Source: a virus. Taken from it: DNA of 64,000 bases. Made by a program: the position numbers and the translations under genes. The notes below the pieces were generated by a model. The model was not told where the DNA came from, searched no databases, and saw nothing but the letters and a program-made list of their open reading frames with translations. The stretch lies in IMG/VR virus record IMGVR_UViG_3300035199_000417, positions 1-64,000 of that record; one strand, written 5' to 3'. The stretch's first letter is position 1. Each line of letters opens with the position of its first letter. Of the stretch, positions 1 through 64,000 are shown piece by piece.

Positions 1-178
1 GGTTGTGGCTGAGCGTATCTGGCCGTTGGTTGCCGAGGGCTACATCGAAGAGGGCTACAATGGCGACTGGGTAATCGATCACTACGGGATGGAAACCGGC
101 GAGTTATGCTTTTATCCGCCGAGCGGGCGATCATGGTGCCCCCGTCATAGATCGACCGACCCGACCGTCACCAACTAA
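1..178 (+). CDS. hypothetical protein, 5'-truncated (C-terminal 58 residues)
   Basis: An open frame runs from the window edge (codons in phase from base 2) to a TAA at 176-178. The visible C-terminus is rich in Gly, Trp and Tyr, with the stretch WPLVAEGYIEEGYNGDW. The start lies outside the window. I do not recognise the family. Its stop codon is the first triplet of a structured intergenic element that recurs after the gene ending at 926, which suggests that both belong to the same rightward block of small genes. Confidence 0.6.
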   Translation, partial: VVAERIWPLVAEGYIEEGYNGDWVIDHYGMETGELCFYPPSGRSWCPRHRSTDPTVTN

Positions 179-229
179 CGATTAACCCCGGTCGTCGCCT
201 GGAGAGCGGCGACTTGATGTTGACCGTTG
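176..229 (+). other. repeated intergenic element, copy 1 (hairpin flanked by TTAACC and TTGACCGTTG)
   Basis: The element starts with the stop codon in TAACGATTAACCC, continues into an 8-bp hairpin (191-198 pairing with 206-213, loop CTGGAGA) and ends in TTGACCGTTG at 220-229. A second copy at 924-976 has the same opening 13 bases, a different stem sequence of similar size, and TTAACCGTTG at almost the same distance (43 against 44 bases). The conserved ends with a changed but still paired stem point to a structure kept by selection. Its role is unknown: a processing site, attenuator or operator would all fit. Confidence 0.55.
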
Positions 230-250
230 ACTGATAACACGAACCTGGAG
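230..250 (+). repeat. 21-base leader repeat, copy 1 (contains the ribosome binding site)
   Basis: ACTGATAACACGAACCTGGA plus a final G is present identically at 230-250 and 585-605. Both copies end in GGAG just upstream of an ATG. The repeat therefore serves as the translation leader of two successive genes, and it supports an ATG start at 254 rather than the upstream in-frame TTG. Confidence 0.7.
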
Positions 251-253
251 GAC

Positions 254-589
254 ATGATGATTGAATACTGTACGAACAGCGAATGGCTAGCGGCTGGAAT
301 TTGCGACCAGTTCGACGTTGACCATGCTTGGCTTGACGAAGTGGCGAATGCCTACACCAACGAAGCAGTGCGCGCTGCGGAATCGCGGGGCGTTACCGTC
401 GAGGCCGCGAGTGGTCAACGGATCATGTTTCATGGTTGGAACGGCGCACAATTTGACCAGCGAATCGGTATTTTCGGGGTCTTTGGCGATGTCGATGCGG
501 CGACCAAAAGTTCACTCGAAGAGGCCGACGAATTGGGATACAAGGAAGCGGTCGATTTGGCCTCAGAATTATCGAAACAGTTGAACTGA
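254..589 (+). CDS. hypothetical acidic protein (111 aa)
   Basis: The protein is 111 residues from the ATG at 254, which follows GGAG with three intervening bases; a second ATG at 257 would give better spacing. An upstream in-frame TTG at 227 lies inside the leader repeat and is unlikely to be used. The sequence is acidic and appears globular, with an N-terminal EYCTNSEWLAAG segment and an alanine/glutamate-rich helical C-terminus. I recognise no catalytic motif and no family. It is followed directly by the second copy of the leader repeat, whose TGA is this gene's stop, so it is probably cotranscribed with the next gene. Confidence 0.7.
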   Translation: MMIEYCTNSEWLAAGICDQFDVDHAWLDEVANAYTNEAVRAAESRGVTVEAASGQRIMFHGWNGAQFDQRIGIFGVFGDVDAATKSSLEEADELGYKEAVDLASELSKQLN

Positions 590-605
590 TAACACGAACC
601 TGGAG
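585..605 (+). repeat. 21-base leader repeat, copy 2
   Basis: Exact second copy of the leader at 230-250. It spans the stop codon of the upstream gene (587-589) and provides the GGAG that precedes the ATG at 612. Confidence 0.7.
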
Positions 606-611
606 AAAACA

Positions 612-926
612 ATGGCACAATCACAACGAGTTAGCGGCGTAGCAACGTCAATCAGAACCGACAGCGACGGTTACACCTGCGTCCGCTATCACCAAACCGA
701 CGTTGTCCGGTTCAAGGGCGAAAGAATCATTCTCAACACGGGGGGCTGGTTCACGGCAACCACAAAGTTGCGAATGAATCAGGCGTCGAACCAGTTCGGT
801 CTCGGCTTCCGGGTCTACCAGAAAAACCGTGAGTGGTTCGTGAGCTTGCGGGACGGGTGCGTTTTCCCCTTTGACGGTAGCATCGAAATTGGCCTGGATC
901 ACCAGACCAGCGGAATCTTCGTTTAA
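612..926 (+). CDS. hypothetical protein (104 aa)
   Basis: The ATG at 612 follows GGAG with six bases between. The protein has a beta-rich look: a segment with VRYHQTDVVRF, then a tract ending in NTGGWFTATTKLRMNQ, then FGLGFRVYQKNREW. Small proteins with a VRYH-x-TDVV / GGW-x-T-x-TT-x-RMNQ pattern occur in other environmental phage contigs as far as I remember, but I know of no function. The gene lies between the second leader repeat and the second hairpin element, within the rightward block of small genes. Confidence 0.75.
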   Translation: MAQSQRVSGVATSIRTDSDGYTCVRYHQTDVVRFKGERIILNTGGWFTATTKLRMNQASNQFGLGFRVYQKNREWFVSLRDGCVFPFDGSIEIGLDHQTSGIFV

Positions 927-976
927 CGATTAACCCTCCGTTTTGCTTGAGGGCAAGGCGGGGCTGTTAACCGTTG
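924..976 (+). other. repeated intergenic element, copy 2
   Basis: It begins at the stop codon with TAACGATTAACCC, contains a stem of about 9-10 bp with two or three G-U pairs (937-946 with 953-962, loop TTGAGG) and ends in TTAACCGTTG at 967-976. The architecture is the same as the copy at 176-229. The stem sequences differ while pairing is kept. Confidence 0.55.
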
Positions 977-1003
977 TCACTACACTGCTTTAGGAGATTT
1001 ATT

Positions 1004-1189
1004 ATGACACAACAGTATGGATACATTTGCTTTTGGAAAGGGCAACGCTGTGAGGTGTATGCCGCGACTAGTTATGCCGCACAATGCAAGGCGGAAACGC
1101 ACTTCACTCGCTGCCGAAAACGGCATGAGATCACTGTTGTACTTGCTGAAAAGGACGGCAAGCCCGTCACGCACACTGCCGTTGACTAG
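1004..1189 (+). CDS. hypothetical small protein (61 aa)
   Basis: The ATG at 1004 is preceded by TAGGAG with seven bases of spacing, which decides the start; an in-frame upstream codon at 974 lies in the intergenic element. The 61-residue protein contains YAATSYAAQCKAETHF followed by a basic stretch and a beta-strand-like ITVVLAEKDGKPV. It resembles short phage proteins of unknown function whose core is a TSYAAQ-x-KA helix. No metal-binding or catalytic motif is complete. It precedes a strong promoter at 1196, so it is the last gene of the first transcription segment. Confidence 0.7.
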   Translation: MTQQYGYICFWKGQRCEVYAATSYAAQCKAETHFTRCRKRHEITVVLAEKDGKPVTHTAVD

Positions 1190-1195
1190 GGGGGG

Positions 1196-1223
1196 TTGAC
1201 AGCCCCGTCCAGGTTGATACAAT
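1196..1223 (+). promoter_or_regulatory. sigma70-type promoter
   Basis: TTGACA at 1196-1201 and TACAAT at 1218-1223 are separated by 16 bases. This matches the -35 consensus fully and the -10 at five of six positions. It faces the zinc-finger gene at 1272. Downstream, CCCC-GAA-GGGG at about 1253-1263 could form a small hairpin in the leader, followed by the GGGGGA ribosome binding site. The housekeeping-type promoter suggests early expression by host polymerase of the genes that include the phage sigma factor. Confidence 0.7.
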
Positions 1224-1271
1224 ATTATGAAGTCAAGGCGTTTTTCAGTTAACCCCGAAGGGGGAAATACG

Positions 1272-1406
1272 ATGAAGTGCGAGAAGTGCAACAAGTTGGT
1301 CGGAGGGAATAATCGCCCCCGCGCCAAGGTTTACCATCAGGCTTGCCTACACAAGGCTATGTCAGCGGTTCGGGCAAGGGTACAGAAATTCAGAAGGGGG
1401 AAATAA
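1272..1406 (+). CDS. small zinc-finger-like protein (44 aa)
   Basis: A 44-residue basic protein begins at the ATG at 1272, seven bases after AAGGGGGA. It has C3-x2-C6 near the N-terminus and H22-x2-C25, so CxxC...HxxC could hold one zinc ion. A basic helix with AVRARVQKFRRGK follows. The compact fold resembles single zinc-knuckle DNA- or RNA-binding phage proteins, but the family is not certain. It is the first gene after the promoter at 1196, and its TAA overlaps an ATG of a short frame (TAATG). Confidence 0.6.
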   Translation: MKCEKCNKLVGGNNRPRAKVYHQACLHKAMSAVRARVQKFRRGK

Positions 1407-1486
1407 TGATCCAGCCCCCGGCAGTCGTCGTGAGATGTAGCCTGAACGGGCACGGAGCGGCGACTGACTGGGTCTGGTTTATTTAG
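1406..1486 (+). CDS. possible 26-residue ORF or leader
   Basis: The ATG overlaps the previous stop (TAATG) and the frame encodes 26 residues ending in TDWVWFI. It has a usable ribosome binding site (AAGGGGG upstream). The same DNA holds a hairpin with arms CAGTCG and CGACTG, so the region could be a structured leader rather than a gene. It is too short to judge by composition. Confidence 0.25.
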   Translation: MIQPPAVVVRCSLNGHGAATDWVWFI

Positions 1487-1509
1487 TTCCACAAGAGAAA
1501 GGACGAACC

Positions 1510-1923
1510 ATGCGAAGACGACGACGGCGAAAATTCGCCACCATCGAATTCCCTGACTTCACCGATCCGGTGCCGTCGAAGGGATTTGAAGATACCCACG
1601 AGCAAAGCGAGTCGGTCTCGCCTGATGGTATCTACAAGATCATTCGAACGATCAGCGACAAGCTGAACGAAGATGGCGAACCGATTAAGTCGGTCGATTA
1701 CTACCCGATTGTGTTTGCAACACGGGTTGATTTTATCGACGGCGAAGTTAGCGGTTGGCAGCCCATTCATTGGGACGCGAACGAGTGGGTCTTCCGCTCG
1801 TTGGCTAAGGCCCGCTTGTTGGCCGAGGCGCATTCAGCCTACGGGAAAGCGGGAATCACTGAGTTGTACGCCGCGCGGGAGCGGCGACGAATCCGGGCCA
1901 AGGTGGCGCGGCAAACCAAGTAG
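1510..1923 (+). CDS. hypothetical protein with Arg-rich ends (137 aa)
   Basis: The start at 1510 follows AGAAAGGACGAACC, a fair ribosome binding site. The N-terminus is MRRRRRRKF and the C-terminus is also basic (ARERRRIRAKVARQTK), while the middle is acidic and contains aromatic strands around YYPIVFATRVDF and WQPIHWD. Basic ends with a folded core would fit nucleic-acid binding, but I recognise no family. It sits just upstream of the sigma factor gene with 31 bases between them and is likely cotranscribed from the promoter at 1196. Confidence 0.7.
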   Translation: MRRRRRRKFATIEFPDFTDPVPSKGFEDTHEQSESVSPDGIYKIIRTISDKLNEDGEPIKSVDYYPIVFATRVDFIDGEVSGWQPIHWDANEWVFRSLAKARLLAEAHSAYGKAGITELYAARERRRIRAKVARQTK

Positions 1924-1954
1924 CAGCGGCTGATGCCGCAGGATGGAGAGCATT

Positions 1955-2545
1955 ATGGTTTTGACTGACGAAGCACTTTTACTTCGTTACGCCCTGGAGC
2001 GAGACCCGTCGCATTTCGACGAAATAGTCGAGCGGTTCGGGCCCGCATTGAACGGCTACCTGAACAAGATTCTGGGCGACCGCCAAATGGCGGAGGATGC
2101 CCTGCAAGGCACGTTCTTGCAGGTGCATCTGAATGCGGACGCATTCGAAGATGGTCGCTTGGCGCGACCTTGGTTGTTCACGATTGCCAAGCGTCAGGCG
2201 ATTGACCTGTTCCGCCGCAACCGGCGGCACGTTGTTAATCACGTTTCGCTGTCGCGTTGGACCCCTGACAATTCCTACGACACCGGCAGCGGAGACTCGT
2301 TGGCCGAAACTGTTGCTGGCAACGAGCCCACTCCCGTTGAGCGTCTCATCGACGGCGAGGAAAAGGAGTCGCTGATGGCGGCACTGGAGAACGTGCCGCA
2401 GTTGCAATCCGAAGTGGTTCGGTTGGTTCACCTGGACGGGCTGTCGCACGGCGAGGCTGCCGCGAAGATCGGAGTTCCAGTCGGCACCGTCAAATCCCGC
2501 GCGTCAGCCGGTCGCAAGGCACTGAGAAAGCTAACAACGGCATAA
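1955..2545 (+). CDS. ECF-type RNA polymerase sigma factor
   Basis: This 196-residue protein has the two-domain plan of extracytoplasmic-function sigma factors. Region 2 covers roughly residues 15-95, with the helix containing AEDALQGTFLQVHLNA and the -10 recognition stretch around PWLFTIAKRQAIDLFRR. Region 4 covers about residues 135-190, with the helix-turn-helix in LSHGEAAAKIGVPVGTVKSR. A linker of about 40 residues joins them, and regions 1.1 and 3 are absent, as is normal for the family. An in-frame ATG at 1943 exists, but GGAG six bases before the ATG at 1955 favours the shorter form. Such factors redirect host RNA polymerase to new promoters. Here it probably drives a class of phage genes, since no phage RNA polymerase gene is visible in this window. 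Confidence 0.9.
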   Translation: MVLTDEALLLRYALERDPSHFDEIVERFGPALNGYLNKILGDRQMAEDALQGTFLQVHLNADAFEDGRLARPWLFTIAKRQAIDLFRRNRRHVVNHVSLSRWTPDNSYDTGSGDSLAETVAGNEPTPVERLIDGEEKESLMAALENVPQLQSEVVRLVHLDGLSHGEAAAKIGVPVGTVKSRASAGRKALRKLTTA

Positions 2546-2576
2546 GCCGTCCCTTAACCGAAAGAAGAACTGAGCT

Positions 2577-2798
2577 ATGAAAACGAAAGCGAAACGTCCT
2601 AACACGATCACGCTGAAACCTGTGGTCGAAACTGCCCTGCGGATTGCCGAACTGGCAGAAGAGCAGGAAGGGGAGTACCACTACAATTCGGCAGCTATCA
2701 TTGACCTGTTTGTGGCTTTCAGCAGACTCAAACAAATAATGAAAGTTGTGCAAAGCGACTTCGTCGAAGAACTGGAAAACGAGATTTTGAAGGTCTAG
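2577..2798 (+). CDS. small protein after the sigma factor; possible ribbon-helix-helix or sigma regulator
   Basis: A 73-residue protein, 31 bases downstream of the sigma factor. The N-terminus is basic with a possible beta strand (RPNTITLKPVVE) followed by two predicted helices, a layout that would fit a ribbon-helix-helix protein. The rest is acidic and helical. Genes placed directly after an ECF sigma factor often encode its antagonist, but this protein has no membrane segment and no zinc-binding anti-sigma motif, so the regulatory role is only suggested by position. A strong terminator follows. Confidence 0.6.
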   Translation: MKTKAKRPNTITLKPVVETALRIAELAEEQEGEYHYNSAAIIDLFVAFSRLKQIMKVVQSDFVEELENEILKV

Positions 2799-2818
2799 CG
2801 GCAACGCTGGATTCGCCA

Positions 2819-2856
2819 ACGGTCCTTAGAGTTTCGATTCTAAGGGCCGTTTTTTT
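2819..2856 (+). terminator. rho-independent terminator ending the rightward block
   Basis: A 12-bp stem (2819-2830 with 2839-2850, one G-U pair, 8-base loop) is followed by seven T residues (2850-2856). It stops the plus-strand transcript carrying the sigma factor. The opposite side has no T tract, so it should not act on the converging minus-strand genes. Confidence 0.9.
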
Positions 2857-2919
2857 ATGGGCTGTTCTGACTCGCGGAAGAAAAGATATCGCGTTACAGA
2901 GCAAATACGGAGGCTGGTT

Positions 2920-3414
2920 TCAGCCCTGACTACTGCGAGGGGCCCGCAGCGTGGATTTGAACAGCTTTTTACGCTGGGCACTGGTCGCTGGCACCGAGTT
3001 GCCGATGATCCAGGATTCGACATTCAGCATGGCATCGGCAACATGAGAATGCCAAACCAGAATAGCCTGGACATCGTGGAGCGTGTACGCAGTCGCAAGC
3101 CACCAATCGTTACCGGCGAGACATGCAAGCTCGCCGTGTAGGTCGCCGCTCTTGGTCCAGCCGTTCCGCTCGAACCTTGGTAGCTGACGATCAGCAACCC
3201 CTGCGTTGTCGATGAGGATTCGGATATCGACAACATCGTGATTGGCGATTGCCTTGTCGGGCTCGAAGAGATAAGAGCCCGTCAACCAGTAGAGCGGATT
3301 CTCGCCAATAGCCGAGACAATCGCTCGTCGCTGGTCGATAGAAATTGACTGCCACAGTTTCCGACTGAGACCGTCTGGTCTCTTTGGTGACCGTCGCTTA
3401 TTCTTCGTCGTCAT
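2920..3414 (-). CDS. hypothetical protein, last gene of the leftward operon (164 aa)
   Basis: Starting at the ATG at 3414, the 164-residue product has a basic N-terminus (TTKNKRRSPKR), then a helical part with RRAIVSAIGENPLYWLTGSYLF and a second half with aromatic residues around LAGNDWWLATAYTLHDVQAIL. An upstream in-frame start at 3510 would overlap the previous gene heavily and is unlikely. I recognise no family. It overlaps the gene upstream by 17 bases and is the last member of the MoxR/VWA cluster; it converges on the terminator at 2819. Confidence 0.65.
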   Translation of the reverse strand: MTTKNKRRSPKRPDGLSRKLWQSISIDQRRAIVSAIGENPLYWLTGSYLFEPDKAIANHDVVDIRILIDNAGVADRQLPRFERNGWTKSGDLHGELACLAGNDWWLATAYTLHDVQAILVWHSHVADAMLNVESWIIGNSVPATSAQRKKLFKSTLRAPRSSQG

Positions 3415-3979
3415 CCGGGGCCCATTCATCAAAGAGTTCGCGGAAGAATTTCTCAGGGTCGGCAGACCATTCTTCCGTGGGTTCGGGATCAGCTTGTTTG
3501 AAACCGGCAAACTCGCCGTCCAGGATTTGCTTCAACTGATCGAACGGAAACATATCCCACTTCTTGCCCTGCACTCCTCCGCCACGTTTCCGCAGCGACT
3601 CGATTGCTTCGTCGAGTTCTGAGCGGGCGATACCAAACGTCTCACAAATCATGTGCGAAGTGATCTCGTTGGCAACCTTGCCAGCGGCTGTCATGATCTC
3701 GGCATGCATGGTGCCGTACTCTTCTCGTGATACACCGGCACCTGCCGCGACTGCCGCCAGCGAGTTAACAACTGCCTCCGCAATCCCCATGCTAACGGCG
3801 ATTGCCCCGGCTGGTCCGAGGTCGTCGCTAGACTTTTGCATGTACGGGCTCATAGCCACCCGGATTGAATCCGCGACGTGGGACTGGATGTCCTCAAACT
3901 TCTTGAACGCATCCTGAACGTCCCCGTCCCCGTCCCCGTCCCCGGCAACATCTAAACCGCTGAACCTATTCTTTTTCAT
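3398..3979 (-). CDS. hypothetical protein of the MoxR/VWA cluster (193 aa)
   Basis: A 193-residue, mostly alpha-helical protein. The N-terminus carries a GDGDGDGD run encoded by a repeated CCCCGT-type codon pair. The middle is Ala/Gly/Met-rich (around AGAIAVSMGIAEAVVNSLAAVAAGAG) and the C-terminus is very acidic, ending EWAPDDDEE. The ATG overlaps the stop of the VWA gene by four bases (ATGA), indicating translational coupling. A partner role with the VWA protein is the natural guess from position; no family is recognised. Confidence 0.75.
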   Translation of the reverse strand: MKKNRFSGLDVAGDGDGDGDVQDAFKKFEDIQSHVADSIRVAMSPYMQKSSDDLGPAGAIAVSMGIAEAVVNSLAAVAAGAGVSREEYGTMHAEIMTAAGKVANEITSHMICETFGIARSELDEAIESLRKRGGGVQGKKWDMFPFDQLKQILDGEFAGFKQADPEPTEEWSADPEKFFRELFDEWAPDDDEE

Positions 3980-5493
3980 ACTGAAAGCACCTCCTGGACT
4001 GCCTGATTGTCAACTTCCAAATTGGTGATCCGATGCACTACGTCGCTGACAGCGTTCATCGAGTCGCCGTTCGACGTGATCTCTCCACGCTCCGAAAGTA
4101 CTAGCGTCGTCCACCGTACATTCTCTTCTGCCTTCCATTGGTTCACGTCGGCCTCGATTGTCTCGTCCACGTCCAGATAACCGTCAGTGATGCAGACAAC
4201 GTCTGTCTTGCCAGCGGGGCAACCCAACGACTTCCACTTGCCCGGAAGCTCAACGAGCGGGACATGCGGGTCGGTTCCACCGCTGAAGAAATGCTCAAGC
4301 CAGTCGAGCAGTTCCTTTGGTTTCGGCTTGTTCGGTTCGATCACTAGGTACGTGCTTTCGTCGTCGTCACCAAAACCAACGAGACATACCCAGCGGTTCT
4401 GGCTTCGAGCGATATGATACAGGGCAGCCGCGATTGCCTTAGCGTTGTAGATCAGGTCGCCGTACATTGAGCCGCTCTCATCGACTACGACGACGATGGG
4501 CCCCTTGCCCTGCGGGTCGATGCCTTCGAGTTCATGGCAGAATATCTGCCCCTCAAGCCAGCGGTGGATTGTTTCGTCGCCAAGGTCTTCGTCGAAAAGC
4601 TTGACGATCTCGACCGGCAAGGCTCGCTCCAGGTCGCTCGAAGTGGTGATGCCCACAATCTCGTCGGCACCGTGACTGCTCTTCGCTCGCTGGAGACCAG
4701 CGGCCAATCGCAGGTAGCGACCGATGCGGTCACAGATTCTCTTTAAGTGGTGTGAGCCCCTCAGACGTAGGTACAGTCGCTTCATCTCGTCGAGCGGCAT
4801 CTTGTTCAGGTCGCTCCCGCCACCATGACCGATAGCCCGCTGGACATTTTGTAGGTCTTCAACGTCCTTCTGTGCCTCCTTCGCGGCATCACGCGCATCA
4901 CGCAGTCGCTTCCGCCCCTGACGCTCGCCCTCGCCGTTGCCTTCGCCCTCGCCGTTACCATTCCCGTCCTGTTGTTCCTCTTGTTCCTGTTCAACGGTCG
5001 TCACCCACTGCTCCGCAAACGCCAGAGTTGCAATTTCGCTGGTCAGCGGGTCGAGCGTTGTCTGACGCTTGAGTGACTGAAATTCCTCGGTCTCGAATAG
5101 TGCCTTCATGTACTCGGCACGGCTCTCATCAGCCGGTCGCTCGGTGAATGTCGGGTTGGGCTCAAATGCCGCAGCGAAGAAGTCAGCCGCTTCGTTCTCA
5201 ACTTCTTTTTGCCGCGAGTGGTCTTCGGTAGTAAACGGCTTGTCGGTGATCCCGTAAATCGCTCGCAGTCGCGGCGACTCTTCGACGCATTCCTTGCCCC
5301 TCGCCAGCGACCACAAATCCAACTCCAGGACGGTATCGCTCGGCGCGGCCTTGGTCTCGGACTGCGGGCTGAACTCGTCGCCCACTTCCAGGTCGTCGCC
5401 CTCGGCTGCCTCATCGAGGAAGCCTAGTTCGTCGTCCGCATTTCGCGGCATTAGGTTGTCAGCCAGTCGCTTTGCTATGTTGTTCTCGCTCAT
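3976..5493 (-). CDS. von Willebrand factor A (VWA) domain protein, partner of MoxR
   Basis: About 505 residues from the ATG at 5493, which has GGAG nine bases upstream. The first half is acidic and helical, with a Gly/Glu-rich linker around residue 185 and a coiled region after it. The C-terminal third is a VWA domain with a complete MIDAS: D338-E-S340-G-S342 in VVVVDESGSMYGD, a threonine near residue 407 (GGTD) and the Asp of CITDGY near 437. The arrangement matches CoxE/ViaA-type VWA proteins encoded next to MoxR AAA+ ATPases. Known pairs (RavA-ViaA, NorQ-NorD, CoxD-CoxE) act as chaperones or metal-centre assembly factors. Here the substrate is unknown. Confidence 0.85.
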   Translation of the reverse strand: MSENNIAKRLADNLMPRNADDELGFLDEAAEGDDLEVGDEFSPQSETKAAPSDTVLELDLWSLARGKECVEESPRLRAIYGITDKPFTTEDHSRQKEVENEAADFFAAAFEPNPTFTERPADESRAEYMKALFETEEFQSLKRQTTLDPLTSEIATLAFAEQWVTTVEQEQEEQQDGNGNGEGEGNGEGERQGRKRLRDARDAAKEAQKDVEDLQNVQRAIGHGGGSDLNKMPLDEMKRLYLRLRGSHHLKRICDRIGRYLRLAAGLQRAKSSHGADEIVGITTSSDLERALPVEIVKLFDEDLGDETIHRWLEGQIFCHELEGIDPQGKGPIVVVVDESGSMYGDLIYNAKAIAAALYHIARSQNRWVCLVGFGDDDESTYLVIEPNKPKPKELLDWLEHFFSGGTDPHVPLVELPGKWKSLGCPAGKTDVVCITDGYLDVDETIEADVNQWKAEENVRWTTLVLSERGEITSNGDSMNAVSDVVHRITNLEVDNQAVQEVLSV

Positions 5494-5671
5494 CGACTTG
5501 TTCTCCATCGTAGTAGTACGTTAGATTTTCTGCGTATTCATCGTCCCGGACGCTGATCCAGTGACGCTCGCCGTTGGCAAATTCTAGCTGGGCCAACACG
5601 CGATTCCGATACCGTGGGCACTTCTTCGCCTTGCGAACAAGTTGCCCCTTGAAGTGCTTGGTCAAACCCAT
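5459..5671 (-). CDS. small basic hypothetical protein between MoxR and VWA genes (70 aa)
   Basis: The 70-residue product has a basic N-terminus and a beta-like middle with RVLAQLEFANGERHWISV, followed by an acidic, tyrosine-rich tail. It overlaps the start of the VWA gene by 35 bases and begins 11 bases after the MoxR stop, so the three genes form one unit. It may be a small SH3- or RNA-binding-like fold, but I cannot name it. Confidence 0.65.
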   Translation of the reverse strand: MGLTKHFKGQLVRKAKKCPRYRNRVLAQLEFANGERHWISVRDDEYAENLTYYYDGEQVDEREQHSKATG

Positions 5672-5682
5672 AGTGTTTCCCC

Positions 5683-6795
5683 TTAGATTCCAATTTCCAG
5701 CGCCTCCATGGTCTTTTCTTTGATCCGCACAAGCTCGTCGCGGACGTAGCTTTCGCCACTTCTCGCCTTCTCATGGTCGATCTTTTTGAACGTCTTGCGA
5801 AGCGTTTCGAGCTTCTTTGCGGAGGTCATGCAGGACTGAGTGTCCGTTACATCCAACCCCGAGATGATCTCGTCGGCCTGTAACAGCAGACCGTTGATCT
5901 TGATCCCGATGGGGTTGGCAATGCGGCCAACGACTTCGGAGACCAAGCTGGGTTGGTCGCTGGGATCAACCCACAACGTATGCTGTAGAATCTCCAGGTG
6001 ATCGGGCTCGACTTCGTCAGCGCCAGCAAGCCAAGCAGCGCCTCGGATTGCTTCAACGGACTGGCGAAGGCGACGGTCGCCCGTGACGATTCCCTCTCGC
6101 CGCAGTTCCTTGATGATTTGAGTGTAAGCATGACGGGCTTCGCCTGAGACCGGCAAGGCCAATGCTTCGGTGTGCGCCTGGGCCAGTTCCTCTTGCGTGA
6201 TGGTGTCCACGCCAGCGGGCTTGAGATTATCCGCCCACAGTAGCCGGTCGATTCCACGGTCGGTGGCGATGTTCCGCACCGGCTTGCGAATGAGGAAACG
6301 ATCAAACAGGGCTCCTAGTTCCTCGCCCTTGCCCCACTCGTTGCTGGCACCAATGCAGGTAGCCAGCGGGCACTGAATGATGGAACCGTCGTTTTCGAAC
6401 CGTCTCTCCATCAGGATTTTCAACAAAACATTGAGTATGGCCGAACTCGCCTTGAATATTTCGTCGATGAATGCCACGTCGCACTCGGGAAGTTTCGCGG
6501 TTGTGATCCGCTCGAAGTGCCCCTCTTTGTATCGGGCGATATTGATTGCCCCAAACAACTCGTCGGGCATGCTGTATTTCGACAGCGTCCGGGTGAACTT
6601 CTTGCCACCGATCAGGGTGCAGATGAGATCGACCAGGAAACTCTTGGCGCAGCCTGGGGCCCCCACAAGGAGGACGTGCTGGCGGATGACCAGAGCGGTC
6701 AGAATCAGGTCGATCTCGTCGTCCCGCTCAATGAGCGCCTTCTTGTAGGCGGCGCGGGCATCGTTGAATTTTTGCCAGATGGTCGTATGACGCAT
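5683..6795 (-). CDS. MoxR-family AAA+ ATPase
   Basis: A 370-residue AAA+ protein. Walker A is at about residues 45-52 (GAPGCAKS) and Walker B at about 108-112 (AFIDE), with the MoxR-like stretch SKYSMPDELFGAINI between them. A sensor-1-like CIGASNEW and an arginine-containing GALFDRFLIR (arginine finger region) follow. A helical lid domain fills residues 200-300, and the C-terminus is coiled and basic. The length is typical of RavA/MoxR ATPases. These proteins form hexamers and work with a VWA partner, which is encoded just downstream. The start has AAAAGGAG eight bases upstream. The gene is isolated from upstream transcription by the terminator at 6881-6932. Confidence 0.92.
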   Translation of the reverse strand: MRHTTIWQKFNDARAAYKKALIERDDEIDLILTALVIRQHVLLVGAPGCAKSFLVDLICTLIGGKKFTRTLSKYSMPDELFGAINIARYKEGHFERITTAKLPECDVAFIDEIFKASSAILNVLLKILMERRFENDGSIIQCPLATCIGASNEWGKGEELGALFDRFLIRKPVRNIATDRGIDRLLWADNLKPAGVDTITQEELAQAHTEALALPVSGEARHAYTQIIKELRREGIVTGDRRLRQSVEAIRGAAWLAGADEVEPDHLEILQHTLWVDPSDQPSLVSEVVGRIANPIGIKINGLLLQADEIISGLDVTDTQSCMTSAKKLETLRKTFKKIDHEKARSGESYVRDELVRIKEKTMEALEIGI

Positions 6796-6839
6796 GGTAG
6801 TTGCTCCTTTTGAAGCGGGGTGATTGTAACAGGTAGTCG

Positions 6840-6868
6840 TACCTATTGGTAAGTACGCAAGAAGTCAA
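6840..6868 (-). promoter_or_regulatory. possible promoter for the MoxR/VWA operon
   Basis: On the minus strand TTGACT (6868-6863) is followed after 17 bases by TAGGTA (6845-6840). The -35 match is good and the -10 is weak. The position, just downstream of a terminator and about 45 bases before the MoxR start, makes a promoter in this 160-base gap (6796-6955) likely, though another sequence in the gap could be the real one. Confidence 0.35.
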
Positions 6869-6880
6869 GTAGCGGTTCAA

Positions 6881-6932
6881 ATAAAACCCCCGCTAGCTAT
6901 TGGCTCGACAACCGTCGTCCAGCTAGCGGGGG
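6881..6932 (-). terminator. rho-independent terminator upstream of the MoxR operon
   Basis: A perfect 12-bp stem (6887-6898 with 6921-6932, arms CCCCCGCTAGCT and AGCTAGCGGGGG) has a 22-base loop and, on the minus strand, is followed by TTTTAT. It ends the transcript of the recombinase-side genes. Confidence 0.8.
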
Positions 6933-6955
6933 CACACCCTACCACAAGGTATATG

Positions 6956-7558
6956 TCAATTGACGCCGGGGATGTCCCGGCGATCATATTTCTCCAAGTA
7001 GTCAACAGTCGCCATCACACCGATCAAGAACAGAACCGGCCTCATTTCGCCCAGCGACTTGGCCATCTCCGCAATCCGCTTTTGGAACGGCAAATCACTG
7101 TTGTTCACTATCTCGGCGGCTTTCTCCAACTTATCGAGAACGTGACTGACTCCACCTCCTCGCAACGCCACAAACTCTATAATTTCCTGAGTATGCGGGG
7201 TCAAATTGTAGGGGTGCCGCTCCTCTTTGTCTTTGTCGGGTGAGGGCTCGTCGTCCCCACCATCTTCGCCAGCGACGAGTTTGCCAAGTTCGACGGCAAA
7301 CTCCTCGGACCTAGAATCGTCGTCGTTCGAAACTTCGAGCGAGGCACCGATGCCGATCATGGCGAAGTGCGCCAGTGCGTTGGCCACGCCATCATTCTTG
7401 CAGAGTGCCCGGAGCCCCGTTGGGAGCCCGTCCCCGCTGTCGTCAGCCGCTGATAGATTCTTCTCAATCCCAGCAGCGTACATGCGAACCTTCTTTTCTC
7501 CGATCATTTGGATCAGTGTCTGCGTGGCAAGTTTTGTCACGGGTAGGTTGGTCGCCAT
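6956..7558 (-). CDS. hypothetical protein, mostly helical (200 aa)
   Basis: A 200-residue protein: an N-terminal helical region, an acidic stretch around residues 95-115 (DGGDDEPSPDKDKEE) and a C-terminal helical half with a hydrophobic segment near MRPVLFLIGVMATVDYL that could be a buried or membrane helix. It follows the upstream gene with no gap (stop at 7559, start at 7558) and ends just before the terminator at 6881. I recognise no family. Its place next to the MoxR/VWA genes hints at a shared function. Confidence 0.7.
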   Translation of the reverse strand: MATNLPVTKLATQTLIQMIGEKKVRMYAAGIEKNLSAADDSGDGLPTGLRALCKNDGVANALAHFAMIGIGASLEVSNDDDSRSEEFAVELGKLVAGEDGGDDEPSPDKDKEERHPYNLTPHTQEIIEFVALRGGGVSHVLDKLEKAAEIVNNSDLPFQKRIAEMAKSLGEMRPVLFLIGVMATVDYLEKYDRRDIPGVN

Positions 7559-8449
7559 CTATTCTTCCTCCCAATTATTCAAAAGGGTACTGAATCGCTC
7601 GCCAATCTCAGCGGCACGGGCAGACAACCTGCCTCGGCAACCGCCGAGATACTCATGGTAAGCATTGATCTTGAACTTCGCCTCTTCCCACTCTTTAATC
7701 CTGGATTCGAGCGTGGATTTTCTCGTCTTTCGCCCCTCCGTTTCGATAGCCGCTTCCTCGATAGCCTTGGCGGCGACTTCCAGGTTGTCGAGTAGTACGG
7801 TCAGCCCGTTGTTCACCGCAGCGGTAACCGACTGCTTCGAGATTGCGTCGTCCTTCGGAACCGGGAACAAGCTCAGTCGCCCGCTGCATTTCTCTATAAA
7901 CGTCTGAAGACGCAGCAGCAACGGAACATGCTCGACCGGGACGAAGTAAGCTACGCCCTTGCCGTCAACGATCTCGAAGAAATCAGCGTTGCCCTTGCAG
8001 ACTTTTTGGATGATCCGGGTGATGTCTTGCCCGTTGCGGTACAGGTTCTCGGTGGCCATTCTGCCTTTGATGTCGTCAACGACTGCCGAGTTGTCGCCCG
8101 TCAGTTCGCCGTTGATGCAATTAAGAAACACAATACACTGCTTGGTGTGCTTCAATTCCTTGCCGTCGTTCGCGACCCAGGTCACCTGGAACGATTGAAG
8201 GTCTCCAACTCGGTTGACCTTCTCAACCTTACGTCCCTCCCGCCTGTAGTCAGCGGTTGCCCGACTAAACGCCAGAGCGGGTGAAAGATCGGGGGCGTAC
8301 TCCACCGGCAGATTGACATCTACCAGCGCCTCCCTGACGACATCAATTCTCGTCGGCCCCTTCGGAGTCGGCCAACCCGCTACCGCGCCGCTCAGGCCCG
8401 ATATAACCGACTGAATGTCTTCGAGACTCTTGTGGATAGGACTCTTCAT
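7559..8449 (-). CDS. hypothetical protein (297 aa), DUF6744-like by recollection
   Basis: The start at 8449 follows GGAGAG with eight bases of spacing; an in-frame codon at 8488 lies deeper in the recombinase gene and lacks such a site. The 297-residue protein has an N-terminal globular part with beta character (around VTWVANDGKELKHTKQCIVFLNCI) and a long C-terminal helical region (about residues 205-295). From memory it resembles a phage family often annotated DUF6744 and found near MoxR/VWA genes; I cannot verify that. It overlaps the recombinase gene by 107 bases, a long overlap for this genome. Confidence 0.65.
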   Translation of the reverse strand: MKSPIHKSLEDIQSVISGLSGAVAGWPTPKGPTRIDVVREALVDVNLPVEYAPDLSPALAFSRATADYRREGRKVEKVNRVGDLQSFQVTWVANDGKELKHTKQCIVFLNCINGELTGDNSAVVDDIKGRMATENLYRNGQDITRIIQKVCKGNADFFEIVDGKGVAYFVPVEHVPLLLRLQTFIEKCSGRLSLFPVPKDDAISKQSVTAAVNNGLTVLLDNLEVAAKAIEEAAIETEGRKTRKSTLESRIKEWEEAKFKINAYHEYLGGCRGRLSARAAEIGERFSTLLNNWEEE

Positions 8450-9128
8450 CTCTTTTTCTCTCCTTGGGCCCAATTCGGCCCATGTCAAATAGGTCAGGCA
8501 CCCCTAGTCGCTCAATAAGGTGAGCGTAACCGGACGTTGTATCGAGCGACGAATGCCCTGCCGCTCGCGCCACTTCAATCAAACTTCGACCTGCGTGTAG
8601 AGCGTTGGAAATCCAGGTGTGACGCCCACTGTGCAGCGTCGTCTGGCCCACTCGGTCGGGGCCCAGCACCTTGACGATTTCCCGCCATCTCTTCGACAGA
8701 GTCGAATCGGCCAGTCGGTTACCCATAACCGATCCCAACCTACCATCCACTACGGAACAAACGACGGGAGAGTTCGAATCAACCTGCGGAAAAATATCGG
8801 ATTTACGGAAGTTTATCCAGGCCGCGATGTCATCGCGTGTACCGGCATCCCAATAGAGAGGAACGTAGCGTCCTCGCCGCTGGCCGTTCTGCGGTGATGC
8901 CTTGGTAGCAGACGGTCGAATGCGTATCGCAGGGTAGGTGCCCGTGAGGATCACGTCACCGATATTGAGCAGCCGAATCTCTTTGCGGCGGAGCCCGCAG
9001 CAAGCCGCTAAACGAAATATGGCCAAGCGCTGGAAGTACGTCTTCAACTTTTGCTTCTTGTGAAGACTGGCCAGCACTTGGCCAATTTCATGCGGGTGCA
9101 GAATTTCTAGTTCAGTTATGCCGCCCAT
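8343..9128 (-). CDS. int: tyrosine recombinase / phage integrase
   Basis: A 261-residue protein containing the full catalytic set of the family: R47 (CGLRRKEI), K76 in the beta-hairpin region (SATKAS), H166-x-x-R169 in LHSGRHTW, H192 in AAGHSSL and the nucleophile Y201 in TSGYAHL. It is short: the N-terminal arm-binding and SAM-like domains of typical integrases are reduced or absent, and there is a 60-residue hydrophilic C-terminal tail after Y201. Enzymes of this kind integrate phage DNA or resolve multimers. No att site can be identified without a host sequence. The tail is encoded in DNA shared with the next gene. Confidence 0.88.
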   Translation of the reverse strand: MGGITELEILHPHEIGQVLASLHKKQKLKTYFQRLAIFRLAACCGLRRKEIRLLNIGDVILTGTYPAIRIRPSATKASPQNGQRRGRYVPLYWDAGTRDDIAAWINFRKSDIFPQVDSNSPVVCSVVDGRLGSVMGNRLADSTLSKRWREIVKVLGPDRVGQTTLHSGRHTWISNALHAGRSLIEVARAAGHSSLDTTSGYAHLIERLGVPDLFDMGRIGPKERKRDEESYPQESRRHSVGYIGPERRGSGLADSEGADEN

Positions 9129-9159
9129 ATTATCATTACGAGTCGGCCAACCGACTGGT

Positions 9160-9621
9160 TCAATCTGTTATCACTGTTTTGGCGTAGGCTAGATACGGAC
9201 TGTATGACAGCAGCCCCGGAGATACTGACGAAGACTTCACTCTCCGCAGCAGCGGGAACCACTCGCGGCTGCAAGCCTCTGCCACAAGCTCGCTACAGAA
9301 CCACTTGGTCGGGTCGGTCACCTGCCTTCGCGTCAGGAACCGAAACACTCCCCGGTAGTCATATTTCTTGCCAAGCTGCGAGATCAGAAATTTCTCCACC
9401 TTGTCTTTGTGGCGGGCGGTCATTGCCGGGATGCCGTACAGGTCGATCACGGTTCTAGGTGTATGTGCGACCGATAGGTCGGCAACGTGCCTCACTCCAG
9501 ACTGCCACGCCTCAATCACGCTGCCGTCATCCAACAGCCACGCAGCGTGGGAGTAAACGCTTCGGGTCTGCCAGCGAATAGCCTTGGAAATCCAACTTCG
9601 GCCTCGGTACAGTGCAATCAT
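9160..9621 (-). CDS. permuted NlpC/P60-like (YiiX-type) cysteine hydrolase
   Basis: The 153-residue product has the circularly permuted papain-like order: a histidine motif first (VYSHAAW, H25) and the cysteine later (KWFCSELVAEA, C109), with YDYRGVFRF between them. This matches YiiX/YebB-type and phage permuted NlpC/P60 proteins, which cleave peptidoglycan peptides or other amide bonds. No signal peptide or membrane segment is present. It could be the cell-wall hydrolase of this phage, although it lies in the nuclease cluster rather than beside a holin. The next gene upstream ends one base before it. Confidence 0.75.
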   Translation of the reverse strand: MIALYRGRSWISKAIRWQTRSVYSHAAWLLDDGSVIEAWQSGVRHVADLSVAHTPRTVIDLYGIPAMTARHKDKVEKFLISQLGKKYDYRGVFRFLTRRQVTDPTKWFCSELVAEACSREWFPLLRRVKSSSVSPGLLSYSPYLAYAKTVITD

Positions 9622-9939
9622 TTAATTGCTCCTTCCTCTAATTTGATTAAACCTATCTAAGTCATAACCTTCCGGGTCAACGAGTTGCTTCAGCACCAAT
9701 TGCCGCTCGACCGGCCAGCGGGAATAGTCGCCCATTTCTTCGTGGCAGTCCCGGCAGAGATGCAGCAGACAGCAACGCTCGGCCTGCGCCGCCAATCGAC
9801 TTGGGCCCCTGGCGATTTCATGGGTGTCTGTGGCGGGCTCCCCACATAACTGGCAGAACGGGAAAAGGTTATCGTAGTGGGCCCGGACATCCTCGGCCTC
9901 CCGGTCAATTTTCGCCCGCTTCTTGCTGCGAAATCTCAT
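9622..9939 (-). CDS. HNH-type nuclease-like protein
   Basis: A 105-residue protein with a zinc-binding CxxC (C29, C32), a THEI motif (H40, E41) and a second C62-x2-C65-H66 with ENH/HNH-like spacing (LHLCRDCHEEM). This is the usual layout of small phage HNH proteins, which nick or cut DNA and often assist terminase. It lies in the nuclease/recombination operon rather than next to the terminase. The N-terminus is very basic. Confidence 0.7.
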   Translation of the reverse strand: MRFRSKKRAKIDREAEDVRAHYDNLFPFCQLCGEPATDTHEIARGPSRLAAQAERCCLLHLCRDCHEEMGDYSRWPVERQLVLKQLVDPEGYDLDRFNQIRGRSN

Positions 9940-10081
9940 CCCTCATATCACCAATCATGCCGAGAGCTTCCAGCATGAGTATCTGGTTTTGCCTTCGTCG
10001 CTCTGGAGTCTGCGGAAAAGTGACGAGGCTCAACGTCGCTACCGCCTTGCCCCATTTTACTCTATCGGACGGTTTTAACAT
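9905..10081 (-). CDS. small hypothetical helical protein (58 aa)
   Basis: The product begins LKPSDRVKWGKAV and is predicted helical and mildly basic with an acidic end. ATG codons exist at 10081 and 10087 with no clear ribosome binding site, so the start is uncertain. It overlaps both neighbours (10062 upstream, 9939 downstream), as expected for a coupled phage operon. No family is recognised. Confidence 0.5.
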   Translation of the reverse strand: MLKPSDRVKWGKAVATLSLVTFPQTPERRRQNQILMLEALGMIGDMRDEISQQEAGEN

Positions 10082-10484
10082 CGCCATTCTTAGCCATAAA
10101 GACAGTAGCATTCTTCAGCCTCTCACTCAGTTTCTTGTTGCGTGATTTGAGCGCTCGAATCGCCCGTTCCTGAGACTTCACGGTCTTGGTGGCCTCGGTT
10201 TTTTCTTTGCTTAATTTGCTGGCCTGTTCCTCCGCAGCTAAAGTCCTGCGGAGCCGGGATTCGGCCAGTTCCAGTGCCTCGGTCATCGCGTTGTGGCACT
10301 GCTGGGTCGCATATTTGATAACTTCGTCAATCCGTTTGATCGCCCGCTCAGAAGTGAGGGAGTGTTTATTGTCTCTAACCCACCCCCACAGGCCCCAGGA
10401 TTTGACTTCCGCTCGCTTAGAGTGGAGCCCTCTAAGGCGATTGTGAACATCCGTATCCGATTCCTTCCGCTTCAACCGTCCCAT
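10062..10484 (-). CDS. hypothetical coiled-coil protein (140 aa)
   Basis: Starting at the second ATG of ATGATG (10484), five bases after AAGGAG, it gives 140 residues. The N-terminal third is basic with a tryptophan-rich WGLWGWVRDNKH. The rest is one long helical coiled coil of Lys, Glu, Ala and Ser (about residues 50-130). The ATG overlaps the upstream TGA (ATGA). A structural or DNA-associated role is possible; no family is recognised. Confidence 0.65.
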   Translation of the reverse strand: MGRLKRKESDTDVHNRLRGLHSKRAEVKSWGLWGWVRDNKHSLTSERAIKRIDEVIKYATQQCHNAMTEALELAESRLRRTLAAEEQASKLSKEKTEATKTVKSQERAIRALKSRNKKLSERLKNATVFMAKNGDVKTVR

Positions 10485-10840
10485 CATGTCTCCTTGATTT
10501 CGATGTTGTACAGGCTCTCGACGATTTCCTTCTTCCGCTTGTATTCCGGTGTTTTGTAGCCCTTGACATCCTCCACTACACATTCCCCGGTTTCGCAGAT
10601 AACATATTGGAAATCCGCTCGGTAGTGGTAACTGTTCTTCGTCAGCGAGCGGTCGCCATGAGAGTAAGTGGTTGTCCACCCGAAGCGGGGCTGCCGTTCT
10701 AGAAGATGAATTTCCCCGTCCTTGACCATCTCTAGCAGCGTAAGATACCGCTTCATTTCCTTCTTGCTATCGAAGACTATGTCCCCGTGCGTCCGCTGTT
10801 CCTTCGGACAGACGCTGAACTTTGATCGCTTGCGACCCAT
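10484..10840 (-). CDS. DUF1064 family PD-(D/E)XK-like phage nuclease
   Basis: A 118-residue protein with the DUF1064 pattern: FDSKKEMKRY near residue 24, then GEIHLLERQPRF, then YRADFQYV and a strand with VVEDVKGYKT. The D (ADF) and the E-D-x-K of VVEDVKG form a PD-(D/E)XK-type active site. Family members are considered Holliday-junction resolvase-like or VRR-NUC-related nucleases. It sits with the Sak4-type ATPase and the RecB-like exonuclease, consistent with DNA recombination or repair. Confidence 0.75.
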   Translation of the reverse strand: MGRKRSKFSVCPKEQRTHGDIVFDSKKEMKRYLTLLEMVKDGEIHLLERQPRFGWTTTYSHGDRSLTKNSYHYRADFQYVICETGECVVEDVKGYKTPEYKRKKEIVESLYNIEIKET

Positions 10841-11280
10841 TACACACCCTTCGTCCTCTCCTTGGCCTGGGCCTTGACGTAGCGGAGGTGGGCTGAGATC
10901 AGGTCTCGAAACTCGTTCGTCCCCAATCCCTCGGTGACCGCCTTGTCAAGAAATTCCGTTTGTATTGCAGCAGGGAGTCTCGCTAGTGAATCATAGTGCC
11001 CTTGCGAAAGAGTTTCGAGGGGTCTTCGGTTGGCCTTCGGTATTTTATCTGCGACAGATCGCAGTCGGTTGGCCTGGGAGAGAGAGATTGATGGCGGGAT
11101 ACACTGTGCGTACTGGTCGCCAAATCGGCGGTAAGCCTCGTTTAGAAGGTCGCCTATCCACCAGGGCGATGCCTTTAAGCAGTACGCCGCAAACTCCATC
11201 GCGTTTTCGAAGTCTTGGATGGTGGCATCGCTAGCAACCTTTGCTGATCCTGGGCCGAGATCGCACGGTCCTAGTAGCAC
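10840..11280 (-). CDS. hypothetical protein of the recombination operon (146 aa)
   Basis: A GTG start at 11280 is chosen because GGGAGG lies nine bases upstream and gives only a 10-base overlap with the preceding exonuclease; longer frames from 11337 lack such a site. The product is alpha-helical, with PWWIGDLLNEAYRRFGDQYAQ and a later NRRPLETLSQGHYDSLARLP. This pattern (window around ESWWVGDWLNYGE...) is known in phage and plasmid proteins related to ParB-like or LmbE-type unknowns, but I do not assign a function. It shares a one-base junction with the DUF1064 gene. Confidence 0.65.
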   Translation of the reverse strand: MLLGPCDLGPGSAKVASDATIQDFENAMEFAAYCLKASPWWIGDLLNEAYRRFGDQYAQCIPPSISLSQANRLRSVADKIPKANRRPLETLSQGHYDSLARLPAAIQTEFLDKAVTEGLGTNEFRDLISAHLRYVKAQAKERTKGV

Positions 11281-11888
11281 AAGAATCGCCCTCCCTCTTC
11301 CATTTGTTCGTACCATGCCGTGTATTGATGGACCCAATAGTCGAGGTAGTCGTCCATACCAGGATACGGCGAGCAGACGATTTGCTCGAAGTCACGCACT
11401 CGCCATACGCCGTCTTTCCCCTCTTCCATATGGCAAACATCGAACCAGAAACGCTTGCCGCCAAACAGCCGAAGATAGCTCTGCCACTGTAGGCTTCGAA
11501 CGTATAGCTCGCTGTTGATGGTTTTCTGGGTACACTTGAGATCGCGGATTTCAGCCCCGCAGATGTAGTCAGCCACCCCCACCAGATCGTGACCGCAGAC
11601 CGTGGCCTGGGCCTTGACCTGGGGGAGACGATGCTCTGGAAGCCGAGAGGCAATCCGCTCGGCGTCCTTTTCCTCGAAGTAGAAAGCACCATGATCGCTG
11701 TCAATCTTGATGACACCGTCTGAGTGGCTCCCCTCACCATTGACCGCCGCCTCGAAGCCTGAACCAACAGCCATTCGAGGAGTCCATTCGGTCAGCCCCA
11801 GGGCCGTCCGAATCATGCTGTCCTCTTCCATCCAGTCAAAGGTTCGGAACAGACGATAGGACTCGACGGTGGTGGTGCTTAACCGCAT
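11271..11888 (-). CDS. PD-(D/E)XK (RecB/Cas4-like) exonuclease
   Basis: The 205-residue product shows GVADYICG (D107), IRDLKCT (D116-L-K118) and a QxxxY motif in LQWQSYLRLF (Q134, Y138). This is the motif order of RecB-like PD-(D/E)XK exonucleases that degrade one DNA strand for phage recombination. It lies between the SSB-like DUF3127 protein and nuclease genes, next to a Sak4-type ATPase, completing a plausible exonuclease/annealing system. Confidence 0.75.
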   Translation of the reverse strand: MRLSTTTVESYRLFRTFDWMEEDSMIRTALGLTEWTPRMAVGSGFEAAVNGEGSHSDGVIKIDSDHGAFYFEEKDAERIASRLPEHRLPQVKAQATVCGHDLVGVADYICGAEIRDLKCTQKTINSELYVRSLQWQSYLRLFGGKRFWFDVCHMEEGKDGVWRVRDFEQIVCSPYPGMDDYLDYWVHQYTAWYEQMEEGGRFLCY

Positions 11889-12223
11889 CAGAACGGCACG
11901 TCTGTCGCCGGTTCCGGTGTAGCCACCGGCTCAGGGTTGTTGACCCGGAACCGAAGACCTTCGGCGGAGAGGAAGTATTTGACCTCACTGCTCGGGTCTT
12001 TTTGCCAGCGGCGTCCGCTCAGTCGAAATATAATCTCGACGTTGTCGCCCACATTGAGCCCGTCAACCTGATCTACGCCGTCCTGGACGAACTCTATTGG
12101 AATATAATTAGTAAACTTCCCGGTCTCCCTGGTGATTACGACGAGCCGTTTCCGAAAGCCTTTCTGCCCGTACTCCTTGGCGTCGTCGATTAAATGTACC
12201 TTGCCCGCAACTACGCTTTCCAT
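11888..12223 (-). CDS. DUF3127 OB-fold protein, single-stranded DNA-binding-like
   Basis: A 111-residue protein with the DUF3127 pattern: GKVHLI near the start, GFRKRLVVITRE, NYIPIEFV, then IIFRLSGRRWQ and KYFLSAEGLRFRV. The predicted fold is a five-stranded OB barrel. The C-terminus ends in ATDVPF, which resembles the acidic, Phe-terminated tail by which bacterial SSB proteins recruit partners. It is probably the ssDNA-binding component of the recombination cassette. It abuts the exonuclease gene, sharing one base. Confidence 0.8.
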   Translation of the reverse strand: MESVVAGKVHLIDDAKEYGQKGFRKRLVVITRETGKFTNYIPIEFVQDGVDQVDGLNVGDNVEIIFRLSGRRWQKDPSSEVKYFLSAEGLRFRVNNPEPVATPEPATDVPF

Positions 12224-12235
12224 AGCTCCCTCTTT

Positions 12236-12511
12236 CTAGGCGAATAGCCCACTCGATTTCGGAGGATTACAAACACTGACCACCCGATGAGGTGGAATCC
12301 AGTAGTAGTCCTCCACTGTTAACCAACCGTCTTTCCAATCTACCCAAGGCACTTCTGAAGCCTTGACTGCTATCACTGAAATTTCCTTTTTGGTTGTCGA
12401 ATTTTGGTTGTCCCGAAAGGTCTCGTAAGCCTCTCGCCACGTCTCAAATTGGCCGATTAGCCAAGTGCAGGTGACGAGCTTTCTTTCGGCGTCGTCTGGC
12501 ACTTTCCTCAT
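12236..12511 (-). CDS. small hypothetical protein (91 aa)
   Basis: The 91-residue product contains TCTWLIGQFETWREAYETF and an aromatic stretch WVDWKDGWLTVEDYYWIPPHRV. The ATG overlaps the TGA of the ATPase gene (ATGA), so it is translationally coupled. It looks like a small folded beta protein; no family is recognised. Confidence 0.65.
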   Translation of the reverse strand: MRKVPDDAERKLVTCTWLIGQFETWREAYETFRDNQNSTTKKEISVIAVKASEVPWVDWKDGWLTVEDYYWIPPHRVVSVCNPPKSSGLFA

Positions 12512-13455
12512 TTTGGCTTTGCCTTCTTAGTGGGTTTTCGGCGGGGCTTATCTACAAACACCTTTGCTTTCTTGTCGTAGGTTACGCCAACGGTCGGCAG
12601 GTGGCGATTCAGCGATGTCTTCAGTTGTAGCGTCGTAGAATCGGCACAGTCTAGCTCATTAACACGGTCGAGGAACTCGGTAGCCCCGGCAGCGTTCTTG
12701 ATATTACCGAGTTGGTCCGAGAAGGAAGTAATAGCCCCAGCGTCAGCCTTTACCCTTTTCGATACTTGGCCCATATGTTCTTTGCAGAAACCAATGATCT
12801 GGCCCATGGTGTCGGTGTGGGCCTCCTCCTTGAAGTCACCTATCCGCATAGGCTTGAGTTGCCCCGGATTCTTACCGACAGAGTCCTCTCGCGGTGAGAA
12901 GTCGATGACGGTGTCGCTACCTGTTTTTCTCAGGTGACCGATAGCATCGCTAACCTTGAAAATCTCGCCGTAACTGCCGCCCTGGATGTCGGGGCGAACG
13001 TATAACTCGTCGCCTCGGTGATCCTCCTTGTCATGGCAAACGAAGATGATGTCCTTATCGAGACTCCGCAGCTTCTTGATCCAGCTTGTGAACTCAGCCT
13101 TAAGCTCTCCGAAACCGGCCAGCGTCAGCCCGCCAGACGGCTTACCCATGCGACTGTTGCGACCGACAATCCAAGTCGTCAAGAGATCGAGGGCGCGACC
13201 CACGGTGTCAATAACAATGGTATCGAAGCTGTCAAGCTCCTTGGGGTTAAGGATTTCACAGGCTTCTTCCCAGGTGTCTAGTACACAAATGTCGGAGCGG
13301 AAGTGTGAGCGGTGTGCGCCTCGATCAAAGTCGAGAAGCAGGACATTCTTGGCAGACATAGCCAGGGTGCTTTTACCTATTCCCGGTGGGCCATAAGTGG
13401 TGATGACTATGGGGCCAATCGGCAGTTCTTCTGTGGCTCGTACAATTTTTACCAT
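12508..13455 (-). CDS. RecA-like ATPase, Sak4-type single-strand annealing/recombination protein
   Basis: About 315 residues from the ATG at 13455 (AGAAGGT just upstream; longer in-frame versions start inside the preceding gene). Walker A is GPPGIGKST at residues 22-30, a strand with LLLDFDRG follows, and Walker B is DTIVIDTVG around residues 78-86. The core ends with a LDKDIIFVCHDKED strand typical of phage RecA-like AAA_24/Sak4 proteins. The C-terminus is a Lys/Pro-rich tail. In other phages such ATPases act as recombinases or annealing proteins with an SSB. The neighbouring DUF3127 and PD-(D/E)XK genes support that. Confidence 0.8.
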   Translation of the reverse strand: MVKIVRATEELPIGPIVITTYGPPGIGKSTLAMSAKNVLLLDFDRGAHRSHFRSDICVLDTWEEACEILNPKELDSFDTIVIDTVGRALDLLTTWIVGRNSRMGKPSGGLTLAGFGELKAEFTSWIKKLRSLDKDIIFVCHDKEDHRGDELYVRPDIQGGSYGEIFKVSDAIGHLRKTGSDTVIDFSPREDSVGKNPGQLKPMRIGDFKEEAHTDTMGQIIGFCKEHMGQVSKRVKADAGAITSFSDQLGNIKNAAGATEFLDRVNELDCADSTTLQLKTSLNRHLPTVGVTYDKKAKVFVDKPRRKPTKKAKPK

Positions 13456-14000
13456 ACCTTCTCTTCTCTCCTGTATTGGATAACCCGCTCTTCGAGGTGG
13501 CCAGCATCGGCCAACTGTTTTGCTCTCTGCCGCGAAACGCCCAAGACCTCGGCCCAGTCGGCCATATTCTTGGTCTCTCCATTGATCTGAATTAGGCGTC
13601 CCGGCCACTTCTTTTCATACGTCAGAAAGTTGTCCGGGCCTAATTTTTTCTCTTCAAATTGTTTTTTTACTGCCACGTCCGTGGTGCCAACGTCCTTGGC
13701 CATGCGGTCGGGTTCCATCCATTCTGGGGCTAGTTCGCCCCTCTTAAAGTAATGAACCCACCATTCATATAGCCTCGTCCCATGCAACCGATGCGGCTTG
13801 GGTCGCCCCTTGGTTACCAGACCGCACTGTCCGCATGATTTTGTGGTCTGGTACTTTATCGACGACTTGAAGGGATTGAATACCGTGCCGCAATCGCACC
13901 GCACCTTGATCCTGGGATTGGAGCCTTGCCCCTTCTTGTCTTCGATCACTGTAACTCGGTTTATCCTTTGGCCGGTGAGATCGACCCATGTCTTTGGCAT
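13449..14000 (-). CDS. zinc-binding domain plus HTH DNA-binding protein
   Basis: The start at 14000 is set by GAGG five bases upstream. The N-terminal 60 residues contain GQRINRVTVIEDKKG, CDCG and SCGQCG: the zinc-binding module that precedes HNH or AP2 domains in many phage DNA-binding proteins. The middle has WWVHYFKRGELAPEWM, and the C-terminus has a helix-turn-helix (NMADWAEVLGVSRQRAKQL). No HNH catalytic histidine pair is seen, so it is more likely a DNA-binding regulator or a decayed homing-type protein. It is the first gene after the terminator at 14014-14047. Confidence 0.65.
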   Translation of the reverse strand: MPKTWVDLTGQRINRVTVIEDKKGQGSNPRIKVRCDCGTVFNPFKSSIKYQTTKSCGQCGLVTKGRPKPHRLHGTRLYEWWVHYFKRGELAPEWMEPDRMAKDVGTTDVAVKKQFEEKKLGPDNFLTYEKKWPGRLIQINGETKNMADWAEVLGVSRQRAKQLADAGHLEERVIQYRREEKVW

Positions 14001-14013
14001 GGCTACCTCAATT

Positions 14014-14047
14014 AAAAAAGCCCACAAATCCTGTCGGACTGCGGGCT
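14014..14047 (-). terminator. rho-independent terminator between late and recombination modules
   Basis: On the minus strand an 8-bp stem (14040-14047 with 14019-14026, one G-U pair) with a 13-base loop is followed by six T residues (14019-14014). It lies after the last late accessory gene and 14 bases before the start of the zinc/HTH gene, so it ends the long late transcript. Confidence 0.8.
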
Positions 14048-14101
14048 GGTTCTTGTGATCCACTCCTCTAACCCTTTATACGTAATCGTACCGGGGATGG
14101 A

Positions 14102-14632
14102 TCACTGATTTTTTGCTTTTTCCTCAGAAGTCGGTATGTATGGCTCAAGTCTGGTGTCGGTGTCGGTGGAAGGACTTGTGGCGGCAGGGGGGCCAGGGGA
14201 GAGCATACCCAGAGCCATGGATAACCCGGTCCCCCCAATACCGCCTAAAAGTGTCGCCAGCCCGTACTTTACGAGTGGCTTTACCAACGATGTCTTCTGC
14301 ACAACAGGCGGAGGAGCAGGGACTGCAACCGTCCCGGAGGTCTCCTTGACGCTGGGGGTGTCCTTGGTCTCAGGGCCCCCTGTTATAGAGATGTCGTCAG
14401 CAATAATGATGTCGCCCACTGGCTCCTCCTCGGACATGGCCGGGATCATTAGGTCGAGGTAACGATCAGCCTTGCGGCGGCTATGGGCCGTCACCCCCTG
14501 TTGATCCTGGAGGCGAGTCGCCTCCTCCGCTGCCTTCAGCTTCAGGAACTTCGTCAGAACCTTCTCCCGAAGACTCTCTCCCAAGCCGTTCAAGCTGTTC
14601 GTCAACGTGTCGTCTGTAGTCTCGGAGGACAT
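14102..14632 (-). CDS. hypothetical protein with one membrane-like segment (176 aa)
   Basis: The N-terminal 70 residues are helical and charged, followed by an acidic linker. A proline-rich stretch leads to a hydrophobic Gly-rich segment around residues 128-150 (YGLATLLGGIGGTGLSMALGM), and the C-terminus is polar. The start at 14632 has AGGGGAT nine bases upstream. A membrane-anchored role such as a lysis or superinfection factor is possible but unproven. It is the last gene before the terminator at 14014. Confidence 0.6.
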   Translation of the reverse strand: MSSETTDDTLTNSLNGLGESLREKVLTKFLKLKAAEEATRLQDQQGVTAHSRRKADRYLDLMIPAMSEEEPVGDIIIADDISITGGPETKDTPSVKETSGTVAVPAPPPVVQKTSLVKPLVKYGLATLLGGIGGTGLSMALGMLSPGPPAATSPSTDTDTRLEPYIPTSEEKAKNQ

Positions 14633-14681
14633 CAGACGTATCCCCTTGCAAAAAGGCGTTGCGGAGTCGGTGAATCCACAT
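14481..14681 (-). CDS. possible overlapping ORF (66 aa)
   Basis: The first 35 residues look protein-like (WIHRLRNAFLQGDTSDVLRD, then an amphipathic helix), while the rest is Gly/Ser/Asp-rich and overlaps the next gene in another frame for 152 bases. No ribosome binding site is evident. It fills an otherwise empty 60-base gap, which is the main argument for it. Confidence 0.3.
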   Translation of the reverse strand: MWIHRLRNAFLQGDTSDVLRDYRRHVDEQLERLGRESSGEGSDEVPEAEGSGGGDSPPGSTGGDGP

Positions 14682-14692
14682 AATACCGTGTG

Positions 14693-14893
14693 TTACGCAC
14701 CGCCAGCGGTCGCGGGATCGCGATTCGGTGGCAAGTTACGGATCGCAACGGATTCTCTCATGCCTACTTTGCCTTCGAGGTGTTGGCTGCGAAGCGCGTC
14801 TGAGAAGAAGTCGCTGCTATCACTCTGTCGTTGTGCGCTCTTGTAAAGGTGTTCCTTCCAATGCAACGCAGAATCTGGGTCTAAAGCTGCCAT
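14693..14893 (-). CDS. small hypothetical protein (66 aa)
   Basis: The ATG at 14893 follows AAAGGAG with six bases of spacing, better than the in-frame ATG at 14968 that overlaps the upstream gene. The product, starting AALDPDSALHWKEHLYKSAQ, is polar with a helical first half and a Pro/Ala-rich end. It is probably a minor virion or accessory protein; no family is recognised. Confidence 0.55.
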   Translation of the reverse strand: MAALDPDSALHWKEHLYKSAQRQSDSSDFFSDALRSQHLEGKVGMRESVAIRNLPPNRDPATAGGA

Positions 14894-14954
14894 CCTTGGC
14901 TCCTTTATAATAATTTCGGTAGCAGTACCGTGAATAACGTCAACTCCGTTGACA

Positions 14955-15335
14955 TTAGTCGGCGGCATGTCCCTGCACCTTGTCTACCCCCCTGAATCCT
15001 ATCCGTAGCGGCACCCCCAGGGGTTTGGATTGCCGCAAAATTTCGTCATCCGTGACCGTCCCGTCGCCGTTGGCATCGAAGTAGATGTCCAGCAAAACGG
15101 GAGGTAGTCTGTTTATAATACCACGAACTACCGCATCATCCAACTGTGTGAGCGGCCCCTGTGGCCCAGTATCGCCCTGCGGGCCTTTAATTTTTGAAAT
15201 GTGGTCCCTGAGCAATAAAGCGGCCACCTTTGGGGCCAGCGCATCCGCTAGCTTCTCGTAGTCGATCTTGTCGCCAACCACTGGTGGTGGCGGAGTGTTA
15301 TCTACAGGAGGTGCTTCTGACTTGGGTGGACCCAC
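14955..15335 (-). CDS. collagen-like and EF-hand-like protein (126 aa)
   Basis: From the GTG at 15335, the 126 residues contain a proline-rich start, a helical segment with ALAPKVAALLL, a short collagen-like GPQGDTGPQGP and a calcium-loop motif DANGDGTVTDDE (EF-hand or dockerin type). The frame is the same as that of the protease upstream and is separated from it only by a TGA and four sense codons. The nearest GGAGGA is about 20 bases from the GTG, too far for a good start. A fibre-like or surface role is suggested by the motifs. Confidence 0.55.
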   Translation of the reverse strand: MGPPKSEAPPVDNTPPPPVVGDKIDYEKLADALAPKVAALLLRDHISKIKGPQGDTGPQGPLTQLDDAVVRGIINRLPPVLLDIYFDANGDGTVTDDEILRQSKPLGVPLRIGFRGVDKVQGHAAD

Positions 15336-15350
15336 CCGACTAGGGGGCTT

Positions 15351-15977
15351 TCACGTTCCTCCCGGAGGGCAGAGCCACTTGATCTTTGCCAGAACTCGCT
15401 TGGCGAAGTCGCCAATCACCTCGGGTTCTACAGCGTTTGTATGCGTCCACACCGGAGGGTTTCCCGTCCCGGTGATCTCAACTGCCATCCCCACAATCTG
15501 GCACCCGTCATTGAAGATGGGCCCACCGGAGTCACCCTGGCGAACCGTCCCCTCTAGGCGGTACTTTGTCTTCAGCTTCGTAGCCTTGAATGTGCCTGAT
15601 CCGTAGCCGTAAGCGAGATAAACTTTGCCAGCCTCGGCTATGCCGATGGTGTACGGCTTCCACAGTTCGCTCGTCTCGACAGCGAAAGCAGCAATGTCGT
15701 TGCCACTACCATCCATCCAGACGTGTACATTACTTCCGCCGACACTGTGGGGGATAGCTACTAGCGTCTTGTCTAGATTCTTGGCCCAGGCGTTTCCTGC
15801 CGTCGTGTCCACAACGTGCTTCGCTGTTATCATCAGCGCGTAGTGTTTGTCGCCCGTAGTTTTCGAAGCGATTACGAATCCGGTGCCCACTCGGTCACCA
15901 CGTCCAACCCGGAGTATCTTCGACCCGCTAACAGGGGCCGCTACCAGGAAAATTAAGACAGCTAAGAATGTTCTCAT
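15351..15977 (-). CDS. secreted trypsin-like (S1-type) serine protease
   Basis: A 208-residue protein with an N-terminal signal peptide (hydrophobic residues 4-16, likely cleavage near residue 18) and the chymotrypsin-fold triad: H54 in TAKHVV, D94 in GNDIAAF and S150 in RQGDSGGP. The oxyanion glycine is present. Such proteases are rare in phages. The signal peptide would take it to the periplasm or outside. Possible roles are cell-envelope damage, processing of host surface proteins or virion maturation. It lies in the late accessory block with other small membrane or exported proteins. Confidence 0.85.
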   Translation of the reverse strand: MRTFLAVLIFLVAAPVSGSKILRVGRGDRVGTGFVIASKTTGDKHYALMITAKHVVDTTAGNAWAKNLDKTLVAIPHSVGGSNVHVWMDGSGNDIAAFAVETSELWKPYTIGIAEAGKVYLAYGYGSGTFKATKLKTKYRLEGTVRQGDSGGPIFNDGCQIVGMAVEITGTGNPPVWTHTNAVEPEVIGDFAKRVLAKIKWLCPPGGT

Positions 15978-15980
15978 GCG

Positions 15981-16379
15981 TTACCTTTCTGGCCAGTCAC
16001 CCCATAGACTACGGCTACCACTTGATTGCCCGTCGAATTGTTGTTCCGTTATCTCTGGATCACCCTCCGTATGCGTATATTCTACCCTCTGCGCCCGTAT
16101 TACCCGAAGCACTCCGTCCTCGGCCCAGATCAGGCCGTGGGCTGATTTCCCGTTCTTAATGGGAGAGAAGCGTCGGGCGTTGGGAGCCCCTGTGCCCCAC
16201 AACCACCAGGATATGGAGTAGCCAAGGGTATCGTGATAGTCCCAGAGGATGAACTGGAGGCCCCTGCCTCCGCCCACTCCCTGATTCATCTCCAATTTCT
16301 CGCACTGAACCTCCTGGAGGAAGTCATCAGTCTGCGGGACTATGGAGAGGACGATTGTTGCTCCGATGATGGGGGACAT
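15981..16379 (-). CDS. hypothetical exported or membrane-associated protein (132 aa)
   Basis: The start at 16379 follows AGAGGGGCAAG. The first 15 residues (SPIIGATIVLSIVP) are hydrophobic and may act as a signal sequence. The body is beta-rich with aromatic residues (LQFILWDYHDTLGYSISWWLW). It overlaps the upstream DUF3310 gene by 40 bases and ends four bases before the protease start. No family is recognised; export would match the neighbouring secreted protease. Confidence 0.6.
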   Translation of the reverse strand: MSPIIGATIVLSIVPQTDDFLQEVQCEKLEMNQGVGGGRGLQFILWDYHDTLGYSISWWLWGTGAPNARRFSPIKNGKSAHGLIWAEDGVLRVIRAQRVEYTHTEGDPEITEQQFDGQSSGSRSLWGDWPER

Positions 16380-16762
16380 TCTTGCCCCTCTATTTGTTCA
16401 AGAGTTAGGTGTTTCAACATTCGGCATTCGTGGATAATTTTATCTAGCTCCTCAACGTCGTTAGTCGCGTAGAACGAGTAACAACGATTGATGATCTCTC
16501 CGAGGGCACAACCAGAACCGAAGTTCAAAAAATTCGACCGGAACGGCTGAACGGCAAACTGTCGATAGTGGTGTCCCCCAACCTGATCGGCTAGCGGCGA
16601 GCAGTCTTCGAAAAAGTTGATGCCTATCGGCTCCTCTTTGTTGACAATATGCACATCTGGACACGCTGTTCCCTGCCCCTTCTCACACTCCTTCGTAATC
16701 TCCATTCGCTCTCTCTTTGGTCTCCCGTTTCCGCTTCTGGGGGCAGGGGTCGTCGTTTCCAT
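16340..16762 (-). CDS. DUF3310 domain protein
   Basis: The start at 16762 has AAGGA ten bases upstream. After a polar N-terminus, the C-terminal 80 residues carry the DUF3310 pattern: VGGHHYRQFAVQP, then GSGCALGEIINRCYSF and DVEELDKIIHECRML. In typical members the motif reads VGGDHY...GN-x-IKY...EDLKKA-x-YL. The family is widespread in phages and its role is unknown. Several cysteines in the N-terminal half are unusual for the family. It lies just downstream of the cysteine-rich mini-protein with 13 bases between them. Confidence 0.75.
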   Translation of the reverse strand: METTTPAPRSGNGRPKRERMEITKECEKGQGTACPDVHIVNKEEPIGINFFEDCSPLADQVGGHHYRQFAVQPFRSNFLNFGSGCALGEIINRCYSFYATNDVEELDKIIHECRMLKHLTLEQIEGQECPPSSEQQSSSP

Positions 16763-16775
16763 GACATCGGTTCCT

Positions 16776-16955
16776 TTATTTTTTTGGGCAACATTCGCTA
16801 CAACTACAATCTTCGCAAATACATTCGCTGTCCGAAGAACATGCCTCGCAACACACGCAAACTTCGCACTGGCACTGTGACTTGACCCTGTACAGGGCAT
16901 AAATGCTGCCACAAACAGCAGCCAACAGTAAGAGTTTTCCTACTACACTTTTCAT
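16776..16955 (-). CDS. cysteine-rich membrane-anchored mini-protein (59 aa)
   Basis: A 59-residue product beginning with a signal-anchor-like segment (KSVVGKLLLLAAVCG) followed by a short basic linker and a tail of about 32 residues with 12 cysteines, in CxC, CxxC and CC arrangements (positions 28, 30, 33, 35, 36, 39, 45, 47, 50, 52, 55, 56). The ATG overlaps the upstream TAA (TAATG) and has GGAGGA nearby, so it is translationally coupled. The cysteine density resembles metallothionein-like or disulfide-rich peptides. Metal binding outside the membrane is one possibility, disulfide bonding another. Confidence 0.65.
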   Translation of the reverse strand: MKSVVGKLLLLAAVCGSIYALYRVKSQCQCEVCVCCEACSSDSECICEDCSCSECCPKK

Positions 16956-17113
16956 TATCTTTTCCTCCGATTAAATATCCTCCGTACACCCATCACTTCA
17001 ATTATTTTGGCGGCGATAATGGCGCTGCCAATAACGATGGCTGCGTACAAGAAACCATCAGCGATATTCTGAGAGGCCGTGTCGATAGACTCGGTAAATT
17101 CGGTGAAGCCCAT
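16955..17113 (-). CDS. small single-pass membrane protein (52 aa)
   Basis: A 52-residue protein: polar N-terminus with FTEFTESIDTASQNIADG, one hydrophobic segment (FLYAAIVIGSAIIAAKIIEV, residues 21-40) and a strongly basic C-terminus (RRIFNRRKR). That profile, N-out/C-in with a positive tail, is common for small phage membrane proteins including holin-like ones. It is coupled to the cysteine-rich protein downstream through TAATG. Confidence 0.65.
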   Translation of the reverse strand: MGFTEFTESIDTASQNIADGFLYAAIVIGSAIIAAKIIEVMGVRRIFNRRKR

Positions 17114-17134
17114 GTGGACTGCCCCCCAAAATGT

Positions 17135-17581
17135 TTAGACGCTCGCCACAAAGAGTTCTACGGATACGGCGTTGCCACCCGGATTCACCTGAATGCTCGC
17201 TATGTCAGCCATGGTGCCAAAGCTGGGGCTTGTGTCCGCTTCTGCCAGCATCAAATCGTCAGGGGCCCCAAGTATGTGGCTCTCTCCCGCTCCAACAGTA
17301 ACTTGGTAAAGCGTAGCAGCCCCCACAACAGCTAACTCGATTGCATTGGTGCTGTCTTTATTGGTAACCCTAATGTACTTAACATCATCAACGTCTAGCG
17401 CTTGCACAGAAGTGTGGACGCTGGCCGCAAACGTCAGTATGGTCGTAGTCTGCGAGGCCGTGCAGGTCACCTGCCGCTTGAATACGTTATTTATCCCTGT
17501 GACGGTGCGGGTTGTGCTTCCGCCCTGATCCACACCATTTATGGTTACGTTCTCTGTAACTGTTGACGTAAATGTTGCCAT
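17135..17581 (-). CDS. small beta-rich virion/decoration-type protein (148 aa)
   Basis: A 148-residue Thr/Val/Ala-rich protein, predicted all-beta. The central part reads KYIRVTNKDSTNAIELAV and later a VGAGESHILG stretch. This matches the layout of the protein at 42803-43168 (IKNLDSTNYVEV followed by INAGEFALF), so the two probably share a fold. Such proteins are common near phage capsid and fibre genes as decoration subunits. The 40-residue membrane ORF ends one base before its start. Confidence 0.7.
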   Translation of the reverse strand: MATFTSTVTENVTINGVDQGGSTTRTVTGINNVFKRQVTCTASQTTTILTFAASVHTSVQALDVDDVKYIRVTNKDSTNAIELAVVGAATLYQVTVGAGESHILGAPDDLMLAEADTSPSFGTMADIASIQVNPGGNAVSVELFVASV

Positions 17582-17704
17582 CTAAATCCCCCTTTTTCTA
17601 TAAAACCAGACCGCAGAGGCGATCAGCATGGCCCCTATCATTACCGAAAAGAGTTTCCATTCTGACCACGCTAAAGGTATTTTACATCCTCCGCAGGATA
17701 TCAC
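17582..17704 (-). CDS. possible 40-residue membrane peptide
   Basis: From a GTG at 17704, inside the end of the ClpP-like gene, a 40-residue frame encodes a cysteine pair (SCGGCK) and one hydrophobic stretch (FSVMIGAMLIASAVWFY) ending in a basic tail (RKRGI). It ends one base before the start of the next gene. The tight fit between neighbours and the membrane profile favour a real gene, but there is no clear ribosome binding site. Confidence 0.4.
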   Translation of the reverse strand: MISCGGCKIPLAWSEWKLFSVMIGAMLIASAVWFYRKRGI

Positions 17705-18341
17705 CAACCGTTTCAAAATCATCGCTTCCCAATATCCCATCGACAAACCCATAGTAAAGCGCGTCCTCTGATGTGAGCCACCAATCGTGCTTCTCTTGCA
17801 TCCGCTTATTCAAATAATTCTTTATTTTTGTGGGGCCCATGTCCGAGAAATATTCGCCGTCTGCTACTGCGTCTACATAAGAGGCCAGCATCTCTTCCCT
17901 AATTCGTTCTTCCCACTCAGCCGTTGATTGTGCTGCCCGGAATGTCAGTCCGTCAAACTCGCTGTACCCTTCGTGTATGAGCCAGTCGCATGAGGGCATG
18001 TTCACCCGCAAACTGTCGCCCTGTCGATGGCACCCAGTTGTAATCACCGTGCCCATACTGGCTACGATGCCGTGGCATATAAGAAGTATTGGAGACGTGC
18101 TGGTAGCGATGGCGTCTCGGATGACTATTCCGCAGCACCAGTCCCCGCCGATGCTGTATAGATGGACGGTGATGGGTTGGTCGGATGCCGCCTGAAGGAT
18201 TCTCAGGTTCTTTACAAAGGCGAGACCCTCATCCCCCTCGGCCACAAGCTCACCACCAACAAACAACTCTCGCTGGGCGATGACGATGCCGTAGTCGTGG
18301 GCGCTCTTAACCGTGTCATTATCTGGCTTCTTTACCGCCAC
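17682..18341 (-). CDS. ClpP-like serine protease
   Basis: A 219-residue ClpP/crotonase-fold protein with the peptidase set intact: S95 in GIVASMGTVI, H123 in WLIHEGYSEF and D186 in KHDWWLTSEDALYYGFVD. The oxyanion loop reads SIGG where ClpP usually has SPGG. Length and motif order fit ClpP or the phage head-maturation variants. It is far from the capsid genes but in the same late block, directly downstream of an HTH gene with a 23-base overlap and a GTG start. It may process virion proteins, including the giant polyprotein two genes away, or act on host proteins. Confidence 0.85.
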   Translation of the reverse strand: MAVKKPDNDTVKSAHDYGIVIAQRELFVGGELVAEGDEGLAFVKNLRILQAASDQPITVHLYSIGGDWCCGIVIRDAIATSTSPILLICHGIVASMGTVITTGCHRQGDSLRVNMPSCDWLIHEGYSEFDGLTFRAAQSTAEWEERIREEMLASYVDAVADGEYFSDMGPTKIKNYLNKRMQEKHDWWLTSEDALYYGFVDGILGSDDFETVGDILRRM

Positions 18342-18621
18342 GTTTCTTCTTCTCTTTCATTGTAAAGCGGTACATCTGTGTAACTGTCTTGGCGTCGGTC
18401 AACGGGCTGATGATCGTCACCCTCCCCAGCGATTCCAGTAGCCCCGCCTTCTTGAACTCCAAGAGCTTGGACAGGGCGGTTCTCGACGAGATGCCTCGGT
18501 ACTCGGCAAACTCCTTGGAAGTAAACCCACCGTCTGGCCTGCCGTCGATCCCGCTTTCATGGAACAGCGCCTCATCAGCGACCTCCGCAAAACGCTTCAG
18601 GCTGTCAAAGTCGCCACCCAT
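18319..18621 (-). CDS. winged-helix/HTH DNA-binding protein (100 aa)
   Basis: A 100-residue protein with a helix-turn-helix in FTSKEFAEYRGISSRTALSK followed by LLEFKKAGLLESLGRVTIISP, a typical winged-helix layout, and a very basic C-terminus (KEKKKRGGKEAR). It joins the metallophosphoesterase gene at base 18621. Probably a transcriptional regulator, or a DNA-binding factor for packaging; the basic tail would add nonspecific DNA contacts. Confidence 0.7.
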   Translation of the reverse strand: MGGDFDSLKRFAEVADEALFHESGIDGRPDGGFTSKEFAEYRGISSRTALSKLLEFKKAGLLESLGRVTIISPLTDAKTVTQMYRFTMKEKKKRGGKEAR

Positions 18622-19598
18622 TATTTCTTCTTTCGCTTTCGAGATAATGTCAGCGGCATCAGCGACGATTTCCCATCAACAATCTGGACGTTTATATGTA
18701 AAAACGACTCGTCGGGTGCCACGATTTGCAAGCTGTATCCATGTCCCCAGTCGTTTATAGATGACCGGGACAACTGCCACACCGGGACAAGTGTGCAGAG
18801 GCATCCTGGGTTAGCTGCCATGATTTGGCCCACCCCAGGTTTCCGTGAGTAGCTGATGTCAGGCCGATGACTGTGTCCGAAGACTACGTTGGTGGCGTAG
18901 CGGTCAACCGCAATCCGGGCGGCGTTCTTGGCGGTGCTGACCTCATGGACGAACAAACAGTTCCCTAGCTTCAGGGTGCCTCGCTCGCTACAGGTGTCGT
19001 TGAACTGGTCTCGTCTGTAGAATTTGATCTTCCGGGTGGCGAGATTGAGGCGATACTCCGGGTCAAGCACCTCCAACAAGAGCTTCCGGTCATCGTCGTT
19101 CGCCAGCGTGTGGCCCATGATCCATTTCTCAACCCGCTCACAGTGATTCCCCTGAATCATGTGGTACTCCGCGCTGGGGCAGCATTCCTGTAGCTCATTG
19201 AGCCACTGGTTGGCTGCATCTAAGTCCTGTGCGTAGCTATACTTAGCCTGCGAGATTGTGAACGGACTCTGGTGTTCAGCTAGAAAACCAGAACACTCAA
19301 TGTGATCCCCCAAAAGAACTACCTGGGCAATGTCCAGGGACTTGAGGTCGGCCATGCAGGCAGCCCAGGCAGCCTTGTCGAGGTGGCATCCATGCGTATC
19401 ACCAATGATCGCCCGGATATACCCCCCCTTGGGGAGTCTTGCGGGCTTGGTGGGAGGAGTGGGCTTAGTCTGCCCAATTCTAGCTAGCTGTTTTGCAATT
19501 GCCTTATTCTGCTTGCGTGATTCAGCTAGCTCCTTTCCAAGAGCATCAACCCTCGCCTCTAATACCGCGCATTCGGCCTCCAGAGCCTTGCTGTCCAT
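18621..19598 (-). CDS. calcineurin-like metallophosphoesterase
   Basis: A 325-residue protein with an N-terminal coiled coil (about residues 1-45) and then the five metallophosphoesterase motifs: IIGDTHG (D67, H69), LLGDHIEC (D98), QGNHCERV (N151, H152), a histidine in LFVHE and GHSHRPD. The two-metal active site is complete except that the third motif is GNH-C rather than GNHE/D. Phage members of this family act as nucleotide or RNA/DNA phosphodiesterases of unclear role. It follows the giant gene by 19 bases. Confidence 0.85.
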   Translation of the reverse strand: MDSKALEAECAVLEARVDALGKELAESRKQNKAIAKQLARIGQTKPTPPTKPARLPKGGYIRAIIGDTHGCHLDKAAWAACMADLKSLDIAQVVLLGDHIECSGFLAEHQSPFTISQAKYSYAQDLDAANQWLNELQECCPSAEYHMIQGNHCERVEKWIMGHTLANDDDRKLLLEVLDPEYRLNLATRKIKFYRRDQFNDTCSERGTLKLGNCLFVHEVSTAKNAARIAVDRYATNVVFGHSHRPDISYSRKPGVGQIMAANPGCLCTLVPVWQLSRSSINDWGHGYSLQIVAPDESFLHINVQIVDGKSSLMPLTLSRKRKKK

Positions 19599-19617
19599 AC
19601 GAACCTCTTATGAAGGA

Positions 19618-22600
19618 CTACGGTAAAATCACAAGCGGGCTTGAGTGTTTCTTTTTCTGAGCGTTCCTTCTCCTGCTATCCACACTCCCTCCACTTGCCG
19701 CCCCCAAGCGTACCCTTTGGTATGCGGGGGATGCCCTCAGTTTCTTAAGCACACGCTTAAGAGCCGGGCTGTCGCTGTATAAGGCGATCCAGGCTTCAGC
19801 CGCCAGTTTTTTCGCCTTGAACTTCTTCATCCTCTTTTGATAATCCTCTTTTTCGTCTTCGTCGGCACGGGGATCATAGATTGGCAAACTTTCAGCCATG
19901 CTAACTATCTTAGCCTGAGACCAGACCAGCCTCTCAAATGCCTCCTGAACAACTATCTCGGAGTCGTCCACGCCCCGCCCACTCTTCCATTTCCTTACTC
20001 TCCTCTTGTGATCGGCTGCTGGCGTTTCGCCCTGAATAGGTTTGGTGCGTAGTGACGGGAAGGAGGCACCAGTGGCCTCGGCCTCAATATACTTGTCCGA
20101 AATGGCGTTCATCTTCTTGGACGACTTCTTAATCTCCTTCTCATCGTCGGCCAAGCGGGCCTCTACCAGATCGTCCCATGTGCCTGCTGCACCCAGCTTG
20201 ACCGCATGGGCAAACTTGCCAGCGATCTGGCCGTCTACATCCTTTTCCCGAACAGCTTTATTATACCCTTTATCCGTCCGATACAGAATCTCAGTCGATC
20301 CATCGTATTTCGGCTTCGAAAAGATTGCTGGTCCTGCGATTTGCCTGACAGCATGGGTGGGAACCCCGTAGTATCCAGCCGCCTGGAGCCCCTCCTGGAA
20401 GACATTCAGGAGACCAGCAGCCGCCTTGCTCTCACCCTCGTTAGGGCCGTTTTCATATCTCTCGTCGTTCCACATGATCCTCATCTGTGCGGTCACGGAT
20501 GCCAGGGAATCGAAGGTGTCCTTGATGGCCGCAATCGCTACCGTCTCGCGGAGCCTCGAATCGTAATCCTCCCTGATCGGGCCCGTCACCGTCTCGACCC
20601 CGTATCCAGCTATGTCGCCGTGGATAATCCAGTTGCCAAGCATTTTGGTGGCAAACTGTTTTGGAGTGAGCCCCAACTTCTCCCAGATGCTGACCTCTTC
20701 ATCGTCGTCGCCCCATCCGCCTAACGCCCATAGTGATTGGATAAGTGTTCGTATCCCCGCCTGCATAAACGAAATCATCATCGCATTTGAAAATTGGCTC
20801 AGAAAAACCTTCCTCAACATCTCTCTAGGGCCAATGTCTTTGTGGCTGTAATCCAGCCAAGCCTGAATGGCAATGTTCAGGTTTTTGTTTCTCTGGGTGC
20901 TATACATGGTCAGTAGTTGCACTAAAGCGTTCTGCCTGCCCTCCATTGCTAAGTCGGATACAGTCAGCGGGTTCCATGTGGGCTGAGTGTTTTCAAATAC
21001 CTCCTCCGTGCGTCTGGCGGTCGCCCTGAGAAGTTCGTCCCCCGTTAACTTCTTCTTTTTCATCTCAAGTTTGGCTGCCTTCCAGACCCTGATGACCACT
21101 CGGCTGTCACCCCACTTGATCCAACTTAAGGCTTTGTTGGAAACCCACTCGGCCTTGGTGTCCTTCATACCGTAAAATTCCCGGAAGCCAGACGAACTGG
21201 CCGAAGGAGTGATGATCTGGTGTGCGCCGCCCCTTATCCTCGAATACAGGATGGCCGAGTGTTTCTCAATCTCCCGCATGGCCTGCCCTGAGTAATGGAT
21301 GTCATCCACGCTCAAGTCACTGAAAAGTAAACTGCCGAGTTTCATGTCAGCGGCTGCTGTGACTAGGCTGGCGGTCTGGTAGGCCATGATTTGTGGTTTG
21401 AAGCCCAGTGTGCCGGTGTGGACTATCCTCTGGAACTGCCTTGTGGCCTTCGCTATGGTTCCTTCCTCGGGCATGTCCAGCCCCTGGTATCTCTTCAGCG
21501 TCTCTCGAAGCGATTCCAGCTTCTCACCACCCATGTGGACTCGCTCACGGACTTCCCCCTCTACCTGATTGAGAAGTGTTATAGCGTCCGCGACGGCCTC
21601 TCCCTTAGCAATGAACAGAGAACTTCTATTTATGCTTTCAAAGAAGGACACCATGCCGCCCTCGATCACAAAAGCCTTTTCGCTGTGTGCGCGTGGCTTA
21701 AAGATGTGCTGGTTTTCCAGCTTCTTTTCCGTGACCCGTCGATCCATAGCGGCCTGATCCTTAGCCTGACGCTCCCTACGTCGCGGCCAATAGTCCTCCC
21801 TGCTGGCAATCTCATGCCCGAATACCTTTCGCCACTGTTTGTTTAGTGTGTCTCGCTGTGAACCGTTGACGTAGGCGAACATCGCATTTGCCACGGCTAT
21901 CATCTTCGGGTGTCTCGCGGCCTCCTTGTATATGACTCGGATGTCATTCGCGTTCAACGCCACTGGCCTCGTCTCGGTTCCCTTGCCGAGAGCGCTCTTG
22001 AAGAGGACTCCTTCGTTTTTGTTGTCGAGTATTTCAGAGCGGGTCTCGCCGTCTGCCAGATTAAGCATCAGGCCCATGAACTCGTCCATCGTCATGTCGA
22101 GTGTGGACCCGCGAGCGCGGCTGCCATCGGTACGGTCAGGCAACCTGATGGTAAAGAAGTCCTCGTCCCAGGTCTTGAGGTCTTCCTGTGTGATTCTATT
22201 ATCGGCCATCACCTCTCGCATGTACCCCTGCGCCGCCAGGGACAACTCAGCGAACTTGCGTTCCCCATCCCGGAGATTATCAACCATTACCTTTTGTGCG
22301 GCCTTGTTGCGACCAAATATTTGGACTAGCCTCGTCTGGTAGTTCAGTTGTGAGTGAGTGGCACCCTTCCACACTCGACCGGGGAGGCTGGTCCTGGCGA
22401 GCTTCCTCTCCCTCCGTTTCCCCTTACGGTCCCTCACAAATCTGCCGCGAGTCTTTCTCCATATCTTCTTGATGGCCCCTTCGGCGCTCGCCACCACCCT
22501 GGCCGTCTCCTTGTCATTCGCATGAGACAAGAGTTGGTTCTTGATTACTGTCTGGTGAGCCGTGGCCCGGATTATCTTGGCGAGGTTTACGATGTCCTGC

Positions 22601-25600
22601 GTGGCCATATCGCGGATGTAGGTGGCTCCCGACTTTCGTAATATCTCGTAGGCGGCGTCTTGGAGCCACGTCGGGATTTCGCCAATGTCGTCCTGCTTCA
22701 TGGCAGCGTCCAGGGTGCGGACGGCCTTTGCCAGGGTGGCCTCGTTAGGTTTAGATAAGTTAAACCCGCTAAGAATCTTCTCTAGCGATTCCTGATGCTC
22801 GGTACGAAGTTTGGAGCGGCTAGACTCCTTGACGGCATCCCTGACATCCTGAATAGCAGTATTCTTATCATAATTGTCAAGTATGCGTTGAGCGGCCTTC
22901 CAGACTCGATTTAACTCCGCTGGAGTACGGGCTTTAAGGAGGGTGGGGATCACCTTGATTAGCTCTAGCTCGGGCAGTATCTCCTTCATGTACGAAAAGA
23001 GTAAGAGCTTCGTCTCAACCATTGCCTCTTGCCCAAACAGCCAGCCCTCTTTAATGCCTCGCCGCTTACCTACTTCGTATCCCTCCGCGCGGCCCTCTCC
23101 TCTGCCGTATCTCTCGCCAGCCTTCCAGCCCCTGTCCATCCCCTTGACCAGCGCCGTGTACGAACCCTCTGCGTCCCCGGCCTTGTATCCGTCTCGCCAG
23201 CCCTTGTTCATGCCGGTGATGAGCCCCTTAAGGAACTCTTCCCTAGCCGTATCTCTAGTGCCAGCCTTGTAGCCCTTTCGATAGTGCCTCTCCTCAAACG
23301 CCTTGGCCATCCTGACAAGCATTGACGGAGTCAGCCGGGGATCGTGGTGCTTCTCGTAGCGGATGATCTCAGATGCCAGTGCCTGTCTCTCCCTCTGATT
23401 CAAACCGGCCTTCTCACCAGCGACATCTATCAGCTTTCTTACCCCGGTTAATGGTGCCCTCTTCTTTGGCGTCTCCCTAAAGGAGGCTCGCCCTGTCGGC
23501 CTCCGCTCTTGTTTTTCGACGAACGCCCTCCAGTTACTCTCGCGAATCTTTCTCGCTTCCACGTTTTGTTTCTTTGCGTTCTTCGGCGTTTTCCCATCTT
23601 TTTCCAGCCCTATCTTGGTAACCTTTTTTACGAACACAGTGTTGCCAATGGAGATTGCCTCCTCGGCCTCAAGAACCTGCTCGCCGGTTATCTTGTTGTA
23701 AAAGAACGTCGCCTTTCGTGGATCGTAGCCGATAGGAATCCAGTCGTTAATGTCAGCCGGTATCCTATGTTGTCCGCGTTTCCCCATCTCCCCCTCGACC
23801 ACAGCTATTGTCGATTTCGTTGCACCTTCCGTCAGAATTTTTAGGGCCTTGCCTTCGTCGTGGCGGAACCTAACCTTACCCACAAGCCTGACAAAGTTGT
23901 CGTACCCAATAATCGCGCCGACTTCGCCTTTCTCGGGGTCTGCTTTTATTTTTCCACCTTTTTTAAACATGCTGTGGACGGAGATGGCATATTTCTGTGC
24001 CTTCTCGAAATATGGGATGTTGATGCGAGCGCGAACCATCTTCCCTACAAGCCCCTTGGCTCGATTTTCAAAGACTCTTCCTTCGAAGCCAGCCCGATCC
24101 TCCAACTCCCCTTTTGTCGGCTTCATGTGGGCTTCAGCTTTCAAGTGTTCCTTGTTGCTTACTTCAACTTTTTTCCACACAGGGTACTTGAATTTCGGCC
24201 ACGGCGTGGCCTTATCTAAAGGTGGCTCCCTAAACGAATAGCGGCCCTCACGCTCGGCCTCCTTAAGTTTTCGAGATGAAGCAAGCAGCTTTCGGACTTT
24301 TTGGATCGACCTCAATTCCAATTCCCTCAGTTGCTTTTCGAGTTTCGCAATCGCCGCATCGGCTGCCTCTATCTGTGAGGGGTCTGAACCCCTCATATAT
24401 AGAAAGTCTCTCTCTTGTCTCTTAGCCAATAACTTGTCGCGAAGAGATTTTGCTTCTCCCGTATCCAGTACCTTCGGCTTGAATGCTTTCTGCTCCTCTG
24501 CTTTCTCTATCTTGGCCTGGATGCGGAGGCCAGCTTCTCTGGACTCGGCCTCGTCTCGCCTCTTCAGGTCAGCCAGTGTGTCTTCCCGCATGAGTGTTTC
24601 AGATAGGCCCAGTACCTCCTCAAGCGCCGTGACCGCTTTCTTGCTCTTGATACCCAGCATGTCAACAATGGCGTTGATAAACGCCTCTAAGAGATTCTTG
24701 CCACGCAGGTGTGCAAACTTGGTAGAGCGGGGAACCTTGATGGAGGCTAGAAACTTTCGAAACTCCGGGTTAGAAAATGCCTCGGCTACAAGCTCTGCCT
24801 CATTTGTAAGGCCGTAGAATTTTGAGTGCCAACTGTTAGCGGGACGGCCAAGGTTGGGGAACGCCCGCTTCTTCTCGACAAACCGCGAACGCTTTAGAAT
24901 AGTGGTCAGCCTCGCATACACCTCTTTGGTTTCGGGGCCAATGTGTTTAGACCAAGCGGTGTACATTTTCCCTTTTTCAGTCTCGGGCGACCAATATCTT
25001 CCTCCTAGCCACCGCTCTAAAGTCATCGTTCGGGTGGCGGCGTGTGTCGCTTCATGTAACAGCGTTTTCAAGACAGAGGTCGTCGCGTCTCTTCTTATCC
25101 AATCCGCTCTCGCTCCCGCCCAACTTGACTTCCTAACTGCGCGTATGGCCTGCCTAAGTAATATCGCGTCAGTAAAGAGATTGATTGTGGGGATTGTTTG
25201 ATCTGGAAGCGCCTTCTTCCTATCTATTCCCTCCATTTCTTGCCATGGATCATAGTTCCCGCCTATGGTCTTTTGATCTTTTGCTTTGTATTCATCGGAA
25301 CGACCCATGACCGCCAACCTGGGGACACCTGTCCGCTGTGATTGCAATATAGGGAGAAGCTCTTTCCAGAGGAGGTGCTGGGCCGTCGCGGCTTCACTTA
25401 CAGAATCCCGAGCGGCTACCTCCTGGTCATACGTCCCTGCGAGGATCGCGCGCTGGGTGTCCATCATTCGATGGGGCTCATCAGGCTGATTCATCAGACG
25501 GTCGATAGCCTCTTCCAGCGTGTCGCCCGCCCTCGGCCAGTATTTCTCCTTATGGGCTTCGAGAGTATCACGGACCATGTCGAACACGGGGGCGTCGGGG

Positions 25601-28600
25601 TCGGTCAATTTGGATGCTTCATCAAACGGATTCCAATCTTCCGCTGGATCGCGATAAGAAAATCTCTCCTGCCCCTTCTCCTGGGCGGATGCCCTAATTT
25701 TATCGGTGAGATCGAAGCCATGACTCTCCTTCGTCGTGGTGCGGTATTCCGTCTCCATTTCCCCCCCGAAGTAGTAGGACAGTAATGCCCCCGCCCTGGC
25801 CTCTTCTCCACCAGCGTGTCGGTCCATGGCTTGCGAGAATGTGAAACCCGAGTGCATGTCTGATATCATGCCTTCCAGTTCGTCCTCAAATTCCGCTGCA
25901 ACAACATCAATTGAGGGCCAGTTTTCTCTGGTATGCCGAGAGGATATAAAGGTGGGGCCATCCTCAAGCCACGGAGTTTTCCAGCTTTGGAAGCCCTGCT
26001 CGCCGCCCTCAGATACGTCTGGAGCGATGTCCCGGAATTTTTCGACTTCCTCCACTGTTCGATCCGGGCCTTTGTATCCTGTACCGAAAGGAACTTCTCC
26101 AAGGTTAACCTCAACCGTCCCTACCTTCTCCGCCTTCTTCCCTTCCTTAAACCTTCTGAGGATGCTCCCGTTAGTGTCGTTAACTAGGTTCCTGTCGTAG
26201 AATCCCTTCATCCCCTCGCCGCCAATCGAGAGGCCGTCGCCCTCAAACACGCCGCGAGGCTGTCCCGAGGCAACCTCCTCGCGTATCTGCTTGGCCATGC
26301 GGCCACCGACCACGTCATCCAGGGTGACACCCCTGTGGTGATTTATGTCTGTCATCCCCTCCAGGGGTAAGTATTCCCGGAAGACCTGCTCCCCATCTTT
26401 GAGTGCCGTAACCTTGACTTCTTTTTCCCCAACGACTCCTTCTTGCCGCACACCCACCCACTCGATACGATCCACCTTCGAACGAAGGTCGTCCTCGTAT
26501 CTCTCGATCTGCACTTCGCCCGTTGTCCAGGCTACCTTGTCGAACGGCTGTCCTTTCCCGTTGACATTCGTAGAGGCCCACTGGATAGCCCTCTTCATAG
26601 CCATCATGGGCCATGTCTTTTTCCAGGGGGCGTCGGGCATTGCCCACCGCGACCGCTTAATTGAGGCTAGGCGGGCCTCTAGCGGTTTTGTTTCCGACTC
26701 GGCCTCGGCCATTAAAACCGCCACACGCGATTTGATGTCGTAGAGTTTCTGCTCGTATTGCCCAAGCACTTCAGTTTCCTCTAATGCCTCTTCCTCCTCC
26801 TTCAACTTGTTCAACTTCCCGTCCCGTTCTTTCTTGATCTCTCCTATTTTCGCTTCGAGCTTCTCGACCTCGACCTTGATCTCGATGGGGGCCTGATATC
26901 CAAATTCCTTGGACACCAGCGTCTGTGCCTTGGCCACTATCTCGTCGTGGGTGGCACTATCAGTTAAATCATATAAGAGAGGATTATCGGTAATTTTCCT
27001 CACAAGGCTCTTGACCTCTTCCGTGCGTAGTCCTCGGGCCTTCTGGTGCCAATCACTCTGAATCTCTTCTATGAAGAGAACAACCTTCCCGTCTTTATCT
27101 GTCCGCTCGTTAAAGCGAATGTGGGCGAAGATGTTGTCTGCCTTGTCGGCATAGTGCCCCTCGGAATACGTCTCCGTGTACCTGCCAACAAAGTCCCTAA
27201 GGTCAAGCTGGCCGTCCCGGTCTAAGACATGCGGTTCTGAATAAGGTTTCGTTAAAATATCTGGGGGCAACCCAAACTTCTTAGAGGCTTTACGAGCCCA
27301 CACTGCGGCTATATTCGGATGAAAGAGTCCAATATAAGTCTCCCCAGTGGCCCGAGTTAACCTCTCCTTTTTCAGATCACCCGGTCTCACCCCGAAGTAG
27401 TCTTTGAACCTCTTGCTAGCGGCTCCACGGGCCGGGCCTCCGTGAGGGGCCAGTGCCGCTTCCCTCTCCCAATTACGGTAGAGGAGGCTGCCTTCCTTCA
27501 TCACACTAAGCGCGAACTCTCTAACTTGTAGGTATAGCTTTCGTTCGAGCTTATCTCTGTCTATCTTGGGCTTGCCATTCGCATAGCGGATGGCGTACTC
27601 TTCTTGCGTTTCTTCGTTAGCGCGGTTGTACTCCTCTATCGCCTCATCTCCCCTCATCTTGTCTGCGCGACGGCGAGCAACCTGTAACGCATCTCTAAAT
27701 TTCTCAAGATGTTTTTTCTCGAACTCGGTAGTCTCCTGCTTGGCACCCATCGTCAGAAGGATGGTGCGAGGGTTCACTGCTCCGTCAAGGGAATAAGCGC
27801 GATGTCTGTCAGCCGCTCCCTCCAGCACCACCTCATGGAGTTCGACACCGGCAGCTATTGCGTCCAGCACCTGTTGTATCGTCACCATCTTGTCTTCGCC
27901 GCCAAGAAGTTCTGCCAAGCCGCTCCAATATATTTCCTCGCTCTTGACGCCGCCCTTGTCGAGCATCTTCAGGACTTCTTTAGCGGACTTCTTGCCGCCA
28001 AACTTCTTCTGTTTAGCTATGTCCTCGGCCTTCGAGTACCAGACATCGCTAAAGCTGGCACGGCCCGCCTTCCTAAGCGTCCTCTCCGTGTCATCTATTT
28101 CGTCCTGAAGCTGCTCGGCAACCTGCTGTAAATTAAATTCGACATTGGGACTGACGTGTACCTGGATGGCAGCCTCCTCGACAGCCTTCTCTACGCCTCT
28201 CTCGTACTCGATGTGGGAGACCACGTCGAAGTACATATTTCGACCAGTCTGGCGGGCCAGGGAAACCTTATCAGCCCCTGGTATTTTCCCGAGCATTTCT
28301 GTCGCGGCCTGTTCCAGTTCCAGGGAGGCTTCTCGGAAGTTAGCCTTGTTGTCCCCTAACTTGGCCAGGGCGTCTGCGAAGCGAGACGTGTCTACGTCTC
28401 TTAGGCTTGCCCTTCCTGGGCCCTCAACATCGCCTTCTTCACGTCGTTCACGATCCTGTCTTGCCACTCCTTGTTCGACTCTCCAGATATCTTCTGCGTT
28501 GGCAGGGACAGAATCAGGTCTCCCTTCGAGGATTTCTTCGAGGGTTTCGGTGACGGTGAAGGTTTCGGTGGTCTTGCCTTTGAGTTTCCGTGTGTAGTCT

Positions 28601-31600
28601 TGCGGAACGATGGGGGGCCCTGTTTTGCCATCTTCTAGTTCTTCTTTCGTTTTAATTAGAGTACCAGTTTGGAGGTCGAATATAGCGTCTTGATCGGCCC
28701 AGATAGCTGCCTTCACGGCGTCCGCATAGGACTTCAGGGGCCACGAAGCATCCAGTATGAATCGCTCTTCCTTCTCCCCGGTCTTGGGGTTGATGTAGTT
28801 CTCATTAAGCCAACCGCCGAGGTGCGCGCCTTCCCTCTGGAATACTTCCTTGTGTTTGTCCAGATAATCCCGAAGCGACTTCTCATCGAGTTCAACTTCG
28901 GTGGGCGTCCACTCGGTCTTCTTATCGACACTGACAGCGAACCCCTTACCGGCCATCGTCGCCTGGAGGTCTGCCGTGAAGCCGTCCGGGTTCTCGCGGA
29001 TGACCGTCAAGAGATCGCTTATTTTGGCGTTATCAAGGCGAGCAGCCGCCTCTTCTGCGTAACTGTATCGCCCAACGCGAACGTCGGTGAGTGCCCGTGG
29101 CTTCGACGGGGGCCTTACTTGGGTTCGGGTTCGAGGTCGCCATCCAGCATCCCATGCAACACTCGCTTTAGCACGGAGTTCAGCAGGGCCCTGCTCTCGG
29201 GCGTATGATCTGGCCCCGTCGCTGAAGAAGGCAATTCTTGAGGCTGCGTTTCCGAGGGCGTGGTAGGTTGACTTTTCGAAGAACCAGAGAACCGCTTGCG
29301 CGTCCTGGGGCTTGAGTCCCGTTTGCTTCCCGACTTCTCGAAAGAATCTCTTGGCATACTGTCGCTCCTTTGCTGATGGGGCATCGTGGAGACCTGTGTC
29401 TTTGTCCGGGGTATCGAACAACCCGCCAAACTCTCTGGAAAATGTCCTGATCGCCCAGCGGTCTATGGTCTCGTCGCTTACCCCATTCATGTTCAAAAAG
29501 AATGGGCCAATTTTGTCACCGAATATGTACGCACCGGGAACTATCTTGTCGGCGCGGCCACCCAGAGACATGGTGGGCGTGTCCTTATATATCCCTCCAC
29601 CTTCTATACGCGGGTCGCGAAGACTCGGTTCATTTGCCACCTTGCGGCGTATTTTGCGTAACTCTCCAACCGAATGCTCGGACAGCAAAAACTTAAGGGT
29701 GCCCTTTACTCCCCTTTTATTAAGCATGTACTGCATCGTAGATAAGGCGTAAGCGAGAGCATTCCCCTGCTTGCCAAATATCTCATTAGATTCTGGATTG
29801 AGCTTGGGGACGATTCCGGTTCTGTCCCACTCGCCGTAAGCTAGGCCAGCAAATCTCCAGTTCAATTCGGCGGCGTTTCCATTAGATGTGATGGCCGCGA
29901 GCATTGAGAACACGGCCCTGGCCTGCTTGTAACCCTTTACGTTTCCCTTTAGCTCCGGGAAGATTTGTGAAGTGATGTCATACGCCGCTTTCATGTCAAG
30001 GTTGTACCAGTCTACTCCAGTGTTTTCCTGCTGGAGTTGGTATCTTGCGTTAGCTACAGCGCGAGACACCGCTGCCGCGAAATCGGCGGGGTCTTCATAG
30101 TTTGTCCGTGGCCGGTTGATGGCTCTCCCCACGTCGGCAACTGTGATCTGTTTGCCCTTCTTTCCTCCAGATGGAACAACCTTTCCAGCATTTACCAGCA
30201 AGGCCCTCGCCTCTCTGTCTTTTTTCGTCGAGGCTTTGGCCGTGCGGTCGAGACCGGCCTTGTATGAGAAGCGGGGGGCATACGAGAAGCGGGGGGCAGC
30301 CACCGGCTTCTTCCCATCAAGAACGTCGTCCAGTTCATCTACCTGGGCCTTTACCCTTACGAATGACTTCCTAGCCGCTGTCTCAGGGGCCGCTGTCATT
30401 CCAGAGGGCTCGGCTGCGGCCAGTTCAGAGAAGACCTTCTTAAACGCCTTCGCGACTTTCTTGGGGATTCCCCTGTTCTCTGGGTCAAACCCCGTGACAA
30501 ATCGTACCATTGCATGGAGGCCCCGTCTGGCCAGATTCGGGTCTTCGCTTCTGATGTAAGCTGCGATCTCGGCAGCGTGTTGCATATGTTCTAGATATTC
30601 TGACAGGGCCTCTTCTGCCATAAAATCAGGATCATTCATATTCTTCTTGTGTGTGACTATCTGTTCCTTAATGGCCGCTATTCTGTCCTTTAGCCAATTC
30701 CTTTTCGGCGATTCAAGCCAAGCCTCGTACCCGTGAGAGATACGAGGCCCCGGATCGAACATCGAGGCAAGTTCCTTTTCCAGTTCCTCCAGGGTCGCTT
30801 CCAGATGCTCCAACTCAGTGACCATCTTTTCCCGATATTCATGCCTCGACGCAATTAACCCCTGCGGGTCTCTTTCTTTAACTGTGTCGTAAACGTCCTG
30901 CCATAACTTCTTCTCAACCTCACTGTTTTTCGCACCCCGCTTCAACGAGTGCATAAACTCATGGAACCCAACCCCGAATAGCATGTTAGGGTTCATTTCA
31001 CTAACGAGATGCGAAGCGATATAGACGGTGTCCCTGTCTTCACTGTACCCATTAAATTGCCTTGCGGGGGTTTTTACGATTACAAGACGGACACCTGCCG
31101 AAGTTAAGATTTTCTCAAGTTCAATCTCGTTCTTTCCGTAGGTCAGGGGATTCGCAATCGTTGGAGCGCCCTCACCCTCGATGAAGAACATCTCGGGAAC
31201 AGTTTCTTTTTTTCCTAACAAAACGTCTCGGGCCTCTGCAATCGAGAGATACTTCACCTTCGAGTCTGGTAACATTGACTTCAAAATCATTCTTTGCCAC
31301 TTCTCTTGCTCCTCTGCAAATCTCTTCGCCCGCTCCCGCTTCTTTTCTATCTTTGCCAACTCTACGTCATCAACGGCCTCGCCCTTCGTCTTATCCAACT
31401 CAGTCTGTTGATCCCCCTCATTCTTTTTATGTGCCTCTGCCGCCTCGGTCATCGCGGACACCGCTTCGACTGCGTCCTTTCTCTCCTGTGTTATCAGCCC
31501 CTCCCCCTTCTTCGGTTCCGTCGTCTTCCCCTTTTTCCTGTCGCGGAAGCTGGCCCTTCCCTTGTCCTCTCCTTTAGCCTTCGCCTCCGCTCTCTGCCTC

Positions 31601-34600
31601 ATCTCCTGTTTAGCGAGTTCGGCCCTAGCAGCACGAGTACCGGGGAAGGCGATGTCCACCACATGGGCAAGGGCAGAATCCGCCGAGCCAAACTTGAGAG
31701 GCATGCCGAATTGGTCATCAAGAACCACTCTCACTCCCTCGTCCCCAAGCAACTGGGGTGCCTTACCGGGGCTGGTCACTTCGATCCGATAATGAGGGAC
31801 TTTTTGAAACCCCTCCTTACCAACCTCTTCTGTGGCACGCGCATCTGGAGGTATTATCCTGTAGGAGACATTTCCGTCACCCTTGGCGGTCTCCCCTCGA
31901 TTTATAGCGTTTGCAAAGTTAGCGACCGTGTCTATCGCGCCGTGAAGGCTTCTGACCTGCTGGTCTCGCCAACCTGTTTTTTCCAGGTCGGCCTGCATGG
32001 ATTCCGGTAGGCTTGCGATGTAGTTATCAACCTTCACCTCCGCTCTCTGCTTAAGCGCCTTCGTGGTTCTGGGGATATCCTTACGAGCCTCTGGCTTGTC
32101 AGCAAGATTAAGAGCCGTCTCGTTAATGGTATCGTTCATCAGGCGGATTGGCTTTGCTTCATGCTGCCGCTTGATCTTTCCTTCTCTCTGTTTTCGCTCC
32201 CCTTCGACCTTTTTCTTCTCTTTAGTAATTTCTTCCTTTGTCTTGTCCTTCTGTTTCTCACTGACGACCGGGGGGCCCGGCTTCTTGGCAAATGTCTTCT
32301 CGGGGCGAGACGGTGGTTTGGCTGGCTCAGAACTAACCGTGGCGTATTCTGGTAAGTTTCCTTCCTTGTCGAGGTCAACTTTCCATGTTCTTCCTGGCTC
32401 GCCACGAACATTACCACTATGCCCAGTGGTCACTACCGTTGCCGTGCCTGCCTCCTCATCAACCTCCAGAACTTTTGCCTCTACAATCCTTCCACTGAAA
32501 GGTGCTTCCTCTTTTTCAGGATTAAACTCCGGTAGCCCGTGTTTCTCACTTTGCGCGGCGGTTACCTTCGCATTAAGCGTGAGGGTTTTCCCTTCCAGTT
32601 CTTTCCCTTTGGGAGCTTCAGTGACAGGGGCCTCGGTGACGACCGGGGTCGGGACTACTTCGGCTTCAGTAGTGACGGGAGTGGTGACTTCCGGGGGGGC
32701 TTCCGGGGTGGCTACGACTTCGGGGACAGTCTCTAACTCCCTTTGTTTTTTTACGAAGGCCCTTAGTTGTTTTTCAGTTGCTTTGCTGAAGTCCGTTTCT
32801 TCATATTTCGTTCCTAAAGCTATTTCTTCTGCCATCTCTACGAGTTGTGGCTTATCCGCCTCCTTTAGCTCTTGATCCGCCAATGCTATTAACTCATCTA
32901 TCTCGTCCCCAGTAGGCTCACCAGTCGTAGTAACTTCGTCCAGCACCTCCCCGGTATCCGGGTCTAACACCTCACCCGGATCAGTTACCTCGATGTCCTC
33001 GTCGATGGCTGCGTCCGGGTCTCGTATCACTCCCGGATCATGTACCTCAATGTCATCCGGGTCTCGTACCACACCCGGATCATGTACCTCAATGTCATCG
33101 GCTGGGTCATCCGGGTCTCGTATCACGCCCGGATCAGTTACCTCGATGTCATCGGCTGGGTCTTCTTGACGCACATCGGGGTCATCTCCTCGCTGGATGC
33201 CCGTGGCTTCCTCAAATTCCTTCTCTTGCTTTTTCCTCTCATCATCAGCCTCCTCCCCAAGTACCTCCATCACCTTTACCGCCTCTTCGGCAGCGGCCTT
33301 GCTCTCCTTCCCCTCACGCTCGGTTGGCTTCTTTTTCCCCTCTTGGTACGCTTTCCAAAACTCCTCAGCGCCCAACCGATTGCGGGATTCAAGGCGATAA
33401 TATATTTCCTTAGCCTGTTCTTCACTCTCCACCCCTTCAGCGAAGGCAGCAAACTGACCCGGTTTTGACTTTTCGACAAGCAAGTTCTGCTGGTGTTCGG
33501 TCAGTTGGCCCGACATCATTTCGGAGTAGGCCATCTCTTCCGCCAGATCAATGTTCGGGTCATCCTCGACCGTGCGGTCTAAGCCTAGCTGGTCGGAGTA
33601 TTTCTCCTTGAGTCTGGCAAATTTCTTGGCGTCCATGTATTTTTCTACATAGTCGTACCCTTGCTGCCCCGCATAGCGACCACCCTCTGCCATGCCAATC
33701 AGTACAGTGGTCTGAATTGCCGTATCCTTCATCGCCTCTTCGAACTGATCGGAGTCCATGGCGTGGAAGTCCATGGAGAAAATAACGTCCGTCATTAGCT
33801 GGGCGTAGGTGGTCGCTGATTCTTCCAGAAGTTCCGGGGGGAGGTTCGTGCCGATAGCTGCAAAGGCCCCCTGAATAGCCCTGGGATTGAAAAAACTGTT
33901 AATTGGGGTGCCGTCTTTAAGTTTTCGAGATGCAGCAAGCAGCTTTCGGAATTGTGTCTTGGCCGCTCCTTTAAGGAGTCCCCTGGACATCAATCCCTCT
34001 AAGCCATGAGCCCCCATCTTCGAGAAGGTCATCGCAATACCGGCCTCAGCGCCGCCCTGCATCAAAGAATAGGCCAGGGCCTCCCACACACTGGGCTTAA
34101 CTCCTTGGGCATTGATTTGGCTCCTCTTCCGGTGGTAGCTATCAGCGCCAACTCCCACACCAAATCCGCCTCCTAGATAATACGGCAACGCTTGGGGGGT
34201 GGCTCCGAGTGCAGAAGCGGCCCTCCCAATAAGCAACATCTCGGTCAGGTTTGCGCCAGCTTCGGAGAGAACCCGCGACACCTCACCCCCTAGAAATGAC
34301 TTTTCGGCGGCAAGACTTGTCTCTGCGGTGACCTGTTCCCTGGCGTCATTTAGGTATTGGCTGAAGGCACCGAGCGTGAGTATGTTCGCGGGGCCTACAC
34401 CGCCCTTCCTCAACGCATCCATGGCCTCGTCAATTATCGGGATATAGAATTTCTGATCCGCTGCGATCTTAGTAGCCGAGTCGAGAGACCTTTTGAACTC
34501 ATAGATATGATCCTGTTTTTCAGCGTCCGACATCGCCTCATATTGGGCCAATCCCTCCTTGGTGGACCCGAATAAACCGTCGCGGATGTTTCTTAAATAT

Positions 34601-35415
34601 TTCGCCTCCATCTGGGGAAACATCTCGTATTTCCACATCATCTGTGGCCACATTTTTCGAAGAACATGGGGGCCTGGGCCCTTCTCCTCGTTTAAGAATA
34701 GCTGCTCTAAATAGTTATCCCGGTTTTTTGCAGCCCGGCCAGGAACAGCGATAGCAAACCAGTTCTTCGTTAGGAACTGGTATTTGTGCTGAAGGGAACC
34801 CTTGGGATTTTTCGGGTCACGTTGGGTCTCAAAGTTCGGCCCATATTCTCGCCATACACCGCGATCACTAAATCTCCCGGTTGCCTTAAGTCTGCCCTTC
34901 CCCTCTCCCGCAAAGAGTTTTTGGAATGTCTTTTCTCCCTCCTCGTATTTTTTCTTGTAGGAGTCCCTGTCTTTCTTTTCCTTTATGGCGTCCTCATCGG
35001 AAACCAAACGACTCGCGAGGTCTCGCCCGCTATATTTCGGTATCGAGGGAGCGTCGATGTCCCCATACTTCGCCTGTATCTCTCTAGCCCTAGTCGCTTC
35101 ATCCCATGGAACAACGACATCCTCCTCCTCTACTTCCTCTATCTCTGGCTCTGGTGGAACGATGGGGGCGAGTGGTTGGGGGGCAAAAGTCCGTCGCGGA
35201 ACAACACCCCTGCGTTGCGCAGAACTAACGCGGCGGCGGGCCAGAGAGAGAGTGTCGGCATTGTTTGGAGCCCCGCCCTCAATAAGGAGGCTCAGTTGCT
35301 TTTCAACTTCCGGGGTGATGGGCTCGCCGGTTGTTACATCTATGGCTCCGGGGGGGCCAGGATGTTGCAACTCTGGTAACCCAGTTGGCGTGACGGGGGC
35401 GAGTGGTTCTGCCAT
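19618..35415 (-). CDS. giant polyvalent virion protein (5265 aa)
   Basis: One uninterrupted frame of 15.8 kb. In order I see: a Pro-rich start; Gly/Ala-rich hydrophobic helices (about residues 395-545); acidic DPG-type repeats (745-825); Lys/Glu coiled coils; a zinc-peptidase motif HEFMH (1485-1489); a helical domain (1740-2080); a phage large-polyvalent-protein signature with EEIQSDWHQ (2782-2792); a second HExxH, HEATH (3454-3458); a beta-rich module with IGYDPRKATFFYN (about 3880); glycine-spaced helices (4043-4130); and a long helical C-terminal region (4640-5265) like the LPD38 part of other phage polyproteins. The short motif GR-x-S-(F/L/Y) recurs at domain borders. It is probably packaged in the capsid and ejected with the DNA. 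No N4-type RNA polymerase or helicase motif is visible. The start has no clear ribosome binding site. Confidence 0.93.
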   Translation of the reverse strand: MAEPLAPVTPTGLPELQHPGPPGAIDVTTGEPITPEVEKQLSLLIEGGAPNNADTLSLARRRVSSAQRRGVVPRRTFAPQPLAPIVPPEPEIEEVEEEDVVVPWDEATRAREIQAKYGDIDAPSIPKYSGRDLASRLVSDEDAIKEKKDRDSYKKKYEEGEKTFQKLFAGEGKGRLKATGRFSDRGVWREYGPNFETQRDPKNPKGSLQHKYQFLTKNWFAIAVPGRAAKNRDNYLEQLFLNEEKGPGPHVLRKMWPQMMWKYEMFPQMEAKYLRNIRDGLFGSTKEGLAQYEAMSDAEKQDHIYEFKRSLDSATKIAADQKFYIPIIDEAMDALRKGGVGPANILTLGAFSQYLNDAREQVTAETSLAAEKSFLGGEVSRVLSEAGANLTEMLLIGRAASALGATPQALPYYLGGGFGVGVGADSYHRKRSQINAQGVKPSVWEALAYSLMQGGAEAGIAMTFSKMGAHGLEGLMSRGLLKGAAKTQFRKLLAASRKLKDGTPINSFFNPRAIQGAFAAIGTNLPPELLEESATTYAQLMTDVIFSMDFHAMDSDQFEEAMKDTAIQTTVLIGMAEGGRYAGQQGYDYVEKYMDAKKFARLKEKYSDQLGLDRTVEDDPNIDLAEEMAYSEMMSGQLTEHQQNLLVEKSKPGQFAAFAEGVESEEQAKEIYYRLESRNRLGAEEFWKAYQEGKKKPTEREGKESKAAAEEAVKVMEVLGEEADDERKKQEKEFEEATGIQRGDDPDVRQEDPADDIEVTDPGVIRDPDDPADDIEVHDPGVVRDPDDIEVHDPGVIRDPDAAIDEDIEVTDPGEVLDPDTGEVLDEVTTTGEPTGDEIDELIALADQELKEADKPQLVEMAEEIALGTKYEETDFSKATEKQLRAFVKKQRELETVPEVVATPEAPPEVTTPVTTEAEVVPTPVVTEAPVTEAPKGKELEGKTLTLNAKVTAAQSEKHGLPEFNPEKEEAPFSGRIVEAKVLEVDEEAGTATVVTTGHSGNVRGEPGRTWKVDLDKEGNLPEYATVSSEPAKPPSRPEKTFAKKPGPPVVSEKQKDKTKEEITKEKKKVEGERKQREGKIKRQHEAKPIRLMNDTINETALNLADKPEARKDIPRTTKALKQRAEVKVDNYIASLPESMQADLEKTGWRDQQVRSLHGAIDTVANFANAINRGETAKGDGNVSYRIIPPDARATEEVGKEGFQKVPHYRIEVTSPGKAPQLLGDEGVRVVLDDQFGMPLKFGSADSALAHVVDIAFPGTRAARAELAKQEMRQRAEAKAKGEDKGRASFRDRKKGKTTEPKKGEGLITQERKDAVEAVSAMTEAAEAHKKNEGDQQTELDKTKGEAVDDVELAKIEKKRERAKRFAEEQEKWQRMILKSMLPDSKVKYLSIAEARDVLLGKKETVPEMFFIEGEGAPTIANPLTYGKNEIELEKILTSAGVRLVIVKTPARQFNGYSEDRDTVYIASHLVSEMNPNMLFGVGFHEFMHSLKRGAKNSEVEKKLWQDVYDTVKERDPQGLIASRHEYREKMVTELEHLEATLEELEKELASMFDPGPRISHGYEAWLESPKRNWLKDRIAAIKEQIVTHKKNMNDPDFMAEEALSEYLEHMQHAAEIAAYIRSEDPNLARRGLHAMVRFVTGFDPENRGIPKKVAKAFKKVFSELAAAEPSGMTAAPETAARKSFVRVKAQVDELDDVLDGKKPVAAPRFSYAPRFSYKAGLDRTAKASTKKDREARALLVNAGKVVPSGGKKGKQITVADVGRAINRPRTNYEDPADFAAAVSRAVANARYQLQQENTGVDWYNLDMKAAYDITSQIFPELKGNVKGYKQARAVFSMLAAITSNGNAAELNWRFAGLAYGEWDRTGIVPKLNPESNEIFGKQGNALAYALSTMQYMLNKRGVKGTLKFLLSEHSVGELRKIRRKVANEPSLRDPRIEGGGIYKDTPTMSLGGRADKIVPGAYIFGDKIGPFFLNMNGVSDETIDRWAIRTFSREFGGLFDTPDKDTGLHDAPSAKERQYAKRFFREVGKQTGLKPQDAQAVLWFFEKSTYHALGNAASRIAFFSDGARSYAREQGPAELRAKASVAWDAGWRPRTRTQVRPPSKPRALTDVRVGRYSYAEEAAARLDNAKISDLLTVIRENPDGFTADLQATMAGKGFAVSVDKKTEWTPTEVELDEKSLRDYLDKHKEVFQREGAHLGGWLNENYINPKTGEKEERFILDASWPLKSYADAVKAAIWADQDAIFDLQTGTLIKTKEELEDGKTGPPIVPQDYTRKLKGKTTETFTVTETLEEILEGRPDSVPANAEDIWRVEQGVARQDRERREEGDVEGPGRASLRDVDTSRFADALAKLGDNKANFREASLELEQAATEMLGKIPGADKVSLARQTGRNMYFDVVSHIEYERGVEKAVEEAAIQVHVSPNVEFNLQQVAEQLQDEIDDTERTLRKAGRASFSDVWYSKAEDIAKQKKFGGKKSAKEVLKMLDKGGVKSEEIYWSGLAELLGGEDKMVTIQQVLDAIAAGVELHEVVLEGAADRHRAYSLDGAVNPRTILLTMGAKQETTEFEKKHLEKFRDALQVARRRADKMRGDEAIEEYNRANEETQEEYAIRYANGKPKIDRDKLERKLYLQVREFALSVMKEGSLLYRNWEREAALAPHGGPARGAASKRFKDYFGVRPGDLKKERLTRATGETYIGLFHPNIAAVWARKASKKFGLPPDILTKPYSEPHVLDRDGQLDLRDFVGRYTETYSEGHYADKADNIFAHIRFNERTDKDGKVVLFIEEIQSDWHQKARGLRTEEVKSLVRKITDNPLLYDLTDSATHDEIVAKAQTLVSKEFGYQAPIEIKVEVEKLEAKIGEIKKERDGKLNKLKEEEEALEETEVLGQYEQKLYDIKSRVAVLMAEAESETKPLEARLASIKRSRWAMPDAPWKKTWPMMAMKRAIQWASTNVNGKGQPFDKVAWTTGEVQIERYEDDLRSKVDRIEWVGVRQEGVVGEKEVKVTALKDGEQVFREYLPLEGMTDINHHRGVTLDDVVGGRMAKQIREEVASGQPRGVFEGDGLSIGGEGMKGFYDRNLVNDTNGSILRRFKEGKKAEKVGTVEVNLGEVPFGTGYKGPDRTVEEVEKFRDIAPDVSEGGEQGFQSWKTPWLEDGPTFISSRHTRENWPSIDVVAAEFEDELEGMISDMHSGFTFSQAMDRHAGGEEARAGALLSYYFGGEMETEYRTTTKESHGFDLTDKIRASAQEKGQERFSYRDPAEDWNPFDEASKLTDPDAPVFDMVRDTLEAHKEKYWPRAGDTLEEAIDRLMNQPDEPHRMMDTQRAILAGTYDQEVAARDSVSEAATAQHLLWKELLPILQSQRTGVPRLAVMGRSDEYKAKDQKTIGGNYDPWQEMEGIDRKKALPDQTIPTINLFTDAILLRQAIRAVRKSSWAGARADWIRRDATTSVLKTLLHEATHAATRTMTLERWLGGRYWSPETEKGKMYTAWSKHIGPETKEVYARLTTILKRSRFVEKKRAFPNLGRPANSWHSKFYGLTNEAELVAEAFSNPEFRKFLASIKVPRSTKFAHLRGKNLLEAFINAIVDMLGIKSKKAVTALEEVLGLSETLMREDTLADLKRRDEAESREAGLRIQAKIEKAEEQKAFKPKVLDTGEAKSLRDKLLAKRQERDFLYMRGSDPSQIEAADAAIAKLEKQLRELELRSIQKVRKLLASSRKLKEAEREGRYSFREPPLDKATPWPKFKYPVWKKVEVSNKEHLKAEAHMKPTKGELEDRAGFEGRVFENRAKGLVGKMVRARINIPYFEKAQKYAISVHSMFKKGGKIKADPEKGEVGAIIGYDNFVRLVGKVRFRHDEGKALKILTEGATKSTIAVVEGEMGKRGQHRIPADINDWIPIGYDPRKATFFYNKITGEQVLEAEEAISIGNTVFVKKVTKIGLEKDGKTPKNAKKQNVEARKIRESNWRAFVEKQERRPTGRASFRETPKKRAPLTGVRKLIDVAGEKAGLNQRERQALASEIIRYEKHHDPRLTPSMLVRMAKAFEERHYRKGYKAGTRDTAREEFLKGLITGMNKGWRDGYKAGDAEGSYTALVKGMDRGWKAGERYGRGEGRAEGYEVGKRRGIKEGWLFGQEAMVETKLLLFSYMKEILPELELIKVIPTLLKARTPAELNRVWKAAQRILDNYDKNTAIQDVRDAVKESSRSKLRTEHQESLEKILSGFNLSKPNEATLAKAVRTLDAAMKQDDIGEIPTWLQDAAYEILRKSGATYIRDMATQDIVNLAKIIRATAHQTVIKNQLLSHANDKETARVVASAEGAIKKIWRKTRGRFVRDRKGKRRERKLARTSLPGRVWKGATHSQLNYQTRLVQIFGRNKAAQKVMVDNLRDGERKFAELSLAAQGYMREVMADNRITQEDLKTWDEDFFTIRLPDRTDGSRARGSTLDMTMDEFMGLMLNLADGETRSEILDNKNEGVLFKSALGKGTETRPVALNANDIRVIYKEAARHPKMIAVANAMFAYVNGSQRDTLNKQWRKVFGHEIASREDYWPRRRERQAKDQAAMDRRVTEKKLENQHIFKPRAHSEKAFVIEGGMVSFFESINRSSLFIAKGEAVADAITLLNQVEGEVRERVHMGGEKLESLRETLKRYQGLDMPEEGTIAKATRQFQRIVHTGTLGFKPQIMAYQTASLVTAAADMKLGSLLFSDLSVDDIHYSGQAMREIEKHSAILYSRIRGGAHQIITPSASSSGFREFYGMKDTKAEWVSNKALSWIKWGDSRVVIRVWKAAKLEMKKKKLTGDELLRATARRTEEVFENTQPTWNPLTVSDLAMEGRQNALVQLLTMYSTQRNKNLNIAIQAWLDYSHKDIGPREMLRKVFLSQFSNAMMISFMQAGIRTLIQSLWALGGWGDDDEEVSIWEKLGLTPKQFATKMLGNWIIHGDIAGYGVETVTGPIREDYDSRLRETVAIAAIKDTFDSLASVTAQMRIMWNDERYENGPNEGESKAAAGLLNVFQEGLQAAGYYGVPTHAVRQIAGPAIFSKPKYDGSTEILYRTDKGYNKAVREKDVDGQIAGKFAHAVKLGAAGTWDDLVEARLADDEKEIKKSSKKMNAISDKYIEAEATGASFPSLRTKPIQGETPAADHKRRVRKWKSGRGVDDSEIVVQEAFERLVWSQAKIVSMAESLPIYDPRADEDEKEDYQKRMKKFKAKKLAAEAWIALYSDSPALKRVLKKLRASPAYQRVRLGAASGGSVDSRRRNAQKKKHSSPLVILP
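24263..24296. repeat. 34-base intragenic repeat, copy 2 (one mismatch to 33917-33950)
   Basis: The 34 bases match 33917-33950 with a single difference. The encoded peptides are RKLLASSRKLK (near residue 3710) and RKLLAASRKLK (near residue 490) in the same frame of the giant gene, 9.65 kb apart. Such near-identity at the DNA level inside an otherwise diverged protein suggests recent copying or gene conversion. Confidence 0.85.
32956..33175 (-). repeat. tandem acidic DPG repeats within the giant gene
   Basis: Four to five imperfect copies of a unit encoding DIEV(T/H)DPG-V-(I/V)-RDPD. Unit lengths vary through insertion of DPADD or AAIDE, which suggests slippage-driven expansion. The stretch (residues about 745-825) is an extended acidic linker. 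Confidence 0.85.
33917..33950. repeat. 34-base intragenic repeat, copy 1
   Basis: Partner of 24263-24296 with 33 of 34 bases identical; encodes the RKLLAASRKLK peptide near residue 490 of the giant protein. Confidence 0.85.
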
Positions 35416-35433
35416 GATAATTTGCGCCGGTTA

Positions 35434-37347
35434 TTATTGTTGTTTTGCGTTGTCCGAAACTTCTTGCCTCAATTCTGCGGCAGCCCAGGCTTTCAACGAA
35501 ATGTGTCTTTTTATGGTTTTTGTTTTTGTGCCCTTTTGGGGGTCACCATATTCCGTCCTTGTCAAAATAATCCAGCCGGTTCCACTTTTCCTCACCATCG
35601 TTGGGTCAACCGTGGCATCCCACGTCTTGCCGCTGAAGAAGTATTGACCCTTCTTCTTTCCACCCTCGGTGGAGTCTATATGCGACTGAAACTCATCCGC
35701 GTAATACAGGTTTTCGGCTTTGGCTTTTTCTGTTTTTGCTTCTTCTTCTGTTGTCTCAGGACGAGGGTCGGGTAAACCACCGGCAGTGGGTTTGGCTACT
35801 ACCCCCTCGGGGTCGTCGGCTGGGTCTACGGGCACAGTCCCCTCTTTTTCCACATCCGCCACGGGGGCGTCGGGGTCGGCGGCGGGAGCGAAGTCAAGTG
35901 GCTCTTCTGGTTCGCCTCCGGTCGGGGCTATCCCTTCGACCGATGCTTCATCCGTAGCCTCTGTTAGCTTCGCTTCGATCTCCGCCCTCAAACTCTTCAT
36001 GGCTTCCTGAACCCCAATGTTGTTCACCTTTCTCTCAAACTCCCCGAACAACTCCGGGCCCAAGGTTTCTTTAAGGTCGTTCAGATCGTCGTCGTTCATC
36101 CAGTTCAAGTTGTTTACGTTCTTCTGAGTGCCCCTGTATTCCTCGGCCCCAGATATGTCTTTCAGAAGCTCGTCGGCGTCTTCCACTTTATCCAGGTCTT
36201 CATCCGCCAACTCGGCCCGGCCTGTGGATGTCTTTTTAAGTTCTGCTCTCCTTTCCCTCTCTGCCCTGGCGGCTGCTAGCCTCTCTCTCCTCGCAGTCTT
36301 CTTGTCATCCCTCGCTCTATCTTCAGCCCCCGTCATACGGCTCGGCTTCATGATGGGCGGGTATTCTTTCGTGGCCCTGGCTTTTGCTTCTGCATCCGTG
36401 ATCGTACCGTCAGCGGCTATGACTTCTTTTTTTATCTCCGCTGCCCGCTTCGCTATGTCCGCTTCGCGCTTGATAACGTTCTTGTTGTAGGCTTCCAACT
36501 CCTTCAGTTCCACTTCGTTTTCATGCTGTTGGTCGGGGCTCAGTTCGGGCCATACGAGCTTCGGAGTGAGCGGCGCACCATTTCTGCCGCCCTCCCATTC
36601 CAATATCGCGCCGTCGTCGATCATGTCTCTCTGCTGTGGAGTAAGAAGCGGCGAGACGCCTTCACCACCTGACTTTTCGTGTTCCCTGTCCAGATAGTCC
36701 CTTAGCTGTGTGCCGGTGTGGGCCTGCCCCGAATCGTAGGCTGCCTGTATTGGGGACGGGGCCCGCGTTTTGGCAAGAATTCCGTCATTCCTGATTGTCT
36801 GAATTAACTTTTGTCTGGCCTCGATCCTCGCCGCTGGTGTCGATAAGGTTGGATCACTTTCTATCTTCCTGAGTTCCTTGCGATACTTGCTAGCCAACGT
36901 CTTGTCATCTGGATCATCAAAGTTATTGGGATTTAGCTCATTGGTGAGTGAGTTGGCTTCTGTCTTGGTCTGGGCATCGCGACTGCCCTCTTCCCTTCTC
37001 TCCTCCGCCCGTGTCTCAGCGGCTACCCTCCCCTTCTCTGTACGCCTGAAGGCACCGATATCTCTCCGCTCGGCCTCTTCGTCTCGCTCCCGCTGAAACT
37101 CTCGCTGTTCGAGGTCGCGGGACTTCTGGTATTCCTGTTGCCGCTCTTCGGAAAACCGACGAGCCATCAGGTTGTCCAGGTGGGTCTGGTACTGTATCTC
37201 CTGGCCACGGGCCTGGAGCCCTATCTGCTGTTGCCTCTGCGAAGCAGCGAGCGCATCTTTCTCCGCAGCCTCCCTCCCAACCTGCGCGGCTAACGCCATT
37301 TCGTGCTGGCCGGTGATGTCTGCGTACTGCTTAAAATTAAAAGGCAT
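35434..37347 (-). CDS. internal virion protein, coiled-coil rich (637 aa)
   Basis: A 637-residue, highly charged protein. Residues 20-120 form a long coiled coil rich in Gln, Arg and Glu. A second coiled region lies around 275-400, and the C-terminus contains an acidic Pro/Asp-rich linker followed by a small folded domain (FFSGKTWDATVDPTMVRKSGTGWIILTR). Gene position, between the tail-nozzle-like gene and the giant polyprotein, corresponds to the internal (ejection) protein genes of podoviruses. It likely forms part of the inner core and is ejected with the DNA. Confidence 0.65.
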   Translation of the reverse strand: MPFNFKQYADITGQHEMALAAQVGREAAEKDALAASQRQQQIGLQARGQEIQYQTHLDNLMARRFSEERQQEYQKSRDLEQREFQRERDEEAERRDIGAFRRTEKGRVAAETRAEERREEGSRDAQTKTEANSLTNELNPNNFDDPDDKTLASKYRKELRKIESDPTLSTPAARIEARQKLIQTIRNDGILAKTRAPSPIQAAYDSGQAHTGTQLRDYLDREHEKSGGEGVSPLLTPQQRDMIDDGAILEWEGGRNGAPLTPKLVWPELSPDQQHENEVELKELEAYNKNVIKREADIAKRAAEIKKEVIAADGTITDAEAKARATKEYPPIMKPSRMTGAEDRARDDKKTARRERLAAARAERERRAELKKTSTGRAELADEDLDKVEDADELLKDISGAEEYRGTQKNVNNLNWMNDDDLNDLKETLGPELFGEFERKVNNIGVQEAMKSLRAEIEAKLTEATDEASVEGIAPTGGEPEEPLDFAPAADPDAPVADVEKEGTVPVDPADDPEGVVAKPTAGGLPDPRPETTEEEAKTEKAKAENLYYADEFQSHIDSTEGGKKKGQYFFSGKTWDATVDPTMVRKSGTGWIILTRTEYGDPQKGTKTKTIKRHISLKAWAAAELRQEVSDNAKQQ

Positions 37348-37378
37348 TAGATCGTGTCCCTGTTATCAGTTTCTTCTA

Positions 37379-38137
37379 TTACCAATTTCCAAGACCACGG
37401 TTGGCCCGATTTATCACGCCCCCAAATGCGTTGCCGATATTCCCGCCACCACCACCGCCATAGCGGCTCCTGTATCCCCCATAGTCGGGTTCAACCACTT
37501 GGTTAGACGCACTAGCAAGAAGATTCGCCTGCCTGCCCCACGTTCTCTCGTCGATGCCAGACCGCTGTAGGCCAAACCTCTCCTGGAGGCCAGTCAGTTC
37601 CCTCGCCCTGCGGGACTGTCCCATGGTAGCCATCTCTGGCGAGAAACCAGCAGACCCGCCGCTGGTCACGCCAGTGCCAGCGCCCATGTAGCCACCCATG
37701 CCTGCCCTATTGAGGTTTTGGAAGTCGCCGCGAGAGCCCAACTTCAAGTCGTAGTTCAGTCCAGCCATGGCAGCCCGCTGGGCCGCACCTAGTTGTTGCT
37801 TCGCCCGCAGGCCACCCATGTAGTTAGCCCGCATCGTATTGAAAAACCGCGCCATGCGGTTCTGTCTCGCGAAGTTTCTGGCGTTTGCGAGATCAATATG
37901 CCTGATATTAGTGGGCTTGGGCATCCGAAACATTGACATCTCATCAATAGCACCCAGGTCTTTACTGGTATCAAACCTGCCCATGCCACCATGACTCTGA
38001 TAGCCACCACCGCCACCCATGTTATTGATGTTTTGCTGAGTGCGGCGGATCAGTTCTCGGTTGCCTGCGTTCACTGACCCAGGGCCTTGATACCTACCAA
38101 CCTGCTGAAAGGTTCCGCCTATAATACCGTTACTCAT
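37379..38137 (-). CDS. Gly/Arg-rich small internal virion protein candidate (252 aa)
   Basis: The 252 residues are rich in Gly, Arg, Asn and Met. Glycine runs lie near residues 42-46 (GGGGGY) and 228-236, and the middle is helical and Ala-rich (KQQLGAAQRAAMAGLNYDL). It has no enzyme motif. Its place next to the coiled-coil internal protein fits a small ejection protein of the podovirus inner core. Ribosome-binding and spacing are normal for the operon. Confidence 0.6.
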   Translation of the reverse strand: MSNGIIGGTFQQVGRYQGPGSVNAGNRELIRRTQQNINNMGGGGGYQSHGGMGRFDTSKDLGAIDEMSMFRMPKPTNIRHIDLANARNFARQNRMARFFNTMRANYMGGLRAKQQLGAAQRAAMAGLNYDLKLGSRGDFQNLNRAGMGGYMGAGTGVTSGGSAGFSPEMATMGQSRRARELTGLQERFGLQRSGIDERTWGRQANLLASASNQVVEPDYGGYRSRYGGGGGGNIGNAFGGVINRANRGLGNW

Positions 38138-38147
38138 ATCTTCATCC

Positions 38148-38747
38148 TCAAAATGCCATTAAGTTAAGCCATGAATCGTCGTCTACCGTCCAGGTGCCAT
38201 CTGATGAGTTAACAGAACCGCCAGGGAGGTTCTTTTCTACCATTGTTAATATGGCATCGCCGCTGTACAGGTATATTGCAGTGGCTGGAAAGACCAAGCT
38301 ACTCTTTACTTCGTTAACCTCAATGGCGTGGGATTTGCCTCCTACCTGGGTGTCCTCACCTGTCTTGGCAGAGCGGACATGGAGATATGTAATTGCCTCA
38401 TCCCACTCTATGTTTCCTACCGCCATGGAATATGCCTGCTCCGAATCAGATGTCCAGCTAATTGACCAAGACACTAAATATGTTCCCTCTTCACGAACCG
38501 TAACTGCTGTGCCAAGGCTGTCCAGCCAAGGAGGTTCTACCGCATCGTCATCTCCATTTGGCGGAAGAACCGTAGTCCACTCGACGGGAGTCGCGGTGGC
38601 CCCTATCGTTCCTGACACCCCGCCAAACCTGTTGCCTTTAATTCCATTGGAAGGCCCCCCACGCGGCGATCCGTAACCCAGTCTGCGCAAAGTCTCCTCC
38701 GCGCTGGGAGAGACATCGCATGTGACTCGTACAGTTGGTAGGCCCAC
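38148..38747 (-). CDS. jelly-roll (C1q/TNF-like) virion protein (199 aa)
   Basis: After a polar N-terminus of about 65 residues, the C-terminal domain has the strand pattern of C1q/TNF-like phage domains: TVREEGTYLVSWSISW, then YLHVRSAKTGEDTQVGG, then IYLYSGDAILTMVEKN, ending DDSWLNLMAF. Such domains form trimers and occur on head fibres and tail fibre tips. The second example here is the C-terminus of the protein at 50304-51596. A surface or receptor-binding role is inferred. Confidence 0.65.
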   Translation of the reverse strand: MGLPTVRVTCDVSPSAEETLRRLGYGSPRGGPSNGIKGNRFGGVSGTIGATATPVEWTTVLPPNGDDDAVEPPWLDSLGTAVTVREEGTYLVSWSISWTSDSEQAYSMAVGNIEWDEAITYLHVRSAKTGEDTQVGGKSHAIEVNEVKSSLVFPATAIYLYSGDAILTMVEKNLPGGSVNSSDGTWTVDDDSWLNLMAF

Positions 38748-38761
38748 TTACTTTTCCTTAC

Positions 38762-39295
38762 TCAATACGAGGCGACATTAGGATCGACATTCGCTTCATC
38801 ATTTGGTGGAACGTTCTTCTTGTTCTTCTTTCTTTTTCTACCCCCACCACCACCCGGACGACCAACAAAGATATTGCCACCCCTCCCCCATCCTCGTCCT
38901 CGTCTTCTTCTTCCCTTCTTCTTTTCTTTTTTCTCTTGGGGGTTAGCTGCCTCCCACCGCAGTTTAGCGATATCTTTCCGTCGCGTTTCCCTGGCCGTGA
39001 TTCGTTGAGCAGACTTCTGTCTCGACTTGGCCAATAGCTTACTTCTAGGCGTATTGGAACGCGCCTCGCGAATTTCTTGGCGGCGTTTAATAGACTGAGC
39101 CGACATGGGATGCGAGGGGCGCTGTTTAGCAGCAAGAACCCTTGCGTCACGGCCCTTCATATTCGCCCTTTCCATGTTTCGTACAGCAGCTTGCCGCCTC
39201 GCGGACACCTGTTCCGGGGTCTCACTAACCCCCAGTTGGTCGGGTCTGGCGGAGCCGAACCGCGAGCGGGGGCCGTATATTGATTGATATGCCAT
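38762..39295 (-). CDS. very basic small virion protein candidate (177 aa)
   Basis: A 177-residue Arg/Lys-rich protein: helical basic N-terminal two thirds (RRQEIREARSNTPRSK), then KKEKKKGRRRRGRGWGRGG and a Gly/Lys-rich run, ending in a short acidic tail. It overlaps the tail-nozzle gene by one base. The composition suggests nucleic-acid binding, either as DNA condensation in the head or as a disordered interface. Confidence 0.65.
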   Translation of the reverse strand: MAYQSIYGPRSRFGSARPDQLGVSETPEQVSARRQAAVRNMERANMKGRDARVLAAKQRPSHPMSAQSIKRRQEIREARSNTPRSKLLAKSRQKSAQRITARETRRKDIAKLRWEAANPQEKKEKKKGRRRRGRGWGRGGNIFVGRPGGGGGRKRKKNKKNVPPNDEANVDPNVASY

Positions 39296-41634
39296 TAGCT
39301 TTTGTCCTTTCTAGAACGACTGGTTGTTCTAACTGTTCCCGTGACGGACTCCATGGCCCAGCGGCGGTCGCAGTCTGCGTTTTTAAGTCTAAGTCTGATC
39401 CATGTTCCTGTGACCATGGGGTAGTTGGTGTGCTGCATTCCTTCTGTTTCGTGTCCGTACCATACTCCAGTAAATGCTGGCTCTGTTTTGTTGTTGGCCC
39501 TCTCGGCGCTGGAGCCTGTGTACACCTCGTAGTCAACGTCGCCTGATCCGCTGGCCAATGAAGCGTTCAACTTCATCAGCTTGGCCTCCATGCCCTCTTC
39601 CGCTATCTGCGCGAAGAGGTCAACGTGGCTGTCAAACCCCGTGCCGTCTCGCTGGTCGCCTTTGGTTGCATCGTATGTTGAATCGTCCTGAGCCAAGCGG
39701 TGGTCGGGGTGTCTGATATATCCGTCTCTGCATCCGAATAGCGTCCACGATGTCGCGGCTGAGTAGCCCCTTCTCTGGTGGGCTATCCTCGGCTCGAAAT
39801 CAGTGCTGGGGAACGTCTGCTCAAAGAAGGCAACGTCGAATTGGTCACCCTTGAACGTGGTCTTCATGTCTACCCAGTAGTGCGTCTTTGCGTCGGTGGT
39901 GGCAGACCTGAGAATGTAGAAGCCCCTCCCGTGAACGTCGGCTTCAAGAACAATGTCGTCCGCTTCATTAAGTAAGTCGTCTGGAATTTTTTCTCTGGAC
40001 AGGGATATCGGCGGCGAGCCGCATTGGCCCTGCATTAGGTAGAGACCGTCGTGGCTGAGAAAAACCATGCGATGTCTCTCAAGAAAACACCACGCATGTG
40101 GGCCGACAATTCCGATGTTTGAGTCCAGCTTCGTTAACACGCCGCCCATGGCGGGGTCTCCTCGACACACCCAGGTCGAGTTTTCAGTGAACACCACTAA
40201 GCAGCTATCTGCCCAATCAACGATGCCCGTGACAGGTTCGCTTAACAGACCGGCCTCGGCTGTCGTGAAGATGATGGGCCTGCCCAGGTCTTGAACATCG
40301 TCGGTTAGTTGCCAGTCGCGAGGGTCACCTTGGCGGCTCATGCGAACAACATGCGGAGACGAAGAGTCAACCATGACCATTCGTGATCGCCAGTTGACTA
40401 GAACCTTAGAACCTAGCGGCACAAAACCGTGTCCAGGCTTCGCCTTCCATTGGATTACGTCTCCGCTTCCGTCTGGGTCGATAACCTTGGGGGCTCTCTG
40501 CACGTTGTATGCTACCGTGCTAGCACCGTCGTCGATGTCAATCGCGTAGGTTAAGTCCAGCGTGCTTGCTCCAACGGCCTCGATAGGAACATTCATCACG
40601 GTGATCGGCCCTGGCCCGCCCTTGGTTGTCTCAGTGTAAGTGATCGTGATGTCTGCTGGAGCGGATGTCGCAAGGGTGTTGGTATACGTTGAAAGCATCG
40701 GCACATCTATGCCTTCTAGGTCGTTTATGAATTTAACATCCATAGTCGTGCCACTGGACAATACATCGCTACCAGAACCGTATGTGCCACCGCCAAGGCT
40801 AACCACACAATTGCCCTTTCCTATACCAGGGAGGCCACATAGCTGAAAGCCGATAGCCTCCGCTGTATCCGTCACCGCAATGGCTTTACTTCTCCTGCCC
40901 CAGTAACCGGAGAATCTTCGCTGGTATGCCCACATGCTGTACTTGGGATCAACTTGAGGCGTGACAACTTGCTGGCGGGGGCCGAAAGAGAAACTAACAG
41001 TTCCACTGGCCGGTACGCCACTCAGGGTGACACGCTGTATCTCCTGCACAGGGGTTCCCTGTGTCTGAATCATTAGGGCGTGTTTTTCTACGTCAACCAG
41101 TGGGGGAATACCAGAAGTGAAACCGGCCCCAGCGGACTTGGTCACCCTACTGCCAGCACTACCCTTGCTGGTGGCCGATAGGTCGGTTCCCGTAATTACG
41201 GGTGTTCCCCAGTCGGCAATGTATAGCTTGCCCGCAAACTCAGCCGCCATCAGGAGAACGTCGTCTGCGATGATACCGGCAGGGACTGCGCCGCCTGTTA
41301 TCTTACTTAGAGTGGTAACCCCAGTGCCAGAATCCGTTGCCCCCCACCACACCTCTCCGTTAGCGCCAGCAACTACCTTCTCAGTGATGGTGACGCCTGG
41401 AGTGTTGACGTAGCGGAATGACGACAACAGATTGATGTCGTAGCTTCCTCCTGCAATTTGTGGGGTATAGCCGTCCTTGACGAATGCGGGGCGGGAGCCG
41501 CCTCGCTCTCGCTGCTGGAGTGTATCGTCCGAACGGACGTTAGATGCGGAGGGGGTCGTTAACTCTGGCTGTGCCCCGTGCGGGAGACGCTTGTTGATGC
41601 CCTGTGTTGGAAATGAAAATGTTACTTCTCTCAT
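39295..41634 (-). CDS. tail nozzle / packaged-DNA-stabilisation-like protein (779 aa)
   Basis: A 779-residue beta-rich protein. The N-terminus (REVTFSFPTQGINKRLPHGAQPELT) and the later stretches VWWGATDSGTG, ITGIVDW...DSCLVVFTENSTWVCRG-type and GLYLMQGQ resemble the beta-propeller proteins at the distal tail of podoviruses (T7 gp12-like or P22 gp10-like). Typical features are a VD-x-R-x-MVMVDS strand and repeated short blades. It lies between small decoration genes and internal virion proteins, the usual place. The conserved lead-in PTQGINKRLP is characteristic of similar proteins in environmental phages. Confidence 0.65.
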   Translation of the reverse strand: MREVTFSFPTQGINKRLPHGAQPELTTPSASNVRSDDTLQQRERGGSRPAFVKDGYTPQIAGGSYDINLLSSFRYVNTPGVTITEKVVAGANGEVWWGATDSGTGVTTLSKITGGAVPAGIIADDVLLMAAEFAGKLYIADWGTPVITGTDLSATSKGSAGSRVTKSAGAGFTSGIPPLVDVEKHALMIQTQGTPVQEIQRVTLSGVPASGTVSFSFGPRQQVVTPQVDPKYSMWAYQRRFSGYWGRRSKAIAVTDTAEAIGFQLCGLPGIGKGNCVVSLGGGTYGSGSDVLSSGTTMDVKFINDLEGIDVPMLSTYTNTLATSAPADITITYTETTKGGPGPITVMNVPIEAVGASTLDLTYAIDIDDGASTVAYNVQRAPKVIDPDGSGDVIQWKAKPGHGFVPLGSKVLVNWRSRMVMVDSSSPHVVRMSRQGDPRDWQLTDDVQDLGRPIIFTTAEAGLLSEPVTGIVDWADSCLVVFTENSTWVCRGDPAMGGVLTKLDSNIGIVGPHAWCFLERHRMVFLSHDGLYLMQGQCGSPPISLSREKIPDDLLNEADDIVLEADVHGRGFYILRSATTDAKTHYWVDMKTTFKGDQFDVAFFEQTFPSTDFEPRIAHQRRGYSAATSWTLFGCRDGYIRHPDHRLAQDDSTYDATKGDQRDGTGFDSHVDLFAQIAEEGMEAKLMKLNASLASGSGDVDYEVYTGSSAERANNKTEPAFTGVWYGHETEGMQHTNYPMVTGTWIRLRLKNADCDRRWAMESVTGTVRTTSRSRKDKS

Positions 41635-41637
41635 GCT

Positions 41638-41967
41638 TCACGTTCCGACCCTGTCTAGCTTTTTCTCGACCTCCTCCAGCTTCTGGTAGATGACCTCCTG
41701 TTGGATGAGCATCCGCTCTACATCAACACGAAGAGCCTGGATGTCCTTGCCGCTGTCCTTAATGGCACTAGATAAGGAAGTCAGACCATCTAGCCTGAGC
41801 ATAATCAAGCGGCGATCCGCGACGTATGGAGACTCGTCGCGGATCGCTTCGCTTACGTCGTCACGGGTAGCCGCTGCCATGGCGGTGTATGTCAGAAACA
41901 CCATCCATGACACTAGCCCTGTAATCGTCAACCAGACGATCCTATCCTTCAGGCTACTGAAGTCCAT
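41638..41967 (-). CDS. small membrane protein with coiled coil (109 aa)
   Basis: The start at 41967 is fixed by GGAG six bases upstream; an in-frame TTG precedes it. One hydrophobic segment lies near residues 12-32 (WLTITGLVSWMVFLTYTAM), followed by a charged region and a C-terminal coiled coil (RMLIQQEVIYQKLEEVEKKLD). Type II membrane topology with a coiled tail is seen in phage holin partners and spanin-like proteins, so a lysis role is possible. The gene sits amid decoration and tail genes. Confidence 0.65.
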   Translation of the reverse strand: MDFSSLKDRIVWLTITGLVSWMVFLTYTAMAAATRDDVSEAIRDESPYVADRRLIMLRLDGLTSLSSAIKDSGKDIQALRVDVERMLIQQEVIYQKLEEVEKKLDRVGT

Positions 41968-41985
41968 TTCAGTCTCCAAAGGATA

Positions 41986-42363
41986 TTACGCCACTGCTGG
42001 GCCATCAGCCTCGGGATACGGGCCGAAGATGCGCCAGCAATAATCACCACTGGAATCTGGGTCTGGAACCGAGACCAGTAGTACCGTTTCGCCACCAACA
42101 CGAAACTGAACTACGTTATCGTTGTTTTGATTAAAATCCGTGGTGGCAGTAACGTCCAAGTTCGCAACATGCGTCTTGTACGTCAGTACGAGAAAGATAC
42201 CAGATTGCACTGGGTCAGCGAGCGTTCGGCCCGCATCAGCCGCTACGCTAACCAACTCGACAACCGCAGGATTGCGGTCGATTGAGATTGTACCGCCAGA
42301 ACCTGGGTCTTCCACCGTGGTGTCTGCGAGATAGTTGTCAGTTAAAGCTCTATGGCCTGACAT
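41986..42363 (-). CDS. small beta-rich virion protein (125 aa)
   Basis: A 125-residue protein predicted all-beta: segments AVVELVSVAADAGRTL, GIFLVLTYKTHVAN and VQFRVGGETVLLVSVPD. Composition and size match the neighbouring small structural proteins, which are probably decoration or tail accessory subunits. It ends with a Pro-rich tail. No family is certain. Confidence 0.65.
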   Translation of the reverse strand: MSGHRALTDNYLADTTVEDPGSGGTISIDRNPAVVELVSVAADAGRTLADPVQSGIFLVLTYKTHVANLDVTATTDFNQNNDNVVQFRVGGETVLLVSVPDPDSSGDYCWRIFGPYPEADGPAVA

Positions 42364-42396
42364 AATTTTCCTCCATGAAAATAAAGAGTTAGTGTG

Positions 42397-42792
42397 TTAT
42401 TCGGAACTGGCGTCTTCCTGATAGCCAGTTACTGTTATTGTTAACGATCCTGCACTTGGAAGGGCTTCGCTGCTAAATGTAAGGTCTTCATCCTTTGCAC
42501 CGTATCCAATGATCCCCTGGCCGTTGCCAATTACGATAGTGCCGCTAGTGACACCTGGACCGTCAAAGGCAACAGAGCTAGAACTGCCAGTAGCACCGGC
42601 AACTGTTATTGTTCCAAAACCCACCTTGATATCTATGCCAGCACTAACCTCTAAGGTTATCCGCAGCGAGGTGAGAACAACTCTACTCCCGCCCTGTGGA
42701 TCGAAGAGTACGGTGCTGGACTGGGCATCGCCACTCGTATAAAGGACGCGATACGTCCGCATAAATGTTGCGGCTGGGAGGTTATAGTGCAT
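42397..42792 (-). CDS. small beta-rich virion protein (131 aa)
   Basis: A 131-residue beta-rich product with VVLTSLRITLEVSAGIDIKVGFG and a Ser/Gly-rich middle; the end reads SLTITVTGYQED. It is flanked by two similar-sized beta proteins with short gaps. It may be a decoration or fibre-associated protein; the leading YNLPAATFMRTYRVLYTS is typical of phage virion proteins annotated hypothetical. Confidence 0.65.
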   Translation of the reverse strand: MHYNLPAATFMRTYRVLYTSGDAQSSTVLFDPQGGSRVVLTSLRITLEVSAGIDIKVGFGTITVAGATGSSSSVAFDGPGVTSGTIVIGNGQGIIGYGAKDEDLTFSSEALPSAGSLTITVTGYQEDASSE

Positions 42793-42802
42793 GGTAGATT
42801 CC

Positions 42803-43168
42803 TTATGCCTCTATGAGCAGGTATTCGATGATGACATTGCCGGTGTTAGCGATCACGAATGGCGCGGTGGCATCGGCGGCGAAGCGGAACAGAGCGAACT
42901 CGCCAGCATTGATCCTGATGAGATCGGCTACCCCTGTGGCCTGCCGAACCTCGACGTAGTTGGTTGAATCGAGGTTCTTAATCAGACAGAGACCGGGGGT
43001 TCCAGCGTCGAGCATGCCGAGTGCCTCTTCGCCAGTGCCGACAGTCTGGGTTCTGTGGGTGATGTCCCCACCAGACATATCAATAGAGAGGCCAACCTTT
43101 GCTAACTTGTCGGTGACGCCGTCCTTGGTTACCTGTAGAGAGCCGCTAACAGTAATTTCTTCGGCCAT
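42803..43168 (-). CDS. small virion protein with a KNLDSTNYVEV motif (121 aa)
   Basis: A 121-residue beta protein containing LIKNLDSTNYVEV, then RINAGEFALFRF. This pattern, a strand with a conserved N-x-D-x-T-N and a later AGE-x-x-L-F turn, is repeated in the protein at 17135-17581 and is common in phage head or tail decoration proteins. It directly follows the nine-unit adaptor-like gene. Confidence 0.7.
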   Translation of the reverse strand: MAEEITVSGSLQVTKDGVTDKLAKVGLSIDMSGGDITHRTQTVGTGEEALGMLDAGTPGLCLIKNLDSTNYVEVRQATGVADLIRINAGEFALFRFAADATAPFVIANTGNVIIEYLLIEA

Positions 43169-43182
43169 CCTTGGCCTCCTTT

Positions 43183-46100
43183 TTATGGTGAGTATCCTGT
43201 GTAGGTGACAAGATTAAGATCGGCGTCGTGAATGTCGTTGATAAACTGGTCACTCGGCCTGTCCGATCCGTCGTAATCCCGACCAAGTGTGTCCGGGCTG
43301 GATAGTTGTCTGTCATAGCTAATAGATGCCTGAAGACACTGCATGTACGGCATCTCATGCGGGCTTCGAGGCATCTTCATAAATAGATCGGCAGACATGA
43401 GGCAAGCCTCTAACAGCGTCTGCGTATGGGGCTGCCCCCCTAATGGGTGTTCCTGGTCCTGAACGATAAATCTGGGGTTCGTTTCATACCGATAGTGTAA
43501 CGTGTAAGCCTGATCTGGCACAGGATATAGAAGGATTTCATATCGAGTTCCAGAAAATTCCCCACCAATTATGGGTCGAATCGCAAAATACCGAGTTCTT
43601 CCGGTGTGGTCACCGGCCTGTCGTAGCTGCTCGATCTGTGATTCAGATATCTCCTCGACGTGTGGATAGAGAACCGCAGAGCCAGGGGCGAAGTGCATGG
43701 GGCCATTGAAGGTTCCGAAATCGTCAGGCAGATCGTAAGCGTATGTGTCAGCAATACATTTGAATGTTTGCTTCGGATACAAAAAGCTCCAGCGGTGCAT
43801 CTCCCTTTCGTTGGGGAGAACCATCGGGTAATAGAACCTTCTCAGGCCGTCCATGACCGCTTGTTCAATCTGGGACTTCTCGTCATGTGTCCAGCCTCCT
43901 GGGTTGGGCTTTGAATACATAGCGTGGCCAACACGTCTCAGCAGCCCCTTACGGTTTAAGGTCAGGTCTTCCGGGGTATCCTCGATGGGCCATATTTTCG
44001 CGGCGTACAAACCGGATGCCGCGCCCAGGGCGGCGTCACCAAACTTGCTGTCCCGATTGATTGAAGCTGCTAGGCATCTCTGAAATTCCGCTTCGTGGGG
44101 CCCGGTTTTATCCAGGAACCGATCCGCAGCCCACAGGCATGATTCCAAAATCGTTGTCGAGTGTAGCCGAGAGCCGTATGGGTAGGCGTTCTCATCATTG
44201 ATAAAGCCTGGAATAACGTCGTACTGATACCTTAGCGTGTGGGCGGCAGTGGGTTTGGGATAGAAAACAATCTCGTAAATCTGTTGGAACCCTGCACTGA
44301 CGACCTTGGGCCTGATGGCACAATACGATGGCTCCGTAGCGGTTTGGGCCAGGGTACTCCTGAGACTCCTCAAGTCCTCCTCTGTCACTAACTTGATTGG
44401 AGCCTGGGTTCCTGAATCAAATGTGATTGTATCGGATACCAGACCGCCAAAATCCACAGGTAGATCATACGTGTCAGTGTTGGCGGCTGTTACCAAGGAA
44501 GCGTTCGGACTCAGAAAACTCCAAGAGTGCCCTTCGGCTCCCTTTACCGGCGTATACCAATAGAAGTTAGTCAAGCCGGTAATCAATATCTGTTCTAAGC
44601 GGCTCGTCTCGTCGTGGCTCCAGGAGCCAGAATTGGGCTTGCCGAAAACATGGTGACCAAGTCGCTTCAGCAAGCCAGCCCTGTCAAACGCAAGATCACT
44701 GATCGGGTCTTCTATGGGCCAAACCCTGCCACTGTCCCCATCAGAAAGCGAGATATCCCTCTGGATAGAAGCAGCTAGGTTTTTTTGAAACTCCGCTTCG
44801 TGGATTCCGGTCTCTCCGAGCATTTTGTCGGAGGCGGCAAGACAGGACTCCAAAATCGTAATTGAGTGGAGCCGAGAGCCACGGGGGAAGGTGTCACTCT
44901 CGTTAATAAACCCCGGAATAACATCATATTCATATTTAAGAGTGTGTCCCGCCGTTGGGCTCGGGTAGAAGGAGACCTCATAAATCTGTTGAAAGCCTTC
45001 GCTGGGCTCCTTGAGTCTGATGGAACAATACGATGGCTCCGCAGCCGTCTGGGCCAGCGTCCCCTTAAGAGTCCGCAGTTCCCTCTCCGTCACTAATTTA
45101 ACGGGGGCCTGGGTTCCTGAAGTGAAGGTAAACCCGTCTAGCCTTAGCCCCCCAAAATCTGATGGGAGATCGTAGGTAGATGTGCTGGCAACAATTGACA
45201 ACGAGGCGCTGGGCCGCAAAAAGCTCCAGGAATGGGACGGGCCACCTTCGGGAGAAGTGTACCAATAAAAGTTATTGAGCCCAGTCGCCAGGGCTAGGTC
45301 TACCCGTCTCTTTTCGTCGTGACTCCACGATCCTGGATTGGGTTTATTAAAAAGCCGGTCTCCCAACCTCTGCTGAAGGTCCGCCCTATTAAGGCTTAAC
45401 CCCGTGTCAACGGGCTTTATGGGCCAAATATGGGAATCCCCCCCGGTGGGAAGGGCCACGTCCCTCTGAATGGAGGCTATTAGGTGCTTCCGAAACTCCG
45501 CTTCATGGGCCCCAGATTCTCCCAGAATCTTTTCGGATGCCGCCAGACAGGCTTCTAAAATGGTGATCGAATGAAGCCTGGAACCGCGAGGAAATCTATC
45601 CTGTTTATCTATGAAATCTGGAATAACGTCGTATTCATATTTCAAGGTATGAGCGGCAGTAGGGCTCGGGTAAAAAGACACCTCGTAAATCTGCTGGAAT
45701 CCTGCACTGGGCTCCTTGAGCCGAATCGAGCAGTACGAAGGCTCATTGGCCGACTGGGACAAGGTGCCCCTGAGTGTTCTCAGTTCCTCTTCGGTCACCA
45801 GCTTGATAGGTGCCTGGGCACCGGATTCAAACGTAAAGCCCCCCAGACGCAAGCCGCCGAAGTCGGTGGGCAAGTCATAGGTGGAAGTATCGGCAGCAAC
45901 TGACAACGAGGCGGAGGGGCGCAGAAAACTCCAGGTATGGGCCTCGGCCCCTTCCGGGGGTGTGTACCAGTAGAAGTCATTGAGCCCGGTTGCCAGGGCT
46001 AGGTCTACCTGTTTCCTTTCGTCGTGGCTCCACGATCCTGGATTGGGAAGATCGAACATCTGCTGGCCGATCCTCTGGAGCAGACCGTCCCGGTCTATGC

Positions 46101-49100
46101 CTAGTGTCTCTGTGTCGGGCCCTATCGGCCAGATACCGGCGGCACCCGTGTCCCCCTCTGAAAACTTCTTGTCGCGGAGGATTGATGAGACCAGACATTT
46201 CTGAAATTCCGCTTCGTGTGTGCCCTTCTCGCCAAGAAACTCGTCAGCGGAAAACAGACACGCTTCTAGGATCGTTGTCGAATGCAGACGCGATCCGTAT
46301 GGATAAATGTTTGAACTATCAATGAAATTAGGAATTATGCTGTAGCGATACCGCAGCGTATGGCTGGCAGTTGGCTCTGGATAGAAGATTGCCTGATACA
46401 CCTGTTCAGAGCCCGCGCTTGTGACTTTCGGCCTAATTGCACAGTAGGACGGAGCGGTAGCGGTCTGGGCCAGCGTCCCGCGAAGAGTCTGAAGTTCACT
46501 CTCAGAAACCACTCTGATGGGGGCCTGGGTTCCTGAATCAAACGTGAACTCTTTGGAATGGAGACCACCAAAATCCGCAGGTAGGTCATAAGCCGATGCA
46601 CCGGACACGATAGATAGATTCTTACTCGGATTCAGAAAACTCCAGTCGTGTTCCCCTGTCCCTTCGGTGGGAGTAAACCAATAAAATCTACTCAGCCCCG
46701 CAACCATAATTTGATCCAGGCGGCGCTGCTCGTCGTGGCTCCAAGAACCTGGATTGGGCTTGTCAAAAACATGATGGCCCAATCGCTGAAGCAGACTGTC
46801 CCGATCAAAAGTTAGGCTTGTACGGGCATCCTCTATCGGCCATGCGCGGCTGGTCCTGGCTATGGACAAAAACTTCTGGTCGCGGCGGATAGAAGCGACT
46901 AGGCACTTCTGAAACTCCGCCTCATGGTTAACCGGCCCCTCAAGACCAAGCTCGCGTTGAGCGGAGGCGAGGCATGATTCCAGGATCGCCATCGAGTACA
47001 TCCGCGAGCCTAGAGGATAGACGTTGTCGTTGTCTATGAAGCCAGGGATAACTGAATAGCGGTACTTCAGAGTGTGGGCAGCGGTCGGCTTAGGATAGAA
47101 AACAACCTCATGGACTTGCTCGAAGCCCTCGCTAACGGCCTTCGGCCTGATAGCGCAGTACGATGGCTCGGAAGCCGTCTGTGCGAGAGTCCCCCTGATG
47201 GCACGAAGCTCCTCCTCGGACACTAACTTAACGGGGGCCTCTGTGCCAGAATCGAATGTGAACTCTCCAGACTCCAAGCCGCCAAAGTCCACGGGCAGAT
47301 CGTAAGTGTCGGTGCTGGCTAATAGCGACAGCTTCGCAGCGGGCTTCAGAAAACTCCACGAATGCGATTCGTCAGACCCTTCTGGCGACGTGTACCAATA
47401 GAAATTACTGAGACCATTAACTAATATCTGCTCAACTATGCTTTTCTCGTCGTGCGTCCAGGAACCGGGGCTTGGCTTATCAAAGGCAAGCGACCCGATG
47501 CGTTGTCTCAGTCTAAACCTGTCCAGAGTTAAGCCAGTGGGCATCTCGTCCATTGGCCAGATGTGGGCGCGGTTCCCCTCATCAGAAAGTCCTCGGTCTC
47601 GGTAAATTGAGGCCACTAGGGCTTTCTGAAACTCTGCCTCCTGGGGGCCGGGGGCTCCAGCAATCTGGTCGGCTGCTGCCAGACACGCTGCCAGGATAGT
47701 TGCGGAATGCAGGCGAGAGCCATACGGGAAGACATCCGTGTCATCTATTAGCCCCGGAATGACGCTATAGCGGTATCTCAGCGTATTGGCAGCGGTAGGC
47801 GACGGGTAGAAGACTGCCTCGTAAAACTGTTCAAACCCATCAACGGTAACCTTCGGCCTAATGGCACAATACTGGGGCTCCGTAGCAGTCTGAGCGAGGG
47901 TACTCTGGATAGTCCTTAGCTCTTCTTCGGTAACCAGCTTTACAGGTGTTTTATTCCCGGTCTCAAATGTAAAGCCGTTCGAATAAATACCACCAAAGTC
48001 AGCGGGGAGAGCGTATGTGTCCGTGTTGGCAATTAACTCACAGTATGCGGTGGGTTTTAGAAAGCTCCACGAATGCTGTTCGCCTCCCTCTGGCGGCGTG
48101 TGCCAATAAAATGAACTCAAGCCAGCAACCAGGGCCTGTTCTACTTTCCGCGACTCGTCGTGACTCCAAGAGCCTGGGTTGGGCTTAGTAAAAAGTCTCT
48201 CGCCAATCCTCTGCCGAAGGTCTAGTCTGTTGAGGCTTAGTCCCGTGTCGTCAGGCTTTGTGGGCCAAATGTGTTCAGTCTCCCCAGTAGGGATACCACC
48301 ATCCCTCCGAATGGACGCCATTAGTTTCTTCTGAAACTCCGCTTCGTGCGCCCCAGGTTCTCCACCACTCCGTTCGCCTGCTGCTAGGCAGGATTCTAAA
48401 ATGGTATCTGAGTGAACCCTGGAGCCGCGAGGGTATATGTCCTGCTCATCTATAAACCCCGGAATAACATCGTATTCGTATTTCAGGGTATGAGCGGCAG
48501 TAGGGCTCGGATAGAAAGACGCTTCATAGATTTGTTGAAAGCCCTCACTCTGCTCCTTGAGCCTGATCGAGCAATATGAGGGTTCAGTTGCAGATTCAGC
48601 CAGAGTGCCCCTAAGCGTTCTCAGTTCTCCCTCTGATACCAACTTAATGGGGGCCTGTGTCCCAGATTCAAACGTGAATCCCCCTAGACGCAGGCCACCG
48701 AAGTCTACTGGCAAGTCATAGGTAGACGTGTTGGCAACAAGCGACAACGAAGCGGATGGCCTCAGAAAACTCCAGGTGTGGGTCTCTCCGCCCTCTGGTG
48801 GCGTGTACCAGTAAAATGAAGACAAACCAGCAACCAGAACCCGCTCTACTTCCTTGGTTTCGTCGTGACTCCATGAGCCTGGATTGGGCTTGTTAAAAAG
48901 CTGGTTACCAAGTCTCTGCCGAAGGTCTGACCGATCAAGGGTTAAGTCATCCTGCGGGTCTTCAATCGGCCAGATGTTAGCGCCTTCGGCCCCGTCCGAA
49001 AACTCCTGGTCTCGACTGATCGAGGAAGCGAGACACCTCTCAAACTCGGCCTGATGATTGACGCCTCCTTCCTCCTCTGTCTCTAAGAACTTGCGTTGGG

Positions 49101-49677
49101 CGACGGCCAAACAAGATTCCAAGATCGTGGTAGAGTGGAGACGAGAACCGTATGGGTACTTATTACTATCGTCAATCAGGCCGGGAATGATCGAGTAGCG
49201 GTATCTCAGGGTGTGGGCGGCTGTCGGTGACGGGTATAACAGCACCTCATAAATCTGCTCAATTCCTTCGTTTGTTATCTTTGGCCTTACCGCACAGTAC
49301 GAGGGCTCGGTCGCAGTCTGCGCCAGGGTTCCCTGCACAGCGCGAAGCTCCTCTTCGGTCACCAGCTTGATAGGTGCCTGGGTTCCTGTATCAAAGGTAA
49401 AGCCATCGGAATAGAAACCGCCGAAATCCGTGGGGAGGTCATAGGTGCTGGTGTTGGCTGAAATGCCTAGTGTTGCACTTGGCTTCAAAAAGCTCCAAGA
49501 GTGGGCCTCGGCCCCCTGGGCCGGGGTGTACCAGTAGAAGTTACTGAGCCCTGTTATCAGGACATCTTGGACATTTCGAACTAGCTCGGGTTCCCATTGC
49601 TCTGGTTCCCGCGACTGGCCAATAAACCACCCAAGTTCCCGGCGTATGTCGTCATATGTTTTGCTAAGTTCTGACAT
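43183..49677 (-). CDS. nine-unit tandem adaptor/connector-like protein (2164 aa)
   Basis: One frame of 2164 codons made of nine consecutive homologous units of 235-243 residues. Each has an N-terminal helix with LxxRxG and a PGSWSHDE block, then GL-x-x-FYW and a HSWSFL-x-P strand, a DFGG turn, a YCAIRPK or YCSIRLK strand, a YPSPTAAHTL-x-Y hairpin, a P-x-GSR-x-HS-x-TILE helix, an EAEFQ helix and an IWP end. HDE-type anchors lie near 49586, 48859, 48154, 47447, 46730, 46019, 45314, 44609 and 43880. The first unit (QWEPELV) and last unit (GGWTHDE, FYYPMVLP) are most diverged. Size, gene position and the last unit resemble single-copy head-tail adaptor proteins of podoviruses (SU10-like), which is inference. 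The units fall into two subtypes plus the last one. Confidence 0.9.
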   Translation of the reverse strand: MSELSKTYDDIRRELGWFIGQSREPEQWEPELVRNVQDVLITGLSNFYWYTPAQGAEAHSWSFLKPSATLGISANTSTYDLPTDFGGFYSDGFTFDTGTQAPIKLVTEEELRAVQGTLAQTATEPSYCAVRPKITNEGIEQIYEVLLYPSPTAAHTLRYRYSIIPGLIDDSNKYPYGSRLHSTTILESCLAVAQRKFLETEEEGGVNHQAEFERCLASSISRDQEFSDGAEGANIWPIEDPQDDLTLDRSDLRQRLGNQLFNKPNPGSWSHDETKEVERVLVAGLSSFYWYTPPEGGETHTWSFLRPSASLSLVANTSTYDLPVDFGGLRLGGFTFESGTQAPIKLVSEGELRTLRGTLAESATEPSYCSIRLKEQSEGFQQIYEASFYPSPTAAHTLKYEYDVIPGFIDEQDIYPRGSRVHSDTILESCLAAGERSGGEPGAHEAEFQKKLMASIRRDGGIPTGETEHIWPTKPDDTGLSLNRLDLRQRIGERLFTKPNPGSWSHDESRKVEQALVAGLSSFYWHTPPEGGEQHSWSFLKPTAYCELIANTDTYALPADFGGIYSNGFTFETGNKTPVKLVTEEELRTIQSTLAQTATEPQYCAIRPKVTVDGFEQFYEAVFYPSPTAANTLRYRYSVIPGLIDDTDVFPYGSRLHSATILAACLAAADQIAGAPGPQEAEFQKALVASIYRDRGLSDEGNRAHIWPMDEMPTGLTLDRFRLRQRIGSLAFDKPSPGSWTHDEKSIVEQILVNGLSNFYWYTSPEGSDESHSWSFLKPAAKLSLLASTDTYDLPVDFGGLESGEFTFDSGTEAPVKLVSEEELRAIRGTLAQTASEPSYCAIRPKAVSEGFEQVHEVVFYPKPTAAHTLKYRYSVIPGFIDNDNVYPLGSRMYSMAILESCLASAQRELGLEGPVNHEAEFQKCLVASIRRDQKFLSIARTSRAWPIEDARTSLTFDRDSLLQRLGHHVFDKPNPGSWSHDEQRRLDQIMVAGLSRFYWFTPTEGTGEHDWSFLNPSKNLSIVSGASAYDLPADFGGLHSKEFTFDSGTQAPIRVVSESELQTLRGTLAQTATAPSYCAIRPKVTSAGSEQVYQAIFYPEPTASHTLRYRYSIIPNFIDSSNIYPYGSRLHSTTILEACLFSADEFLGEKGTHEAEFQKCLVSSILRDKKFSEGDTGAAGIWPIGPDTETLGIDRDGLLQRIGQQMFDLPNPGSWSHDERKQVDLALATGLNDFYWYTPPEGAEAHTWSFLRPSASLSVAADTSTYDLPTDFGGLRLGGFTFESGAQAPIKLVTEEELRTLRGTLSQSANEPSYCSIRLKEPSAGFQQIYEVSFYPSPTAAHTLKYEYDVIPDFIDKQDRFPRGSRLHSITILEACLAASEKILGESGAHEAEFRKHLIASIQRDVALPTGGDSHIWPIKPVDTGLSLNRADLQQRLGDRLFNKPNPGSWSHDEKRRVDLALATGLNNFYWYTSPEGGPSHSWSFLRPSASLSIVASTSTYDLPSDFGGLRLDGFTFTSGTQAPVKLVTERELRTLKGTLAQTAAEPSYCSIRLKEPSEGFQQIYEVSFYPSPTAGHTLKYEYDVIPGFINESDTFPRGSRLHSITILESCLAASDKMLGETGIHEAEFQKNLAASIQRDISLSDGDSGRVWPIEDPISDLAFDRAGLLKRLGHHVFGKPNSGSWSHDETSRLEQILITGLTNFYWYTPVKGAEGHSWSFLSPNASLVTAANTDTYDLPVDFGGLVSDTITFDSGTQAPIKLVTEEDLRSLRSTLAQTATEPSYCAIRPKVVSAGFQQIYEIVFYPKPTAAHTLRYQYDVIPGFINDENAYPYGSRLHSTTILESCLWAADRFLDKTGPHEAEFQRCLAASINRDSKFGDAALGAASGLYAAKIWPIEDTPEDLTLNRKGLLRRVGHAMYSKPNPGGWTHDEKSQIEQAVMDGLRRFYYPMVLPNEREMHRWSFLYPKQTFKCIADTYAYDLPDDFGTFNGPMHFAPGSAVLYPHVEEISESQIEQLRQAGDHTGRTRYFAIRPIIGGEFSGTRYEILLYPVPDQAYTLHYRYETNPRFIVQDQEHPLGGQPHTQTLLEACLMSADLFMKMPRSPHEMPYMQCLQASISYDRQLSSPDTLGRDYDGSDRPSDQFINDIHDADLNLVTYTGYSP

Positions 49678-49991
49678 CAGCTAAGGTTCCTCTTAACGTG
49701 AAATCCTTCAATCTCTGACTTAAATGTTCCAGTGGATAAGATTACCTGTGCCTGCATCTCCCAGTGGCCGACCTCATCCAGGTCACCGGCAACCGTCGTG
49801 TACTTAATCTTGCCATCAGTTCCAGAGGTGCCGCCGAACTCAGCAGTTTTAGTCACAACCTTGCCGCTAGGTTTCTTGAACGTAATGTATTTTTCGTTAG
49901 AACCGGCAGACTGCACATCCACCACACTGCCTCCATCCTTCATTGTGAGCATGAAGACCGTTCCAATATCGTCCTGATGTATTTCAGCCAT
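49677..49991 (-). CDS. small virion protein, BppU/Ig-like fold candidate (104 aa)
   Basis: The 104 residues read as an all-beta domain: DIGTVFMLTMKDGG, ITFKKPSGKVVTKTAEF, IKYTTVAGDLDEVGHWEMQAQV, FKSEIEGFHV. The T-x-x-G-D-x-D-x-x-G-x-W motif is typical of the N-terminal domain of BppU-like baseplate upper proteins and related fibre-attachment modules. It shares one base with the nine-unit gene and probably helps to attach fibres. Confidence 0.65.
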   Translation of the reverse strand: MAEIHQDDIGTVFMLTMKDGGSVVDVQSAGSNEKYITFKKPSGKVVTKTAEFGGTSGTDGKIKYTTVAGDLDEVGHWEMQAQVILSTGTFKSEIEGFHVKRNLS

Positions 49992-50006
49992 GTCTCTTCC
50001 CTCGGA

Positions 50007-50282
50007 TCATCCGTCTGTCACCCTGTTCACCCCCTGGCTAAACGAGGCATCTGTCTCCAGGGAGGCGCTCATATCTGCACACTTTGACGATGAAACACCC
50101 ATGTTCACGTCCACCGCAAAGGACTTGGTCATTTCCATGGTGGAGCAAAGGAGTGTGCCGATAGAGACATCAAAGTCGATAACCTCTTCGGTTGCTACCA
50201 CCTGTAATTGAAGAAGCAGTTCGCTGCCATCTTGCAGCAGCAAGGAGCCTGTTCCATCCTGTAATAGAATCCCGTCAGCCAT
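50007..50282 (-). CDS. small virion protein with LLQDG repeats (91 aa)
   Basis: From the ATG at 50282, the protein begins ADGILLQDGTGSLLLQDGSE and LLLQ, a short repeat seen at the start of many phage structural proteins, followed by two or three Ser/Ala/Val-rich strands with alternating pattern (FDVSIGTLLCSTMEMTK). It is beta-rich and appears to be a minor virion or fibre-associated protein. Confidence 0.6.
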   Translation of the reverse strand: MADGILLQDGTGSLLLQDGSELLLQLQVVATEEVIDFDVSIGTLLCSTMEMTKSFAVDVNMGVSSSKCADMSASLETDASFSQGVNRVTDG

Positions 50283-50303
50283 CACTAAACATCCTGGTCT
50301 TCG

Positions 50304-51596
50304 TCAGATTACTTCTTCAATTTCAAATGAGGAGAAAAGATAAGGAGTGGCTGCGTCGTAGTAAACATTTCTAGCCATGCCATACGAGTGGTAGCCGTAA
50401 AGGTCGATATAATCGCCGTCGCTCAAGCTAAGTAATGTCGTTCCAGCGTTGTGACTCCAGGCATCGGCGTGACGGCGAGTTAGCTCTACTATGTTGCTGC
50501 CGTTCTTGTAAAGGTATGAAATCTGGATGCCATACGTTACGTTTTCCCAAATTAAATTTGCTCCAACACGATAATGACCATCTCGGCGCACAGTAAATGT
50601 AGACGATGCCGCTATGTCGCCAACATCGTACACCTCAGTGCCGGTGGTTATCTTCGCAGTTGTCGCAGTGTTAACTGACTGCGCTGCGGCATTCTTCATT
50701 TGCGCCTTGCACGGTATGCGGCCATCATGGTCAACAATCCAGGTAGTGTTCGCAACAACGCATCGCAGCTTGATATATTCGCCAGTGATAAACAGACGCA
50801 GGCTTCCGGTGCTGTGACCCGAAATGGAATCGCCGCCTGCCGCCGCAACAATAAGATCGTAGGTGTCATCGCCGGTAGTAACAGCAATTTCAATGACATC
50901 GCCCACCGCACAGGTTCCAGGCGTGGTATATGTACGGGTAGCACCGAAACCGGCAGTGCTGCCGAAGTAGGTCGTCTTAACTGCCATCGTTACGTTAGCA
51001 TCGGAAATTGCGGTATAGGTCAGCGATGAGCCGCCTGCGGAGGCTATCGTGACAGTATCACTGCCTGCCGTTGTCGTGATTGTTACGTTTGCACCAGCAG
51101 CAAGGGTGAGCGTATCGGTAGCAGAATCAGCGACAACATTGTCCTGGCCCGATACGGCTATCGTTTTGAATATGTTGTTATTGCTATTTAGCAACGTGGA
51201 AATACTGGTCAATCCGGTTCCACCGTATCCAGCGGCAACAGTAGTTCCTTGCCAGACTCCAGTTGCAATCGTGCCAACGGCGGTAATCTGTGTTTGGGAG
51301 GCATTAACGGCCAGCACAGAACTTGTTGCAGTAAGGCCAGTACCGGCAAACAGGGTAGCCAAGTCGTGTACGGCTTCCTTTGAGTGTGTGCCGGTTGCCC
51401 CTCCGTCCAAGAAAAGAATATAGTCACCGTTAGCAATGGCAGCTTCGGGCGCTCCGGTCATACAGTTCCCCCAGGTGATATACCTGGACGAACCGCTGGC
51501 GTGATCCGTCGTAGTGGAAACGTCAACGGCGTACAGAACGTCAGCGGCATCTAACGCTGTGATCGCAGTCAGGGCAGGTAGTCTTGTGTCTGCCAT
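50304..51596 (-). CDS. tail or head fibre protein with C1q-like tip (430 aa)
   Basis: A 430-residue Thr/Ala/Gly-rich protein. The N-terminus (DTRLPALTAITALDAADVLY) is typical of phage fibre attachment regions. The middle has LAAGANVTITTTAGSDTVTI and GGTGLTSI repeats, the hallmark of beta-helical fibre shafts. The C-terminal 130 residues form a C1q/TNF-like jelly roll (FTVRRDGHYRVGANLIW, IQISYLYKNGSNIVEL, LSLSDGDYIDLYGYHS). It likely binds host receptors or decorates the head. Confidence 0.8.
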   Translation of the reverse strand: MADTRLPALTAITALDAADVLYAVDVSTTTDHASGSSRYITWGNCMTGAPEAAIANGDYILFLDGGATGTHSKEAVHDLATLFAGTGLTATSSVLAVNASQTQITAVGTIATGVWQGTTVAAGYGGTGLTSISTLLNSNNNIFKTIAVSGQDNVVADSATDTLTLAAGANVTITTTAGSDTVTIASAGGSSLTYTAISDANVTMAVKTTYFGSTAGFGATRTYTTPGTCAVGDVIEIAVTTGDDTYDLIVAAAGGDSISGHSTGSLRLFITGEYIKLRCVVANTTWIVDHDGRIPCKAQMKNAAAQSVNTATTAKITTGTEVYDVGDIAASSTFTVRRDGHYRVGANLIWENVTYGIQISYLYKNGSNIVELTRRHADAWSHNAGTTLLSLSDGDYIDLYGYHSYGMARNVYYDAATPYLFSSFEIEEVI

Positions 51597-51608
51597 TTTA
51601 TACCAGCC

Positions 51609-52388
51609 CTATTGAATAGCCCCGATGTCAGCGACAGTGATCTGGTCTTCGTAATATTCCGCTGGGCCGCTCTCCCCCTCGGGGGTCGCCATGATTTTTG
51701 TTACCTCTATGTCCTCGTCGGAACCATCCGGGCTAATCTTTACGGTCGTCATGCCGACATAGTTGCCGGTCACAATCTCGCCGTCCTCGCCCTCGATGTA
51801 TACCTCTTCGCCCTTACTGATCCTCGACCAATCAACATTGTTATCGAGGTCAATCGTCTCTGGTTCCGCTGGCTCTTCGTAGTCATCCGGTTCATCGTCG
51901 GTGGGATAGTAATTCTTCTCGGCTTCTTCAAACGATGCCGCCAACGGGGAGATGTCCTCTAGTCGTGGATTAGTGGCCTGCTCAAACGGATCAGACTCCA
52001 CTATCCTGACCAAATCCGATGTCGTGCGAGTTAACTCGACGATGTGGCCCGGCTCATTGGTCATCTCAATGGCAATCGTTCCACCGGCTACCTTGCCTCT
52101 GTATCTGGCAGGTTGCCACTCACCGTACATCATCACCTCAACCTTAGCCGAGCCGTCCTCCGGTAACGATGACCAGTCCGCAGTCATGGTGACCTTTTTC
52201 GGAGGCTTCCCCCGGAAGGGGATGCTCAGACGGGCTACCATCTGGATTAGGTGGTCGTAGCCAATAGGCCCCGTCTGGAACATATGGCGAGCCCTCACTA
52301 GCTTGAAGTATTCCTCAGACACCTCGGAAGAAGGGGGGTGCCCCGTTATCTTGACGTACTGCTCGAAGTCTGTCGGGTGAAACTCCAT
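51609..52388 (-). CDS. hypothetical protein with two SH3-like segments (259 aa)
   Basis: The N-terminal 65 residues are helical (DFEQYVKITGHPPSSEVSE). A first beta segment (about residues 80-115, around AKVEVMMYGEWQPARYRG) and a second one (about 190-235, around GEEVYIEGEDGEIVTGNYVG) resemble small SH3-like barrels. They are separated by a very acidic linker (DDEPDDYEEPAEPE). The linker and folded ends suggest a virion assembly or head-associated factor. No family is assigned. It ends 12 bases before the fibre gene. Confidence 0.65.
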   Translation of the reverse strand: MEFHPTDFEQYVKITGHPPSSEVSEEYFKLVRARHMFQTGPIGYDHLIQMVARLSIPFRGKPPKKVTMTADWSSLPEDGSAKVEVMMYGEWQPARYRGKVAGGTIAIEMTNEPGHIVELTRTTSDLVRIVESDPFEQATNPRLEDISPLAASFEEAEKNYYPTDDEPDDYEEPAEPETIDLDNNVDWSRISKGEEVYIEGEDGEIVTGNYVGMTTVKISPDGSDEDIEVTKIMATPEGESGPAEYYEDQITVADIGAIQ

Positions 52389-52428
52389 TTGTTGCTCCTT
52401 GCGCGCTATCGGCTGATGTCATTTGCCA

Positions 52429-52764
52429 CTACAACGGTTTGGCGTGGCCGTCCTTAATCATTTGTTGATTGAGATCGGTTCCGTCTTTCCCGATGAGAGT
52501 GGCCAGGATTCGACCGTACTTTCCAGTCTTGTCCTTTATAGTCTTAACTATAACAGGCGCATGTTCTTGCAACAACACTTCCATGTGCTTGGTTGCTTCC
52601 CATCCCTTGAGCTTTTCCTCCTTGGTTCCACCACGCTTCTCTGGTGCGTTGATAGCATAAAGACGGAGGGTGTGGACTACTGAGATGTGGAACCCCAGGT
52701 CGATCTGGACGACAACCGTGTCACCGTCAATTACCCGAAGTATTTCGGCCCTATATTCGAACAC
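52429..52764 (-). CDS. staphylococcal nuclease (SNase/thermonuclease) family protein
   Basis: The 111-residue product carries SNase motifs: VIDGDTVVVQ (the acidic calcium-binding pair), LRLYAINAPE (arginine and Glu), and KYGRILATLI followed by LNQQMIKDGHAK. It is short, about the size of the bare OB-fold core, and lacks a signal peptide. The start is a GTG with TAGGA upstream. The gene lies inside the virion module, isolated from the decoration gene upstream by a terminator, so it may have its own promoter or depend on read-through. It may degrade host DNA or RNA, or be packaged. Confidence 0.85.
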   Translation of the reverse strand: MFEYRAEILRVIDGDTVVVQIDLGFHISVVHTLRLYAINAPEKRGGTKEEKLKGWEATKHMEVLLQEHAPVIVKTIKDKTGKYGRILATLIGKDGTDLNQQMIKDGHAKPL

Positions 52765-52779
52765 ATATGTGTTCCTATT

Positions 52780-52813
52780 AAAAAGGGGAGAGGTCTCGTC
52801 AGACCATCTCCCC
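52780..52813 (-). terminator. rho-independent terminator upstream of the SNase gene
   Basis: On the minus strand a 12-bp stem with one bulged base (52785-52796 with 52801-52813, loop of four) is followed by five T residues (52784-52780). It follows the decoration gene at 52857 and precedes the SNase start at 52764. Confidence 0.8.
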
Positions 52814-52856
52814 GGCGCAATTAACCGGGATCAGCGTAAACCCGGCGCAACATAAT

Positions 52857-53708
52857 CTAGTCGATTAACTGAGCGTAGGCCCACCAGTCGATATCCAGGG
52901 TTTTATTAGCAGTCACGGTTTTGAGGGTAGCGTTAAACGCCAATTCCTCTCCACTGGGAAACGTAGCCGCATCAACCTGGGTATCAGTGCCGTATGTTGC
53001 ATTCTCGGCATTGTCAACATACAGAGAAAGTCGCCTCTCGGGGGGGGCGTCGGGATCGAAAAGAAACCCAATCTTATACCAAGTGTCGGCCACTATGGTC
53101 TGAATCGCCGCCTTCAAAACCTGGGCCGTCTGCCCCTCTTTCTCGTAAACAAAGTCCAACGCCGTAGGCCCACCAGCATCAACATGAAATCCAAGGAAAT
53201 CCTTGTCAGCCAAATTCCCATCAGTATCCGACAGAGTGTTGTTGGCGTCCAACGCCTCTTCAGATAGCCCAATAAAAGCCATCGCACCGGAGACTTGGCC
53301 GAATCTCACCCTGGCCTCAAAGGCTGTGAGATAAGAAGAGCCGTCATCGGGATGGGTTACCGCCCCAAGCGTTCCAATACCTCCACCTGACGTAATTGTA
53401 GCCTGATGATGAGCAGTGGTATTGGTAGCCAACTGAATGACCCCGCCGTGTTCCGTAGGCAGAGGATTGATACTTGCATCATTCGTCGTCGTGTCCGTCC
53501 AGCAGCCGTAGCCGCCAACGGTAAGCGAATCGGCAGTACCTGGATTGCCTTCAAAGTTCGTGAAGTCGTCACCAACCAGAACGAGCCTTTTGGTTCCGTC
53601 AGAGGCCATCACTGAGCCAGAAACTCGGCTCCAAAGACGAGGGGAAAGACCAGTCGTGTTCTGGCCTACATGATTAGTAAACAAATTGTGCGGTAAGAAA
53701 CCAAACAT
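52857..53708 (-). CDS. concanavalin A-like head decoration or fibre protein (283 aa)
   Basis: A 283-residue beta-sandwich candidate: FTNFEGNPGTADSL near the start, ATNTTAHHQATITSGGG, FEARVRFGQVSGAMAFIGLSE and TWYKIGFLFDPDAPPERRLSLYVDN form the usual LamG/ConA-like strand order. It starts with GGAGGA upstream and sits directly after the major capsid gene, where head decoration or head fibre proteins usually are. Carbohydrate binding is possible but not shown. The hairpin at 53748-53779 separates it from the capsid gene. Confidence 0.7.
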   Translation of the reverse strand: MFGFLPHNLFTNHVGQNTTGLSPRLWSRVSGSVMASDGTKRLVLVGDDFTNFEGNPGTADSLTVGGYGCWTDTTTNDASINPLPTEHGGVIQLATNTTAHHQATITSGGGIGTLGAVTHPDDGSSYLTAFEARVRFGQVSGAMAFIGLSEEALDANNTLSDTDGNLADKDFLGFHVDAGGPTALDFVYEKEGQTAQVLKAAIQTIVADTWYKIGFLFDPDAPPERRLSLYVDNAENATYGTDTQVDAATFPSGEELAFNATLKTVTANKTLDIDWWAYAQLID

Positions 53709-53747
53709 AGTCTGAACTCCTCCTAAACCACGGAGTTAAAAGTAAAT

Positions 53748-53779
53748 GCTAGGGGCTAGCGAATTTGCTAACCCCTAGC
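53748..53779 (-). terminator. hairpin between capsid and decoration genes (attenuator-like)
   Basis: A 13-bp stem with one mismatch (53748-53760 with 53767-53779) and a 6-base loop. On the minus strand it is followed by ATTTACTTTTAA, a weak T-rich tract. It lies right after the major capsid gene and would favour capsid over downstream expression by partial termination or mRNA protection. Confidence 0.55.
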
Positions 53780-53794
53780 GGTTATTGGTTACTG

Positions 53795-54829
53795 TTACTT
53801 GGACCCAACCCACATGGCTCGGCGGTTGTAACAACAATATTGCATCCAGTTATCAATATGAACTTCCCGAACCGTGTGCTGCCGGGCTGCGGGCTTCGGC
53901 GGGTTACGCCGCATGTTCGCGCCTTTCTTCACAACCGGACGGAAGTATTTCCAGTTAACCCCGTACAAGGGATCGTCGGTATCGTTAGATTCCAGATACG
54001 GAACCCACTTAATCGGCACACCACCAATGACCACACTGTTGATGTACTTCGCCACGTCGGCACCGAGATTGTCGTTGCGAGTTTCCGCAAGACGTTCCAG
54101 CGGTTCCTGCACTCGGTAGGTCGTGTAGATGGCGTGAGAAGGACTAGCGTAGCCCAACTCGGGGTGGGGGACAGGCGGCGTAAAGTTAGTGAACGCCAGG
54201 GATTTCTTGACCTTTTTGATAAGATCGTCGGACGCTATGGCGCTATACTGGAACGTCCAATTACTGAATCGCGGAAATGTCACACTACTAACATTTGCAC
54301 AACCAGTAGAGTGAGTAGACGGGTTTCCGCCGTTGAATGCACCACCAGGAGTGGAGGTGTTCTTCTGAAGCCAGAAGGGAACGCCCATGGGACGAGTGTC
54401 GGTAGTGGACGTAGGAGCCGTCCAAAGATTCTCTTCATTCAACTCTGCCATATCGGACAGAGCGTCATGCTCGCGAATCTTGAGTTCCTTGATGATCGTC
54501 TCACGATCACTCTGGAACAAGTCCTCGTAGATGTCGTAGCTGAAGTTCGTAGTCTGCATCGCCCACGGCACACTGGCGGTGGTCGTCACATCCTCGACCT
54601 TGGTGATGTCCTGGGCATACATCCCCGTATTACGGGAGTTGCCGGTGTTCTTGTGCTTGATACGGAAGGAAATATCCTTACCGCCGCGCTCCTGCACGTT
54701 CTTCTCGGTGATGATGCCAGACGCAACATACTCCTGATGCTCCAGGCTGATGTCCGTCCACTTGTGCTTCTTAAATAACGAGAGTGTTAGATTGACAAAG
54801 TCGTCAATTTGAAGGGGTGTCAGTGCCAT
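53795..54829 (-). CDS. major capsid protein
   Basis: A 344-residue protein starting after GGAGGCTTACA. It is located after portal and scaffold genes and before decoration genes, the standard head order. Residues 60-110 include KNTGNSRNTGMYAQDI and an SVPWAMQTTNFSYDIYE segment (E-loop and spine-helix region). The middle contains NLWTAPTSTTDTRPMGVPFW, which is similar to known coat proteins of environmental podoviruses. The C-terminal half (VQEPLERLAETRNDNLGADVAKY) would form the P- and A-domain helices of the HK97 fold. The last 60 residues are basic and aromatic, including a QYCCYNRRAMW motif. Assignment rests mostly on context and this pattern. Confidence 0.85.
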   Translation of the reverse strand: MALTPLQIDDFVNLTLSLFKKHKWTDISLEHQEYVASGIITEKNVQERGGKDISFRIKHKNTGNSRNTGMYAQDITKVEDVTTTASVPWAMQTTNFSYDIYEDLFQSDRETIIKELKIREHDALSDMAELNEENLWTAPTSTTDTRPMGVPFWLQKNTSTPGGAFNGGNPSTHSTGCANVSSVTFPRFSNWTFQYSAIASDDLIKKVKKSLAFTNFTPPVPHPELGYASPSHAIYTTYRVQEPLERLAETRNDNLGADVAKYINSVVIGGVPIKWVPYLESNDTDDPLYGVNWKYFRPVVKKGANMRRNPPKPAARQHTVREVHIDNWMQYCCYNRRAMWVGSK

Positions 54830-54916
54830 TGTAAGCCTCCATGCTTAAGTAATTGACCCACTTCCTTATGGGCCAGGAATTTCGTGTAGTGTCATCGCCT
54901 ACACGGCGACGACTGG

Positions 54917-55507
54917 TTATTTACCCTTACCCTTTTGTCTTTGTAATTTTGCCATTCTGGCGTCCCTCTCCATATTCGCCTCTCTTCTGGCTCGTTGGGC
55001 GTCCCCATAGGCTGACGGGCCCAATCCACCCGGAATAATATTTGGTGTCTCCTTACGCTTCTTGGCGGGGGCCTTTGGCGTCGGAGGAGTTTCAGGAGTT
55101 CGAGGAGTTCGAGGAGCCCCAGGCCGCGTTACGTTGGTTATGTTGATATTGGTCCGGGAACCACCTACGCGACCGCCCTTCTTCTTTTTCCTCTTCGGTG
55201 GTTGCAGGTCTGCGATTATGGGCCCGCCAGACTGATTTCCGCCACCGAACTTCGGCGGCTTAGTCGTCGGCTTGGGCTTACTCTTCGGCGGGCTGGGCTT
55301 AACCGCTTCTCTATGTAGCTCATCCGCTGCGCGTTCAGTCCCCGTCTTATCAGACCTCTCCTTTTTATCGGTAATCTTCGGGTGCTTCCGTTCTAATATG
55401 TTTCGAATTTCGCTGCGAGTCTTCTCCTCATTCGTCGGCTTCTTCTTATTGAAATTACCGCCCATTTTCGGGGATGACTTGTAGTAACCTTCAGTCGGAG
55501 TCGGCAT
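54917..55507 (-). CDS. basic, proline-rich virion-module protein (196 aa)
   Basis: A 196-residue Lys/Pro/Gly-rich protein. The N-terminus has NFNKKKPTNEEKTRSEIR, a disordered PSPPKSKPKPTTKPPKF tract follows and the C-terminus is a helix of RREANMERDARMAKLQRQKG type. There is no hydrophobic core of any length. It lies between scaffold and capsid genes. It may be an assembly factor, DNA-binding head protein or disordered scaffold partner. Confidence 0.6.
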   Translation of the reverse strand: MPTPTEGYYKSSPKMGGNFNKKKPTNEEKTRSEIRNILERKHPKITDKKERSDKTGTERAADELHREAVKPSPPKSKPKPTTKPPKFGGGNQSGGPIIADLQPPKRKKKKGGRVGGSRTNINITNVTRPGAPRTPRTPETPPTPKAPAKKRKETPNIIPGGLGPSAYGDAQRARREANMERDARMAKLQRQKGKGK

Positions 55508-55519
55508 AGCTACACTTTC

Positions 55520-55933
55520 CTATCGTTGACCTGGGTTCATCCTTAAGGTATTTAATTGCCGCTGGGCATTCGTTTGAGTTGATTGTAAAGCCGTGCGCAA
55601 CTGGGCCCGAGTTACTTTTTGGCGCGCTATCCGTTGGGCTAGGCTCTTTTTGGATTTCCTTCCCCCTCCTTTTGCGCCAAGTCGGCCTAGAATGGCATCA
55701 CGATTCGCAACATACCCTGGGATGGAGTGGGGACTCTGATAACTCGATGGCGATCCTGTAACATTGCCCCCACTGATTATCTGCGATTGGCGCGATTCGG
55801 GCGACTCGTCCATTGGCGTTTGCGGTCTCTTTTGTATTTGCCGATTCCCTCCGCCGAAGAACGACAGGCCCATCATGGCTCTACGCCTCTTCTCATTCCG
55901 ATATTGGAGTACCTGACGATCTAAGAGTCCCAT
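55520..55933 (-). CDS. basic hypothetical protein (137 aa)
   Basis: From the ATG at 55933 the protein reads GLLDRQVLQYRNEKRRRAMMG and then a Gln/Ser-rich disordered part; the C-terminus is basic and helical (KSKKSLAQRIARQKVTRAQL). It overlaps nothing and follows the scaffold gene by 11 bases. Longer in-frame starts would lie in the scaffold coding region. The basic disordered character matches its neighbour downstream. No family is recognised. Confidence 0.55.
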   Translation of the reverse strand: MGLLDRQVLQYRNEKRRRAMMGLSFFGGGNRQIQKRPQTPMDESPESRQSQIISGGNVTGSPSSYQSPHSIPGYVANRDAILGRLGAKGGGRKSKKSLAQRIARQKVTRAQLRTALQSTQTNAQRQLNTLRMNPGQR

Positions 55934-55944
55934 TGCTATTCGCT

Positions 55945-56943
55945 TTATTGCTGAGACTTTTCCCAAAAATCTACGAGTCGTGGGTCGTTGGCAATATCCT
56001 CGGCGTCCTTATCGGCTGATGCCACGGGGGCCTCTTTCCTAGCAGCCGATCCCACCGGACGCCTCCTCTTGGATTGCGTCTGGATGCGACGGGAAATCTT
56101 TTTGGTTTCGTCCTCTTTTATTTCGTCACCAAAAGCGAGCATCATAGCGCGATGAGCCAGCACCTTGTCGCTCGGCAGTTCCGGTTCCTGACCGTCCCTC
56201 TCCGCGCGGCGATAGATTCCGCTAGTTATCGTATCCATCGCGTTCCATAACTTTTCGCGGTTGGAGTCATGCTCCTTTGATATGTCTTGGTATTTCCCAT
56301 CAGAATATGACAGACCAAACCTTTCCTCGTCTAAGTCGTCCACTAGGTTGTGGAACTCCATGGCTTGAGTAGCTAGAGCCTCACCCTCTTGCCGTTCTTT
56401 AATAGAGGCGATCTCGTCCCTGAGATTCTTGTTGGCTTCCCGCTCCTTAGATGTCGTTTCGTGTTGTTCACGAAACAAATCAAGAACGTCATCCTCGTAG
56501 CCAGCCTCTCTTAGTTGTTCAATCCGATCCAGGAAGTCTTCGTTAGGGATGTCTTCTTCTGACTCTTCGCTCTCGTCGGTCTCGTCGGCGTCCTCGGCTC
56601 TGCCATCAAGCAGCGACACCGCGCTTAAGAATGACTCCTCATCCTTGAACTCGACAAGCTCGTCATCGGAAATACCATAAGCGTCAGCCACCTTGATGGT
56701 ACTTTCCGTTATCCAGTCGTCGCCTACTTCAACCTCTTCTTGATCCTCATCTTCAGCAGACCCTTCAACTTCTTCAGAATCTTCTGAATGATCGGGTTCT
56801 TCAATATCCTCAGAAACTTCCTCATTCTGGTATTCCTCGCTGTCCGGGTCACCGCCCTGGGCAATAATGAGTTCTCGCTCTGTGAGTTCAAACTCGCTGC
56901 TTTCCGCAGGCTCGCTGGATTCAACGGATTCGTTTTCTGCCAT
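55945..56943 (-). CDS. scaffolding protein candidate (332 aa)
   Basis: A 332-residue very acidic protein: residues 1-80 are a Ser/Glu/Asp-rich disordered region, followed by a short folded part (VADAYGISDDELVEFKDEE), coiled coils around residues 140-220 and a basic C-terminus (ISRRIQTQSKRRRPVGS) that ends with an IANDPRLVDFWEKSQQ helix. Acidic coiled-coil body with a basic C-terminal helix, and position between portal and capsid genes, is the signature of tailed-phage scaffolding proteins. It likely directs capsid assembly and leaves before maturation. Confidence 0.75.
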   Translation of the reverse strand: MAENESVESSEPAESSEFELTERELIIAQGGDPDSEEYQNEEVSEDIEEPDHSEDSEEVEGSAEDEDQEEVEVGDDWITESTIKVADAYGISDDELVEFKDEESFLSAVSLLDGRAEDADETDESEESEEDIPNEDFLDRIEQLREAGYEDDVLDLFREQHETTSKEREANKNLRDEIASIKERQEGEALATQAMEFHNLVDDLDEERFGLSYSDGKYQDISKEHDSNREKLWNAMDTITSGIYRRAERDGQEPELPSDKVLAHRAMMLAFGDEIKEDETKKISRRIQTQSKRRRPVGSAARKEAPVASADKDAEDIANDPRLVDFWEKSQQ

Positions 56944-57031
56944 AATGTATCGCCTCTGGTTATGTTGCTTAATTGCTAATGAAATTCTAGCACCATGCGA
57001 AGAAATTGCCGCAAAGAACTCATTGGGTGTT

Positions 57032-57060
57032 CTAGATACCCCCTTTGGGGGTGCATCTAG
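57032..57060. other. 12-bp stem-loop in the 123-base gap upstream of the scaffold gene
   Basis: CTAGAT-ACCCCC pairs with GGGGGT-(GC)-ATCTAG around a TTT triloop (57032-57043 with 57047-57060, two-base bulge). Neither strand has a T tract. It lies in the gap 56944-57066 after the gene at 57067. An mRNA processing site or a protection hairpin is more likely than a terminator. The rest of the gap holds no clear promoter. Confidence 0.55.
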
Positions 57061-57066
57061 TACACA

Positions 57067-57495
57067 CTAGGGGGTCTCGCGGACCCTCTTTTCGGCCTTC
57101 GCTAGCATAGAAGCGTCGATTGCCGCCCCAGAATGGGGGTTTTTGTCGTAAAAGTTCCTGTGTTCGACGTATCGGAGACGCTCTTTCTCAGAAGAGAAGT
57201 GAGCATTGTAGAACCTCGGCTCCATCGGGTCTTGTTTCCACTCGACGCCGTAGCCGTGTTTCCTTGCGTCTTCCCGCCACTCGTCAACGGAGTTGTCAAT
57301 ACACCCCAGCGCGGAGGATACGGTCGTCACCGGGCCGGTTTTAACCTCTTGCTCAACCTTTCGTGAGATGTCGCCTTCGTGTACTCGCCTCAGTAGCTCA
57401 CCGTCCACCTCAATAAACCCATCCCTTGAGTTCATCATCGTGTCGAAGTCTACTTCAACTATCGTTCCGTCTTCCTTGCGAAACTTATATGCCAC
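57067..57495 (-). CDS. hypothetical protein upstream of the scaffold gene (142 aa)
   Basis: The start is a GTG at 57495 with GGAGGAG close upstream, reading AYKFRKEDGTIVEVDFDTMM. The N-terminal half looks like a small beta domain, the second half is helical with FSSEKERLRYVEHRNFYDKNPHSG. Phages often carry a protein of similar size and this type of N-terminus next to the portal gene, but no role is known. It overlaps the preceding 58-residue gene by 11 bases. Confidence 0.65.
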   Translation of the reverse strand: MAYKFRKEDGTIVEVDFDTMMNSRDGFIEVDGELLRRVHEGDISRKVEQEVKTGPVTTVSSALGCIDNSVDEWREDARKHGYGVEWKQDPMEPRFYNAHFSSEKERLRYVEHRNFYDKNPHSGAAIDASMLAKAEKRVRETP

Positions 57496-57661
57496 GAAGC
57501 TCCTCCCATGATGGGGCCTGAATCACCCAGGTCTCTGTGGGTAAAGAGTCCGGGGTACGAGGTGTTTGAGTCGTCCAGGTCTGAGTGTCGGTGTCCTTTA
57601 GCGGGATCAAATACTCACTCTCCAGGTAATCATTCTCCGAAGGAAGCTCGTTAGGCAACAT
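57485..57661 (-). CDS. small hypothetical protein (58 aa)
   Basis: A 58-residue frame starting with an ATG after GGAG-AAAGAG. The peptide is acidic and Thr/Pro-rich (PSENDYLESEYLIP, then DTQTWTTQTPRTPD, ending WVIQAPSWEELRGI). It fills the gap between neighbours exactly and its end overlaps the GTG of the next gene by 11 bases, so coupling is likely. No family is recognised. Confidence 0.6.
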   Translation of the reverse strand: MLPNELPSENDYLESEYLIPLKDTDTQTWTTQTPRTPDSLPTETWVIQAPSWEELRGI

Positions 57662-57670
57662 CTCTTTCTC

Positions 57671-57988
57671 CTAAAATTCCTTGAACCCAGTCCTTAATAA
57701 ATCACGCAGAGCAACCTCGCTCGCAAGGTCTTTTTCAACACGGGCTTCGTTAACCCTCCCCGGAGAAGATGAGTCCGTGCGATGAAGTTTCAGAACATCC
57801 TTGATGGCCCTTATCTCCTCGCACTTCGTCTTGATGTGATTTTGAACCAACTCCTCGTCACCCGGAAGTGACCTCCCCCTAGACTTGTAATTCCCCTCAA
57901 GCCTCATCATGGCCTCGTACACGGCGTCCGGGGTCTCCTCTAGGTTGTAAAGATTCAGTATGTTCTCTTTATTGGTGCCCATCGGCAT
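57671..57988 (-). CDS. hypothetical helical protein downstream of the portal gene (105 aa)
   Basis: A 105-residue mostly helical, charged protein: ENILNLYNLEETPDAVYEAMMRLEGNYKSRG and later KCEEIRAIKDVLKLHRTD. The start follows the portal stop by six bases. The helical pattern could fit a portal-associated or head-completion factor. The family is not recognised. Confidence 0.65.
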   Translation of the reverse strand: MPMGTNKENILNLYNLEETPDAVYEAMMRLEGNYKSRGRSLPGDEELVQNHIKTKCEEIRAIKDVLKLHRTDSSSPGRVNEARVEKDLASEVALRDLLRTGFKEF

Positions 57989-57994
57989 CCCATC

Positions 57995-59890
57995 TTACAT
58001 TGGAAGCGGCGCTCCCTGCTGGGCCTGTAACTCCGGTAATCCACCCGGTGACTCTGCACCCGGACCTGGGCCACCCGGCCCTGCGGTGGGGGGGGCCTGC
58101 TGCTTGGAAGTATTGATTACCGATTCAGTAGCCATACTCGGAGTGCCCTGCGGACCCACCTTATTCAAACCCGCTTGAGCCAAGTCTTGTCCGCTAAACT
58201 TAATAAACTCACGCAGCCTGGGTTCGTTGGTTAACTCGGAGAACAATTCTAGCAGCCGCTCAAAATCTATCTGACCACCCTGCTGCATCAATCCGTCCTG
58301 GAACTGAGCGAATAGATTAAGCATGTTCGTGATGTTTTGTACGCGATCATCGGGACTTTGGTATCCCATGCTGAAGATGTCAATGTCCAGGTTGTAGTCG
58401 ATGAAGTCTCCCTCCCTCATCTCTGGCGTCCAAGTCGCATTTACATTGACATTCTCCGTGCCTTCGACGGTATATTTGGCGGGCATCTCCTTCACTTCAT
58501 CCTGCCAGAGCATGAATCCCAGGTCTCTGACCAGCGACGTGGCTGCCTCGACCACGCGATACTGCATCTGGGCCTCCTTCTTTGACGCCTGGGACTTGAC
58601 GATTTGTTCCTGGCGAGCGGTCGGGGCAGACGCCCCCAGCCCGGCCTGCATCTGAAGATTGCCAGACATCCGATCAAACATATCGACAATGCCGCCAAGG
58701 AACTGGGCATTGAGTTCGTCTACGCCGCCGATCTGCACTTCCCGTAGCTCTCCGTTCTCCTGAACCTGCACCCAGGCATCAGCGCCAGCCCGCTGCACTC
58801 GCTGCGCGTCCTTGTGTGATGCCGGGGGATAAGTATGCACCCTGCGAGCGGCCCTCGCGGAAGCGGCGTTCTTCCGCATTATATTGTTGGCCAACTTAGA
58901 CAGGTTATTAAGATGGCTGGCTGGACTTGTGGGCATGATGTTCTCGGGAACGTCATTAAATGATAGAAGGTGATACGGCCCGAACTCGGGACCATCCCAA
59001 TCCATCACAGCCAGCGGTTTGTGTCGCCCCTCGAATCTCTTGGCGTGATCCATGGCGAATGTATAAATTTTGTTGTCTCGGGGGAGCCACAAATCCATGA
59101 GGTCGATCATCGGCTCGTATTCGTCGGGGTCTGTGGCCGCGCCCCTAGAAATAAGTTCCAGCCGCTCTCTCTCTTGGTGGAACTTTGAAGTCGGATTCAA
59201 CTCCTTGACGACATCCTGATCCCAGAGTTCGCTATCATCCAGGTCGGAAAAGGGGATGCGATAGCTGTCGCCAGCGTACTGCACCTCGGAATACTTCTTG
59301 GCCGTCATGTCATACACGAAGTTGTCGAGACTGACATTGCTGGCGAATGGTTTTCCGGGGTCCATCCATAGGTCTGGCTCGACCTCCACCTGTCCAGAGT
59401 CGGCCATGTGAACCTTGACCACGCCGACACAAAAAAATGCGTCTAGCACCCAACGACGTATCGTCTGTTCAAGACCTATTTCTTTAATCAAATTATTAGT
59501 TGCGGTCTCAAATACCTTCGCGAAGAATAAAAGGTCGTCGTGGTGTGTGGAGATCAGAACCCTGGGGCGGTTCGCAGCGAGGGCCATTGTGTAAGCCTCG
59601 ACTGCTTGGTTCATCAGGTTCATGTAGATTTCGTGTCTCGGCCCCTCTCCCTGACCGTATGAGGAGCCCACATACTCTTCGACCAAGTTGTGCATCAAGG
59701 AACGAAACGGCTGCAATTTCTCGTAAGACTTTTGGACGGAACTTAGCAGTCTGTTGCGGGTGGTCTCGTCGCCCATCCCCTTCGGCCTGAACACCTCTTC
59801 TCGGCCAAAGGCGTCTCGCTTCTTGTCTTTCTCACCAGTGTATTGCCCTGACTGGCTAGACTTCTCCCCGGTGTACTTACCATCTGCCAT
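57995..59890 (-). CDS. portal protein
   Basis: A 631-residue protein directly downstream of the large terminase, preceded by AAGGA. The crown and clip pattern is recognisable: SSVQKSYEKLQPFRSLMHNLVEEYVG near the start, EAYTMALAANRPRVLI, DPDEYEPMIDLMDLWLPRDNKIYTF-type segments, then GASAPTARQEQIVKSQASKKEAQMQYR and EAATSLVRDLGFMLWQDEV, which correspond to the stem/crown helices of podovirus portals. The C-terminus is a Gly/Pro-rich disordered tail. Dodecameric ring function is inferred from the family. Confidence 0.85.
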   Translation of the reverse strand: MADGKYTGEKSSQSGQYTGEKDKKRDAFGREEVFRPKGMGDETTRNRLLSSVQKSYEKLQPFRSLMHNLVEEYVGSSYGQGEGPRHEIYMNLMNQAVEAYTMALAANRPRVLISTHHDDLLFFAKVFETATNNLIKEIGLEQTIRRWVLDAFFCVGVVKVHMADSGQVEVEPDLWMDPGKPFASNVSLDNFVYDMTAKKYSEVQYAGDSYRIPFSDLDDSELWDQDVVKELNPTSKFHQERERLELISRGAATDPDEYEPMIDLMDLWLPRDNKIYTFAMDHAKRFEGRHKPLAVMDWDGPEFGPYHLLSFNDVPENIMPTSPASHLNNLSKLANNIMRKNAASARAARRVHTYPPASHKDAQRVQRAGADAWVQVQENGELREVQIGGVDELNAQFLGGIVDMFDRMSGNLQMQAGLGASAPTARQEQIVKSQASKKEAQMQYRVVEAATSLVRDLGFMLWQDEVKEMPAKYTVEGTENVNVNATWTPEMREGDFIDYNLDIDIFSMGYQSPDDRVQNITNMLNLFAQFQDGLMQQGGQIDFERLLELFSELTNEPRLREFIKFSGQDLAQAGLNKVGPQGTPSMATESVINTSKQQAPPTAGPGGPGPGAESPGGLPELQAQQGAPLPM

Positions 59891-59913
59891 CGTGACATCC
59901 TTTTCTTGGCTGG

Positions 59914-59982
59914 CTATTGAGGCGGGACTACAACCCTACTTACACCATCATAATCGACTGTTTCTGGATTGCCTAACTCCAT
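59914..59982 (-). CDS. possible 22-residue ORF between terminase and portal
   Basis: An ATG overlapping the terminase stop opens a 22-codon frame (ELGNPETVDYDGVSRVVVPPQ after Met) that fills the 82-base gap before the portal start. No ribosome binding site or family is evident. Confidence 0.2.
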   Translation of the reverse strand: MELGNPETVDYDGVSRVVVPPQ

Positions 59983-61937
59983 TGTCCCGTTAATTTTCCC
60001 ACCTCCCTGTCGTCCCACTCATCTGCATTCTTGGGCTTCTCGGCCTCGGCCATCCTAGCCGCCATGCAGTATGGAGGGATCAGACCTGTGTTGAGCGCCT
60101 CATCATTCAGACTAAGGCTTTTCCCAACCGGACGGTCGATAGCCGCTTGCACCGCTACTACAAATGCCATCACCCTGTCGCCGTGGGCCGCGCCCTTGGT
60201 GGCGTCTGATGGGCTCTTCGTTGCGGTAAGGTGTTCGATCTTTCCATTGAGCATGACATACTCGCTGCACTCCTGCCTGAGCGACTCACTGCGAATCTTG
60301 ATCTCGCCCTGTTCGACCATGCGGATGAAGTCAGCGAAGCCCGCATCCTTGGACGCCGGGTTGGTGTGCCACCCTATGTCTTGCGTCTTCCGCTTACCTC
60401 GCTTACCCCATATGGTTCTCATGTAGATGTTGGGGTAGCCGATTTCCTTTACTCGCTTTGTGAACCCGCCTCCATAGTTGATTTCCCACGCTAGGTATCC
60501 CTCATGGAACCACTTGGCTATAGCGACCGCCTGCTCCCCAAACTCACTGGGCTCCACGATGTTTGTGGCGTACTCCATGACCTGGGTCATCGTTATGAGG
60601 TCTATCACCTGGATGACGGAGTTTGAGGTGTGGCTTCCGCCGAGGCCAGAAGAGATGTCTGCCGCAATGGCGTAAGACCTCAATGGTGGTCGATTGCTGT
60701 GATCCAGGTTGCACCAAACCTTGATCGGGCCACCCCTGGCCTCCTGAAAGGACATCTCATGCTTTACCCGGTCTACTACGAGCGTCCCCTCATATCTTAT
60801 AGGCAGAACCGATTCCTTCGCTTTCTTAAAGAACCCAGGCCCCATGATACGGTGAACCGAGCCGCCGTAATCTCGATCCAGTTCCTGTGCGATGGACTGT
60901 GGAGTTGCGCCGGGCCTATCGCACTGTCGGTCGTACCATGGAGACCTGAGCTTGTTCTCTAACTTGAACCCCTTTTGTCTCAGCCTTGAGAACAGATCGA
61001 GAGTGTTCTGGTCGGGAGGATCGTAGTTCTTAGGCAGCGGATTTTTAACGTCCGATACCACCGGCTTCCCATGGACGAGTTTATAGAGCCCTTTGTTTCT
61101 CGACTCGTTCTGCTTCCAGTCTAGAATTAGCTTGACCATGTTGGACGGCGTGTGCATTAGCTTGTAGTATTCGCCCTCCGCACCCTTGGGCGTGGAGATT
61201 AGCACACGGGATTCCGTAACATGCTGGGTTGACGCCATGGCCTCGCTGTCTTGTGGGCGGGGAAACTTTGCGAGTTCGTCAAACAAAATCCAGTATTTAC
61301 GACCACCAGTCGTAACGTCCCCCGTTGCCGAGTAGCCCACTATCTGCGAACCATTCCGATTGTTCTTCAGGATGTGCTTCGACACGTTCCGGGAATAGTC
61401 CTTTGACAGCTTGTCGGTAGTAGCCGACTTCTCGCCCGCCATCCAAGGCGGCAGCTTCGTCAACTCCCAGTCGGCCTTCCAGAACAGCGAGTCGGGGTCT
61501 TCCGGGTTGTCTACCGCCAGTTCTGTTCTCGATATGAAACCGATAGCGGACATTGGCTCAAAAATCCAATCGTGGAGAGCCAACAAGATAAACATCCAGG
61601 ATGCCCCCTCGCCACGGGACTTCTCTATGCCGACATCGGAGTAGCCAATCGCCTCCCTAGCGGCCAGAATGACGGGGTCTTGGTGTTCCCAGGTGATGAA
61701 TGGGATGATGGTGGGGTATTTCGTTCCGTTCTTGGCCTTTTTCGGCCTCGGCTCATACAGCCAACAAAAGGCGTTGAAGAAGAAAAGCACGTCTTCACGG
61801 CAGGCGTCCATGATCGACTTCTGCACATTGAAGTTGTTCTCGGCCTGGGCGAGAATTATCTCTCGCTGCCTGATGTTAGTGTCGAACTCCTTACCACCCT
61901 TGGCACAAAAGGCTTCGTAATGTCTAGTTGTGGGCAT
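59973..61937 (-). CDS. terL: terminase large subunit
   Basis: About 654 residues from the ATG at 61937; in-frame ATG at 61949 and TTG at 61980 also exist and no start has a clear ribosome binding site. ATPase domain: an unusual Walker A, K106-S-R-G-E-G-A-S113, where the lysine lies at the front as in the deviant motif of lambda gpA. Walker B is ILFDE (217-221), followed by the coupling motif STPKGAEGEYY. Nuclease domain: an RNase H-like D near residue 427 (AIAADISSG), E near 485 (AWEIN) and a final Asp in HGDRVMAF. It packages DNA through the portal and cuts it. Confidence 0.92.
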   Translation of the reverse strand: MPTTRHYEAFCAKGGKEFDTNIRQREIILAQAENNFNVQKSIMDACREDVLFFFNAFCWLYEPRPKKAKNGTKYPTIIPFITWEHQDPVILAAREAIGYSDVGIEKSRGEGASWMFILLALHDWIFEPMSAIGFISRTELAVDNPEDPDSLFWKADWELTKLPPWMAGEKSATTDKLSKDYSRNVSKHILKNNRNGSQIVGYSATGDVTTGGRKYWILFDELAKFPRPQDSEAMASTQHVTESRVLISTPKGAEGEYYKLMHTPSNMVKLILDWKQNESRNKGLYKLVHGKPVVSDVKNPLPKNYDPPDQNTLDLFSRLRQKGFKLENKLRSPWYDRQCDRPGATPQSIAQELDRDYGGSVHRIMGPGFFKKAKESVLPIRYEGTLVVDRVKHEMSFQEARGGPIKVWCNLDHSNRPPLRSYAIAADISSGLGGSHTSNSVIQVIDLITMTQVMEYATNIVEPSEFGEQAVAIAKWFHEGYLAWEINYGGGFTKRVKEIGYPNIYMRTIWGKRGKRKTQDIGWHTNPASKDAGFADFIRMVEQGEIKIRSESLRQECSEYVMLNGKIEHLTATKSPSDATKGAAHGDRVMAFVVAVQAAIDRPVGKSLSLNDEALNTGLIPPYCMAARMAEAEKPKNADEWDDREVGKLTGQWS

Positions 61938-62571
61938 CGGGGAGGTCATCCAGGATGTTGGTGATGATACTCCTGACCTCAACTAGGGTCGGGTCTTTTT
62001 TCCGAATTACCTCGGCCTCTTCCTTCTTGTGAACGACCGGCTGGGGTGGAGGCTTTTCCGCTGCCTGCAACCCCTTGAAGAACTCCTTGGGCTCGTTGCA
62101 CCAATACTGCAACTTGTTTACAGCCGCCTGAGATGGGGCCTCCAGAACGTCATCAATCGACAGGATGACTTTATTGGCCTTGGGATTGCGGGCTCGTCGC
62201 CGCATGGCGGGGTGGGATGCGATCCAGTTGTTCTCGGTCTTGGGGACAGTCTTCAGCGGGAAGCGATTGACAATCGACTCGAACTCCGACTGGGCCGCGA
62301 TGTCACCCTTTTGGAGGTCCGACTCCACTTGGAGGTACTGCCTGAATAGCTCTCTCTCTTCAGTGGCCCCGCGATAGTCGTGATCCCCGGCAATCCTGTG
62401 GACAATCGTCGAGTACCCTTTCTCGCCTGTCTCCTTTTTGATCGCGAGAATCTCCCGCTTTACCTTCCTCCAGTTGCCCTCTCGCTCCAGACGAAACTGC
62501 CACAGGGCGTGAGGATCATCATGCTCTGTATGGATTTTCTTCTTAGGTTGCGTCCTTGCCATTCGCTTCAT
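61924..62571 (-). CDS. terminase small subunit candidate (215 aa)
   Basis: A 215-residue, charged, helical protein directly upstream of and overlapping the large terminase gene by 14 bases. The N-terminus is very basic (ARTQPKKKIHTEHDD), the middle holds EIESIVNRFPL-type helices and a QAAVNKLQYWCNEPKEFFKG stretch. Assignment as small subunit rests on position; no clear helix-turn-helix is seen. Confidence 0.55.
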   Translation of the reverse strand: MKRMARTQPKKKIHTEHDDPHALWQFRLEREGNWRKVKREILAIKKETGEKGYSTIVHRIAGDHDYRGATEERELFRQYLQVESDLQKGDIAAQSEFESIVNRFPLKTVPKTENNWIASHPAMRRRARNPKANKVILSIDDVLEAPSQAAVNKLQYWCNEPKEFFKGLQAAEKPPPQPVVHKKEEAEVIRKKDPTLVEVRSIITNILDDLPDAHN

Positions 62572-62827
62572 TTCCGAAGAGGACCGAGTCGGTCAGCCGT
62601 CTCAAGGCCCGTGTCGGAGTAGTTTCTTCAACTACCCAATTATCCTTAGCTTTTATGATCGGCAACTCTTCTCCTTCTGTCAACCCGTCCATAGAATCAG
62701 CTATGCCAGGGGGTATCGCAATCGCAGTGTATTTGCTATCTTCATTAACGAAGAGTTGGATAGTCCACCCGTTGTCGAGTAGCTTCATACTCTCGTCTCC
62801 TGGCGCTAATGCATCAAATTCTTCCAT
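62543..62827 (-). CDS. hypothetical protein upstream of the terminase genes (94 aa)
   Basis: The start at 62827 gives EEFDALAPGDESMKLLDNGW and a compact 94-residue beta/alpha protein with IQLFVNEDSKYTAIAIPPG. A longer in-frame start at 62893 would overlap the divergent zinc-ribbon gene. It has 29 overlapping bases with the terminase small subunit gene. It is the first gene of the leftward late block; only 29 bases separate it from the divergent gene, which is tight for two promoters. No family is recognised. Confidence 0.6.
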   Translation of the reverse strand: MEEFDALAPGDESMKLLDNGWTIQLFVNEDSKYTAIAIPPGIADSMDGLTEGEELPIIKAKDNWVVEETTPTRALRRLTDSVLFGNEANGKDAT

Positions 62828-62856
62828 GATTACCACCTGCCTCGAAGGTACTTTGC

Positions 62857-63075
62857 ATGGACGCAAGGCCGCACTCCGTATGGACATGCCCAATGTGCGG
62901 AAGAGAAATCGTTTCTCAGCCTGGACTCAGGCCCAAAAAATGCAACAAGTGCAAGACCCCTGGCGGAGACCTGTCTTACAGGGGTGGACGGTGGGAACTC
63001 AAGGAAATCAAGGAGCCAGAAGATGATAGACGTGATCCACGGAAACAGCATAAGCGTAATCCCGACCCTGGGTAA
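62857..63075 (+). CDS. zinc-ribbon protein (72 aa)
   Basis: The ATG at 62857 has GAAGG ten bases upstream. The 72-residue product has two cysteine pairs, CPMC near residue 10 and CNKC near residue 30, forming a zinc ribbon, then a tryptophan and a basic C-terminus. It overlaps the methyltransferase gene by 53 bases in another frame. The divergent orientation against the late genes suggests it belongs to an early or accessory transcript. It probably binds DNA or assists the methyltransferase. Confidence 0.7.
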   Translation: MDARPHSVWTCPMCGREIVSQPGLRPKKCNKCKTPGGDLSYRGGRWELKEIKEPEDDRRDPRKQHKRNPDPG

Positions 63076-63772
63076 ATTCGACTTCTGCTTCCTTGACCCA
63101 CCATTCAACGTGGGCCAGAAATACCCCGGATATGACGATAATCTCCCCAGGGATGAGTTCGAGTTTAATATCCGCCTAGCCACCCTTCGCTCCTGGGATG
63201 CCTGCGATGGAGTTATGGCCTGCATGGGAACCGATGACTTGGTCAAACTCTGGCTTGCCATGGAAGACAAAGCCAACATGACGCGAGTAAACTGGGTTCA
63301 GTGGTACTACGACTTTGGCCAAAATAACCCTCATGGCTGGACTGACTCCCGTCAGCACATCCTGATCTACGCCCGAGAGGGTTACACCCGAAATCCGAAG
63401 GACGTTTTCATTTCCACAGCCAGGGATACCAAGTACAAAGACAAGCGCACAAAGGTAACCAAAAACCCTGGCCTAAGAATGCCCGGCAAGATTTGGGGGC
63501 TTCCCCAGGACGGGCCCCACTGGGGCCGTGTAGTAGGCAATTCTAAAGAACGAGTACCTGAACTACCAAATCAACTGCCGCTTCGTCTACTACAGAGACT
63601 GATCCTCTACTACACCAATAAAGGCGACCGAGTCCTTGACCCCTTTGCTGGTGCAGGCACAACAGCGATGGTTTGCAAACACGAAGAGCGTGACTGCGTG
63701 ACAATCGACGTTTCAGATGTGAACGTCAAGCTGATTAACGAGCGGCTGGAAAACGGCGTGTACCGGAGCTAG
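63023..63772 (+). CDS. DNA methyltransferase (N6-adenine or N4-cytosine), beta-class order
   Basis: The start at 63023 has AGGAG seven bases upstream. The 249-residue product has the catalytic motif IV early (LDPPF at about residues 24-28) and the AdoMet-binding motif I late (DPFAGAGTT at about 206-214), followed by a CVTIDVSD strand. This order defines beta-class methyltransferases. The D-P-P-F motif allows either N6-adenine or N4-cytosine as product. No restriction enzyme is adjacent; phage orphan methyltransferases usually protect against host restriction. Its TAG overlaps the stop of the converging gene in a CTAG palindrome. Confidence 0.9.
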   Translation: MIDVIHGNSISVIPTLGKFDFCFLDPPFNVGQKYPGYDDNLPRDEFEFNIRLATLRSWDACDGVMACMGTDDLVKLWLAMEDKANMTRVNWVQWYYDFGQNNPHGWTDSRQHILIYAREGYTRNPKDVFISTARDTKYKDKRTKVTKNPGLRMPGKIWGLPQDGPHWGRVVGNSKERVPELPNQLPLRLLQRLILYYTNKGDRVLDPFAGAGTTAMVCKHEERDCVTIDVSDVNVKLINERLENGVYRS

Positions 63773-64000
63773 CGCTTCGCCCACGGATAAACCTCAACTG
63801 CCTTCTTGTGCCAGTCCGGGTCGTTCTTTACCGGGGTGTAGAGATTGCACTCAGCAAGATCAACCCTCGCGGACTCGTCATTGAAGTACGCCCGCTTGTT
63901 CTTGTTGGCAATGCCATACGCCTGACCAACCGTCATGCCCGAGTTGGCCGCTGCGAAGATTCCAGACCGGAAGAAGTCGGTATCCTTCTTAAGCCGCTTC
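63769..64000 (-). CDS. hypothetical protein, 5'-truncated by the window edge
   Basis: An open frame of 77 codons enters from the right edge on the minus strand and ends at a TAG (63771-63769) that overlaps the methyltransferase stop. The visible C-terminus is basic with aromatic residues (TDFFRSGIFAAANSGMTVGQ, then a VKNDPDWHKKAVEVYPW tail). The family is not recognised. Confidence 0.6.
   Translation of the reverse strand, partial: KRLKKDTDFFRSGIFAAANSGMTVGQAYGIANKNKRAYFNDESARVDLAECNLYTPVKNDPDWHKKAVEVYPWAKR

Follow-up and report, generated by a model that had tools for sequence, protein, structure and literature searches.

The adaptor gp11 of the Kuravirus SU10 (PF24175; PDB 7z47, 7z4b) carries one domain per chain and forms one dodecameric ring. 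The T7-type adaptor (gp11, tail tubular protein A), organised like SU10 gp11 with a helix bundle, a fibre dock domain and an embracing loop (PMC9509320), also has a single domain per chain and a single ring. The locus described here raises the question of what a phage could build from a chain which contains nine such domains in succession, with one tail for all nine. It is located in the IMG/VR virus record IMGVR_UViG_3300035199_000417, of which 64,000 of 64,892 bases were analysed (the window). An earlier note, made from the letters of this DNA alone, had described nine homologous head-tail-adaptor-like units in one frame and had suggested that such a chain might change the stoichiometry of the ring or act as a string of binding modules.

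Alignment of the units bears out the nine copies in a single ATG-to-stop frame (Table 1). The length of 235–243 residues given to them in that note is correct for units 2–8 and too short for units 1 and 9 (245 and 259 aa). The ordered motifs said to recur in each unit do so only in part: unit 1 has PEQWEPEL in place of the PGSWSHDE of the other units, and in unit 9 YFAIRP replaces YCA/SIR and IWP is missing. An IWP-type linker follows each of units 2–8, with the variants AWP (unit 4) and VWP (unit 7).

Table 1. Features of the nine-unit adaptor locus, in window coordinates
Feature	Coordinates	Strand	Length	Basis or remarks
Nine-unit head-to-tail adaptor protein	43183–49677	-	2,164 aa	open frame and PF24175 in nine stretches
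Unit 1	48943–49677	-	245 aa	A-type with A-type N-terminus (alignment, chimera test); 72% identical to A unit of relative L001
Unit 2	48238–48942	-	235 aa	
Unit 3	47530–48237	-	236 aa	
Unit 4	46813–47529	-	239 aa	
Unit 5	46102–46812	-	237 aa	
Unit 6	45397–46101	-	235 aa	
Unit 7	44692–45396	-	235 aa	
Unit 8	43963–44691	-	243 aa	
Units 2–8 together	43963–48942	-		chimeric: B-type first ~35 residues, A-type body (alignment, chimera test)
Unit 9	43186–43962	-	259 aa	B-type; groups with last units of relatives, near single-copy adaptors
C-terminal tail of unit 9	43186–43302	-	39 residues	absent from units 1–8; kept in relatives by single-copy adaptors and last units
121-aa protein downstream of adaptor	42803–43168	-	121 aa	family co-occurs with multi-unit adaptors
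104-aa protein upstream, overlaps adaptor start	49677–49991	-	104 aa	orthologues in two-unit relatives
Major capsid protein	53795–54829	-		weak match to PHROG 9953 major head protein
Probable portal protein	57995–59890	-	631 aa	lies between terminase and capsid genes, also in relatives
Terminase large subunit	59973–61982	-		PHROG 2, Pfam Terminase_6N
Probable tail nozzle protein	39295–41634	-	779 aa	low-confidence model and conserved position

The Pfam profile PF24175 (SU10_adaptor) matches nine separate stretches of the ORF with a score that excludes a chance match (E=1.2e-81, 274 bits against a cut-off of 27), and it is also matched by 14 of 14 fused or paired relatives. In a sequence search of the PDB the units gave a chance-level match only. 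Structure prediction, one of the checks proposed in the earlier note, gave a model of units 8 and 9 (mean pLDDT 75.9) that includes the helix bundle and beta domain of the adaptor fold and matches solved adaptors and rings in Foldseek (E 3e-7 to 5e-4), namely VP1 (8zkk), SU10 (7z47, 7z4b, 7z4f), Pa223 (9nwi), GP4 (8jov), cyanophage A4 (9k09) and the rings of crAss001 (7qoj, 7qog, 7qoi). T7 gp11 is absent among the matches listed. The relative placement of the two units in this model is undefined (pTM 0.45, linker pLDDT <50). Named matches among viral predicted structures include head to tail adaptors and tail tubular protein A. Together with the gene order and a nozzle-like neighbour, the Pfam and Foldseek matches confirm the adaptor-like nature of the domain. 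The best reading of the ORF, from its sequence and predicted fold, is that of a tandemly fused head-to-tail adaptor from a short-tailed phage, which shares with SU10 gp11 the family, the predicted fold, a C-terminal tail and a position before the nozzle gene (the window's nozzle model being of low confidence).

The genes are arranged, in transcription order, as terminase, probable portal, capsid, small genes, adaptor, small genes and probable nozzle, an order common to the relatives. The terminase is ~26% identical to proteins of other phages among the matches listed, and the capsid protein is 83% identical in the nearest relative. Orthologues of the 104-aa protein, 68–77% identical, occupy the same position in two-unit relatives; the stop codon of its gene overlaps the adaptor ATG (TGATG). 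The portal candidate has no family match. The best PDB matches of the nozzle model (pLDDT 53) are podophage tail-complex chains (Pa223, SU10, E1004, Kp9, GP4, VP1), and profile searches of the PDB with the nozzle and portal alignments gave no credible match. A quarter of the genome is occupied by a 5,265-aa ORF (19618–35415), which has no Pfam match above cut-off and is partly similar to giant proteins of two relatives (G001, G017). Its product is possibly an ejected internal virion protein; across relatives the giant internal protein showed no clear scaling with unit number.

Relatives were gathered by scans of IMG/VR with adaptor, capsid and portal queries. Neither the whole adaptor ORF, nor the adaptor of a single-unit relative, nor the capsid protein found a match by tblastn in the 50,697 phage records of INPHARED, and no relative turned up among the prokaryote genomes scanned. 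The search for other unit counts, also proposed in the earlier note, returned ORFs with 1, 2, 3, 4 and 5 units. One-unit ORFs occur in many contigs, two-unit ORFs in G001, G002, L066, L073, L171/L198 and L253, a three-unit ORF of 760 aa in L076 and a four-unit ORF of 985 aa in L208. The five-unit ORF (1,273 aa) is present in two contigs from different samples, L260 and L265, with 1,272 of 1,273 residues identical, and the nine-unit form in the window only, in one contig, in scans from which records nearly identical to the window may be absent. In other relatives (e.g. L063, L011, L092, L216, L222) a separate one-unit gene precedes a two-unit gene; units fused in some relatives are separate genes in others. 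G001 and G002 are close to the window, with the same flanking genes and a capsid protein 82–83% identical to its own. These two, L076, L208, L260 and L265 share with the window the locus, the flanking families, the linker signature and a single tail on the last unit, and differ from it in having fewer units (two to five). The open-access literature searched holds no report of a fused multi-unit adaptor. The form is not an isolated one; the two- to five-unit adaptors found here are, as far as we checked, undescribed.

Among the 77 distinct adaptor ORFs with a judgeable end, 60 extend at the C-terminus by 25 residues or more, in most cases with a motif resembling LGYNxDxSD...VxYNG. The other 17, which include several overlapping cuts of one gene, are separate upstream unit genes of multi-unit phages, which stop after the last helix, and one ORF truncated at the edge of its contig. 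In the fused proteins, in the window and in relatives alike, the tail is present on the last unit only. SU10 adaptors dock to the portal through a C-terminal embracing loop (PMC9509320), and by analogy the tail of unit 9 is probably a portal-embracing loop. In a tree, the last (B) units cluster with single-copy adaptors (97/91). Given this grouping and the tail pattern, the most plausible view is that unit 9 represents the ancestral adaptor that docks to the portal, to which units 1–8 were added as rings or modules. The assignment of unit 9, alone in bearing a tail, to a putative portal-docking type is new here.

The architecture that we favour, and hold to be rather probable, is a covalent tail barrel on the portal, in which each of twelve chains would contribute one subunit to every stacked ring, the array being derived from an A+B gene by unequal crossing-over. 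The chains would assemble in register on the dodecameric portal, where the unit 9 tails would lock and twelve units 9 would form the first ring. Units 8 to 1 would form eight further dodecameric rings beneath, with unit 1 proximal to the nozzle on which the barrel ends, and linkers of ~25 residues would join successive rings. We infer the stacking by analogy, and symmetry, portal contact and virion position from homologues. The closest known arrangement is the tail barrel of crAss001, ~23 nm long, in which four paralogous proteins of adaptor fold form five stacked dodecameric rings; podoviruses other than crAss001 had, according to its authors, shown only one such ring (PMC10172136). The ring proteins R1–R5 of crAss001 (PDB 7qoj) resemble the window's protein in their adaptor-type fold and in the presence of several paralogous units per phage. 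For the window, we propose that the likeness extends to a podovirus tail with a long barrel of stacked dodecameric rings. The crAss001 rings are encoded by four separate genes and are 15–31% identical, whereas units 1–8 of the window are fused in one ORF and are 52–75% identical; no close relation between the two phages was seen.

In addition to the crAss001 arrangement, the stacked rings are supported by the single portal tail per fused chain, borne by the last unit, by unit counts of 5 and 9, which are not divisors of 12 and argue against one lateral ring, by the conserved linker signature and by the occurrence of the same units fused in some relatives and as separate genes in others, where they must pack unlinked. 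The explanation as a whole, comprising a fused adaptor, stacked rings and an origin by crossing-over, draws further on PF24175 in nine stretches, the fold matches to adaptors and crAss001 rings, the series of 1, 2, 3, 4, 5 and 9 units per ORF, the chimera tests of the window and of L208 (below) and the nozzle-like protein encoded downstream. The count of domains would then determine how many rings are stacked and hence how long the barrel is, nine rings measuring ~40 nm when scaled from the five of crAss001. The broader claim that domain count encodes tail-barrel length (12 parallel chains, nine rings, 108 domains), and that lineages retune it by intragenic unequal crossing-over, is one to which we give even chances. 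If it is true, ring order would be fixed by covalent linkage. The natural series of fused domains, with one portal tail per set, would lend itself to a test of tail length against domain number.

Fusion might alternatively have made successive units of a chain lateral neighbours in a single 12-fold ring, which would then need fewer chains: six two-unit or four three-unit chains would complete it. In SU10, neighbouring adaptor subunits alternate between two conformations, holding six fibres (PMC9509320), and a fused A-B pair could fix this alternation. Such arcs suit chains of two, three or four units but neither the five-unit nor the nine-unit chain; with one portal tail per chain they would leave most portal sites empty, and the crAss001 paralogues of adaptor fold sit in separate rings. 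We consider them unlikely, and the evidence favours one domain per stacked ring over the changed ring size that the earlier note had raised.

The linkers invite a different reading, in which a phage or host protease would cut them to release nine separate, ordinary ring subunits. They are predicted to be disordered, and in some relatives a unit is indeed encoded as a separate gene. However, the linker signature, G-x-W-P...R..L.R..G, is kept in relatives that are just ~30% identical, a conservation which would equally suit a structural contact, and we regard a polyprotein as quite improbable. There is, in our estimate, a slim chance that unit 9 alone forms the ring and that units 1–8 trail from the neck as docking sites for fibres or decoration proteins, which would correspond to the string of binding modules of the earlier note. 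The extra units retain the whole adaptor fold under purifying selection and occur in relatives as separate genes too, without a tether to the neck. These observations stand against docking modules, even if the adaptor fold of SU10 includes a fibre dock domain (PMC9509320), several small structural genes adjoin the ORF and the 121-aa family accompanies multi-unit adaptors. With one portal-docking tail per chain, the evidence again favours one domain per stacked ring.

The units themselves carry traces of how the array was formed. Unit 9 is 30–38% identical to the rest at the protein level; DNA identity between units is 54–73%, and 43–49% for unit 9. Synonymous sites are saturated for most unit pairs and dN/dS is 0.08–0.21 where computable, values that indicate an old origin of the units and purifying selection on them. 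An assembly artefact multiplying a two-unit gene is very unlikely, as the earlier note had already argued: the nine-unit form is in a single contig and has exact repeats of up to 34 bp, the longest inside the ORF, but its units are too different, and relatives carry 1–5 units in one ORF, including the five-unit form recovered from two samples.

With the A and B units of two-unit relatives as reference, the first ~35 residues of units 2–8 are 48–71% identical to B against 10–29% to A, and the remainder is 57–69% identical to A against 30–37% to B. These chimeric units, described here for the first time, appear to be the footprint of unequal crossing-over: misaligned A/B recombination in an A-B gene would yield A-(B/A)-B, with the junction kept, and in this way a two-unit gene would have become an array. 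The four-unit relative L208 has a similar pattern. In the N-terminal part of its units 2 and 3, 19–20 of 35 positions are common with its unit 4 and 4 of 34 with its unit 1; in their bodies, 98–104 of ~179 are common with unit 1 and 58–62 of ~178 with unit 4. The same chimera thus seems to have arisen there independently. Units 1–3 of L208 form their own clade in a wider tree (100/99), as do units 2–4 of the five-unit form (99/94), which indicates amplification in at least three lineages; in the five-unit form the chimera is not clearly visible. Positional selection could also keep the B-type N-termini of units 2–8, and both processes may act. A tree of the bodies only favours neither order of the amplification and the split from two-unit relatives (AU p 0.43). 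In the wider tree unit 1 joins the A units of two-unit relatives (98/93), a grouping that would imply contraction in those relatives. The evolution of such a structure may be traceable here, the crossover point being visible within units and the same rearrangement in two lineages.

The 121-aa family is associated with multi-unit adaptors. Counted in the analysed stretch of each set, and leaving out loci selected by the 121-aa protein itself, it was found in 16 of 20 distinct multi-unit sets and in none of 41 single-unit sets. The counts in an earlier set were 12/16 and 0/30, with a Fisher p of 5e-8 which overstates the association since relatedness is uncorrected. Two single-unit contigs outside the count, short or selected by the 121-aa protein, do carry it (L078/L246, L161). 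This association, also new here, points to a role for an unannotated family, whose members may serve as collar or decoration proteins in barrels of several rings. L073, L208 and L263 also encode a homologue at another place in the structural block.

Several relatives show further modifications of the adaptor gene. In two of them (L034:10513–12052, L060:6118–7763) one unit is divided between two adjacent frames, at a shared point (after ~model position 92), and the second frame begins M[G/V]NTF.TT with its ATG at or just past the stop (TAACATG; CCATGATGG), which would be either a site of recoding or a conserved fission of the gene. Many single-unit relatives have an N-terminal domain of ~100 aa fused to the adaptor (L003:4514–5608; L101 and similar), and others (L082–L089, L065) an insertion of ~60–90 residues at model position ~73. 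In another group (L064:6994–14798, L094/L259, L096, L257, L258; L062:6531–12320) the adaptor is interrupted by several kb of sequence that encodes other proteins. The break in the last unit falls at model position ~168, and the final two helices and the tail form an ORF of ~101 aa located 3–7 kb later. In L064 the insert encodes a protein of 1,503 aa which has laminin-G lectin domains and probably binds a receptor.
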